Shown piece after piece: positions 1 through 32,335 of a stretch of 32,335 bases of DNA. The notes beneath the pieces are model-generated. The model worked only from the letters and a program-made list of their open reading frames with translations. It was not told where the DNA came from and ran no database searches. The DNA is taken from positions 1 through 32,335 of the IMG/VR virus record IMGVR_UViG_3300035670_000853. One strand, 5' to 3'. Every line of letters begins with the position of its first letter. The first letter of the stretch is position 1. This DNA comes from a virus. Both the position numbers and the translations under genes were made by a program.

Positions 1-127
1 GATTGAAACGATAACAAGTAATTTCCTTTTGATTGGTAGAATAACCAAGATTTTTAGTAGCCTTCGTAACAAACGCGAAGGGTATCATTAAAATCAATTG
101 CGCCTCCTAAATTCTGCACTAAAACTG
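1..127. repeat. Terminal direct repeat, left copy
   Basis: These bases are identical to 32209-32335. The length of exactly 127 matches a common maximum assembler k-mer, so it most likely marks circular closure and not a biological terminal repeat. It contains the 3' end of the gene at 54-491. Confidence 0.95.
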
Positions 128-491
128 TTGATGTTCCATAAGTGCTTTCTGACGCGGCAGATGCAGTAATAGAACAACTAACTCTTACATTTCCAGCAGT
201 AGTGGTGGCTATGTTGGCATTACAAATATCTCCAACGGCTGCTCCTTGAAGAGCCACGGCCTGAGAAGTTGTTGCGTTTACAGCTAAACTGCTTGGATTC
301 CAACTTAAAGTGGCACATTGTTTGTCATAAAGAGTTGTGCCTCTTTCGCCAACACTCAGTCCAGCTAAAAACTCTTCTACATTAGAATGAGTTGTCCCGG
401 AAGATGCTCCTAAATTTCCTTTTAGTGTCGGAACAAAAAGCACTGCCAATACAACAATCAATGCAATAATTAAATAGTCTTGTATTTTCAT
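54..491 (-). CDS. Membrane-anchored beta-rich surface protein in head gene cluster
   Basis: I do not recognise a named family. The 145-residue product starts with one hydrophobic helix (about residues 6-24, YLIIALIVVLAVLFV). A Ser/Thr/Ala-rich, probably beta-sandwich domain follows, with cysteines near 59, 90, 106 and 142 that could form disulfides outside the cell. The start overlaps the stop of the upstream 40-residue gene (ATGA). It lies between the portal and scaffold genes with a similarly built neighbour at 615-1013. The N-terminus is pilin-like only in being hydrophobic; no prepilin peptidase site is visible. Options are a virion decoration protein, a membrane protein altering the host surface (for example superinfection exclusion), or an adhesin. 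The membrane anchor is seen; the role is open. Confidence 0.8.
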   Translation of the reverse strand: MKIQDYLIIALIVVLAVLFVPTLKGNLGASSGTTHSNVEEFLAGLSVGERGTTLYDKQCATLSWNPSSLAVNATTSQAVALQGAAVGDICNANIATTTAGNVRVSCSITASAASESTYGTSTVLVQNLGGAIDFNDTLRVCYEGY

Positions 492-610
492 TTTTTGGTT
501 GTTTTCTTTTTTCCGACCTTTATGTCTTGAATTTCTTTCTTTGATTCTCGATTCTCAACCTTTGCCAATAGTTTTTCTTTTAATGATTTTTTTCTTTTGT
601 CGTATAACAT
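488..610 (-). CDS. Small basic protein (40 aa)
   Basis: An ATG-initiated 40-residue frame fills the gap between two structural-region genes. Its TGA overlaps the ATG of the gene at 54-491, which suggests translational coupling. The product is very rich in lysine (it ends KKKTTKK) with glutamates in the middle, so it should be a charged, possibly helical peptide. Its position in the head cluster would fit a nucleic-acid-binding or minor capsid-associated peptide, but there is no recognisable motif. No SD precedes it. Support comes from the tight junction and the lack of any other gene here. Confidence 0.6.
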   Translation of the reverse strand: MLYDKRKKSLKEKLLAKVENRESKKEIQDIKVGKKKTTKK

Positions 611-614
611 ATTT

Positions 615-1013
615 TTATTTGTAAATTACCCCGACTGTTGAGCTAGCTCCATTGCCAATACAAGAATATGCTCCGGTATAGCCATCGGTTTGTTTATAAA
701 CTCCGCTGGTAGCTGGTAGGTTTAACCCATTATTCCAAGTGCAACCAGCCGCTACCTTACAAAGCGTGATAGCTGTTGAGCTTCCGTTGGTTATTTCAAA
801 AGCTAGTCTTCCAGAAGAAGCTGCTGCTACTACAGTAGAGGTAGCGCCGGAACAAGTAATGCTTGTATTGGTGGGAGAGTTATAAGAAACTGCGTTGCTA
901 CTAATACCAGCCAATCTAGTTTCGCTTTTTGATAATCCAGCAACCACAATCATTGCCACAACAATAATCAAGACCAACAACCCTATTTGAATAACTTTAT
1001 TTTCTTTTTTCAT
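615..1013 (-). CDS. Membrane-anchored beta-rich surface protein
   Basis: The ATG at 1011-1013 is preferred over a GTG 18 bases upstream because the product then begins MKKENK followed by a strong transmembrane helix (VIQIGLLVLIIVVAMIVVAG, about residues 7-26). The rest is Ser/Thr-rich and beta-like with four cysteines that could pair, and ends GASSTVGVIYK. This ending resembles small accessory proteins seen in phages and Patescibacteria (family memory only). It is built like its neighbour at 54-491, so the two probably act together outside the membrane or on the particle. The sequence AAAGGTCG lies 17 bases before the start. Confidence 0.8.
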   Translation of the reverse strand: MKKENKVIQIGLLVLIIVVAMIVVAGLSKSETRLAGISSNAVSYNSPTNTSITCSGATSTVVAAASSGRLAFEITNGSSTAITLCKVAAGCTWNNGLNLPATSGVYKQTDGYTGAYSCIGNGASSTVGVIYK

Positions 1014-1036
1014 CTTTTTGTTTATTTCCACGACCT

Positions 1037-1387
1037 TTATCGTGCTTCGTTAATTTTTTCTTGTTTATTTTCGGCTTTAACACTATATTTTTTTATGTCC
1101 TCTAATGATCCTTCAACATAATTAATCCCTTCCCACAATGCCCTTAATTTTTCTCCTAACTTTTCATTGGAAGGATTGTCTCCTTCAAACATCAAACCAA
1201 AAGCGATGTTAGAAATAGTGTCTGATTTTTTTCCTTTTTTAAGCGTTCCTTGCTGATAAAGCCCATAAAGCAATGCCTTACGAACCGCTTCATACATTCC
1301 TTCATTTTCTACAAACCTTTGGAGATGAGTTTGCTCTTGCTCATCTAAAATTGAATCCCAATATTCTTTTCTATTTAAACCTTTCAT
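1037..1387 (-). CDS. Hypothetical head-region protein (116 aa)
   Basis: The product is soluble, charged and predicted helical, with no signal peptide or catalytic motif that I can see. It lies 12 bases downstream of the portal stop, where many podoviruses carry a small uncharacterised protein, so a role in head assembly is reasonable but inferred from position only. The N-terminal half (GLNRKEYWDSILDEQEQTH) and the Lys/Glu-rich C-terminus suggest a helical protein with a flexible tail. The start is an ATG with an A-rich leader and no SD. AAGGTCG sits 23 bases upstream, inside the last codons of the portal. Confidence 0.75.
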   Translation of the reverse strand: MKGLNRKEYWDSILDEQEQTHLQRFVENEGMYEAVRKALLYGLYQQGTLKKGKKSDTISNIAFGLMFEGDNPSNEKLGEKLRALWEGINYVEGSLEDIKKYSVKAENKQEKINEAR

Positions 1388-1399
1388 AAATTTTTATTT

Positions 1400-3196
1400 T
1401 TATTGTGTTGCGACCTTAGTTAATGATTGTAAATTTGGTTTTTGTTGGGGTATTATTTCTGGCTTTCTCGGCTTAGCATAAAAATCTATAGGACTTAAAT
1501 TACTAGCCTCTAAAATTTGATTAAATAATTTGGCCATTCTTGGATCATCTAAAACTTGAGGAGATGAAATAATAGTTCGCCAAACGTTAACCAATTTGTC
1601 TGTTGTTGCAGAAAGATATTTTTGTTTGCCAGAAATATTAACCTTGACTGACAAGGGAGCGTTTTGCATTTCTCCTTCTAAAATTTTTATAAATTTTTTA
1701 TTTCCTCCTCTCATAAATTCATCCCTTGCCTTTTCTTTTAATTTTTCTACTTCTTCGTCATTCACTAATTCACCATTTAAAATTTTTTCTTTGATATAAG
1801 TATTGGCTACACAAACCACTAAGTTGTCGGCTATAGCCTGCATTTCGTCAAAATCTATTTCAGCTAAAAATTCTTGGTCTTTTGTAATTTCTTTAGCGAT
1901 ATAGGGAATAATCCAATCCCTATATATTTCTTCTACAAAAGTAGCGATCTTGCCCTTTCTATATTCGTGTAAGGAATGAGCTTCGGCAGTAATTAATTCT
2001 TGAAGTTTAAACGGCGTGCCAGAAGCTGGTTGCTCTCCCATAATACTTTCGGTAGCCGCACCCATTGTCCGGGCGTGGTTTTCCCATTGCCCGACTGATC
2101 TTTCAAATAAAGTTATATTTCTTGGAGTGGTATCAATTTGATTAACTTGCTTGCCATCTTCTACATAAAAAACCTCTAAATTATCAGCGTTAGACAATTT
2201 GTTTCTTGAAGAAAAAGTTCCATCTGTCGTCTGAAACAACATTTTAGAAGCTGCATCTAACATGTCTTTAATTCGGATCATGTCATAATTTGTCCAAACC
2301 TGAGCTTCAAATAATTCTTCAGCCCCACCAAAACCCAAGGCCCTACCATAAATAGCATCTCTTGATAAGAATTTATATGGAAATTTGTTTTCTTTCCCCT
2401 TGTAAAGAGTAAATCCTTGTCGGTTACCTTCTTTGTCTTTATAAAAAGAGACTATGTGAACTTGATTTGAAAAACCCTCCACTTCCCCGTTAAAACTTTC
2501 TTTTCCTTCTAACCACCAATTAGGGAAAGAACCATGCAATTCATAAACTTCTATATATTTACTTGGAGTCCTATTTTTTTGACCGGGAGCCAAATTAGAT
2601 TCTTTCTGATTTTCTCCGGCCAAAGTCAATAAGTCTTCTATGTCTCCGGTTGAACCATTTCTAATGTCTCCCCATCCCCTTTGCGTCATTTCTCGTAATT
2701 CATTAGCGGAAAAATAATGTTTTTCAGCAATGGTGCCTGCCAATACATCGGTTTGATCGCAAAATGCTATGCGTTGCCAAGGAACTACTTGTGGTCTGAC
2801 ATCATTGACGTTCTTTACTAATACCCCGCCAAAATCAACATAAGTTTCAACTAATTCGTCTATAAAAGTGTCAATCCCGTTTTCTCTGGCCCACTTGGTG
2901 TCATGATATTTTTTAATCAAGAATGATTTGAAATATTGATAAGCATTTTCTACAAAAATTACTATATCTTTAACGTCAAATCCCTCAGCTCGGTACTGAA
3001 GGTTGAGAATGGGACGAATAATGTTTTTAAATGGTTTATCGTCGCTATTGCCAGTTGAAAATCTAGAGTTTTTATATAAAACAGTTAATTTGATATGCTC
3101 AAACATTTTCCATTCATAACCACTAATAACTTGAACTGGTAGGGTTTGATAACCAGTTTCTTCGCTTTTTATATAGTCAAAAATGTTTTGGGTCAT
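1400..3196 (-). CDS. Portal protein
   Basis: At 598 residues this has the size and layout of a podovirus portal, the dodecameric ring at the unique capsid vertex through which DNA enters and leaves. Recognition rests on overall similarity: an N-terminal region with TLPVQVISGYEWKMFEHIK, a central segment resembling portal wing/stem sequence (residues about 270-330), and a C-terminal Lys/Gln/Pro-rich tail. The location downstream of terL and upstream of scaffold and capsid fits. The start ATG overlaps the upstream TGA (ATGA). There is no frameshift. The end codons include AAG GTC GCA, one of the AAGGTCG motifs discussed in the findings. Confidence 0.85.
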   Translation of the reverse strand: MTQNIFDYIKSEETGYQTLPVQVISGYEWKMFEHIKLTVLYKNSRFSTGNSDDKPFKNIIRPILNLQYRAEGFDVKDIVIFVENAYQYFKSFLIKKYHDTKWARENGIDTFIDELVETYVDFGGVLVKNVNDVRPQVVPWQRIAFCDQTDVLAGTIAEKHYFSANELREMTQRGWGDIRNGSTGDIEDLLTLAGENQKESNLAPGQKNRTPSKYIEVYELHGSFPNWWLEGKESFNGEVEGFSNQVHIVSFYKDKEGNRQGFTLYKGKENKFPYKFLSRDAIYGRALGFGGAEELFEAQVWTNYDMIRIKDMLDAASKMLFQTTDGTFSSRNKLSNADNLEVFYVEDGKQVNQIDTTPRNITLFERSVGQWENHARTMGAATESIMGEQPASGTPFKLQELITAEAHSLHEYRKGKIATFVEEIYRDWIIPYIAKEITKDQEFLAEIDFDEMQAIADNLVVCVANTYIKEKILNGELVNDEEVEKLKEKARDEFMRGGNKKFIKILEGEMQNAPLSVKVNISGKQKYLSATTDKLVNVWRTIISSPQVLDDPRMAKLFNQILEASNLSPIDFYAKPRKPEIIPQQKPNLQSLTKVATQ

Positions 3197-3474
3197 TTAA
3201 AATAAGGGGATAATTGTTTCTCAAAAATTTGTTTTTTAATCTTGCTAGTTAATAAACGCCTCATAGAAAAAGGAAAAAACATTTTTTGTAGTTTTTGATT
3301 TCCTTTGGTAATAGTGACAATGGATTTGGTTTTTATAATTACCGGTTTAATTTGATCTAAAGCACTTAAAATAGTCTCGCCATTGGCCCTGTATTCAGTA
3401 TCATTAGCTAAAATAACAATCGAATAATCGTCATTTTTAGTTTGTTTTTTGGCTGTTTTAGTAGTTTTTGGCAT
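3193..3474 (-). CDS. Hypothetical protein upstream of portal (93 aa)
   Basis: A small basic protein with a Lys/Thr-rich N-terminal tail and a short beta-alpha core (DYSIVILANDTEYRANGETI), then a helical basic end. Similar short proteins occur beside portal genes in environmental phages, but I know no function. It is translationally coupled to portal (ATGA). The start is odd: the ATG directly follows the T-run of a terminator-like hairpin (3475-3503), and the only SD-like sequence (GGAGTGGG) forms the 3' arm of that hairpin. Expression may therefore need terminator read-through and unfolding. Confidence 0.75.
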   Translation of the reverse strand: MPKTTKTAKKQTKNDDYSIVILANDTEYRANGETILSALDQIKPVIIKTKSIVTITKGNQKLQKMFFPFSMRRLLTSKIKKQIFEKQLSPYFK

Positions 3475-3503
3475 AAAAAAATCCCACTCCTTTATAGAGT
3501 GGG
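3475..3503 (-). terminator. Intrinsic terminator overlapping a start site
   Basis: On the minus strand CCCACTC, a 7-base loop, and GAGTGGG are followed by ATTTTTTT. This is a 7-bp GC-rich stem with a U-run, the classical rho-independent form. The start codon of the next gene abuts the U-run and its SD-like GGAG lies in the stem. Confidence 0.75.
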
Positions 3504-3524
3504 CGTAGGTTTTTCCTGTTCGCC

Positions 3525-3710
3525 TTATTTATATAATTTTCGTTCTAAATATTTCTCGGTATAAATTATCTCTTTAACTGGATTAGTGAGATAAACCGAT
3601 AATTGCGTGCCGTCTTGGTTGACTGCAATCTCTAATTTCCCATAAGGTTTTAGATCTCGCAACAACTCAATGACCTTTTTTTCTGATTCTGATAATTTAA
3701 TTTCAATCAT
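3525..3710 (-). CDS. Small conserved-looking hypothetical protein (61 aa)
   Basis: The ATG at 3708-3710 (MIEIKLSESEKK) is preferred to an upstream TTG. The product has an amphipathic N-terminal helix (SESEKKVIELLRDLKPYGK) and a short beta hairpin (KLEIAVNQDGTQLSVYLT). Proteins of this shape are common in phage genomes as an uncharacterised family, and no function is known to me. It is followed at once by a strong terminator. The start overlaps a TATAAT -10 box, so if that promoter is used at standard spacing, transcription would begin inside the gene. Either translation depends on transcripts from further upstream or the promoter prediction is wrong. Confidence 0.7.
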   Translation of the reverse strand: MIEIKLSESEKKVIELLRDLKPYGKLEIAVNQDGTQLSVYLTNPVKEIIYTEKYLERKLYK

Positions 3711-3737
3711 TATAGCATATTTTAAATTAAAATACAA
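3709..3737 (-). promoter_or_regulatory. Sigma70-like promoter with extended -10
   Basis: Minus-strand TTGTAT, 17 bases, then TATAAT preceded by TGC (extended -10 TGnTATAAT). The -10 overlaps the ATG of the 61-residue gene. Expected transcription start is near 3702. Confidence 0.5.
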
Positions 3738-3759
3738 TAATCAATGTGTGGATAGTAAT

Positions 3760-4176
3760 TTATATTTTGAATTTATATAAAACCGGATTTTTAATTGCTT
3801 CTAATGCTTGGTCGAAAGTCATAAGTTTTCCATACATTTCGCCAGATAAGTCTTTGGCCAAGGCGCTTGTATAATTAAATAATCTGTTCTTATCTTTTAT
3901 TAATTTACAAGCTAACTTATATTGGTTTTGGTAAGCAGGTATTTCTTGGGAAGCCCTAAAGGCAGGATCTGCCAAATATCTATCCCACCATTTTTCTACT
4001 CCGTATTCGGCTTGTTGTTGGGAATGAGTTTTTTCGTGGTTCATTAACGGCTCGTCAATAGGACCATTATCGGGATTATAAATAATATCCCCATAAGTAA
4101 AAACAATTCCTTTATGTAGCTTAAACGCTTGATTAATAATTTCAAAATTTGGTGGATATTGGTTGATTATTTTCAT
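3760..4176 (-). CDS. Putative HEXXH zinc metallopeptidase-like protein
   Basis: The 138-residue product contains NHEKTHSQQQ near residues 47-56, an HEXXH motif (H-E-K-T-H) in which the two histidines and glutamate could bind zinc and activate water. A second conserved-looking block, WWDRYLADPAFRASQEIPAYQ (split as WWDRYLADPAF and RASQEIPAYQ), supplies a glutamate that could be the third ligand. Small single-domain proteins with this pair of motifs occur in phage head regions. There is no signal peptide, so action would be in the host cytoplasm or in the capsid, for example scaffold or virion protein processing. It is coupled by ATGA to the 30-residue membrane peptide upstream. Activity is inferred from motif only. 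Confidence 0.65.
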   Translation of the reverse strand: MKIINQYPPNFEIINQAFKLHKGIVFTYGDIIYNPDNGPIDEPLMNHEKTHSQQQAEYGVEKWWDRYLADPAFRASQEIPAYQNQYKLACKLIKDKNRLFNYTSALAKDLSGEMYGKLMTFDQALEAIKNPVLYKFKI

Positions 4177-4265
4177 AAATTAAAGGCAATTTTAATCAAT
4201 AATGCCAAAGCAATAGCTCCGAAAATTAATTTTGTAATTTGAATAATGGTTTCTAATTTACTCAT
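4173..4265 (-). CDS. Single-helix membrane micropeptide (30 aa)
   Basis: A 30-residue frame spans the gap between two genes and overlaps both with ATGA junctions (start in the stop of the 326-residue gene, stop in the start of the HEKTH gene). The product has a short polar N-terminus, then one transmembrane helix (LIFGAIALALLIKIAFNL). The double overlap is strong evidence that it is translated. Function is unknown; similar tiny peptides can act as holin regulators or spanin-like factors, but nothing specific supports that. Confidence 0.7.
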   Translation of the reverse strand: MSKLETIIQITKLIFGAIALALLIKIAFNL

Positions 4266-5242
4266 AAAATGTGGTGTCCTAAGGTTTTATCCAATTCTTC
4301 CCGAATTTTTAATCTTTCCTCAAAACTTAAACCCCCATAGTTGTAGCCCCTTCTTTTCAAGCTAAAGTAAAAGTCCGCTCCGTCCATTTCAATATTAGCT
4401 GGGTTAATAGTTTCTAAAAATATTCTAACGATTTTTCTAAATTGCGGGAAAAACAGTAGGAAATTGATAAATAACTTAAATAGTTTTAACTTGTCGTGGA
4501 TATGATTGGCTCGGCTAATACCAATATCCAATAAGCGATTAACCTCTTTTCTCAAATTTTGCCCCAGCTTTTTCTTATCTAATTGACTTAAAATATCTTG
4601 AAGCGGAAACAAATAAGCATTATCTGCAAAAAATACTAAAGCCACCGAATCAATTAAAACGTCTAAAGTATATCTAACTACCTCGCCTACATTATAAATA
4701 ACAAATTTATCTTGCTTTAAATGTTGAGTAGCTTCTCTTAACCCTTTAACTAATTCCTTAATCGGCAAGGAAAAATCACTGTCTTGAATTTTCCAAAATG
4801 GAAAAGGATATTTTAATTGGATTAAATGAGCATAACTAATTAAAGCATAACGTCTTAAACCCTTTTGACTTAAAAATATCGGGATTAGGAAGGGAAATCG
4901 TGTCATTAGTTTTATATCTTCAATCCAAACTCGTTTTACAACTGCCACGTGGTCTATAATATCTTTGTCTATAAAACCATTTAAAAGAAACGAACATCCA
5001 ATAATTTTTGTTTTAGCGCCGTCAGTTGTATGAATAATTTCTTCTTCAAACCCGTCGCAACGATCTTCGTCCCCAAAAATTCCTTCCAATCGCTTACAAC
5101 TGCCTTTTTCTTTAATTACTCGGCGCACTTCTTGGTCTATCCACTTTCTATTTTCATCAGTAATTTCAATACCACCTTTTAATCCATTTAACCATTTTTG
5201 TCTTTTAGTTTCTAAATTTTGTTGGCCTTGAATAGTTATCAT
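4262..5242 (-). CDS. Hypothetical protein between terL and portal (326 aa)
   Basis: I do not recognise this protein. It is overlapped by terL at its start and by a micropeptide at its end, so it belongs to the packaging/portal operon. It has an N-terminal charged region with a Cys-containing stretch (CKRLEGIFGDEDRC), a helical middle, and a hydrophobic helical segment near residues 250-275 (LFKLFINFLLFFPQF) that may be a membrane or buried helix. No nuclease or ATPase motif is visible. Location between terminase and portal could mean a role in head-packaging or membrane-associated assembly, but this is only positional. Confidence 0.75.
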   Translation of the reverse strand: MITIQGQQNLETKRQKWLNGLKGGIEITDENRKWIDQEVRRVIKEKGSCKRLEGIFGDEDRCDGFEEEIIHTTDGAKTKIIGCSFLLNGFIDKDIIDHVAVVKRVWIEDIKLMTRFPFLIPIFLSQKGLRRYALISYAHLIQLKYPFPFWKIQDSDFSLPIKELVKGLREATQHLKQDKFVIYNVGEVVRYTLDVLIDSVALVFFADNAYLFPLQDILSQLDKKKLGQNLRKEVNRLLDIGISRANHIHDKLKLFKLFINFLLFFPQFRKIVRIFLETINPANIEMDGADFYFSLKRRGYNYGGLSFEERLKIREELDKTLGHHIL

Positions 5243-6477
5243 CTAGCTGGATTGGGTTTGGGCTTAGATTCAAAACGAGGTAAAGTTTCTAAGTATTCTT
5301 TACGTCTTTGTACAGGAACTAGGCTACAAATTTTATATGAAGCCGCGTCTATGGAGTGATCTGCTCCGTCATATTCTCCTGGAATTACAACCCCCGTTCT
5401 TTTATCAACCTTTTTTCTAAAATTATTAAACTCTCTTATGGTATTTATGCTTCTTCTAGTGATAGCAATCTTTAAATCTTGTAAAGTCTTAATCCTAAAT
5501 CTTTTAGAATCGCTTCCTTTTACGCACCCAATTATATTTACTCCAAATCCTTTTATCTCATCTATGGCTTTTGGTTCTGCTGAATCTGCAACACAAACCG
5601 CGTGTTTATTAATTAAGACATTGGCCAAGTCACTATTGCGCAAATGATTGGCATAAATTAACTCGTCTATGATGTATTCTCCGTCTAAATAATAAATATC
5701 GTCTATACAAGCCGGATCAGGATCATAGCCAAAGTCTAATCCGGGGCCTTCGTATCTTGCTTGCTCTGGAACGTCATCAATAATCCTAAAACTCAATAAC
5801 TTCCCATCAATAGCGGTTTCTGGCTCGCCTAACCATTTGTGCTTATATAAATTAGGTCTTTTTTCTTTATCATCTTCTATTTCCAATCGGATATTTTCTG
5901 GTAACCAACCATATTTTTGCGCAACGTCATAGTTAATATTAATAACTAAAGTATTTGGTCTGCCTTCAATTACTAAACGCTGATGGACTGGATCATCTTC
6001 TAATAAGCGGTTATAGGTGTAAATTATTTGCGATCCTTCTTTTCTAACGGTTGGCGTTAAAATTTCAATGCTATTTTTACTTACTGTTTGAGCCTCTTCC
6101 ACCCACGCAATATCAATGCCTTCAATAGATTTTATGCTTTGCTCGTTATGGTAAAGCCCCTTAAATATAAAATCCGAACCATTTATTTTATTAATGATTG
6201 AATTATTAGTAATGTCAAAATCGGTTAATTTATATTGTCGGATTAAATCTGAAAGTAATTGATAAGAACTATCGGCAATCGAATTTTGAAATTCCCTAAA
6301 ACATCCAATCCTTGTTTTTTGTTGTCTAGCTCGAATAAGTAAAAACCTGGCAACAGTATGAGACTTTAAAGAATATCGTCCTCCGTAAATAGCGGCTTCT
6401 CGCCAATCCGAGTCAAATAATCTTTTAAACTCAACTGGAATTTGAATTGTTATTGGTTTTGTCCCCGGATTTAACAT
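5239..6477 (-). CDS. terL: Terminase large subunit
   Basis: This 412-residue protein is the packaging motor ATPase and nuclease that cuts concatemers and pumps DNA into the prohead. A variant Walker A lies at residues 32-39 (GGRYSLKS), Walker B at 123-128 (IAWVEE, with the catalytic Glu), and a coupling-like motif near 150-157 (QIIYTYNR). The C-terminal RNase H-like nuclease has its acidic residues at D248 (GLDFGYDP), D298 (VADSAEP) and D370/D373/D377 (GEYDGADHSID). Length is usual for a phage terminase. It overlaps the preceding zinc-ribbon gene by 47 bases and the next gene by ATGA. The ATG has an A-rich leader and no SD. Confidence 0.95.
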   Translation of the reverse strand: MLNPGTKPITIQIPVEFKRLFDSDWREAAIYGGRYSLKSHTVARFLLIRARQQKTRIGCFREFQNSIADSSYQLLSDLIRQYKLTDFDITNNSIINKINGSDFIFKGLYHNEQSIKSIEGIDIAWVEEAQTVSKNSIEILTPTVRKEGSQIIYTYNRLLEDDPVHQRLVIEGRPNTLVININYDVAQKYGWLPENIRLEIEDDKEKRPNLYKHKWLGEPETAIDGKLLSFRIIDDVPEQARYEGPGLDFGYDPDPACIDDIYYLDGEYIIDELIYANHLRNSDLANVLINKHAVCVADSAEPKAIDEIKGFGVNIIGCVKGSDSKRFRIKTLQDLKIAITRRSINTIREFNNFRKKVDKRTGVVIPGEYDGADHSIDAASYKICSLVPVQRRKEYLETLPRFESKPKPNPAR

Positions 6478-6640
6478 TTTTTAATCTTTTATAATTTTGT
6501 CGCATCCTTTCTGCTTTACAATCAAAACAAACAAAAACAGCTCTGATATTATATCTTAAAACTTCACACCCACACCTAGAACACTTACCATATTTATAAT
6601 TTGCGAAAGTAATAGGCTTGAATTCAGTTATTCTCGGCAT
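6431..6640 (-). CDS. Small zinc-ribbon protein between terminase genes
   Basis: A 69-residue basic protein with CSRCGC near residues 20-25 and CFDC near 38-41, a CxxC/CxxC zinc ribbon. A Lys/Arg-rich helix and an Asn/Ser-rich tail follow. It overlaps terS by 17 bases and terL by 47, so the three terminase-region genes are tightly coupled. A DNA-binding accessory to packaging is plausible by location, but no family assignment is certain. It is one of several small zinc-binding proteins in this genome. Confidence 0.7.
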   Translation of the reverse strand: MPRITEFKPITFANYKYGKCSRCGCEVLRYNIRAVFVCFDCKAERMRQNYKRLKNVKSGDKTNNNSNSS

Positions 6641-7040
6641 CGTTAATAAATTCCACCAAAAGTGGTTGTAATTTTTCGCCCTTGGAGGTTAAATCAGTTT
6701 CAGTTTTATCTTTATAAAATTCTCTAAAAGCGTTTTTAAGATAAAAGATAGCTCCCACAGACCCATTAGAAGACAATCTATTTACCCAAATATTTTCTAC
6801 GCCTGATTCAAAATCTTTTATTGTGTCGGAATACTTGCGAGAATATTCATAATAATTATCTCTATGCATTCCCACGAAAAAACAGAACCCCGCAATATTA
6901 GGCATTTGTTTTTTCTTTTCACAATATTCTAAATACTCAAAAAGTTTAGACTTAAGCTCTTCTTCGGTTTTGAAGATAGGCGGTTTTCCTCCTCCTTCTC
7001 CTTGATGGCTGATTGTTCCGTCTTTTTTTAGTTTTGGCAC
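6624..7040 (-). CDS. terS: Terminase small subunit (gp3-like DNA packaging protein)
   Basis: The 138-residue protein has the form of gp3-type small terminases: a basic Gly-rich start, then KPPIFKTEEELKSKLFEYLEYC, a helix-turn-helix-like segment (IAGFCFFVGMHRDNYYEY), and a GAIFYLKNAFRE block typical of this family (given here in short pieces). It recognises phage DNA and stimulates TerL. The start codon is GTG, with GGAG three bases before the TAA of the preceding gene, which it abuts. Position just upstream of terL supports the call. The DNA-binding site (pac or cos) is not visible to me. Confidence 0.8.
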   Translation of the reverse strand: MPKLKKDGTISHQGEGGGKPPIFKTEEELKSKLFEYLEYCEKKKQMPNIAGFCFFVGMHRDNYYEYSRKYSDTIKDFESGVENIWVNRLSSNGSVGAIFYLKNAFREFYKDKTETDLTSKGEKLQPLLVEFINDAENN

Positions 7041-7736
7041 TTACTCCAAGATAATAGGCGCGGAGATCTTTTCGCCTTTATACTCTACAGTTATAGTTGG
7101 GTTCGTTATAGTGTTGTAGTCAAATTTCATTAAGTGAAGGTAATAGAAAAATTTATATTGCGCTTTCATTTCTTCTGATCCGTTTCCCGCGGCCCATAAA
7201 TAATTACTATATGATTGCTCTTGGGTATTGAAGTAAACCTTATTTAAAATGGCCACTTCTTCTCCTATCTGCATTGCTGGAAGTCCTGTTTTTTTATCAA
7301 TTACTTGAAAATAAAAATCCACCCAATCATATTTATCTAAATCAGCTTTTTTAACCCTATTTAAAATATTAATTTCATAATTAATAACTGGTGCGGGTAT
7401 ATTTTCTGTGGGTTGAGTGGATGTGGTTTGTGTGGGTTGAATTGGCATATTTCCTAATTGGCTAATAGTTTGGTTTTGTATGGGTTGAATTTGTGGAATT
7501 ACTAAGGTAATTTGTGGAATTGGAATAGTAGCAGTTGTGGTAGTTGTTGAGGTTGCTATTTGGCTGGCCTGCATTGCTACTAATTGTGCTTGTAAAACTG
7601 CAACTTGTTTCATTAAAAGTTCTATCAGGGTTTTCAACAGATTATTATAAGTTGCTTGCAAATCTGTTTCTTGCGCATTTACTATTCCTGGCAATAATGC
7701 CACCGCCACGATTAAACCAAATATTATGTTTTTCAT
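7041..7736 (-). CDS. Secreted coiled-coil protein with Thr-rich linker
   Basis: The 231-residue product starts with a signal peptide (MKNIIFGLIVAVALLPGIVNAQ, cleavage likely after VNA). A heptad-like helix follows (LLMKQVAVLQAQLVAMQAS), then a Thr/Pro/Gln-rich linker with TSTTTTTATIP, and a C-terminal beta-rich domain from about residue 125. This architecture (signal, LQAQL coiled coil, TTT linker) resembles exported proteins common in Patescibacteria genomes. It lies directly upstream of terS, an odd place for a secreted protein, and has its own good promoter. It may coat or change the host envelope; no enzyme motif is visible. Confidence 0.75.
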   Translation of the reverse strand: MKNIIFGLIVAVALLPGIVNAQETDLQATYNNLLKTLIELLMKQVAVLQAQLVAMQASQIATSTTTTTATIPIPQITLVIPQIQPIQNQTISQLGNMPIQPTQTTSTQPTENIPAPVINYEINILNRVKKADLDKYDWVDFYFQVIDKKTGLPAMQIGEEVAILNKVYFNTQEQSYSNYLWAAGNGSEEMKAQYKFFYYLHLMKFDYNTITNPTITVEYKGEKISAPIILE

Positions 7737-7760
7737 GTTATTTTTGGTTAATTAATTACA

Positions 7761-7789
7761 AGTATATCATAAAATTTGTAAAAAATCAA
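7761..7789 (-). promoter_or_regulatory. Sigma70-like promoter for the packaging operon
   Basis: Minus-strand TTGATT, a 17-base spacer, and TATACT, 25 bases upstream of the ATG at 7736. AAAGGTCG stands just upstream of the -35. It could drive the secreted protein and the packaging genes. Confidence 0.6.
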
Positions 7790-7802
7790 CCATTACGACC
7801 TT

Positions 7803-8222
7803 TTATTTCTTTAAATCTTCAATAGTTGATTTTTTATTTAATTCTAGCCATAAATTAGCGACTGCCTCTTCGGGGGTTTTCCCTTTTCCGATATACATTC
7901 CTTTCCACCCACATTCTTCACAGCTATAAGAATAAGCATGCCAAATAATATCCCCCGTATGTTTAATTTTTGATATTTCCTCACATCTACCGTTACATTC
8001 ATTTATGAGTTCTGAAAGAGTTGGGATAGAACATAATAATTCAAAATCGTCATTACCTAATAAATTTGGTATTTTAATATAATTTTCTGGTTCTTCCATT
8101 GATTCTTTTGATTTTAAAAAAATATTAGCATCTTCAAACATATTATATCTATAAAAACCAAATGAACATTTTTCTTGTGGAAACCCCATATTTTTAAGTT
8201 GTAATCCTAATTCGTATTTCAT
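7803..8222 (-). CDS. Phage hypothetical protein with Lar-like zinc motif end
   Basis: The 139-residue protein has features seen in a widespread uncharacterised phage family: an N-terminus resembling (KYELGLQLKNMGFPQ), IPTLSELI in the middle, and a TPEEAVANLWLELN end. The segment SCEECGWKG followed by EEAVANLWLEL also recalls the restriction-alleviation (Lar) zinc-ribbon ending, with C-x-x-C near residues 106-109; only one CxxC pair is clear, with CNGRC earlier. Function is unknown. The start overlaps a 19-codon frame (ATGA). The gene ends at a TAA followed by AAGGTCG. Confidence 0.75.
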   Translation of the reverse strand: MKYELGLQLKNMGFPQEKCSFGFYRYNMFEDANIFLKSKESMEEPENYIKIPNLLGNDDFELLCSIPTLSELINECNGRCEEISKIKHTGDIIWHAYSYSCEECGWKGMYIGKGKTPEEAVANLWLELNKKSTIEDLKK

Positions 8223-8278
8223 TTCTTTAAATCTTTTATTTGAGGGGTGACCTTATTTACTTGTGGTTTGTTTGGCAT
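8219..8278 (-). CDS. Possible 19-codon coupled leader peptide
   Basis: A short ATG frame (19 residues, ending KDLKK) lies four bases after the stop of the zinc-ribbon gene and overlaps the next start with ATGA. It contains AAG GTC ACC, a variant of the AAGGTCG motif. It may be a leader peptide or chance. Confidence 0.3.
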   Translation of the reverse strand: MPNKPQVNKVTPQIKDLKK

Positions 8279-8282
8279 AGGT

Positions 8283-8447
8283 TTAAAAATCTTCTTCTTC
8301 ACATTCCTCTTCTATCCCTAAATCCGCTTGGCAGTTTGGGCATATTTTAACTTCTTTTGTAAATTCTTTTCGGTGAATTTTAGAATACACAACCTCTGGC
8401 TCGCCTGCTTCAAATTCTCTATTACAATTTTCACATAATTTCTCCAT
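8283..8447 (-). CDS. Small zinc-ribbon protein (54 aa)
   Basis: The ATG at 8445-8447 gives MEKLCENCNREFEAG, with CENC near the N-terminus and CPNC near residues 36-39: a clean CxxC...CxxC zinc ribbon. It ends in an acidic tail (EEECEEEDF). An upstream in-frame extension is less likely because it is unlike protein and overlaps the 49-residue gene. Zinc ribbons of this kind often bind DNA or partner proteins; the target is unknown. It sits in a run of very small early-type genes. Confidence 0.65.
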   Translation of the reverse strand: MEKLCENCNREFEAGEPEVVYSKIHRKEFTKEVKICPNCQADLGIEEECEEEDF

Positions 8448-8580
8448 TTTTATTAAATATAAACTTTGACAAATCGTGTTCAGAAACACCACCAATAACC
8501 TTTCGTACCAAAGACGGCGTTTCCATATATCTTATTTCGTAAGTATCCGCACTATCTTTTATTATAGTTACATATTTCAT
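8431..8580 (-). CDS. Small hypothetical protein (49 aa)
   Basis: An ATG-started 49-residue frame (MKYVTIIKDSADTYEIRY...) with mixed alpha/beta composition. It ends inside the start of the zinc-ribbon gene with a 17-base overlap. No domain is recognised. It is preceded by a structured 170-base leader containing a hairpin and AGGGGAAAC, placed 34 bases before the ATG as at two other genes, which suggests deliberate regulation. Confidence 0.6.
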   Translation of the reverse strand: MKYVTIIKDSADTYEIRYMETPSLVRKVIGGVSEHDLSKFIFNKNGEIM

Positions 8581-8750
8581 ATATTTTATTTATTAGTGAT
8601 TGGCTTGTGGAGAGTTTCCCCTCCATCCACATATTTGGAATTAGAGATAACGTATGTGAACCGACATCTCGACACCCTCCATAAACCAACCACCTTTATT
8701 TTATCTTTTGCTTGTTGGATTGTTATAGTTTTTATAATTATTTTTGAGCT
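8581..8750 (-). other. Structured non-coding leader
   Basis: No gene is supported here. On the minus strand TGTGGA and TCCACA (8626-8631 and 8606-8611) close a hairpin whose loop holds AGGGGAAAC. A 13-codon ATG frame with GGAGG nearby exists but is too short to call. Best view is a 5' leader or small RNA. Confidence 0.4.
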
Positions 8751-9188
8751 TTAGTTTTCTAATTCCTTAAAAACTTCTTGCAATGATTGCCGCGCCCTTT
8801 GTATTTTCCATTTTAAATTTGGACTAAAATTACTTTCTACAACCGCCTCTCCCTTATATCCCTTTAGTAATTCAGTAAAATAATCACTACTCATAACAAT
8901 TAAAATTTCTTGAAATTCTGGTTTTCTTGGATTTCTTATAGCAAGAACTCCTACGTTTCCCGTTGTTTGTTGCCTTTGACATTGCTCCCACCAATCCAAT
9001 AATTTAATAGTTTTTTGATTTTTAGCTTCAACTTCTACATTGAAAGCCGGTAAACGAACGTCCTGTTTGTCTAACCCATTTCCACTTCCATAAGTTCTAT
9101 GAGCCTTGCTATCACATTCTTTCCGAAACAAATCTATTAAATAATTTTCAAACCTATTTCCTTTGTTTTTGGCTGATCGTGCGTTCAT
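8751..9188 (-). CDS. Hjc-like PD-(D/E)XK endonuclease
   Basis: A 145-residue protein starting at ATG 9186-9188 (a TTG just upstream is less likely). It has the outline of archaeal/phage Holliday junction resolvases: KNKGNRFENYLIDLF (conserved Glu), RTYGSGNGLDKQDVRLP (Asp), then VEVEAKNQK (E-x-K). These give the E...D...ExK set of the PD-(D/E)XK fold. LLDWWEQ follows, as in relatives. It would resolve branched DNA formed during replication or recombination before packaging. It is coupled by ATGA to the 117-residue gene upstream and is part of the recombination block with SSB and another nuclease. Confidence 0.75.
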   Translation of the reverse strand: MNARSAKNKGNRFENYLIDLFRKECDSKAHRTYGSGNGLDKQDVRLPAFNVEVEAKNQKTIKLLDWWEQCQRQQTTGNVGVLAIRNPRKPEFQEILIVMSSDYFTELLKGYKGEAVVESNFSPNLKWKIQRARQSLQEVFKELEN

Positions 9189-9541
9189 CAACTTAAATAT
9201 TTTTGCTTATAATGGCTAATTATTTTTTCCATTTCGGCCGACCTCCAACTTTCAAAACTTTTATCGGGCTTTCCGATTTCTTCCCAAACCACATACAAGA
9301 CATTTCTTAATCTTTCAGACGGGGATTTTTGATTTTTAAATTCCTTTTTTACTTCCGGCAAATCAACTAAATCCTCTTTTTTGATTTCTTGTTCGCTGAA
9401 TGTAAACCAACCTAATTTTTCATGTAATTCAAATACTTGCGCGGCTTCTTCTCTTGATAGTTCTTGGGTGTCTATACGCAACCGCAAGCTCTTATCCGCC
9501 ATTGTCTCAATTTTTTCTATTGTCGCTGGGACTTGAAACAT
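9188..9541 (-). CDS. Conserved phage hypothetical near recombination genes
   Basis: The 117-residue protein begins FQVPATIEKIETMADKSLR and ends with a block resembling SPSERLRNVLYVVWEE and MEKIISHYKQK, which I recall from uncharacterised proteins next to phage exonuclease/SSB genes. It is helical and charged, with no catalytic motif. Its start overlaps a 57-residue frame by 35 bases and its stop is coupled to the Hjc-like gene. A recombination or replication accessory role is likely by location only. Confidence 0.75.
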   Translation of the reverse strand: MFQVPATIEKIETMADKSLRLRIDTQELSREEAAQVFELHEKLGWFTFSEQEIKKEDLVDLPEVKKEFKNQKSPSERLRNVLYVVWEEIGKPDKSFESWRSAEMEKIISHYKQKYLS

Positions 9542-9680
9542 TTGAATTTATAATTTTATTTACCTCGACCTCTTTGGATATTTCGTTTATGTCGTCATCT
9601 AAGCCCGTGTAATTTTCATCTATTAAACTTATTTTTTGCTTGGCTAAAATGAGTTCGTTAAGGATTTTTTCTTGCTTCAT
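9507..9680 (-). CDS. Small acidic coiled-coil-like protein (57 aa)
   Basis: An ATG frame fills the interval between the winged-helix gene and the 117-residue gene, coupled to the former by ATGA at 9677-9680. The product (MKQEKILNELILAKQKISL...) begins with a strong amphipathic helix and has an acidic centre (GLDDDINEISKEVE). No domain is recognised. The 35-base overlap with the next start is longer than usual here. Confidence 0.55.
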   Translation of the reverse strand: MKQEKILNELILAKQKISLIDENYTGLDDDINEISKEVEVNKIINSNVSSPSDNRKN

Positions 9681-9982
9681 ATCGGATATTGGACTTTAGG
9701 TTTAATTTCAAACAGTGTATTGGCCCGACTTTTTATTTCTTCTTGAAAAATCGGATTGGGCTGAATAAATTCTTTGGGTGGTATCCAGCGATATTGGGCT
9801 TCATGTTTTTCGTTATAAATTACTTCAATCGCCCCGCTATTTTGCAATTCTCTTAATCGTCTCCCCACATTTTCGTTCAAATACCCCCACTCATTCACGG
9901 CCAATTTTCCAATTTCGCCTTTATGAACGATCTTTGGATATTGTGATTTTATGTAATTTAATGCTATTTCTTTTAAGCTCAT
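9677..9982 (-). CDS. Winged helix-turn-helix protein
   Basis: The 101-residue protein has a compact winged-helix pattern: SLKEIALNYIKSQYPKIVHKG, EIGKLAVNEWGYLNENVGR, and RRLRELQNSGAIEVIYNEK with a beta wing (AQYRWIPP). It could bind DNA as a regulator or assist replication. It is the only clear helix-turn-helix protein in the genome besides TerS and the replisome organiser, so it is a candidate transcription regulator. It does not look like a CI-type repressor (no peptidase or oligomerisation domain). It lies just after the replication gene and a GC-rich intergenic patch. Confidence 0.65.
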   Translation of the reverse strand: MSLKEIALNYIKSQYPKIVHKGEIGKLAVNEWGYLNENVGRRLRELQNSGAIEVIYNEKHEAQYRWIPPKEFIQPNPIFQEEIKSRANTLFEIKPKVQYPI

Positions 9983-10071
9983 TTTTTCAGTAGCACCGGA
10001 GCGCCGGATAGTTTAGGGCCATTTATAAAAAAATATTAAATATTATCCCCCCTATTCGAACGCCCCCGTGC
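9983..10071. other. GC-rich intergenic patch with G-runs
   Basis: An 89-base gap unlike its surroundings. It holds CCGG...CCGG at 9996-10007, and C-runs of six (10047-10052) and five (10063-10067) flanking TTCGAA, next to an AT-rich tract. It could be a replication or regulatory site. No gene is seen. Confidence 0.35.
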
Positions 10072-10842
10072 TTATGTTGTTTTAATTTTGCTTTTTATCA
10101 CATCGGCTATACTTCCTAATCCTGTTGGTCCTGATACTCTTACATTTTCTTTCTGATAAAAATTGACCTTTTGTTTTTCCTCTTTTTCTTTCTGGTATCT
10201 ATCTCCTTGTTTATTCCAAGTATTCCACCGAAGTTTTATATAGAATTTACCGCCTACCTGCCATCTTTCTCTCTTGTCGTTTTTGTTTTTAGCCGTCCAG
10301 TATTCTAAAAACTCGGCCCGCCTTTTCTTAAACAATTCCTGTCCTTCAAAAGACCAATTGGGATCAATTTTAATTTCTTCATCAAATAATTCTTGAAGAG
10401 TTTTTTCTTTTTTTGCATTTATATTTATATTAGAATTTATATTTATATTTAAATTTAAATGCGATATGGTATGCATACCGTATCCATACCCTATAGCCAA
10501 ATCCAAAATATCCTTTGGAATACGCTTTATTTCTTCGTCAATGCCTTTTTGGACTGTTGGACTCTTTGTATTCTGATGTTTTAGGAAATTTACTAAAATT
10601 ATCCAATTATCTTTATAAATTATTTTGGGTTTTAGGCGTGGGAAATATGAGTTTATTAAATCATCCTTCTCAATCCCTACTTCAAAAGCCATTGTTTCTA
10701 TTGGTAATTCATAAATTCCACAAATGTTCGTATGCTCGTTAGTTAGAAGATAAATAAATAAATAACGATCAAGTGGATTTAGCTTTTGTCTAATCCAGCT
10801 ATCAGACCATATTTTTGTATTTATCATTCTTGTTTTTGCCAT
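10072..10842 (-). CDS. Replisome organiser / DnaD-like replication initiator
   Basis: The 256-residue protein begins with a winged-helix domain typical of phage replication initiators (MAKTRMINTKIWSDSW, then NPLDRYLFIYLLTNEHTN and a CGIYELP segment). A low-complexity Asn/Ile linker (residues about 130-142, NLNININSNINI) joins it to a C-terminal helical domain with EFLEYWTAKN and GGKFYIKLRWNTW. Such proteins bind the origin and recruit host helicase, as expected for a phage without its own polymerase or helicase. The linker DNA is a strongly AT-rich repeat beside tandem 11-mers, a candidate origin inside the gene. A perfect 9-bp inverted repeat precedes the start. Confidence 0.75.
   Translation of the reverse strand: MAKTRMINTKIWSDSWIRQKLNPLDRYLFIYLLTNEHTNICGIYELPIETMAFEVGIEKDDLINSYFPRLKPKIIYKDNWIILVNFLKHQNTKSPTVQKGIDEEIKRIPKDILDLAIGYGYGMHTISHLNLNININSNININAKKEKTLQELFDEEIKIDPNWSFEGQELFKKRRAEFLEYWTAKNKNDKRERWQVGGKFYIKLRWNTWNKQGDRYQKEKEEKQKVNFYQKENVRVSGPTGLGSIADVIKSKIKTT
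10417..10490. other. Candidate replication origin inside the initiator gene
   Basis: An AT-only-like tract (10417-10460) adjoins the perfect 12-bp palindrome GGTATGCATACC (10468-10479) and a tandem pair GTATGCATACC/GTATCCATACC (10469-10490). AT-rich unwinding DNA beside iteron-like repeats within an initiator gene is how lambda and lactococcal phage origins are built. Confidence 0.45.
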
Positions 10843-10851
10843 TTTTTTATT

Positions 10852-10887
10852 GGAAGCAAGCCATAAGTGAGGATATAACTTGCTTCC
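10852..10887 (-). promoter_or_regulatory. Hairpin in leader of the initiator gene
   Basis: GGAAGCAAG and CTTGCTTCC form a perfect 9-bp inverted repeat with an 18-base loop, ending 9 bases before the ATG at 10842. There is no U-run, so it is more likely an operator or translational control element than a terminator. Confidence 0.5.
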
Positions 10888-10894
10888 AGACCAT

Positions 10895-11308
10895 TTAAAA
10901 AGGTAGATCGTCGGCGGTTATGTTTTCTTTGTCTATGTTGATTTCAGATAACTCGACCTCGTTTTGGTTTTGATGATTAGGATTAAAGGCAAAATCTTCT
11001 AATGCTTTAATTCTTTCGTCTAACGCCTTAATGTCAGATTTTGTTGCCCATTCTGGCTTGGGGCGCGGAAGATTAACTAAGGTTTTATTTACATATTGCT
11101 TTCCGTTTTTTTCTGTGGTTTTTTCTTCGTATTCCCAAATTCCATTCTGATTAATCTTTTGTTTATATTGCCAATCAAAAGTAATAAATTGCTGGCCGGA
11201 AATATCTACCTTAAACATTTGCCATTTTCTCCCGTCTTTTTCTCCCTCCTTGAATAAATCAATACTTAAAATTTGTCCTTCTATTGTTTGTTTAGTTGTG
11301 TTTTCCAT
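10895..11308 (-). CDS. ssb: Single-stranded DNA-binding protein
   Basis: The 137-residue protein has an N-terminal OB-fold-like half (TIEGQILSIDLFKEGEKDG..., FKVDISGQQFITFDWQYK) and a flexible acidic C-terminus that ends DDLPF, the classic SSB tip used to recruit replication and repair proteins. It coats single-stranded phage DNA during replication and recombination. The gene starts at the last base of the nuclease stop codon, and the replisome organiser follows downstream. The core is shorter and divergent from bacterial SSB, but the tip is diagnostic. Confidence 0.85.
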   Translation of the reverse strand: MENTTKQTIEGQILSIDLFKEGEKDGRKWQMFKVDISGQQFITFDWQYKQKINQNGIWEYEEKTTEKNGKQYVNKTLVNLPRPKPEWATKSDIKALDERIKALEDFAFNPNHQNQNEVELSEINIDKENITADDLPF

Positions 11309-12159
11309 TATTTTTTATTGTTTTCCATCTTGTTTATCCATTGTTTTAATGGCAAGCAATGAAAGAAAACATTTTTATCTTCTTCGTAGTTTGTTTTTAC
11401 TATTTCAACTTCAATGTTATTTTCTACTTTTTTGTATTTATGTTCTTTTTTATCCCATTCTTCCCGATAAAGAGTTTTAGGAAGTCGGATAATAACTCTT
11501 TCGTCTACTTTTATTCCATAAGGTTCAAAGGTTGCGGCATATCCGGCAGTTTGCAGATAATAATCTTCGGAAATGTGCGAGGCGAATTTAAAATCTATAA
11601 TCGCCAGCTTTCCGTTTTTTAATACCGCCATCCCATCCAGTGTCCCGGCGTATCCTTTTTCGGGATAAGCCACTCGCGCTTCGGATAAAATCCAATAGTC
11701 AACGTTCTCTTTTTCCCATTCAAGAAAGTGGCTGATTGGTCTTTCTAAATTTCCGTCTGGGAGTTTAGGGAGTTTGGTTTTGCGAATTTTGGCTTTGACA
11801 TATTTTTCCAACCATTCGTGTCCTTCTTTTCCGTCCACTAAAGCCAATTTGCTTTTTCTTCGTGAAGCTCCTTTGGCGTCTTTTAGAATTCCAATATATT
11901 CTTTAACCGATTTACAATTTTTTATTTTGCACAATATCTCCTCGGCTAATTCGGTGTCGTCTTCATAATCGGAATATCCTAAAGCTTTAACCGCTTCTTT
12001 AGCCCCCCAAGCCGATAGCCATTCTTTTGGCACTATTGAGGAAACTGTTGAAACTCCTTGCAACCAGTTTCCATTTAAATCTTCGTAGCGGTGGTTGTCT
12101 TCAATGAATTTAACTTTTTTCATCATATCCACTACCGCTTTTTGTATTTCTGTTTTCAT
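11308..12159 (-). CDS. PD-(D/E)XK (RecB/Cas4-like) exonuclease
   Basis: The start is set at ATG 12157-12159 because it overlaps the upstream TGA; a frame extension of five residues is possible. In 283-residue numbering the motifs are GKEGHEW (His about 114), EARVAYPEKG, AGTLDGM (Asp about 175), IIDFKFA (D190-x-K192) and a downstream Gln in YYLQTAGYAA (about 203). These form the RecB-family nuclease site that cuts DNA using a metal ion. With SSB and the Hjc-like enzyme it forms a recombination/replication module; there is no RecT/Erf-type annealase that I can recognise. Confidence 0.85.
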   Translation of the reverse strand: MKTEIQKAVVDMMKKVKFIEDNHRYEDLNGNWLQGVSTVSSIVPKEWLSAWGAKEAVKALGYSDYEDDTELAEEILCKIKNCKSVKEYIGILKDAKGASRRKSKLALVDGKEGHEWLEKYVKAKIRKTKLPKLPDGNLERPISHFLEWEKENVDYWILSEARVAYPEKGYAGTLDGMAVLKNGKLAIIDFKFASHISEDYYLQTAGYAATFEPYGIKVDERVIIRLPKTLYREEWDKKEHKYKKVENNIEVEIVKTNYEEDKNVFFHCLPLKQWINKMENNKK

Positions 12160-12353
12160 AGTTGAACTCGGCAATGTCTACATCCGTCTTCGGGACCAGC
12201 GTGGCAGTCATGTTCTAACTCTGTTTCCACTTCCTTCATTTTCTTTTCAAAAATTCTTTCTCTTCGCATATTCCTTGCATTTAATCCACATACCCCTTGG
12301 CATTCGCCGTAAATTATTATGTCCGACCAATGATTTTGATTGTTGCAATACAT
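12156..12353 (-). CDS. Cys/His-rich small zinc-binding protein
   Basis: I prefer ATG 12351-12353 (MYCNNQNHWSD) over an in-frame ATG 33 bases upstream, since GGAGAG precedes it, though the spacing is long. The 65-residue product has CNN, CQGVC, and near its end HDCHAGPEDGCRHC. These could form one or two zinc sites around a basic helix (RNMRRERIFEKKMKE). Similar small proteins occur in environmental phage genomes without known function. Its stop overlaps the nuclease start, so it heads the recombination operon. Confidence 0.65.
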   Translation of the reverse strand: MYCNNQNHWSDIIIYGECQGVCGLNARNMRRERIFEKKMKEVETELEHDCHAGPEDGCRHCRVQL

Positions 12354-12418
12354 AGTTTTTTTTACTCTCCAGTCCACTGCAGTCATTACAACGATCCCCG
12401 TATGTAATGTCCTACCGC

Positions 12419-12485
12419 AACCTCAGCAGAAGCGTTAGGTGCTAATGGACTGAAAAGTGCTGACGTTAATTTTTTTACTGAGGTT
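12419..12485 (-). ncRNA. Nested two-stem RNA element
   Basis: Perfect arms AACCTCAG (12419-12426) and CTGAGGTT (12478-12485) enclose CGTTAG (12433-12438) and CTGACG (12460-12465), which also pair (one G-U). There is no U-run, so it looks like a structured leader of the zinc-protein operon. It overlaps the last codon of the upstream small gene. Confidence 0.4.
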
Positions 12486-12651
12486 AATTTAAAATACTTA
12501 ACAGAACTTTTGCTTGTGTTGCCCAAAATGGACTCCACTCTCCCGTTCTTCCTTCTGTTGCTATTTGAGCTAATGAGAAAAGAAGAACTATCACGTCTAT
12601 TGCTGCAAGAACAACAATAAAGTGAAAGGCATTTATAACTAAATTTTTCAT
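12484..12651 (-). CDS. Small membrane protein (55 aa)
   Basis: A 55-residue ATG frame with one long hydrophobic helix (FIVVLAAIDVIVLLFSLA, about residues 11-28), then a polar segment (EGRTGEWSPFW) and a short amphipathic end. It has good coding appearance and no competing gene. AAGGTCG, part of the palindrome AGGTCGACCT, lies 27 bases upstream. Function is unknown; regulation of lysis or lysogeny, or superinfection exclusion, are possibilities without direct support. A plus-strand -10 box overlaps its leader, pointing away. Confidence 0.65.
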   Translation of the reverse strand: MKNLVINAFHFIVVLAAIDVIVLLFSLAQIATEGRTGEWSPFWATQAKVLLSILN

Positions 12652-12661
12652 GTGCTATAAT
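12633..12661 (+). promoter_or_regulatory. Plus-strand extended -10 promoter
   Basis: TGTGCTATAAT (12651-12661) contains TGnTATAAT. A weak TTATAA lies 17 bases before the TATAAT. The identical 11-mer is the -10 region of the integrase promoter on the other strand. Confidence 0.5.
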
Positions 12662-12667
12662 TTTTAA

Positions 12668-12798
12668 ATAAAAGAGGTCGACCTTGTTTGGTTGACCTTA
12701 GAAAAAGTGTTGCTACAAGCCCGTCGTTTAAACGAAATTTCGCGACAGATATGTTTTATCGTTCCCCCCCTAAACTCGTCTATTAGGGGGTGTTTTTT
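12668..12798 (+). ncRNA. Candidate plus-strand small RNA
   Basis: The stretch is bounded by an extended -10 promoter and an intrinsic terminator on the plus strand. It has no convincing reading frame and contains three perfect palindromes plus a GACCTT direct repeat (12675-12699). About 131 nt. It would be antisense to the leader of the 55-residue membrane gene. Confidence 0.4.
12766..12798 (+). terminator. Intrinsic terminator, plus strand
   Basis: CCCCCTAA (12766-12773) and TTAGGGGG (12783-12790) form an 8-bp stem followed by TGTTTTTT. The U-run exists only in the plus-strand direction, although no annotated plus-strand gene lies upstream. Confidence 0.7.
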
Positions 12799-12892
12799 GC
12801 GAATAAACACTATTCCAAGATTAACCTTGTTAATTAAATTTCCTCTTTGTGTTAATGTGCGGGTAAATCAGACTACCCATGTGTCGTGAAAC

Positions 12893-12943
12893 AAAAAATG
12901 TCAGCCGTCTTGGGAGATAGCTGACAATTTTTATTCCCAAGAC
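12893..12943 (-). terminator. Attenuator-like terminator with competing hairpin
   Basis: Minus-strand TGTCAGC and GCTGACA (12920-12926, 12899-12905) form a stem followed by TTTTTT: an intrinsic terminator, with a weaker U-run on the other strand. GTCTTGGGA and TCCCAAGAC (12907-12915, 12935-12943) form a second perfect 9-bp stem. The arms interleave, so the two stems exclude each other or make a pseudoknot. Confidence 0.65.
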
Positions 12944-12969
12944 ATTTAAAATAATTGTAAAACTTTTTT

Positions 12970-13092
12970 TTAACTTTGCAATGTGGATAACTTCTTCTTT
13001 CGATCCCGGAGTATTTTCATATTTTTTGCTTCTAATTTTCTAATCTTATCTAAGCATTTTTTGCACAAGCATTGTCTTTCATTTCTTCTCAT
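12970..13092 (-). CDS. Small basic Cys-containing protein (40 aa)
   Basis: A 40-residue frame with QCLCKKC at residues 7-13, followed by a Lys/Arg-rich helix (CLDKIRKLEAKNMKILRDRK). It could be a small zinc-binding or DNA-binding peptide, or a dimeric coiled coil. A promoter (TTGACT, 17 bases, TAACAT) ends seven bases before the ATG, which would make a leaderless transcript. Two perfect DnaA boxes flank the gene, one inside its last codons. Confidence 0.55.
   Translation of the reverse strand: MRRNERQCLCKKCLDKIRKLEAKNMKILRDRKKKLSTLQS
12982..12990 (+). promoter_or_regulatory. DnaA box
   Basis: TGTGGATAA, the complement of the consensus DnaA box TTATCCACA, lies inside the 3' end of the 40-residue gene. 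A second identical copy is 155 bases away in the same orientation. Confidence 0.5.
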
Positions 13093-13098
13093 GTTTTG

Positions 13099-13127
13099 AT
13101 GTTAGCAAACATTATATTAAAAGTCAA
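13099..13127 (-). promoter_or_regulatory. Sigma70-like promoter, leaderless geometry
   Basis: Minus-strand TTGACT, 17-base spacer, TAACAT. The expected transcription start falls at the A of the ATG at 13092. AGTCAAT is directly repeated around the -35. Confidence 0.5.
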
Positions 13128-13136
13128 TGAGTCAAT

Positions 13137-13145
13137 TGTGGATAA
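13137..13145 (+). promoter_or_regulatory. DnaA box
   Basis: TGTGGATAA, a perfect DnaA box complement, ends just before the integrase stop codon. It is the partner of the copy at 12982-12990. Confidence 0.5.
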
Positions 13146-13146
13146 C

Positions 13147-14013
13147 TCAAAGGAATATTTTTTGCCTTTCACGGCACTCATCTTTGTTAAAGTTTAAATA
13201 TTTAAAAGAAGTGATTGGAAATTCTCCACTATGGCCCAATACAAGTTGTACATCTTTCACGGTTCCTCCGGCTTTTAAAATTCTGTGTGCTTTGGCATGT
13301 CTGTAACTATGGGGTACAACATTGTTTTTTACTCCCGCCTTTTTACACATAGACTTAACCCATCTTTCAATCGTTCGGTTATTAACCCTCTCCCCCGTTC
13401 CGCATTTTTCAACAGAGATAAAAAGAGCTTCACTCAAAAAATTTTTTCTTGCTTGTAAATATTTTTTTAAAATTTCTGATGTTTTTTCGCCATACCAAAC
13501 CCATCGCCATTGTTTAGATTTTTTTGTAAGAACGTGAAAACATTTGTCTTCGCAAATCTGCCGAATATCTAATTCACATAGTTCAGAAACTCTCATGCCG
13601 GTGTCCCATAAAAGATTGTGCATTAAACGTTTAGCTAAGTTGCGTAAATCATTTCCTCTTACCGATATATCCATAAATTCAAAATCAATATCTGATAAAA
13701 CTTCATGTGGAGTAGCATATGATCTTGCAAATTTTATATTAACTGGGTTAATGAGAATATTCTCTCTTTCTCCGACGTGGAATTTTATAAAATCTCTTAA
13801 AACAATAATAAAAAATCTAGGAGAACTACGATGATATTTTTTGTAAAGATCATTTTGAAAATTACTTATGATTTCCCAATTTATTTTTTCTATATCCCCA
13901 CAAAAATTTTCTGCAAATTTATATAGGGCCATTTTATAACGCTCCAAACTTCGTGGGTTGAGGTAACCGCGTTTATACGCCAAATATTTTCCTATGGCTT
14001 CTATTGTTTTCAT
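13147..14013 (-). CDS. int: Tyrosine recombinase / integrase
   Basis: The start is set at ATG 14011-14013 (MKTIEAIGKYLAYKRG). A longer frame exists upstream, but its DNA folds into several hairpins and follows a promoter, so it is more likely leader. In 288-residue numbering, an N-terminal SAM-like core-binding domain (about 1-100) precedes the catalytic domain. Catalytic residues are R141 (DTGMRVSELCEL), K164 or K165 (LTKKSKQ), H235 and R238 (PHSYRHA), H261 (LGHS) and the nucleophile Y272 (FKYLNF). It would integrate or excise phage DNA, or resolve dimers. No attP can be identified by eye. No CI-type repressor is present nearby, which is unusual for a temperate phage. Confidence 0.9.
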   Translation of the reverse strand: MKTIEAIGKYLAYKRGYLNPRSLERYKMALYKFAENFCGDIEKINWEIISNFQNDLYKKYHRSSPRFFIIVLRDFIKFHVGERENILINPVNIKFARSYATPHEVLSDIDFEFMDISVRGNDLRNLAKRLMHNLLWDTGMRVSELCELDIRQICEDKCFHVLTKKSKQWRWVWYGEKTSEILKKYLQARKNFLSEALFISVEKCGTGERVNNRTIERWVKSMCKKAGVKNNVVPHSYRHAKAHRILKAGGTVKDVQLVLGHSGEFPITSFKYLNFNKDECRERQKIFL

Positions 14014-14143
14014 AATGCACAAAACCCACCGTGCAACCGATGGGCTTGTTGGGTTTCCCCTATTGTGCCGTTCCAACCCTTTTTCAAGGAATTGGGCGTA
14101 TAAGTCCCCTTGCAAGGAGACCTGCATAAACTTACGTTTATAC
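14014..14143 (-). other. Structured leader of integrase
   Basis: The predicted 130-base 5' leader contains hairpins CTCCTTGCAAGGGG, a CCAA...TTGG stem with GAAA loop, and CCCATCG/CGGTGGG. It also holds CAATAGGGGAAACC at 14051-14064, shared with the next gene upstream. It could instead encode an N-terminal extension of integrase. Confidence 0.45.
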
Positions 14144-14149
14144 AAGTCT

Positions 14150-14155
14150 ATTATA
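14150..14155 (-). promoter_or_regulatory. Integrase promoter, extended -10
   Basis: TGTGCTATAAT on the minus strand (TATAAT at 14155-14150) contains the extended -10 TGnTATAAT. The -35 is poor. Predicted start is near 14143. Confidence 0.5.
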
Positions 14156-14220
14156 GCACAAAACAAACATCTAGTTGCACTCCTTTTTGAGGATAGATGT
14201 ATTAATTAAATTTTAATTAA

Positions 14221-14249
14221 AAAATACTACTAAATGACAATAATGTCAA
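14221..14249 (-). promoter_or_regulatory. Promoter with operator-like inverted repeat over the -35
   Basis: Consensus TTGACA (14249-14244), 17 bases and TATTTT. The -35 is embedded in TGACA-TTAT-TGTCA, a 5-bp inverted repeat that could bind a dimeric regulator. A long TTAATTAAA/TTTTAATTAA palindrome follows. Confidence 0.5.
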
Positions 14250-14287
14250 GGGGAGATATTAATTTGTTAACATTAAAATTTTTATAA

Positions 14288-14746
14288 TTATTTTATTAAT
14301 CCTATTTCTTTTAACCTACTTTTAACCTTTTCTGCATAGGCAAAATTGGGGTTATTCGGGGAATTATATCGGGCAAAAGCAAGAGTTTTATTTTCCTTGT
14401 AGCCATATTTTATAAGAAGTTCACAAACATATTGAGCTTCTTTTTCTATGTCCCCGATTATTTGTTTCCGGGCCGGATCAGCACAATGGTTTAGGTGAAA
14501 ATATCCATTACTGCATCCGCCGTCACCTGATTGAAATTTACCAAAAGAACTTTCTTGGATAGAAATTGCAATTAAGTCATTTGGATCAAGTCCATTTCTT
14601 CTGGCGACTTTAGTTATTATTTGTTTGGGCGTATCTTCTTCAACAATTTCGGGATTATCTTCGGCCCGAATTTGGATCGAACGACCTGGAATTAAAATTA
14701 TTAAAGAGCAAACGACGATTACAAACACTAATATTTTTTTCTTCAT
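14288..14746 (-). CDS. Secreted lytic transglycosylase-like protein
   Basis: The 152-residue protein has an N-terminal signal/anchor (KKKILVFVIVVCSLIILIPG, residues 2-21) and a lysozyme-like transglycosylase domain. ITKVARRNGLDPNDLIA leads to IQESSFGKF with the likely catalytic E65, followed by SGDGGCSNGYFHLN and a later FARYNSPNNP, in the usual order for soluble lytic transglycosylases. It should cleave peptidoglycan from outside the membrane. It stands apart from the main endolysin, next to integrase, so it may be a virion-entry, signal-released lysis or superinfection factor. Its leader has a 9-bp hairpin and the AGGGGAAAC motif. Confidence 0.8.
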   Translation of the reverse strand: MKKKILVFVIVVCSLIILIPGRSIQIRAEDNPEIVEEDTPKQIITKVARRNGLDPNDLIAISIQESSFGKFQSGDGGCSNGYFHLNHCADPARKQIIGDIEKEAQYVCELLIKYGYKENKTLAFARYNSPNNPNFAYAEKVKSRLKEIGLIK

Positions 14747-14844
14747 ATCTCGGCGACATAAAGAGTTTGGGTTTCAGGTTTCCCCTACTGCGTCCCTCTG
14801 TTGTCCGCCTACAAAACCCGCATAAGTTTTGTAGAAAGACAACA
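14747..14844 (-). other. Leader of transglycosylase gene with hairpin
   Basis: CTACAAAAC (14809-14817) and GTTTTGTAG (14826-14834) form a perfect 9-bp stem. CAGTAGGGGAAACC (14778-14791) lies 32 bases before the ATG. No gene is seen in the interval. Confidence 0.45.
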
Positions 14845-14951
14845 TTATTTTTTCAATTCAATTTTTTCATAACATTTTTCACAATGCCATTTTCCTTTTA
14901 TTAAATATTTGGGTTGCGGGTGCTACCGCATTTATTACATTTTTGTTTCAT
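14845..14951 (-). pseudogene. Zinc-ribbon gene split by -1 frameshift
   Basis: From ATG 14949-14951 the frame gives MKQKCNKCGSTRNPNI and stops at TAA. The -1 frame continues as KYLIKGKWHCEKCYEKIELKK to a TAA at 14845 (given without the join). Together they make a complete CxxC...CxxC zinc ribbon of about 35 residues. The switch point is C CCA AAT, which fits the X XXY YYZ slippery heptamer for programmed -1 frameshifting. Alternatives are a true pseudogene or an indel. No clear stimulatory hairpin follows. Confidence 0.5.
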
Positions 14952-14970
14952 ATTTTTATCCCCTTCCCCC

Positions 14971-15058
14971 AACCTATTACGAGGTTAGGAGTTAACATGA
15001 TTTCTCAATCCCAAAAGATTGAGGGAAGAGGGGCGAATGTTTTTTAAGCACTCGCCTC
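14971..15058 (-). other. Three consecutive hairpins
   Basis: Between the 57-residue zinc protein and the split zinc-ribbon gene lie three stems: 15028-15039 with 15049-15058 (about 10 bp with a two-base bulge), CTCAATC/GATTGAG (15004-15023, 7 bp), and AACCT/AGGTT (14971-14986). No U-runs follow, so an mRNA-stabilising or processing region is as likely as termination. Confidence 0.45.
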
Positions 15059-15064
15059 GTCAAA

Positions 15065-15238
15065 TTATTTGCAACTTAAACAGAGCGTCGTGATTATCTT
15101 GAATTTGCCCTTTCTCCTTTCCAGCTCCTGAATTTGCGGTTGAGTTAAGGTTCGCCAGACAAGGTGTTCCTTATACTTACCGCATTTTTGACAGCGAAAC
15201 AGAAGAAACTCTTGGTTTTTTAGGTCTTTCCTGTGCAT
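15065..15238 (-). CDS. Small zinc-ribbon protein (57 aa)
   Basis: ATG 15236-15238 is preceded by a strong SD (GGGAGGTGAG, five bases before the start). The product has CQKCGKY near residues 16-22 and CLSC at 54-57, so the CxxC pairs sit at the two ends of a helical middle (TLTQPQIQELERRKGKF). It is a zinc-ribbon of unknown role. It ends the higher-GC operon that begins at the phosphoesterase gene, right after the HNH-like gene, and may work with it on DNA. Confidence 0.65.
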   Translation of the reverse strand: MHRKDLKNQEFLLFRCQKCGKYKEHLVWRTLTQPQIQELERRKGKFKIITTLCLSCK

Positions 15239-15241
15239 ATC

Positions 15242-15445
15242 TCACCTCCCTTCTAAAAAAGATTTGAGAGTATTGCGATAAAATCTCAAGGGCTTTTTTT
15301 CTTCTACGGGAATGAGCTGTTCAATGGCATCGTGGCAGTCTCGGCAGAGTTTGATAACGTGTCGCATTCTGAAAAATCTCTTCGGAAAAATGTGGTGCCG
15401 TGTCAATTTCTTGCGTTGTTTACATTTGGGACACCACCCGTGCAT
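15242..15445 (-). CDS. Small HNH-like protein
   Basis: The 67-residue protein has CPKC (residues 5-8), RHHIFPKRFF and LCRDCHDAIE, the zinc-binding and His-Me arrangement of HNH endonucleases. The usual catalytic-site Asn before LCxxCH is not obvious (HVIKLCRDCH), so nicking activity is uncertain. Small phage HNH proteins can assist terminase cutting, act as homing enzymes or serve in defence evasion. It follows the zinc-ribbon gene without a gap, with GGGAG as SD. It is much smaller than typical homing endonucleases and no intron is seen. Confidence 0.7.
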   Translation of the reverse strand: MHGWCPKCKQRKKLTRHHIFPKRFFRMRHVIKLCRDCHDAIEQLIPVEEKKPLRFYRNTLKSFLEGR

Positions 15446-15721
15446 TTAGCACTCTCCCTTGACTGGATAACAGAATGGGCAGGTGTTTGTTTCTACGATA
15501 ACTGCATCAATTGTCATCAGGTCCCTGAGGACTTGCTCGGAAAGCACAAACCAACGGGACAGAGTTTTGAGGCTAGTGATAGTTCTGCGGACAAAGAACA
15601 TTTCGTGGCAATGAGTGCAGGAAACAAGAATATGAGTCTTGAACTCGTGCGCACACTCATCACACATCGGAATACCCTCGCAGACTACCGTTGCCTCCTT
15701 ATTGTCAAATTGGCATCTCAC
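15446..15721 (-). CDS. Multi-zinc-site protein (91 aa)
   Basis: The start is GTG 15719-15721, with a very strong SD (AAGGAGGAAAAA), coupled to the upstream stop. Cysteine pairs occur as MRCQFDNKEATVVC, MCDEC, SCTHCHEMF and TCPFC, enough for about two zinc sites in a cross-brace or tandem ribbon layout around a basic middle (RRTITSLKTLSRW). It may bind nucleic acid or protein. Unlike most genes in the window, it uses a strong SD and has higher GC, as do its neighbours. Confidence 0.65.
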   Translation of the reverse strand: MRCQFDNKEATVVCEGIPMCDECAHEFKTHILVSCTHCHEMFFVRRTITSLKTLSRWFVLSEQVLRDLMTIDAVIVETNTCPFCYPVKGEC

Positions 15722-15978
15722 TTTTTCCTCCTTTCCAATCGTTCTTTAAAATCGTTTTTAAGCTGTTCCTTTTTTCGCCAACGAATGAAACCCCAGCAGT
15801 TAAAACAGAAATAAACTATCTGCACCGCTAGCATTGGATATACTTCCTTATAGTAGGTATACCAAAGCCAGTAGCAACAGGTTATCTGAAAAACTATAAA
15901 GGTCTCTTTGCGCTGGTGGACTGCTAACGTCAATCCCAGAATGTTAAGAACTACGATTAACCACGCTAGTAGTTCCAC
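15718..15978 (-). CDS. Three-helix membrane protein, PnuC/SemiSWEET-like
   Basis: GTG start with an excellent SD (GAGGAGGTAAGAA). The 86-residue product has three membrane helices: LLAWLIVVLNILGLTLAV, an aromatic-rich FQITCCYWLWYTYY, and MLAVQIVYFCFNCWGFIRW followed by a positive tail (KERLERRKK). The ending YF..NCWGFIRWRKK resembles the last helix of PnuC nicotinamide riboside carriers and of SemiSWEET half-transporters, which work as dimers. A role in NAD precursor or sugar uptake is possible but only by resemblance; it is too short for a full PnuC. Confidence 0.7.
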   Translation of the reverse strand: MELLAWLIVVLNILGLTLAVHQRKETFIVFQITCCYWLWYTYYKEVYPMLAVQIVYFCFNCWGFIRWRKKEQLKNDFKERLERRKK

Positions 15979-16054
15979 TTCTTACCTCCTCTTCTTCATA
16001 ATGGTTTAAATCAGCTTGCTCGGGAATTGCATCGTCATCAAATAGCCAATCCAT
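15944..16054 (-). CDS. Possible small acidic peptide (36 aa)
   Basis: ATG 16052-16054 follows GGAGGAAAAAG, a good SD. The 36-residue frame is acidic at first (DWLFDDDAIPEQADL) and contains NHYEEEEV. It overlaps the DUF3310 gene end by 17 bases and the membrane gene start by 35, which lowers confidence. The strong SD and acidic, non-random composition support it. Confidence 0.4.
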   Translation of the reverse strand: MDWLFDDDAIPEQADLNHYEEEEVRSGTTSVVNRSS

Positions 16055-16259
16055 CTTTTTCCTCCATTTCTATCATGAGTTCTAAGAAGTGTTTGGCCTT
16101 TTTTAAATCAGCCATACCTCCTTTCTTTCGCCAGCGGCAAACATATTTAATTACTGCTCCTTCCATAAAAGGAATTTGGTTCTTATGGCAGAATTCCACT
16201 ACCTGAATTTTCATATCCAAATAGTGGTTTCCGCCAATTTGATTCTCTAAAGCACTCAT
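16038..16259 (-). CDS. DUF3310 family protein
   Basis: The 73-residue protein matches the DUF3310 pattern well: IGGNHYLDMKIQVVEF, then QIPFMEGAVIKYVCRWRKKGG and DLKKAKHFLELMIE (each a separate block). The family is common in phages of many hosts, often annotated as a nucleotide kinase-like or unknown small protein, and its true activity is not established. The start has no SD, unlike the rest of the island. An 8-bp hairpin lies upstream. Confidence 0.85.
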   Translation of the reverse strand: MSALENQIGGNHYLDMKIQVVEFCHKNQIPFMEGAVIKYVCRWRKKGGMADLKKAKHFLELMIEMEEKDGLAI

Positions 16260-16304
16260 TTTAATTTTGAATTTATGTTAATAATTATTATACTTTTGGT
16301 GGGG

Positions 16305-16328
16305 GGAGGTGGTTTTTAAGCCACCTCC
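16305..16328 (-). promoter_or_regulatory. Strong hairpin between phosphoesterase and DUF3310 genes
   Basis: GGAGGTGG and CCACCTCC form a perfect 8-bp GC-rich stem with an 8-base loop. On the minus strand no U-run follows, so it may be a processing or translation-control element. AGGAGG is hidden in the stem. Confidence 0.5.
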
Positions 16329-16332
16329 TCTG

Positions 16333-17133
16333 CTATTTGAAGAAAGGAATGAAGGTGGGAGTAACTGCTACGATGCTTTTTTTCTTATCATTGGCAACCC
16401 GGACTTTTACAGTCCATCCACCGATTGTTGGGTTTAAACCCTTCCTCAAAAGATAAGTGCTTTGATCCTGAAAACATCCTGCCTGGAGAGTGTGGATTAG
16501 TCGGTAGAAAAAGTAAAAGCTGATGTGCCAATGCCCAAAAATCATGATATGTGGTTTCTTGCCCGACGGAATCTGCTCAAGGATCTTTTGTGGTTTGTAA
16601 CTAATGGCGTATGCGCCCCCACTTTCCCCATGGTGCAACCGAATGACTACTCCGTTGAGGATTACATCTCCTTGATATTGGCCCAAATAAACCATGTCGG
16701 GACGCCGTTGACTGATGAGTTCGCCGACTTCAATACCTGCATTATTCCACCAGCAAAGATCGTGGTTACCGGTAATGAAATGCGTTGTTACGCCATTTAC
16801 TTTCGGATAGTTGTTAATAACATATTGAACCTGATTCATCGCTCCGAAAGTATGCACTTCATTTTCTTGGCCACGAAAGATCCTCCATCCGTCTAAAACA
16901 TCGCCGGAATGGACAATGTGCCTAATCCCCTCTTTGGCGCAAATCTGGTAGAAGGTATGGAGTTCATCCATCCTAGCCAGCTTTGAGCAAAAATGGGTAT
17001 CAGATACAACCCCGAATTTGAGAACATTGTTGGAAATGCTATCTTGAATGATTTTGGGTTTGTACTTTTTTTCCCCTGCTAAGCGCTTAAACTCTTGTCT
17101 TGAAACTCCTAATTCTTTCAGTAAGTCTTTCAT
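16333..17133 (-). CDS. Calcineurin-like metallophosphoesterase
   Basis: The 266-residue protein has the full metallophosphoesterase motif set in order: D45-x-H47 (VVSDTHFCS), GDVLDG with D78, GNHD with N123 and H124, LHHGES with H167/H168, and GHWH with H201 and H203, binding two metal ions. The first 20 residues are a small helical start (LKELGVSRQEFKRLAGEK) that may bind DNA. Substrate is unknown: phage relatives act on cyclic nucleotides, nucleotides or DNA ends. Cyclic oligonucleotide anti-defence activity is possible but not shown. ATG with GAGGGAAGAA before it. It heads the higher-GC block. Confidence 0.85.
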   Translation of the reverse strand: MKDLLKELGVSRQEFKRLAGEKKYKPKIIQDSISNNVLKFGVVSDTHFCSKLARMDELHTFYQICAKEGIRHIVHSGDVLDGWRIFRGQENEVHTFGAMNQVQYVINNYPKVNGVTTHFITGNHDLCWWNNAGIEVGELISQRRPDMVYLGQYQGDVILNGVVIRLHHGESGGAYAISYKPQKILEQIPSGKKPHIMIFGHWHISFYFFYRLIHTLQAGCFQDQSTYLLRKGLNPTIGGWTVKVRVANDKKKSIVAVTPTFIPFFK

Positions 17134-17170
17134 TTCTTCCCTCGCTTTCTTATTAAATTGTTAAATTTCT

Positions 17171-17203
17171 AAAAAGGACTTGCGCGGGGACTACACAAGC
17201 CCC
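17171..17203 (-). terminator. Intrinsic terminator after lysis genes
   Basis: Minus-strand GGCTTGTG and CGCAAGTCC pair with one bulged base, followed by TTTTT. It separates the endolysin/holin pair from the phosphoesterase operon. Confidence 0.55.
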
Positions 17204-17213
17204 TTTCAAAAAT

Positions 17214-17489
17214 TTAAACTGCGTATTTCCCTAATTTTCCTGCTTTAAACACCTTTGCTCTTGCCCAACCAAAAATAAAAAATCCAGCCGAAACAATAGT
17301 TCCAAAAGCAGAAACTACATTCACAATTTGGAAAATAAGAATATCAATATCTTCTTGGACAATTGGAGATCCCATTAAATTTGAAATGAGAACAATAACT
17401 GGTGCTAATCCAATTAGAAAAGATTTTACTCTTAATGACATTCCATCTCCTTGCGAACTTAGTAAAAACTTATAAATCGTGTCCCACAT
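17214..17489 (-). CDS. Two-helix membrane protein, holin candidate
   Basis: The 91-residue protein has two membrane helices (SFLIGLAPVIVLISNLMG about 23-40, and IFQIVNVVSAFGTIVSAGFF about 52-72) and a basic C-terminus (RAKVFKAGKLGKY). This is the size and layout of a class II-type holin. It directly follows the endolysin gene, the usual lysis pairing. An internal Met at residue 17 could give a shorter dual-start product, as known for some holin/antiholin pairs. AAAGGTCG stands 18 bases upstream. A second, better-recognised holin lies at 26566-26997. Confidence 0.65.
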   Translation of the reverse strand: MWDTIYKFLLSSQGDGMSLRVKSFLIGLAPVIVLISNLMGSPIVQEDIDILIFQIVNVVSAFGTIVSAGFFIFGWARAKVFKAGKLGKYAV

Positions 17490-17513
17490 AATAGTAAAAA
17501 AATTAAACGACCT

Positions 17514-18767
17514 TTAAGCTGAGAACTTTTTATATAGACCTTTGTTATAACAAACCCAATCTCCTAGCCCTCTTTTTTTGTATTGCTTAATCATTTCTCT
17601 AATACACTTTTCTGGGTTATTAAATATTTCTTCTTTGGATGAAAATAACTTGCCTTCCCCTGCCCACCATTTAGAGTTCCATTGGCAAATTCCCCAATCA
17701 TAAGTTCCGTCTGTATTTTTATGCTCGGCTTTGGGGTTATAATCACTCTCGCAATGAACAACTTGAGATATTAAAGTTTTTTCATTCCAATTTAATCCTT
17801 CTTCGTCACAAATAACTCTAACTGAATGACGACAATTTTGGGGCGTGTCCCATAAATATTTTGATGTTTCAACCTTAACTTCTTCAATTTGCGTTTCTAT
17901 TTGTGGCGATACAAATTCGTTAACTGTTTGCTTGGTACTTATTAACATTTTCCATAATTCAATTAGGGCATTAATACACTTTTGCGCAAAGCTAATTTGT
18001 TCTTGAATGGTAGGATCTTTTTTCTTTAGCCAAATTCTTTTGGCTTGTTGAAAATCATAGTTCCAATCCAATTCTTTTATAAAATCCCCTTCACTTTCTG
18101 GATAGGTGTCAAAAACAAACCAAGACTTTCCTTCATCGGCTTTAAATAGGCAGACAAAATGGTTGTCTTGTGATCCGGCTGGCTTTATATATTTGTCCCC
18201 TTCTTTTTTCCAGGCCATTACAGAAATAGCGACCGGAGAATACATCAAGGCGTCTAGTATAATTTTTTGTTTTTCTTCTATGAAGGGATTTCCCGTCCAT
18301 AAATATTCATGCTTGAAGTCAAATTGTTTTAACCATTCTTGGCCTTTTTGTTTTAAATTTTCTGCTAAAGGATCAGGACTGTAATATTTTTCAATAGTGT
18401 CTATGGAGTCATTAAAAGGCAACAAACTTTCATTGACTAATCCTGTTTTTCTTATGGCTTCTCCAACTGTATGGGGAGAATTGCCCGGGGGACGAGTTCC
18501 GGCAGAAATCCCCGTAAATCTATCTGAAAAATTTTCTAATTTATCGGTTATGCGATTAATAAAAATTTCTATAGTGTTTAAAAAGGCAAAGCCCGTGCAA
18601 TTGCAAGTTTCTACATTGTTGCGTCTTTGATATTCTTTGCTTGGGAGCCAATCAGCCCAATCTCTATTCGGGCATAAAACTTCTCCCTGGATTGGTGAAA
18701 CCCCAAAAATATAATCTTCTTGCTTCGGCTCTTCTAAAATTAATCCGTAGTTTTTGATTTTTTCCAT
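17514..18767 (-). CDS. Two-domain endolysin: papain-like peptidase plus lysozyme-like domain
   Basis: The N-terminal half (about 40-230) looks like a papain-like cysteine peptidase: catalytic C57 in CNCTGFAF, a GNSPHTVGEAIRKTGL segment, H203 in QDNHFVCLF, and D220 in WFVFDTYPE. The C-terminal part (about 305-417) is lysozyme/transglycosylase-like with E340 in VVHCESDYNP and TYDWGICQWN. Together they could cut both peptide and glycan bonds of the wall. There is no signal peptide, so release needs a holin, which fits the membrane gene just downstream. Such a combination is uncommon. Confidence 0.75.
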   Translation of the reverse strand: MEKIKNYGLILEEPKQEDYIFGVSPIQGEVLCPNRDWADWLPSKEYQRRNNVETCNCTGFAFLNTIEIFINRITDKLENFSDRFTGISAGTRPPGNSPHTVGEAIRKTGLVNESLLPFNDSIDTIEKYYSPDPLAENLKQKGQEWLKQFDFKHEYLWTGNPFIEEKQKIILDALMYSPVAISVMAWKKEGDKYIKPAGSQDNHFVCLFKADEGKSWFVFDTYPESEGDFIKELDWNYDFQQAKRIWLKKKDPTIQEQISFAQKCINALIELWKMLISTKQTVNEFVSPQIETQIEEVKVETSKYLWDTPQNCRHSVRVICDEEGLNWNEKTLISQVVHCESDYNPKAEHKNTDGTYDWGICQWNSKWWAGEGKLFSSKEEIFNNPEKCIREMIKQYKKRGLGDWVCYNKGLYKKFSA

Positions 18768-18838
18768 TGTTTTATATCTTTTATTATTTCGCCGATAACG
18801 GCGATGAGCATTACGATTATGCCTATTAATCTATTCAT
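18740..18838 (-). CDS. Single-helix membrane micropeptide (32 aa)
   Basis: ATG 18836-18838 opens a 32-residue frame with one membrane helix (LIGIIVMLIAVIGEII) and a basic tail (KDIKQWKKSKTTD). It overlaps the endolysin start by 28 bases, like a coupled lysis accessory or tiny class III holin. No SD is seen, and the overlap with another frame means it may be chance. Confidence 0.4.
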   Translation of the reverse strand: MNRLIGIIVMLIAVIGEIIKDIKQWKKSKTTD

Positions 18839-18866
18839 TGACTTTTAATTGATTAGTTGTTATGGT
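18838..18866 (+). promoter_or_regulatory. Plus-strand promoter, leaderless geometry
   Basis: TTGACT, 17 bases, TATGGT. The expected start is at about 18873-18874, where an in-frame ATG of the only plus-strand gene begins. Confidence 0.45.
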
Positions 18867-18873
18867 TTTTTAT

Positions 18874-19041
18874 ATGAAATTTACTTTGGGAATTTTCGCG
18901 GGAATGTTTATATTGGCTTTGATCCAAGGGTTTCAAAATTTTGGCTTATTCTCTACGTTAAAAATTCTTGCTATTGGACTAATTATTTTAGCTATAGGAC
19001 TTATTACTCTTCGTTGGCTAGAGAAAAAAGACCTACTTTGA
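18874..19041 (+). CDS. Two-helix membrane protein, only plus-strand gene
   Basis: The ATG at 18874 gives 55 residues; an in-frame ATG at 18862 would add four. Two hydrophobic helices (TLGIFAGMFILALIQGF and LKILAIGLIILAIGLITL) are joined by a short loop and followed by RWLEKKDLL. Frame quality is good and the interval has no other gene. It runs toward the large internal protein gene and overlaps its last nine bases. No SD is present, but a promoter places the transcript start at the ATG. A lysogeny-expressed or exclusion protein is a reasonable guess because its direction opposes the lytic genes. Confidence 0.6.
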   Translation: MKFTLGIFAGMFILALIQGFQNFGLFSTLKILAIGLIILAIGLITLRWLEKKDLL

Positions 19042-22000
19042 AAAAATACTGTCTAGCGATCTTCTATTGTTAAAAATATCCGATAAGCTTTTTGCTTGAC
19101 CTTTTTCATTTAATGCTTTGTCCAATTTTTTTTGTTGCTCTTCACTTAAATACCCTCTCAATTCCTTTTGCTCTTCGACACTAAATTGACGATATAGTTG
19201 GGCCTTTCTTCCATAGTCGCCATTTTGTAAAAATTCTACTTGTGGAACAAACCATCTTCTGTCTTCTGATTTTTCGCCTATATTCCTTACCCAATCTTGC
19301 GCGGCAATCGATCCATATTTACCCCGCAAAAATGATCGGACTAATTCCATCGTGTCTTGAACTGGAGCTAACATTTTCCCGTCATTGTCGGTTATTCTGC
19401 CATCTTCCATAATTTGCATGCCTTCATTTATTCTTTTAATTTGTTTTGGTAATCCCAAGGTAGAGGCCAAAGACCATAAAACTTTTTCATTTTCTCCCTT
19501 GCCCAAATTTATTAAAATATTACTTATGTTCCCCAGGGCTGGAGATATTGTAAATTCAGTTTCATTGGCTATTGAATAGGCAATATTTCCTATAATTGGT
19601 ATGTTTCCGGACATTGATAATAAAACATCTTTAGCCATTCCTTTTGCGTCGCTCCATTCAAAAGTTAGGTTTTCAATAGCTTGCTCCATATACGCGATAG
19701 CTGTTACCGCCGCCAAAACTTCAGCTGTCGCTTTGGCTGTTCCACCAAAACCCTTAGAAGTAGCAATGTGCCTATAAAATCCATTCAACTGTGAGGTCAA
19801 TGGATATAAAAACATCAAAATAAAATTCCCCAATTCTTTTCTAAATGCTTCGGGTCTTTGCCCCTTGAAAAAACCACCATACCACATATCTAAAGTGTCT
19901 TGTGCCTTCTTTTCTATAACTTTTTGGATTTCTGGGCTTATTTCTACCCCTTCTTTTAAAAATTTATTGTATTCTTTATCTAACAAGGCATTCAAAGAAA
20001 TTTGTGCGTTTTTCTTATCAAACTGTGTTAAGGCCCCGGTAAATATTCTGCCGATTTTCCCCTGGAGGTCAGAAATGGCTATGTCGCCTCGTCGCTTTGT
20101 AAGGCTGGGAAGATCGGCCACATTAATACCAAATGCTTTAGCATAATTGCTTTTAAATTTTGGTAGAGTTTTTTCAATAACTAAAATTGGGACTTGGGTT
20201 AATGCCTGTTTTAAAACAGAAGCATAATTTAATCCCAAGCTTCCTAGTGCCACACCTTTTCTTAATAATCTTGATAAAGCGTTAAGAGATTGTCCCCCTA
20301 ATGAAGATGGGGATTCTGGGGTAGTAATATTACGTAGCCAATCACTAATAGTTTGCCAATCTTGCTCTTTGATAATATTTTTAAAATCATCACTATTGAC
20401 TAAATATTTTATGTCATTAGTCGTTTCACCATAGTTTAAAAATTGAGTAATGCTATCCATCCACCTTATTGCCACCCTTCTATAATCTTTTTCGTATAGT
20501 TCTAACGGAACTTGCTTGGCTCTTTCTTTGAGTGAAAAGAAGGCTGGATGATTTCTAAATAGCCAGTCCATACTTCCTCCTTGATCTATTAGCTTAATAT
20601 CATCTGCAGTCATAAGAGGGGCGTAATTTTCCACCTTGCCCGGATTTTTTCCTAATTTTTTTGCAACCTCAAAAAACCTTTCTTCGGTTTCTTTAATTAT
20701 AGAATCAAAAATTTCTACAAATTTTCTGCCTTTTTGGCTTAATTCCGTTATGGATATTTCCTTGCCCTTGCCCTGCCTACTTAAATAATATTTTGCCACT
20801 CCATCAGCCTCATTCTTGGATAAATTAAATCTATCGGCAGTAAACCAACCTCCCTCTTTAAATAATCCGGCGTCTTTAAATTTTTGAATAAATCGGCTCT
20901 TTAATACTTCGGCATCTCTACCTGACTGAATAACACGATCATAAATGTTGGATAATCCCTTCCTTTCAAAAAAAGCGTAGGGAAGTTCAATAGATTTGGC
21001 CGCTTTGATAGGAATTTCAATCCCCTCTACCAACATTGATTTTTTCTCCCACTTTTGTTTTGGAATTTCATCGGAATATTTACTTTTTATTTCGGCTATA
21101 TCTGATTTTTTAATAACTGAAGATAACGAACCATCGGCATTTCTTTTAATTTTCACGGTGTCAACCAACTTAGTGCCATCTTCTAAAATAATATTTTCAA
21201 TATCTTCATCAGATAATCCTCGTTTTTTAAATTGAGCAATAGAATTTTCGGTATTACCCCGTGTATGCTTTTGAATATTTTGAATGGCTTCTTGCCTAAT
21301 TTTTTGTTGTTTCGCGTCTAATTTAGTAGCCTTTTGTTGAGCTATTTCGGCATTTTTTATTTCTTGTTTTGTGGCTTTAATTTCATTTTTTAAATTTTCT
21401 CGTAATTCTTTTTGTGTTGGAGTCGTAAATTTACTTTGGCCCAATACAAAAGTATCCCCTTGAATTAAGGCGGGCATTTTATCGCCAGACCAATTAGAAT
21501 ATGTGTTATTTTGTTGTCGTTTTAATATTTCTTCACTAATAGAATCAGCTAGTCTTTGCTCTTTATCTCCAAGCGTTTTGTTGCTTTCTAGTTTAGAAAT
21601 TGTTTTTTCAATTAAATCACTACTTCTTAACTCGGATGGAACAAAATCTGGGAAAGTTGAAGACTCCCCAAAATAATCCCTTCCCCCTCCAGTTTCTTGT
21701 GGTATTGAGTAGCGTGAACCAGCCTGCGAAGATTGCAATTCAATTTTTATATTTTCCCATTCTTGGCTTTTTGTAATATTTTTAGACTCATTTCGAATTA
21801 TCGGGTCGTAGTATTCATCGTCAGATAATATTTTAGCTACATCATCCAAAAATGTGTCATCTACCACCTTATCCCACTCTGCTTTTAGTTGGGATTTGGT
21901 TTTGATAACGTCTTTATTAAAAATTCTTATTTCTCCTTCTAAATTAGCTGACAAATCAACACCGTCATATCCTTTCTTTATCGCATAATCGCTTATACCT

Positions 22001-23028
22001 CCCAAATCTACAGTCCCATCTTCAAAAAATCTGTCTGGTATTTTATTATCGGGAAGGATTTTTGCATTTTTAGATATTACCAATTCATTTATAGAGCCAT
22101 TTTTATCATTGAAATTACCACCACCCCTTCCGCTTGCAAATGTTTCTGCCCAAAACTTATCTTTGGTCGTAGAAATTCCCCCTTCTTCAACCCTGGTTGC
22201 ATCATAGGGTGTTCCACCATGATAAACTGATTTTCCTTGCCCCTTCACCCACTCATCAAAAGACTGACCAGAGGCTTTAGCTTTGGAGATAGAGGTTGTT
22301 ATATTTTCTGTTTTTAATGCATCTGTTTTTACATTTTTTAATAAACCCTCTACTTCTATCGGTTTAGTAGTTTTCACTAATTTACTAACCAACTCATCAC
22401 TAGCCTTTACGCCAATTTTTTCTAATTTACTAAAAATATCTTTGGCTACTTTTGACTTGGCAATTTCCCTAATAACATTTTTTGATATATTTTCCATAGA
22501 TCCAACCACGCCAGTTAGATCAAAAGTTGCCCCGGATTCTACACCAACAATTCCATTGTCAAAGTTTATTTTTGAGTTTAGCGGAGGAGTCAGGCCTAAT
22601 TCAGTATATTTTTTATTCATCATCGTCTGGATCTGCTTTTTTATCTCGTCTTCGTTGGTTCCCCTACTAGACAAACGATTATAAATAATCTGTGCATCTT
22701 GTCTTACTTCTTTTATGGGGGTAATAAACCCTTGAACTTTATTTCTAAAATTAGCCAATGCCGAAGTATTTACATTGATATTAACCGTTTTTTCTAACGG
22801 TCTTGGAAGGTTAGTAGAGATATTTTTTAAATTATTTGTTGTTTGCCCAATTAAATCCTTAACGGGTTGAAAATTTAAAGCAGCTTTATTGACTTCTCTT
22901 AACTTCGCCGACACTTCCTTGTTTTGTCTTTGCGATTCTGCTGTTTGAATTGTTTGTCGTGCCATTTCCGGCATCGCCTTAACATTCGTTTTAAAGCGAT
23001 CCATTAAAGCACTTAAATTTAATGCCAT
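19033..23028 (-). CDS. Large internal virion protein with ADP-ribosyltransferase-like domain
   Basis: At 1331 residues this is the largest gene, last of the structural run, as expected for podovirus internal/ejection proteins. The N-terminal 260 residues are helical. A domain at about 265-385 resembles ADP-ribosyltransferases: SVYHGGTPYDA (H270), GISTTKDKFWAETFA (S286-T288), GYDGVDL, and GEIRIFN with E366. Residues about 540-600 are a Lys/Glu-rich coiled coil. The C-terminal 400 residues include hydrophobic helices (for example VLAAVTAIAYMEQAI) that could cross the membrane on ejection. Likely delivered with the DNA. The transferase call is from motif resemblance; the family is unproven. Confidence 0.75.
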   Translation of the reverse strand: MALNLSALMDRFKTNVKAMPEMARQTIQTAESQRQNKEVSAKLREVNKAALNFQPVKDLIGQTTNNLKNISTNLPRPLEKTVNINVNTSALANFRNKVQGFITPIKEVRQDAQIIYNRLSSRGTNEDEIKKQIQTMMNKKYTELGLTPPLNSKINFDNGIVGVESGATFDLTGVVGSMENISKNVIREIAKSKVAKDIFSKLEKIGVKASDELVSKLVKTTKPIEVEGLLKNVKTDALKTENITTSISKAKASGQSFDEWVKGQGKSVYHGGTPYDATRVEEGGISTTKDKFWAETFASGRGGGNFNDKNGSINELVISKNAKILPDNKIPDRFFEDGTVDLGGISDYAIKKGYDGVDLSANLEGEIRIFNKDVIKTKSQLKAEWDKVVDDTFLDDVAKILSDDEYYDPIIRNESKNITKSQEWENIKIELQSSQAGSRYSIPQETGGGRDYFGESSTFPDFVPSELRSSDLIEKTISKLESNKTLGDKEQRLADSISEEILKRQQNNTYSNWSGDKMPALIQGDTFVLGQSKFTTPTQKELRENLKNEIKATKQEIKNAEIAQQKATKLDAKQQKIRQEAIQNIQKHTRGNTENSIAQFKKRGLSDEDIENIILEDGTKLVDTVKIKRNADGSLSSVIKKSDIAEIKSKYSDEIPKQKWEKKSMLVEGIEIPIKAAKSIELPYAFFERKGLSNIYDRVIQSGRDAEVLKSRFIQKFKDAGLFKEGGWFTADRFNLSKNEADGVAKYYLSRQGKGKEISITELSQKGRKFVEIFDSIIKETEERFFEVAKKLGKNPGKVENYAPLMTADDIKLIDQGGSMDWLFRNHPAFFSLKERAKQVPLELYEKDYRRVAIRWMDSITQFLNYGETTNDIKYLVNSDDFKNIIKEQDWQTISDWLRNITTPESPSSLGGQSLNALSRLLRKGVALGSLGLNYASVLKQALTQVPILVIEKTLPKFKSNYAKAFGINVADLPSLTKRRGDIAISDLQGKIGRIFTGALTQFDKKNAQISLNALLDKEYNKFLKEGVEISPEIQKVIEKKAQDTLDMWYGGFFKGQRPEAFRKELGNFILMFLYPLTSQLNGFYRHIATSKGFGGTAKATAEVLAAVTAIAYMEQAIENLTFEWSDAKGMAKDVLLSMSGNIPIIGNIAYSIANETEFTISPALGNISNILINLGKGENEKVLWSLASTLGLPKQIKRINEGMQIMEDGRITDNDGKMLAPVQDTMELVRSFLRGKYGSIAAQDWVRNIGEKSEDRRWFVPQVEFLQNGDYGRKAQLYRQFSVEEQKELRGYLSEEQQKKLDKALNEKGQAKSLSDIFNNRRSLDSIFSK

Positions 23029-23031
23029 AAA

Positions 23032-24390
23032 TTATAAAGATGCGTTGCCTTCTAAATATTTAATTATTTCATCGTCGGAATAACCCGCCTGCCTTGCTTC
23101 TTCTACTTTTGCTATCGCTTCTTTTATAAATCTACTTATGTCCATAGAGGCCGGAGTATACCACTTGGAAGTTCCAAACTTATCAGACATTTTTTTCAAT
23201 TCATCTGTTGTGTAATTGGTTCTTAGATATTCTTCTGTTATATATTGGTTGGTGCTGCCCGCGTTTCCTCCACCGCCAGAAATAATTTTTCTTGCTCCTT
23301 CTTCTAATTGTTGAGGTGTAGCATTTGGGTTATCTGCCATATATTGCGAAAGTTGAGATTGAGTAAATCCATACGGAGGTGTCCAGCCATAAGTATTTTT
23401 GAATTGCCCAATTTCCCACATTGTTAATGGTTTCTCATTTGGAGTGATATCGCCACTAGCGTTTCCGCCGCCAATAAAAGACTTATCTTGTAGATATATT
23501 GAAGCTGCCCTCAAGGCCTCGTCTGGTGTTTTAGATCCTTGTATTTTTTGCAAAGTTAAAGCATCTGCTCCATTTTTGGCAGCTTCAAGGGCTATATTGT
23601 AAATATTTTTTTGATTATCTTGTTGTGTTTGGAGCGCCAATTCTTTTTGTTGTTGAATCTCTAATTGTTGTGCGGCTCTTTTCTTTTCTGCGAGTGTATA
23701 TTCTGGAGAATTAATAATAAGATTAAGATTGTCCATTTTTACTTTGAGTTCTTCTCTTAGTGGATCATATTTGGCTGAAACTGCTCTATCTACCAAATCA
23801 TTGGCTAAGGCTAAATTACCTCGTGAGGCTTCTAATAAGGAATTTACCGACAAGGCTTTAATAGCATTTTCTCTTAATGCTTCTGAAGTTTTGCCCTGAT
23901 AGGCAGTATTGGTTTGTCCAAGCTCTCTGGCTTGTAATTCTAACTGCAAAGGAATGGCGCTTGCCTCATTTTGTAAAGTTTTTAATTGGGCTTCCAAATC
24001 TTTCTGGGTTTTGGCAAGTTCGGGAATATTATAAATTGTTTCTTGCTCTTTTCTATAAGCTGTTTCCCCGGTTAAACCTTGATTTAATATTTTTAATTCA
24101 TTAATCAAGTCCTGGCTTTGTTGCTCGGGAACAGAAAGTTTATAGGTATCCTCCATAGTTGGAGCATTTGAAGGTGTCGGCGGAGTAGGAATGACTGGTG
24201 GCGGGGTAGGAGTAGGCGAAGAATAATTTATTGGTGTTGTAGGTTTTAAAATATTGGAAGTAATAATGTTGGGTTCTAACATTACCCCACTAGAAGGATC
24301 TCGGTTAACTGCACTTTTAATTGCTGCATTTGGATCAGCAGCCTCTACATATTGTTTTTGACCTAATGTATCTATATAAGCGTATCTCAT
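23032..24390 (-). CDS. Coiled-coil internal or tail-associated virion protein
   Basis: The 452-residue protein has a short alpha/beta N-terminus (MRYAYIDTLGQKQYVEAA), a Pro/Thr linker (SSPTPTPPPVIPTPPTP, about 56-72), then a long Gln/Leu/Glu-rich helical region (about 85-260) and a C-terminal part with a Gly/Asn-rich stretch and DISRFIKEAIAKVEEA. Such layouts are typical of podovirus ejection proteins that line the core. It starts in the stop of the hub-like gene (ATGA) and ends four bases before the giant protein gene. No enzyme motif is visible. Confidence 0.7.
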   Translation of the reverse strand: MRYAYIDTLGQKQYVEAADPNAAIKSAVNRDPSSGVMLEPNIITSNILKPTTPINYSSPTPTPPPVIPTPPTPSNAPTMEDTYKLSVPEQQSQDLINELKILNQGLTGETAYRKEQETIYNIPELAKTQKDLEAQLKTLQNEASAIPLQLELQARELGQTNTAYQGKTSEALRENAIKALSVNSLLEASRGNLALANDLVDRAVSAKYDPLREELKVKMDNLNLIINSPEYTLAEKKRAAQQLEIQQQKELALQTQQDNQKNIYNIALEAAKNGADALTLQKIQGSKTPDEALRAASIYLQDKSFIGGGNASGDITPNEKPLTMWEIGQFKNTYGWTPPYGFTQSQLSQYMADNPNATPQQLEEGARKIISGGGGNAGSTNQYITEEYLRTNYTTDELKKMSDKFGTSKWYTPASMDISRFIKEAIAKVEEARQAGYSDDEIIKYLEGNASL

Positions 24391-25883
24391 AATTTATCTT
24401 GTGTTTCATAATAAACTTCAATCTTTCTTATGATCGCTGCCGTGCTGGAAGCCGAAGAATGATTGAACCTTATATGCAACAAAAATGTGTTGACATCTTT
24501 AGCGTTGGTAGGAACAACAGATATTGAAGAAACACTTCCATTAGCGGCATTGGTTAATGTTTGATTCAAGGAATCTGTTGCCCCTCCTATTGAAATTGTT
24601 GCGTTATTTAAAAATAAAGAAGCTAAAATAGAAGCTCCAGTTCCAAACTGAGAAAAATAGAAAATTATTTTTGTTATGTCACTTTTATATGGCAACTCCC
24701 TAATTGAATCTTTAAAATCGGCATTAATATAATAATTTGTCCCCATATAAGATATGTAATAACTTGAACCTACTTTTCTTCCTACGCATAAATAAGAGGA
24801 GGCAAGGTTTTTTACCATTCCCACATCGCTAGAAGCGGTTGACCCATCAGAAGTTACGGCCGTTCTAAAATGAAATGCGGTGCCATCTAGACAATACATG
24901 TTGCCACCGCTTGATTTTGTGAAATGAATCATATTTTGATACAACTCTATGCTTCCAGGACGTGGCCCATTTCCAATTTGTGAAGATTCAAATATTGTTT
25001 CAAAACCTTCATTCTTGTAGTATTTAATTTTTGTCGTATTATTTATGCCTTGAGTAAACGCATATAAAATTCCGTCTTTTACATAAATAGCTGAGACATA
25101 ATTATCGTTTAAGTCATAAATGGCGTCGGCAAGAGTGCTGGAACAATTCCAAAACCAAACCAAGGCTTCTCCTTTGGTATAAGTAGTAATGCTTCCAGTG
25201 GCTTTATATCCGCTTATAACCAAAAAGTTTCCTAAAACCCTTAAGTCTGTTGCCACATAACCAGTCCCTAAGCTCAATTTTTGCATAATTACAACCCCGG
25301 TAGATGGATTTAATTGAACTAAATATTGTCCATTAGTGATATAAATATATTTGTCTGGGCCAACTGCCATTTTATGAGGAACGGATTTGTCTAAAACCCC
25401 GCCCCCTGAAGAAGTAGAAAGAAAATCGTCGTCATAAGCTCCAGAAGATTTAGTTCTTCTCCCCACATCCCCATCTGTCCCATCATTGAAAGAATATAGA
25501 ATATATTCATCAGATGAATTTTTATAAGTTAAAATATCTTCCCCAACAACGCTTGAGTGATGAGAAATGTCTTTGGCGGCATCAACCTCAAAGTCAACGG
25601 TTCCAAATTGAACGATTCTTCCGTTATCTAAAATACAAAATGCTTCTCCGGCCGAATCCACTACCCCATTAATTGGTAGCCCTGTTACTCTTGTTTCTGA
25701 GTCTCCAATATTAGTAAAAACTTCTCCAGGAGAAATTTGTCCGATCTTGCCATTACGAAATAAACTAATTGCCGTTGAGGCGCTATATTTTCCAGGCTCA
25801 GCTTCTACACCAGCAGAAGAACCAGAAAAATCTAACCCCCATCCCCTACCTATTAAATTTTTATCTATTGTAATTTTTCCCAT
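24387..25883 (-). CDS. Beta-rich tail hub/nozzle-like protein
   Basis: The 498-residue protein is almost all beta, with repeated blocks such as FCILDNGRIVQFG, KYIYITNGQYLVQLNPS and GILYAFTQGIN that suggest a beta-propeller. The size and position are like the P22 gp10-type hub (about 470 residues) that closes the portal channel, or a propeller-bearing fibre protein. It lies between the fibre gene and internal proteins. The C-terminus (about 440-498) looks like a separate beta-sandwich. Assignment rests on size, fold pattern and context. Confidence 0.65.
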   Translation of the reverse strand: MGKITIDKNLIGRGWGLDFSGSSAGVEAEPGKYSASTAISLFRNGKIGQISPGEVFTNIGDSETRVTGLPINGVVDSAGEAFCILDNGRIVQFGTVDFEVDAAKDISHHSSVVGEDILTYKNSSDEYILYSFNDGTDGDVGRRTKSSGAYDDDFLSTSSGGGVLDKSVPHKMAVGPDKYIYITNGQYLVQLNPSTGVVIMQKLSLGTGYVATDLRVLGNFLVISGYKATGSITTYTKGEALVWFWNCSSTLADAIYDLNDNYVSAIYVKDGILYAFTQGINNTTKIKYYKNEGFETIFESSQIGNGPRPGSIELYQNMIHFTKSSGGNMYCLDGTAFHFRTAVTSDGSTASSDVGMVKNLASSYLCVGRKVGSSYYISYMGTNYYINADFKDSIRELPYKSDITKIIFYFSQFGTGASILASLFLNNATISIGGATDSLNQTLTNAANGSVSSISVVPTNAKDVNTFLLHIRFNHSSASSTAAIIRKIEVYYETQDKL

Positions 25884-25885
25884 AT

Positions 25886-26569
25886 TTATCCTATTGCGAT
25901 TAATGTTACGATGGCATTAGTTGCGTCTGAGTTTTTCCAAATATAATTTATAGACGTTCCACTTAATGAAGTGATAGTAAAATAAGTATCAGAATCCCAA
26001 TCTAAAAAGGCTCCATTGCTTGTGTCGTTGTATCTCACTAATGGGATATAGCCTAAGTTTGGAGTGTGCCAAATTCCAAAAGCGTTTTGTGTATTAGTGG
26101 ACACTATTCTTATAAACCCAAAAATAACTCTAGGTACAAATCCGAAATCATTTGAAGAACTTTGCTCCACCGAAGTTGAGCCAGTAAGGGTTTTTGTGAA
26201 AACTCCAGAAGATATGGCGTGAGTATGAGATGTTCCTGATTTTTCTGTGTCTAATTCATTTAGGGCGTCTTGAACATTAGTGGCTGCAATATTTCCTGCT
26301 GGGGTATTGGTTACATATCCAGCACTAATAGCTCCCCCATCTCCATCATCGTGGTTATGGGTGTTTCCTCCAGTAACTCCATTAGCAATATCGGCATAAT
26401 CTGAATCGTGATTGTGGTCTGTTTTGGAAAAACTTTTGCCAATAATATCTTTAGTGAATGGATTAATTTGTGGGTTATCAATAATATAGCCGCTTACTCT
26501 TGTTAGTTCGGATTTTAATGAATCAATTTGTTGTTGTAATTGTTGTTGTAATTTTTCTAATTCTGTCAT
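25886..26569 (-). CDS. Tail fibre protein
   Basis: The 227-residue protein begins with a Gln-rich coiled coil (LEKLQQQLQQQIDSLKSEL), followed by fibre-type repeats: HNHDSDYADIANG, HNHDDGDGGA, an AATNVQDALNELDTEKSG segment, and SHTHAIS. These are standard in trimeric phage tail fibres. The C-terminal 100 residues (from about 125) form a beta domain that could bind the receptor. It overlaps the holin gene (ATGA) and precedes the hub gene. Confidence 0.8.
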   Translation of the reverse strand: MTELEKLQQQLQQQIDSLKSELTRVSGYIIDNPQINPFTKDIIGKSFSKTDHNHDSDYADIANGVTGGNTHNHDDGDGGAISAGYVTNTPAGNIAATNVQDALNELDTEKSGTSHTHAISSGVFTKTLTGSTSVEQSSSNDFGFVPRVIFGFIRIVSTNTQNAFGIWHTPNLGYIPLVRYNDTSNGAFLDWDSDTYFTITSLSGTSINYIWKNSDATNAIVTLIAIG

Positions 26570-26997
26570 TTTAATTTTTCGCTTATTAAACCATTAATTT
26601 TGTCTTCAATAACTTTGGCCCATTTAAAATCTAACAACTTGGCATTTTCTAAAATCGATTTTAATTCGGTTAAAGCAATTAATAGGGCCATGAAGTTATA
26701 AATCCAATTTGGCATCATTGGCAATCTGGTTGCTTGATAAGCAGCAACAATTAATAAGAAATAAAGAAGAATTTTTAAAAGCATTCCTTTCATTAACTTG
26801 TATGAGTTGAATCGCTTCATTTTTATTGCACCCATAATTCCCAAAATCACATCTATCACTACCAAATAAGCCATTACCTCAATAGCTAAATAGTTATAAC
26901 CAAGCGAATAACAAATAAAAGTTAAAATTCCAGCCAAACAAGCTTTAATTTTTAATCCTGCTATGAAGTTATGAAATATTGCTCCAATTAATGTCAT
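26566..26997 (-). CDS. Holin (phage_holin_4 / toxin-secretion type)
   Basis: ATG 26995-26997 is chosen over a TTG four codons upstream. The 143-residue product has about three to four membrane helices and the family-like core YLAIEVMAYLVVIDVILGIMG, then MKRFNSYKLMKGMLLKIL and a final membrane helix ending ALTELKSILENA (written in parts). This matches the phage_holin_4 family, where VxxDxxxG, S-x-K and a late E/D-xSIxEN are typical. It would permeabilise the inner membrane at lysis. It is separate from the endolysin, between adhesin and fibre genes, giving the genome two holin-like genes. Confidence 0.85.
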   Translation of the reverse strand: MTLIGAIFHNFIAGLKIKACLAGILTFICYSLGYNYLAIEVMAYLVVIDVILGIMGAIKMKRFNSYKLMKGMLLKILLYFLLIVAAYQATRLPMMPNWIYNFMALLIALTELKSILENAKLLDFKWAKVIEDKINGLISEKLK

Positions 26998-27028
26998 TTT
27001 TAAAAACAACTTAAAATTACGTAAATAA

Positions 27029-27055
27029 ACAAAATAAATAAAATTTTTATTTTGT
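27029..27055 (-). terminator. AT-rich hairpin between adhesin and holin
   Basis: ACAAAATAAA (27029-27038) and TTTATTTTGT (27046-27055) are perfect inverted arms with a 7-base loop. All-AT stems are weak, so termination is uncertain. Confidence 0.35.
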
Positions 27056-27064
27056 GTTTTTTTA

Positions 27065-27982
27065 TTATTCCCACCATATAATTTGCATTTGATTTGTGGC
27101 TAATACTGCGCTTGTATAACTAATAATTACCACCCCCGAACCTCCTAATCCTCCTCCTGGTGCTGCATTTCCTTCTCCACCACCACCACCGCCACCACCT
27201 GTGTTGGCTGTTCCACTATTTCCCTGTACTGCTCCTACTGAACCTGCACCTCCTCCACAAGTAGCTGTCCCTGCGGTTGTAGCTGGATAAGCTCCTCCTC
27301 CACCACCACCTGCATAACAAACTGATGCTCCCGAAATTGTTGATGTATAACCAGCTCCACCTGCTCCTGCTACTGTTTGCGTGGCGTTTGAGCCAGCCGC
27401 ACTTGCACCACCCCCACCAGCTCCCATATAAGTTGGACTTGCAAAACCTGTTCCACCGCCATATACGTTTGAACCACTACCTGCTCCTGCTCCTGCTTGC
27501 CCTGCACTTCCTCCACCTCCTGAACCACCACTTGTTGGGCTTTGGGCTGAGCCAGATGGGCTTGGGTTAAAACCTCCTCCCGCGCCGCCACCGCCATAAG
27601 CAGTTATTGAACCAAACGAAGAATTACCACCATTCCCGCCCGCGGTATTTGTTGTTCCGCGTGTTCCACCAGATCCAATAACTACTGAAATAGTATTACT
27701 TGCATTGTAAGAGGCATTATATTCAACACTTCCACCACCACCACCGCCACCATCCCAATGGCCACCACCGCCTCCTCCAGCCACAACCAAAACTTCTACA
27801 TTCTGGCTACCCTTTCCAGAACAATCTAAAGTTGAACTTGAATTAAATGTGTGGATAGTTTTCCCCCCCGAGTAAGTTATAGTTCCACCCGTACAATCAG
27901 CCGAAAAAGCTCCATAAGAAATCTTTGGAATAAATATTGAAATCAAAAATGTTATTAAAATTATTGATAAATATTTTTTCAT
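27065..27982 (-). CDS. Secreted glycine-rich adhesin-like protein
   Basis: ATG at 27980-27982 (MKKYLSIILITFLISIF) overlaps the methyltransferase stop; a start six codons earlier is possible. A signal peptide ends near ISYGA. The rest is dominated by glycine runs (up to nine), with TIHTFNSSSTLDC and VVIISY blocks like the glycine-rich domain of phage adhesins and bacterial surface proteins, and likely forms a polyglycine II-like sandwich. Similar tips recognise receptors on phages such as S16. A signal peptide is unusual for a virion fibre, so it may decorate the host surface or be a mimic of a host protein. It sits in the fibre region. Confidence 0.75.
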   Translation of the reverse strand: MKKYLSIILITFLISIFIPKISYGAFSADCTGGTITYSGGKTIHTFNSSSTLDCSGKGSQNVEVLVVAGGGGGGHWDGGGGGGGSVEYNASYNASNTISVVIGSGGTRGTTNTAGGNGGNSSFGSITAYGGGGAGGGFNPSPSGSAQSPTSGGSGGGGSAGQAGAGAGSGSNVYGGGTGFASPTYMGAGGGGASAAGSNATQTVAGAGGAGYTSTISGASVCYAGGGGGGAYPATTAGTATCGGGAGSVGAVQGNSGTANTGGGGGGGGEGNAAPGGGLGGSGVVIISYTSAVLATNQMQIIWWE

Positions 27983-28590
27983 TTTTTTACTGTTATCCAA
28001 TCCTCATCTATAATGTCATATTTAAGATTGTTGGCTTTTATAAAATCTACTACTGGATAAAATACCCCAGGAATTCTAAAATCATGTCCCGACAAAATTC
28101 CTTTTTTTTTGAGTAGTGGATAGTAGTTCTTAATATCTTTTTTTACGAATTTTGAATCGTGGTTTCCGTCTATATAAACAAAATCCAATTTACCTTTTAT
28201 GTCTTTATATGCCTCATCTGAAAACTTATGAATCCACACAATCTTATCCTCATATGGCTTTAATCTTAATTTAGCGGTTATCTTTGCTGTATCTAATAAT
28301 TTCTGATCAGATTTATTCTCTGTTCCACCAATACTTTTTTCATATTCTTTAGTGTTTTGGTATGGATCTATCAAATATAACTTCTTAATCGGCAAGTGCT
28401 TTAAGATATTTAAAGCGTTCTCTGCTTCCCAAACCCCCACTTCTGCTCCGGTTAGCTCTTTGCCCTTTAAATACTTTCCATATTTAAATTGATGGATAAA
28501 TTGAATAAACCCTCGTGGATAATAAACATTTATATTAATTCCAAATAATCTTAAAAATTTTTGTATATAAAATTTAAACTGCCTAATCAT
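27979..28590 (-). CDS. Class I SAM-dependent methyltransferase
   Basis: The 203-residue protein has a Rossmann-type pattern: motif I GAEVGVWEAENA (about 48-59), motif II acid D75 in LYLIDPY, and FVYIDGNHDSKFVKKD (about 138-153) with LLKKKGILSGHDF, as in the Methyltransf_24 / sugar O-methyltransferase group. DGNH and GHD would bind a metal as in cephalosporin hydroxylase/MycE-like enzymes. A carbohydrate or surface-polymer target is likely because it lies between two surface-protein genes. The start overlaps the upstream gene by eight bases. Confidence 0.8.
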   Translation of the reverse strand: MIRQFKFYIQKFLRLFGININVYYPRGFIQFIHQFKYGKYLKGKELTGAEVGVWEAENALNILKHLPIKKLYLIDPYQNTKEYEKSIGGTENKSDQKLLDTAKITAKLRLKPYEDKIVWIHKFSDEAYKDIKGKLDFVYIDGNHDSKFVKKDIKNYYPLLKKKGILSGHDFRIPGVFYPVVDFIKANNLKYDIIDEDWITVKK

Positions 28591-29680
28591 TTTTATATTT
28601 AATTCCTACGGTTAATGAGCTAGTTGAATTGACTGTTGCGTCTATATCAAAATTTAAAATTGCTCCTGCCGCTATTCCAGAATTAGCAAAGGTTGAGGTT
28701 GCATTACCATCCGCGTCACAAACCATTGACCCAGAACTGAAAACATCTGTTCCTGCTGATCCTGGCGTACTTGAAGCTCTTTCATCGGCTCCAATAGTGA
28801 TATTGGCTCCACCTTTTGTGTTGCAATAAATTTCAACAATCGTAATGGGTTTAAAAAATGTTTTTTGAGAATTAAAGTTAGTTGAGGTAGTGTTTATCAC
28901 ATTAAAACCAACGTCTTTATAGGCAGTAGAAATAGTTGTGGAGTCGGGGAAAATTACAGACGTAAATGAAGGAGTAGAGGTTACTGCAATAGTAGTGGTA
29001 GATCCGGCAGTAGAAAAAGTTGCGTTTGTACCGGCCGCCAAAAATGAAGCTGAAACATCTCCATTCCCGTCTGTTTTTAAGTATCCGTTTAATTCTGTGC
29101 TTACTTGTAAATCAGATGCAAAAACCTTTGTCGCATAGAGATTGCCATTTGTATAAAACTTGTAAGTTCCTGGATTATTGGTTCCAACACCAATATTTCC
29201 GTTTGGTAGAACAGTAAAAAATGGAGTGGCACTTGTGGAGGTTGCTATGGTAAATAATGAAGATTGTGTGCTTGTCCCAACGCTTAAATAAGAAAAGTTC
29301 CCATTAGTTGAAATTAAATTTGTTATTCCTAGGTTCGTAGAAGTAGCTGTGTTAAAAATTCCATTAGTGGAAAAAAAGTCCGTGCTTGTAACCCTATTAA
29401 ATAAACCATAAGTGGAAGAAACTTGTCCGTTTAAAAATAAAATTCCAGTTGAACTGGTATAGGAAAAATTACTATCCCCTACTAACGCGCTACTAATGGC
29501 ATTGTTTAAATTAGTAAGCGAATTATTTACATTAGTTCTAAAAGTATTAAGCGTATCGGTTGTATCGGTTGTAAAAATTGTTGCGCCTAAAATAGTTCCA
29601 TTGTTTTTGACGACAACAATACAGAACAAAATAAATATAATTACAAAAATTAAGATAAAATATTTTTTAATAAACTTCAT
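28583..29680 (-). CDS. Membrane-anchored TST-repeat surface/fibre-like protein
   Basis: ATG 29678-29680 gives 365 residues and overlaps the upstream stop. An N-terminal anchor (FIKKYFILIFVIIFILFCIVVV, about 3-24, given as FIKKYFILIFV plus IIFILFCIVVV) precedes irregular repeats such as TSTDFFSTNG, TATSTNLGI and SVGTSTQSS, then NGNIGVGTNNP. Such TST/GTSTQ and GIGTTSP-like text is typical of Patescibacteria surface proteins. The C-terminal domain (about 270-365) is beta-rich. It replaces a conventional fibre by location but has a membrane anchor, so either it is host-surface mimicry or the virion passes the envelope in an unusual way. Confidence 0.75.
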   Translation of the reverse strand: MKFIKKYFILIFVIIFILFCIVVVKNNGTILGATIFTTDTTDTLNTFRTNVNNSLTNLNNAISSALVGDSNFSYTSSTGILFLNGQVSSTYGLFNRVTSTDFFSTNGIFNTATSTNLGITNLISTNGNFSYLSVGTSTQSSLFTIATSTSATPFFTVLPNGNIGVGTNNPGTYKFYTNGNLYATKVFASDLQVSTELNGYLKTDGNGDVSASFLAAGTNATFSTAGSTTTIAVTSTPSFTSVIFPDSTTISTAYKDVGFNVINTTSTNFNSQKTFFKPITIVEIYCNTKGGANITIGADERASSTPGSAGTDVFSSGSMVCDADGNATSTFANSGIAAGAILNFDIDATVNSTSSLTVGIKYKND

Positions 29681-29901
29681 GATTTGTTTAAATTTGACCA
29701 AACAGTACCAACTAATTGGTCAAAGGTTATGTTTTTCAACAACGTCCCATCTGCGAATACGACGCTTTCAAATGTAAAATTAGCCAAAGTTTCTAGTGTT
29801 TGCTCTTCGTGTTTTAAAATATTTAAAAATGAAGTGCTATTTTTAGATGTGTTAGCGGTAGAAACTACGCTATTTTTATTTGTATTGGTAAATGTTGTCA
29901 T
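29677..29901 (-). CDS. Small Thr/Asn-rich protein (74 aa)
   Basis: The N-terminal half is Thr/Asn/Ser-rich (TTFTNTNKNSVVSTANTSK), and the C-terminal half has FESVVFADGTLLKNITFDQL, which resembles collar or base segments of fibres. It is coupled by ATGA to genes on both sides. A fibre-associated or tail-completion role is inferred by position. No known family is recognised. Confidence 0.65.
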   Translation of the reverse strand: MTTFTNTNKNSVVSTANTSKNSTSFLNILKHEEQTLETLANFTFESVVFADGTLLKNITFDQLVGTVWSNLNKS

Positions 29902-30596
29902 CTAAATCTAATTCCTCTTGTAGTTATGACCCTTTTAACGTCTTTTTCCCTCTCAGATTCAAATTCAAATAGCTCTTTTTCTAGACGATTAATTTCTGAA
30001 AGAATAAATGGAACTCTGTCTCTAAGATGTTTGGCGCAAAAAGGTAGGGCCGCTTTATAGGCCAATAAAATATGATAAGGAGAAGCAAATCCTGGTTCTT
30101 TCGTGCCAGTAGTAACTTCGGCAGAAGTAAAAATATCAGCAGTTCTTCTAAAATAAACTCTTAGTCCGTTAGTTAAAGTTACGCTAGTAGATGATGGCTT
30201 AGGATAAAGTAACAATGAATTTCCATTTTTATCATATTGCATTGGAAGCCCGTTATCTTTCATATGTTCTTCCATCGGAATGTTTATATCGCGTCTATCA
30301 ATTGGATCTAATAATTGCCATATTCCTCCTGAATCTAATACCTGTACTCTTTCAATAGACAAATGAGAAGCGTCAAAGGTGTAGTCTTGTTGTCCATCAA
30401 CTAAGCTAGTTGTGGCAATAGGCATATCAGTGTAATTGGTATCGTCAAAATCCCATGATCCATTTAGCGCGATAAGTTTTCCAACAATTTCTTCATAGGC
30501 AGCATTAACTCGCCTCAATAAAGTAGCGGCTGGATAACTATTTGTATCTGCGTCGCATAAGTCTCTAGCTTCTGCGTTTATATCTGATATAGTCAT
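29898..30596 (-). CDS. Head-tail adaptor/connector protein
   Basis: The 232-residue protein lies right after the capsid gene and has the pattern of podovirus adaptor proteins: an N-terminal helical part (TISDINAEARDLCDAD, RRVNAAYEEIVGKL), a beta middle with LVDGQQDYTFDASH and VRVQVLDSGG-like text, LYPKPSS, YFRRTADIF, and a C-terminal helix (LEKELFEFESEREKDVKR). Such proteins attach below the portal ring. This family is common in phage genomes, usually beside the capsid gene. AAAGTCG and a strong hairpin precede it. Confidence 0.75.
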   Translation of the reverse strand: MTISDINAEARDLCDADTNSYPAATLLRRVNAAYEEIVGKLIALNGSWDFDDTNYTDMPIATTSLVDGQQDYTFDASHLSIERVQVLDSGGIWQLLDPIDRRDINIPMEEHMKDNGLPMQYDKNGNSLLLYPKPSSTSVTLTNGLRVYFRRTADIFTSAEVTTGTKEPGFASPYHILLAYKAALPFCAKHLRDRVPFILSEINRLEKELFEFESEREKDVKRVITTRGIRFR

Positions 30597-30638
30597 TTTC
30601 TTTTTGGGTTAGTTTAGAGAGACGACTTTCCTCTCCCT

Positions 30639-30662
30639 AAACAGCCCCAAAAGGAGCTGTTT
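30639..30662 (-). terminator. Hairpin after the major capsid gene
   Basis: Minus-strand AAACAGCTCC, loop TTTT, GGGGCTGTTT gives a 10-bp stem with one G-U pair. Only three U residues follow, so it may partly terminate or stabilise the capsid transcript. Confidence 0.6.
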
Positions 30663-30668
30663 GTTCCG

Positions 30669-31535
30669 TTAAGCAACGTTAACATCAAAGATCACAGGTT
30701 TGGTTTTGGCCCATACCTTAGTTTCAAAGTCAACCCTGGAAACAACTGCAATACCTGAAGTGCTAGCTGGATCTTTTTCGTCAACCACTATTTGCCCATA
30801 GGTATCTTTTAAGATTCCGATGTGGATTAATTTCTTAACCCCGGCAACAACGTGGTTAGCAGATAAAAGATTAGAAGCATAGTGAGTAAGACCCATATAA
30901 TTTACTCCTTGTCTTGCTCCGTCTCTTAGCGCCTGGTCGGCAACTACAAAACCATTAGCCATCATAAATCCTTCAAGTAGCTCAAAATCTGCTGGTCTCC
31001 ATACAACGAATCCTCCATTTCTTTGCAACAAAGTGTCTCCGGCTGCTACGCGAATAACTCGCTTGATGTGTCGGATAATGTCATCAATGTTGGTTGAAGA
31101 AACTGTAATTTGAGTAGTATCTGCGACTGAACCACCAGTAATATCACCGGAACCGAAGTTGGTCATATTGGCGTGGTTAGCATAGATAGCAGTTTCGATT
31201 GCTTCGTTGAGCAATACGCCTTGCCTTTTAGCCAATTCCATTTGTTTTGTATAAGTGGATTGTGCTAAATCTGCTCTATCAATAAACACTGGCACAATTT
31301 TTGATGTGCTGATGGTTACTGATTCATCTGTTTCTGTGAAGGTGCTGTAGGTGTAAGCAGTTCCTCGTTGATTGGTTTGAACTGCAGGATCAGTAAAATA
31401 AGGATTGTGGAGAACTCTTGTATTGCTGATTTCAACATTACAAATATCCTTCCAAAAAATCGGCTCATCTAACTCTTCCTGAAGTTTTTCTGCCCAATCT
31501 TCTGCATAAACAACTGTATTAATTGCTGTAGCCAT
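30669..31535 (-). CDS. Major capsid protein (HK97-like fold)
   Basis: The 288-residue protein has the usual N-terminal arm, then TYSTFTETDESVTISTSKIVPVF and DRADLAQSTYTKQMELAK (pieces of 20 residues or less apply: TYSTFTETDESVTISTSK and DRADLAQSTYTKQ), an A-domain with VAAGDTLLQRNGGFVVWRP, and VSRVDFETKVWAKTKP near the end. This is like capsid proteins of environmental podoviruses. It follows the scaffold gene and precedes the adaptor. The leader is AT-rich without an SD, which is surprising for the most abundant virion protein. A possible stabilising hairpin stands after its stop. Confidence 0.85.
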   Translation of the reverse strand: MATAINTVVYAEDWAEKLQEELDEPIFWKDICNVEISNTRVLHNPYFTDPAVQTNQRGTAYTYSTFTETDESVTISTSKIVPVFIDRADLAQSTYTKQMELAKRQGVLLNEAIETAIYANHANMTNFGSGDITGGSVADTTQITVSSTNIDDIIRHIKRVIRVAAGDTLLQRNGGFVVWRPADFELLEGFMMANGFVVADQALRDGARQGVNYMGLTHYASNLLSANHVVAGVKKLIHIGILKDTYGQIVVDEKDPASTSGIAVVSRVDFETKVWAKTKPVIFDVNVA

Positions 31536-31578
31536 TTAAATAAAAACTTTTAATTTTTAAATATGACTACGCGACGAC

Positions 31579-32157
31579 CTAGATAACTACAGATCTGTCA
31601 CTAAATTTATTCTTAGTATTTTCTTGCTTAATTTTGGCGTTAATCACTTCCCGTCTGAGTTCTTTATTCTCTTTGGGGGGCAATTCGCCCTTAGCAAGCC
31701 AATAATCAACTGTGTCAATAGGAGCAACAGAAGAACGATTTTTACTGCCCTTGGGAATTGCTTCCTTGGAGCTATTGTCTTCCCGACGCTCTTTTAACTC
31801 AGCTTGAAAATATTTATTTTCAAGAATTTCTTCTAGTGACTTACCTGTTTTTTCAACAGCTTCCCATACAAACTCATATTCATTATTTTGAATACCGCTT
31901 GCTTTTAGAAATGCTTTTTCTGCGTAGTCAAAACCCTTTTTTTCTTCTTTTGGTTGTGAACTACTCGTTTCTGCTGTAAGTCGGGGATCTTCTTTTAACT
32001 TCTTCAAATCCGAATAATTCCTTTTGGCTAATCCACTAAACCTTTTTGCCGCTTCATTTTGCGCTAAAGCAATGGATTTCCAATCTGTGTTGTCATTTCC
32101 TTCTTCGTCGCTTTCTTCAACAATTTCTGGAATGACAAATTCGTTTTCATTAGCCAT
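31579..32157 (-). CDS. Scaffold-like protein
   Basis: The 192-residue protein is acidic at the N-terminus (IPEIVEESDEEGND) and highly charged and helical throughout, with KEEKKGFDYAEKAFLKASG and a basic C-terminal helix (LRREVINAKIKQ). Size, charge pattern and position directly upstream of the capsid gene are typical of podovirus scaffolds that guide prohead assembly. The Lys/Arg end would contact the capsid protein. The upstream gap crosses the circular junction and contains no clear promoter. Confidence 0.8.
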   Translation of the reverse strand: MANENEFVIPEIVEESDEEGNDNTDWKSIALAQNEAAKRFSGLAKRNYSDLKKLKEDPRLTAETSSSQPKEEKKGFDYAEKAFLKASGIQNNEYEFVWEAVEKTGKSLEEILENKYFQAELKERREDNSSKEAIPKGSKNRSSVAPIDTVDYWLAKGELPPKENKELRREVINAKIKQENTKNKFSDRSVVI

Positions 32158-32208
32158 AAACGATAATGTTATTAATTTTAGAGATTAAGAACTCATTTTC
32201 GTTTTTAC

Positions 32209-32335
32209 GATTGAAACGATAACAAGTAATTTCCTTTTGATTGGTAGAATAACCAAGATTTTTAGTAGCCTTCGTAACAAACGCGAAGGGTATCATTAAA
32301 ATCAATTGCGCCTCCTAAATTCTGCACTAAAACTG
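32209..32335. repeat. Terminal direct repeat, right copy
   Basis: Exact copy of bases 1-127. Because of this overlap, the truncated reading frame from 32262 to the end is the same gene as 54-491 and should not be counted twice. Confidence 0.95.

Follow-up and report, generated by a model that had tools for sequence, protein, structure and literature searches.

The island at positions 15,065 to 17,133 was interpreted as a moron-like accessory cassette, a mosaic from more than one source, carried by a temperate phage with Patescibacteria as its probable hosts; the probability of this reading is put at roughly 0.6. It lies on the minus strand of the window, the whole 32,335-nucleotide stretch of viral DNA that was analysed. 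Its six genes and the associated hairpins are listed below, with Shine-Dalgarno (SD) energies for pairing with the 16S 3' end.

15,065-15,238, minus strand: CxxC protein, 57 aa; SD GGAGGTG, -20.2 kcal/mol; weak Zn_ribbon_8 match (0.17)
15,242-15,445, minus strand: HNH-like zinc protein, 67 aa; -11.6 kcal/mol; motifs CxxC, T-R/K-HHIxPxR and LCxxCH; PHROG 8446 (4e-5)
15,446-15,721, minus strand: CxxC protein, 91 aa; GTG start, SD AAGGAGG, -16.2 kcal/mol; weak homologue in L098
15,718-15,978, minus strand: PnuC-like membrane protein, 86 aa; GTG start, SD AGGAGGT, -14.0 kcal/mol; Pfam PF04973 (5e-8)
16,038-16,259, minus strand: DUF3310 protein, 73 aa; no SD, +1.7 kcal/mol; Pfam PF11753 (8e-11)
16,333-17,133, minus strand: metallophosphoesterase, DP1/Mre11-like, 266 aa; -13.0 kcal/mol; Pfam, PDB profile search, AlphaFold, Foldseek and VIA-align
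15,005-15,068, minus strand: tandem hairpins at the downstream border, after the last island gene (fold energy)
16,295-16,340, minus strand: GC-rich hairpin downstream of the phosphoesterase gene, its 3' tail rich in C (fold energy)
17,165-17,215, minus strand: terminator-like hairpin at the upstream border, near-perfect, its 3' side rich in U, following the lysis-side gene 17,214-17,489

The GC content of the island was 41.8%, against 34.9% in the remaining window, and the GC-richest stretch of 2,069 bases was located at 14,957-17,025. The earlier note had the direction and coordinates of this contrast right, and its figures of 45% against 30% overstated it. Codon use was compared in 43 ORFs of the minus strand, listed by hand (6 island and 37 other); the list omitted plus-strand ORFs and the nested ORF 27,370-27,597 and included the 57-aa ORF 15,065-15,238. 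From 17,133 down, GC at the third codon position (GC3) was 0.46, 0.38, 0.46, 0.53, 0.49, and 0.50, all six values lying above the maximum of the 37 other ORFs (median 0.27, maximum 0.35; Mann-Whitney p = 5e-5). Another GC peak, at 27.1-28.0 kb, is a coding effect: ORF 27,065-28,000 had a GC2 of 0.67 and a GC3 of 0.21, unlike the island genes, in which the third position was the raised one.

Five of the six island starts had SD energies of -11.6 to -20.2 kcal/mol, while none of the 37 other ORFs fell below -10.1, best alternative start included (p = 4e-4 on best starts). The DUF3310 gene reached only -4.8 at its best alternative start. Exact SD matches of 5 bases gave a weaker contrast than the energies (3/6 in the island vs 2/37, p = 0.014), and with automatic greedy ORF picking, by which three of the six island ORFs were lost to antisense ORFs, the counts were 1/3 vs 3/39 (p = 0.27). 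GTG starts were found in 2/6 island genes vs 2/37 others. Strong SDs, which had been attributed to the island as a whole, were thus a property of every gene except that for DUF3310, and the GTG starts of two.

The island was placed between lysis-side genes (17,214-18,767) and transglycosylase-like and integrase genes (13,147-14,746). The upstream border hairpin had a fold energy of -24.5 kcal/mol (z -6.1, as good in 0/200 shuffles), the hairpin after the phosphoesterase gene -15.3 kcal/mol (z -3.6, 0/200), and the tandem hairpins -17.4 kcal/mol (z -2.6, 5/200); two of these island hairpins had no classic U-tract, and a terminator pattern scan called none of them. A promoter scan gave no excess (10 sites found, 12.4 expected). 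Searches of the island borders for att-like repeats or target duplications found none, only chance-like direct or inverted repeat families, none of them at both borders, and no Rfam family was found in the window at gathering score. Because terminator-like hairpins bracket the island, the cassette could be expressed independently of the flanking genes, and the strong SDs of five genes would allow translation without the SD-poor signals usual in the surrounding phage.

The phosphoesterase matched Pfam Metallophos_2 above the cut-off (1e-9). Its motifs DTH, GD, GNHD, H168, and GHWH were intact and conserved in the 8 rows of an alignment, and motifs, profile and fold agreed on a calcineurin-like nuclease domain with metal-ligand motifs. 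A PDB profile search matched it to DP1 (3e-11), and the AlphaFold model (pLDDT 80.5) had DP1 as its top Foldseek match (1.3e-10). VIA-align gave a Z of 18.8 and an rmsd of 3.0 over 209 residues for DP1, with Mre11 second at about 16, and the VIA and Foldseek rows leave room for other phosphoesterase families. Judged by profile and modelled fold, the enzyme is closest to DP1, then to Mre11. DP1 is the small subunit of archaeal PolD and its 3'-5' proofreading exonuclease; its N-terminal region is an OB fold.

The catalytic domain fold and the metal-site motifs are common to the island enzyme, DP1 and Mre11, and an alignment could also be made of the C-terminal GHxH region and the Q-QT-F stretch behind it. 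In contrast to DP1, only residues 33-266 of the island enzyme aligned, to the C-terminal part of DP1, and the N-terminal part was absent; 20 other genes of the window were scanned against PHROG, and none was named as DP2. As a difference from Mre11, no Rad50 gene was named in the window. The same fold is seen in many BFVD viral entries and is that of the calcineurin-like phosphoesterases of phages, some of which carry the annotation 'DNA polymerase II small subunit'; the island enzyme differs from these in its short N-terminus and its HNH-like and CxxC gene neighbours. Plasmids gave no match to the enzyme. A metabolic function, one of two offered in the earlier note, found no support, the nearest folds being those of DNA nucleases.

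Among the names given earlier to the island genes, phosphoesterase, DUF3310 and PnuC-like were above Pfam cut-offs and the HNH and zinc-ribbon matches were below them, yet the HNH name was supported by PHROG 8446 and by recurrence. The PnuC-like match covered profile positions 2-72 of 175; the protein thus has the first part of the profile in common with PnuC transporters and, at 86 aa, is not a whole transporter. A Caldicoprobacter prophage encodes a weakly similar protein. The DUF3310 protein shared 63-69% identity with Bordetella and Pseudomonas phage proteins, the 69% being with Pseudomonas phage PseuP_224. The HNH-like protein shared 47-48% identity with L003 (8,824-9,051) and 33% with L089, in both of which the gene recurs with the phosphoesterase; HH and CxxCH were conserved in all three aligned sequences, with no conserved central N. 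The 91-aa CxxC protein was 25.6% identical over 86 aa (tblastn, E 0.001) to the cassette on the chromosomal contig L098. Annotated phages held no match to the HNH-like and PnuC-like proteins and no DNA relative of the island, near or distant. For the anti-defence function, the other one offered in the earlier note, no evidence emerged: PADLOC models gave only weak matches (best E 0.002-0.03), none convincing.

SD-rich phosphoesterase cassettes were found in other SD-poor phages (L002, L089, L100/L101, and L087/L088), and the neighbours of the phosphoesterase varied among carriers. SDs of at least 5 bases were present in 3/3 cassette genes vs 8/57 others in G001/L002, 4/4 vs 7/39 in G011/L089, 5/5 vs 1/10 in L101, and 5/5 vs 1/11 in L100, with the borders in all four set after looking. 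Under a fixed rule, which took the phosphoesterase and two genes on each side, the five contigs combined gave p = 6e-4 for SD and p = 3e-3 for GC3; the window alone gave p = 0.07, because two lysis-side genes and DUF3310 are among the genes that it selects there. C-rich-tailed hairpins, seen in the window and L002, were considered as a common cassette signal and dropped, similar hairpins occurring elsewhere in G001 and G011.

Two chromosomal inserts were also found. L098, a low-coverage MAG contig (cov 2.24), carried a 1.9 kb insert between rseP and proS in a Patescibacteria chromosome; this gap was about 45 bases in three family relatives in which both genes could be seen, and a fourth had 264 bases. 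Two of the four genes in the L098 cassette had weak SD energies. In L108, also from Patescibacteria, ftsK and rpmF were separated by an insert of about 3 kb, compared with about 100 bases in L167. The chromosomal cassette was sporadic, in 2/379 phylum genomes with the seed included and, within the two families, in 1/11 and 1/3 genomes, the seed itself each time. Starting from the genome behind L098, L100, or L108 leads to the same phylum sample, and one genome of this sample, G196, encodes a terminase, a portal and a major head protein related to those of the window (terminase 48% over 94 aa). The terminase was matched in 4/379 phylum genomes, with a best identity of 43%, which alone is not decisive for the host. 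The window is probably a temperate phage infecting Patescibacteria.

None of the six island proteins was found in the covered parts (862 kb, flanks partial) of 80 terminase-related loci, among which an exact empty site in a close relative was not seen. This absence, the chromosomal inserts and the GC3 of all six genes above all 37 others make it improbable that these are ordinary late or packaging-side phage genes, forming no cassette, whose composition varies by chance or gene type, although several phages have phosphoesterase genes close to terminase or lysis genes, and an unusual composition is common in small phage genes.

In the phylogenetic tree, the window enzyme grouped with those of SD-poor phages and one Patescibacteria chromosome (support 99/99), apart from Bacillota phages; the L108 enzyme fell outside this group, and most branches within it were 0.35-0.9 changes/site long. 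A Bacillota origin as a simple answer was unsupported by the tree. It was kept as part of a rival explanation, recent transfer from phages whose host uses SDs and has a higher GC content (e.g., Bacillota), with drift still incomplete, in which SD strength and GC3 would be a memory of the donor and not a sign of function. Bacillota prophages do carry phosphoesterase relatives and use SDs throughout, one of them (L102) has PnuC-like and HNH genes near the phosphoesterase, and GC3 and SD strength rise together. However, the window enzyme is not nested in Bacillota, and repeated independent events would be needed for L002, L089, L100, and L098, so that this explanation, though possible, is unlikely. 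The window and L002 enzymes were 62% identical, and the contrast in SD and GC3 is thus not the trace of one recent event.

The island was described in the earlier note as an acquired cassette. GC3, SD strength, the hairpins, absence from the covered parts of the 80 loci and recurrence in unrelated carriers favour acquisition, but not of one cassette from one donor: the DUF3310 gene has no SD and is akin to Bordetella and Pseudomonas phage genes, the HNH gene recurs in L003 and L089, and the weak relative of the PnuC-like gene is in a Caldicoprobacter prophage.

Strong SDs might instead be selected, if the genes are made when ribosomes favour SDs (e.g., without bS21) or simply at a high rate. 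PMC9976891 states that Flavobacterium ribosomes lacking bS21 favour SDs and that SD energies below -13 are exceptionally strong; the island values overlap that range, although computed differently, and the contrast was maintained in five contigs despite deep divergence. This proposal, which we regard as improbable, leaves the raised GC3 unexplained. Chromosomes of the L098 family sometimes use strong SDs (6/56 genes at or below -11), so Bacteroidota-like anti-SD blocking is unsupported in these hosts.

The preferred reading remains a moron-like mosaic cassette. Most likely, its genes encode a putative nuclease-type function and are self-contained accessory genes moved between elements. Phage morons are accessory genes with their own control and foreign composition, situated between phage modules. 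The island resembles them in its foreign composition (GC3 and SD), its terminator-like borders, its site between the lysis side and the integrase, and its absence from the covered parts of the terminase relatives; it differs in having similar SD-rich counterparts, both in several carriers and inserted in chromosomes, and in that the scan found no promoter of its own. The cassette would move as accessory cargo, its composition changing around a stable phosphoesterase, and the moving unit may be single genes rather than the cassette, since the neighbours of the phosphoesterase differ between carriers. The enzyme could work on its own as a metal-dependent enzyme of the DP1/Mre11 type, either a 3'-5' DNA exonuclease or a phosphodiesterase, and the HNH-like and CxxC proteins could be partners that bind or cut nucleic acids. 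The target would be foreign or damaged DNA, which would benefit the lysogen, or else the phage when it competes with others.

A bolder proposal, to which we give little credence, is that Patescibacteria and their phages harbour a previously undescribed class of small mobile cassettes. Each would be centred on a DP1-like nuclease, with HNH-like and CxxC proteins as partners, and its own strong SDs would let it be made in SD-poor hosts, possibly by a subset of ribosomes, as portable cargo for anti-phage defence or inter-phage competition. At the level of literature search results, no description of such cassettes or of SD use in Patescibacteria phages was recognised. Little is known of the accessory cargo of these phages. 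A cassette whose translation signals stay with it in SD-poor phages and chromosomes alike would show cleanly, as a natural experiment, how such hosts use SD strength, and the DP1-like enzyme would lend itself to study as a candidate accessory nuclease in competition between phages.

The window is a virus record from IMG/VR, 32,335 bases long, and belongs to a tailed phage; its listed genes were located on the minus strand. DnaD-like loader, exonuclease and lysis-side genes were also present in the window.

5239-6477, minus strand, terminase
13147-14166, minus strand, integrase
15065-17133, minus strand, island of six genes: metallophosphoesterase, DUF3310, PnuC-like fragment, CxxC protein, HNH-like protein and second CxxC protein
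30669-31535, minus strand, major head protein

The GC content of the island was 41.8%, compared with 34.9% in the remaining window, and the highest-GC stretch of the same length (14957-17025) lay at practically the same place. The GC signal lay in the third codon position: GC3 was 0.38-0.53 in the six island genes and at most 0.35 in the 37 other listed ORFs. The phage was SD-poor overall, and five of the island genes had SD energies (start-region pairing with the 16S 3' end) of -20.2, -11.6, -16.2, -14.0 and -13.0 kcal/mol; the DUF3310 gene lacked SD pairing. Among the 37 other ORFs, none fell below -10.1 kcal/mol, even with the best alternative start included. An exact five-base SD match gave a smaller contrast than energy did (3/6 island genes vs. 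2/37 others). These values bore out the earlier note, which had described a GC-rich island with strong SDs. Another GC-rich stretch, 27065-28000, reflected the second codon position of one protein (GC2 0.67) and not GC3.

A near-perfect hairpin between a lysis-side gene and the phosphoesterase, and another after the phosphoesterase (16295-16340), were each better than 200 of 200 shuffles; for two hairpins after the last island gene, only 5 of 200 shuffles were as good. No insertion-marking repeats were found at the island, and no promoters above chance in the window. The 3' arms of hairpin 16295-16340 and of two hairpins in L002, a viral locus on contig G001 (680-710 and 1580-1605), continued into a C-tract (CCUCCCCCC) that could in principle pair with SD sequences; similar hairpins with a C-tract were present elsewhere in G001 and in G011, the contig holding locus L089. 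Outside the island, a transglycosylase-like ORF (14288-14746) had a strongly structured leader directly upstream (14750-14870; -32.7 kcal/mol, z -3.1) that contained a 19-base stem and matched no Rfam family at gathering score. A long lysozyme-like protein (17514-18767) had no relative in the viral contigs when used as query; a relative (32% over 228 aa) adjoined the phosphoesterase cassette of L089.

A profile built from eight phosphoesterases matched the PolD small subunit DP1 best in the PDB (3e-11), with two motif regions aligned. The AlphaFold model of the window enzyme (mean pLDDT 80.5; low confidence at residues 84-95 and 172-179) also had DP1 as its best match by Foldseek (1.3e-10) and VIA-align (Z 18.8, rmsd 3.0, 209 residues; Mre11, Z about 16). 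In the eight-row alignment, D45, D78, N123, H124, H168, H201 and H203 of the window protein were invariant, and the DxH histidine H47 was kept in seven rows, with Q in L108; we take these residues to be the metal ligands.

Two overlapping searches of viral contigs gave 2 and 12 loci with relatives of the phosphoesterase; bacterial and archaeal genomes gave 36 loci, and Halorubrum tailed virus BLv36 was the one annotated phage with a relative. In SD-poor carriers, the phosphoesterase and its neighbours stood out as SD-rich. With cassette borders picked after inspection, SD-rich genes in cassette vs. rest numbered 3/3 vs. 8/57 (G001), 4/4 vs. 7/39 (G011), 5/5 vs. 1/10 (L101) and 5/5 vs. 1/11 (L100), the last two sharing the same cassette and so not being independent. 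Under a fixed rule (the phosphoesterase with two genes on either side), SD p values were 0.07 (window), 0.029 (G001), 0.062 (G011), 0.054 (L101 with part of L100) and 0.026 (L087), combining to 6e-4 for SD and 3e-3 for GC3, with L088 excluded as near-identical to L087. Among 11 control loci from Bacillota and others, p was low in L109 (0.004), L090 (0.009) and L092 (0.043), seven had no low p and one was not computable; SDs were frequent throughout the Bacillota loci.

The phosphoesterase tree paired the window and L002 enzymes (support 96/98) and placed them in a 99/99 group with L098, L089, L087/L088, L101 and the long-branched L123 (Chloroflexi), with the Bacillota, Thermosipho and L108 enzymes outside. 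This grouping argues against a single recent gift from a Bacillota phage as the source of the cassette resemblance in SD-poor carriers. The cassette genes may either circulate in a pool that has a composition of its own or have their signals kept by selection.

Cassettes also occurred as chromosomal inserts (the gene names rseP, proS, mreB, ftsK, rpmF, nusB and rnc are our own reading of translations). In L098, a contig from a 0.6 Mb genome, a four-gene cassette including the phosphoesterase lay between rseP and proS, with GC3 of 0.70 in the phosphoesterase, 0.50 in rseP and 0.46 in proS, and with a strong terminator-like hairpin on its 3' side. proS was present in 11/11 genomes of the family, and no cassette genes were found in the loci of the ten relatives (0/10); in the four relatives with rseP in view, the rseP-proS gap was about 45 bases (L144, L146, L149) or 264 (L148). 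Chromosomal genes of this family were SD-poor (6/56 at or below -11 kcal/mol). Two of the four L098 cassette genes had weak SD energies (-5.6 and -6.1) and started no more than a few bases from the previous stop. By eye, the placement (L098:1032-2905) seemed to preserve a promoter-like TTGACT-TAAAAT ahead of proS. In L108, titled Patescibacteria, four genes with strong to fairly strong SDs (-9.8 to -15.9) lay between ftsK and rpmF, the phosphoesterase last; this gap was about 100 bases in one relative (L167), and rpmF was absent from the loci in view of the other. Chromosomal phosphoesterases were rare, in 2/379 genomes of the phylum with the seed included, and in 1/11 and 1/3 genomes of the two families.

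The genomes of L098, L100 and L108 yielded an identical phylum sample. One genome in it, G196, carried a terminase fragment (48% over 94 aa) adjoining a portal relative and, on a separate contig, a relative of the major head protein. Together with the L108 title, these matches make a Patescibacteria host likely for the phage, without proving it.

The partner genes differed between carriers. In three carriers (the window, L003 and L089), the HNH-like gene lay 3' of the phosphoesterase; the CxxC gene 15446-15721 had a weak relative in L098, upstream of the phosphoesterase; and further partners, among them a metallopeptidase-like gene of L087/L088 and, by eye, L098, had no counterpart in the window. 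The nearest relatives of the DUF3310 gene were in Pseudomonas (69%) and Bordetella (63%) phages. Since partners vary and DUF3310 is closest to these phages, the island is a mosaic in which the phosphoesterase is the stable component. The acquired cassette proposed earlier thus holds in outline, as a mosaic; the anti-defence or metabolic function suggested with it found no support.

The island is most likely accessory cargo. The hairpins would insulate it and its own strong SDs would be carried along, so that it could be transcribed and translated at any site where it inserts. The phosphoesterase is predicted to trim or cut DNA, which may benefit the lysogen, or the phage against rivals. Work on ribosomes without bS21 (PMC9976891) makes it thinkable that SD-poor hosts use strong SDs under selection, although the organisms studied there were Bacteroidota. 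The interest lies in the wider pattern, in which SD-rich phosphoesterase cassettes occur both in phages that are SD-poor and inserted into chromosomes of Patescibacteria.

Follow-up and report, generated by a model that had tools for sequence, protein, structure and literature searches.

In tailed phages, fibres are normally synthesized in the cytoplasm, which is also where they join the virion. Some of them carry GNVGIGT repeats together with an S74 endosialidase chaperone. In crAss001, the head fibre gp21 lies beside the portal and is a small protein encoded directly after it. Among phages assigned to Patescibacteria, RSA-ATP1 is a tailed phage of an Absconditabacterium that uses genetic code 25, reads UGA as Gly, and carries a suppressor tRNA (PMC13059738). 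From groundwater, 1,162 candidate Patescibacteriota phages have been reported, mostly temperate and novel members of the Caudoviricetes, some with putative surface-adhesion genes, namely lectin and O-antigen genes (PMC12911398). The view of the initial annotation that few phages of CPR hosts are described is therefore out of date.

The window analyzed here is the whole 32,335-nucleotide stretch of one IMG/VR virus record. Its protein F shares one NGNIGVGTNNP motif and a beta-rich stalk with S74-type fibres but lacks an S74 or other Pfam domain and has a membrane anchor. Two small proteins, A and B, are likened to gp21 by position but differ in being anchored and in having paired cysteines. Like RSA-ATP1, the window represents a tailed phage whose most likely host is a Patescibacterium, but its TGA is a stop codon and it has no tRNA genes. 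The groundwater phages are alike by description and differ in that their putative adhesion genes are lectin and O-antigen genes.

Genome and gene inventory

The window ends in a perfect 127-bp terminal repeat and so represents a complete genome of ~32.2 kb (about 32,208 bp unique). Nearly every gene is on the minus strand. As judged from its genes alone, this is the complete genome of an uncultured podovirus-like tailed phage (Caudoviricetes) with an integrase. The principal features are as follows.

1-127, no strand: terminal direct repeat, copy 1, identical to 32209-32335
54-491, minus: B, small membrane-anchored exoprotein; 'LGASSG..H' junction, 4 ectodomain Cys; alignment of 22 B proteins
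615-1013, minus: A, small membrane-anchored exoprotein with 4 ectodomain Cys, between the portal-like gene and the scaffold
1037-1387, minus: small conserved protein between the portal-like protein and A; homologues in 56 loci
1400-3196, minus: portal-like protein; homologues in 137 loci, position after TerL
5239-6477, minus: TerL, terminase large subunit (PF04466, 1.7e-35; TIGR01547, 9.1e-38)
6624-7040, minus: terminase small subunit (phrog_606, 1.3e-10)
7041-7736, minus: secreted coiled-coil protein with T-rich linker (ORF)
13147-14166, minus: XerC/D-like tyrosine recombinase, integrase (PF00589, 1.3e-24; XerA, XerD and XerC models below their cut-offs)
17514-18767, minus: two-part protein with a lysozyme/SLT-like C-terminal end (weak Lys/SLT matches)
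24387-25883, minus: putative nozzle-type tail protein, from order and length only; no family match
26566-27009, minus: holin, Phage_holin_4_1 (PF05105, 2.1e-15; phrog_199, 1.2e-13)
27065-28000, minus: protein with signal peptide and glycine-rich domain (PF21722, 8.5e-16; phrog_2295, 2.6e-46)
27979-28590, minus: methyltransferase, Methyltransf_24 (PF13578, 2.7e-12), overlapping the end of the fibre gene
28583-29680, minus: F, membrane-anchored S/T-rich tail-fibre-type protein of 365 aa (ORF, ATG start)
29677-29901, minus: short protein lying between adaptor and fibre, 44-58% conserved across 7 loci
29898-30596, minus: head-tail adaptor-like protein; homologues in 124 loci, up to 58%; weak phrog_913 match
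30669-31535, minus: major capsid protein, family-defining (phrog_267, 3.6e-10)
31579-32157, minus: scaffold-like protein, named from position only; homologues in 116 loci, order conserved
32209-32335, no strand: terminal direct repeat, copy 2

The gene set is podovirus-like, with small and large terminase subunits, portal-like, scaffold-like, capsid, and adaptor proteins, a holin, lysis-type proteins, and the XerC/D-like integrase; no tail tube or tape-measure gene was recognized in the window. The portal assignment is weak, with one family member weakly matching the portal family phrog_156. The capsid model phrog_267 is matched by 20 of 28 members of the capsid family. A gene similar in size to the putative nozzle follows the fibre in loci L002 and L190, the N-terminal part of the 17514-18767 protein is common to L093 (34%), and the PF21722 domain also occurs in 2 of 28 family fibres.

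Three other regions deserve mention. Positions 15065-15978 form the main stretch with strong Shine-Dalgarno (SD) leaders (GGAGGTG, AGGAGGT) in an otherwise SD-less genome; this stretch has a higher GC content (0.42), encodes zinc-finger/HNH-like and PnuC-like (PF04973) proteins, and is possibly a recent import. A small protein at 3760-4176 has an HEKTH motif (NHEKTHSQQQ..WWDRY..D..FR..QEIPAY), is 35-52% identical across 9 loci, and looks like a zincin. In the 1331-aa protein at 19033-23028, residues 540-898 are a recently swapped module by their 74% identity to part of L238, a value well beyond that of the remaining genome.

Capsid-profile scans of IMG/VR recognized 74 and then 252 contigs, and the family thus has at least 252 members there. 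Against 50,697 phage records, neither the window's capsid and portal nor two distant family capsids had any match. IMG/VR contains ~60 close relatives of TerL, with 56-72% identity in the best segment; among the matches listed from the same 50,697 records, none exceeds 39%. Over the whole cassette, the window is closest to L093, with 65% identity in the capsid, 57% in the portal, and 58% in the adaptor, and to L190, with 61% in the capsid and 57% in the scaffold. Individual relatives have their own peculiarities. By eye, L001 has two glycosyltransferase-like genes (7661-8254 and 8807-9391) inserted between capsid and adaptor. L059 (7390-9714) has an intein-like insert in TerL, exactly in the Walker-A stretch (GGRY / CFDGDT...). 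L082 has a recombined terminase, as its TerL matches that of the window at 78% identity across residues 9-219 and is unrelated thereafter.

Anchored fibre-type proteins and their soluble relatives

F begins with a single hydrophobic helix (Kyte-Doolittle mean 3.83), as expected from the membrane anchor proposed in the initial annotation. In the AlphaFold model, residues 2-27 make up this helix (block pLDDT up to 94), and another helix spans 44-66. For both F and B, the helices alone are modeled confidently; the beta parts are of low confidence, and mean pLDDT is 53 and 55, respectively. The proposed TST/GTST repeats are also real: TST occurs 7 times in F versus 1.16 in same-composition shuffles (0/5000 as high), [AG]TST occurs 4 times versus 0.17 (0/5000), and Ser and Thr make up 28.5% of the protein. 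The repeats had been described as ending in NGNIGVGTNNP. The motif PNGNIGVGTNNP is present once but is internal, with ~190 residues following it, and is not the end of the protein. The layout of F is a TM helix, a 'LGATIFTTDTTDTLNTFRTNVNNSLTNLN' fibre N-terminus, a beta-rich stalk, and 2 ectodomain Cys.

The family places F more firmly. Its slot behind the adaptor holds the same kind of protein in many relatives, and 27 further anchored members were aligned. They consist of a helix, a short linker, the sequence '[LFY]G[AS]T[IV]TTI.GSDTL..SR..INTNFSNLN', and an S/T-rich body. One of them, by eye L193, has a phage Tail Collar domain, and the C-terminal domain of F is 45% identical to that of another phage of the TerL clade. 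Other searches were empty. No Pfam, PHROG, or NCBIfam model matched F, so a Peptidase_S74 domain is absent by Pfam. The fold search with the F model gave meaningless matches (TM-scores ~0.2), solved-structure profile searches with F, capsid, and portal gave nothing useful, and F as a single query had no match in IMG/VR.

Four loci (L140, L153, L156, and L229) encode fibres that are soluble. These share the N-terminal motif of F (M-ATITTI..D.I..SR..INTNFSNLN..KIET) but have no anchor, no ATST-rich stalk, and 0-1 Cys. They start with M-[AS]TITTI, or MSTITPL in L229, exactly where the anchored fibres read G-[AS]TITTI. Right behind this junction, the soluble and anchored fibres align at 65% over 34 columns (hhalign probability 98.6, E 7.6e-16). 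By these alignments, F is of tail-fibre type, and a signal anchor has been grafted onto it. The overlapping methyltransferase gene and the S/T-rich stalks suggest glycan decoration.

A and B occupy the slot between portal and scaffold. The initial annotation had listed anchored proteins at 54-1013; the anchoring holds, and the region encodes two separate single-anchor proteins. In 55 of 80 family loci, this slot encodes 1-3 anchored proteins, and N-terminal helices occur in 6.7% of other genes. B has homologues in L193 and L198 (37-39%). In the B slot of L116 is an exported protein that, by eye, resembles peptidoglycan-binding repeats. A soluble counterpart of A also exists, namely a slot class of ~86 aa that shares homology with some of the anchored A proteins in their ectodomain (hhalign probability 87.6, E 3.5e-6, from four anchored sequences only). 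In 16 loci of the capsid family, the slot holds at least 2 soluble proteins and none that is anchored. Elsewhere in the window, the 7041-7736 protein has the signal peptide, coiled coil, and T-rich linker ascribed to it; it had no family match and, as a single query, no relative in IMG/VR.

Cysteine counts indicate where the ectodomains fold. An even, non-zero Cys count is found in 84 of 133 distinct ectodomains and an odd count in 4. Removal of relatives above 50% identity leaves 67 even and 3 odd (p 5e-17). Among other, helix-less genes, 275 counts are even and 445 odd. The window's own proteins have 4 (A), 4 (B), and 2 (F). Even counts would result from paired disulfides formed in an oxidizing compartment, and this indirect but strong evidence places the predicted A, B, and F ectodomains outside the cytoplasm.

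The anchored state has a history within the family. On a capsid tree of 64 rows, it requires 9 changes, at least 7 of them forced by well-supported branches, and it is clustered (0/500 shuffles as low), with anchored and soluble classes based on a hydropathy cut-off and ATG-based gene calls. On this tree, the two forms have switched several times within the capsid family. Of 33 loci with anchored A/B, 20 also encode an anchored F; none of the 7 soluble loci does, nor any of the 4 loci that have neither. The anchor and the ATST style thus occur together, except that L140, L153, and L163 combine anchored A/B with soluble fibres. Taken with their anchorless homologues, A, B, and F derive, as their sequences read, from virion-type proteins.

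Translation signals, genome scans and the host

SD sites precede 1 of 30 genes in the window (1.1 expected) and 71 of 1412 genes in the whole family (57 expected). Among controls, the counts were 24/35 for Bacillota, 0/38 for Flavobacterium phage 11b, and 9/39 for crAss001. Lineages in which SD sites are scarce include the Bacteroidota, which lack them (PMC6847099), and, within Patescibacteria, Wolfebacteria, Campbellbacteria, Absconditabacteria, and Peregrinibacteria (PMC10783764, PMC6847099). In the Parcubacteria, SD genes amount to 2% in Wolfebacteria and 5% in Campbellbacteria (PMC10783764). The family-wide lack is therefore compatible with Bacteroidota or with Parcubacteria-type Patescibacteria and rules out most other hosts; judged from the phage's genes, the host is very probably a bacterium in which normal ribosome-binding sites are not used. 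Six members of the TerL clade (L025, L032, L033, L057, L058, and L061) do have SD sites, at 50-75% of genes, which makes it probable that TerL has passed between phages whose hosts differ in type.

The genetic code narrows the choice. TGA is the stop codon of 7 of 27 long ORFs, and none of the conserved genes requires its read-through, which agrees with the normal stop stated in the initial annotation. The host that it considered unlikely, one using code 25, is also disfavored here, since in-frame TGA read as Gly was not found and no family member examined is recoded. The TGA stops in the window and in the family members examined rule out a code-25 phage and speak against Absconditabacteria and most Gracilibacteria as hosts. 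In such hosts, phages compatible with code 11 depend on stop codons other than TGA (PMC10746230). Scarce SD sites and code 11 together fit a Parcubacteria-type host. The Bacteroidota promoter motif occurs 6 times in the window versus 3.9 expected, and a Bacteroidota control is likewise without excess.

The exported proteins add a further criterion. Their TST/ATST-rich style presumably resembles that of exported Parcubacteria proteins. In N-terminally anchored proteins, ATST-type motifs per 100 aa number 0.95 in the window, 0.82 where loci have the anchored form, 0.15 where they have the soluble form, and 0-0.07 in three Bacteroidota phages. The style is also missing from the pieces of Bacteroidota genomes that were examined.

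Genome scans bear on both candidate phyla. The capsid profile matched 0 of 395 Bacteroidota, 0 of 348 Bacillota, and 0 of 349 Pseudomonadota sampled genomes, a result that shows little when empty and without a known positive; the phyla (that of L083 for the 348, that of L084 for the 349, and Bacteroidota) were inferred from MAG titles and, for Bacteroidota, also from rpS3 sequences. The portal profile matched 0 of 296 sampled Bacteroidota genomes, and the fibre profile had one marginal match in 148 (E 1e-4, inside a 2171-aa frame). The generic TerL family (PF04466) was found in 30 of the same 395 Bacteroidota genomes. Across 84,980 GTDB species genomes, a scan with TerL as sole query gave 4 loci, on short or odd contigs, in MAGs labeled Lishizhenia, uncultured bacterium, Clostridia, and proteobacterium, and none in Patescibacteria. 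All four share TerL alone with the window.

A Bacteroidota host, with the ATST style merely a phage feature, would explain the SD-less genes (PMC6847099), and the two closest GTDB matches of TerL (L081 at 60% and L082 at 78%) sit in MAGs with Bacteroidota-like rpS3. These are short contigs of 4.8 and 14 kb, however, whose one shared gene is TerL, and the empty capsid and portal scans and the near-absence of ATST motifs in Bacteroidota phages also speak against this host. Moreover, in a two-membrane cell, an inner-membrane anchor would leave the fibre in the periplasm. We consider a Bacteroidota host improbable. The ATST-rich exported style, the membrane anchors, and the absence of capsid and portal from the sampled genomes favor a single-membrane Patescibacterium over Bacteroidota.

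The Parcubacteria host named in the initial annotation thus fits the SD-less genes, the TGA stops, and the absence of capsid and portal elsewhere; it fits less well with a TerL scan that has no Patescibacteria and two matches in Bacteroidota-like MAGs. The host is probably an SD-less, standard-code bacterium, most likely a Parcubacteria-type Patescibacterium, an assignment that is plausible and unproven.

Proposed export and display, and possible virion service

The best explanation overall, to which we give an even chance, is that the phage exports fibre-type F, along with A and B, by means of added anchors and displays them outside an infected Patescibacteria-type cell. The anchored-fibre reading is based on the predicted anchors, the common gene slots, the even Cys counts, and the soluble, anchorless homologues in relatives. 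F, A, and B would be products of the virion gene block that Sec inserts into the cytoplasmic membrane and that fold, with disulfide bonds, on its outer side. On a single-membrane cell, they would form S/T-rich surface stalks. Such stalks may occupy or mask receptors, resulting in superinfection exclusion, or may tether virions or partner cells. The surface-display role taken separately falls slightly short of an even chance. Against it, the virion block contains F, A, and B in its gene order, which points to service in the virion, and with such service a cytoplasmic-membrane anchor is hard to reconcile.

Export could instead be a step in virion-fibre maturation, where F, A, and B gain disulfides and perhaps glycans, are cut near [LFYV]-G-[AS], and join virions at or after lysis, so that the anchor is transient. 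The anchored fibre minus its anchor is the relatives' soluble fibre, the genes are kept in virion slots, and one fibre has the Tail Collar domain. In 58% of A/B/F proteins, the motif [LFYV]G[AS] occurs no more than 40 aa behind the TM, versus 8% of windows further on. In F, however, it coincides with the former start of the soluble fibre, and its G-[AS] may be just residue 2 of that old start. The helix and the junction are kept ~20-25 residues apart by a coiled coil in L093 and L190, which is too far for signal peptidase I. No tailed phage is known to add exported fibres after lysis, and maturation seems to us unlikely, though less so than a Bacteroidota host.

The exported proteins could also be host-derived Parcubacteria genes (morons) and not phage fibres. 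Their assumed likeness to Parcubacteria exported proteins and the L116 protein are in keeping with this origin. The fixed virion-block slots across the family and the homology to soluble phage fibres and slot proteins are not, which makes morons the least probable account. Surface display of phage-derived fibres is the reading that we prefer.

The virion-fibre-type proteins with added anchors, missed in the initial annotation, are a stronger result than the host assignment. Three virion-slot proteins with anchors and paired Cys, with soluble versions in close relatives, provide a natural comparison for the role of exported fibres. The family-wide absence of SD sites is a usable host clue for uncultured phages. 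If the Patescibacteria host is true, the family would offer a large genome set for the study of phage adsorption and lysis of episymbiotic cells that mostly lack CRISPR. Tentatively, a large podovirus family may infect Parcubacteria-type Patescibacteria and may have repeatedly made its head- and tail-fibre proteins into disulfide-bonded proteins anchored at the surface of these single-membrane cells, while relatives in other SD-less hosts would keep the soluble virion forms.
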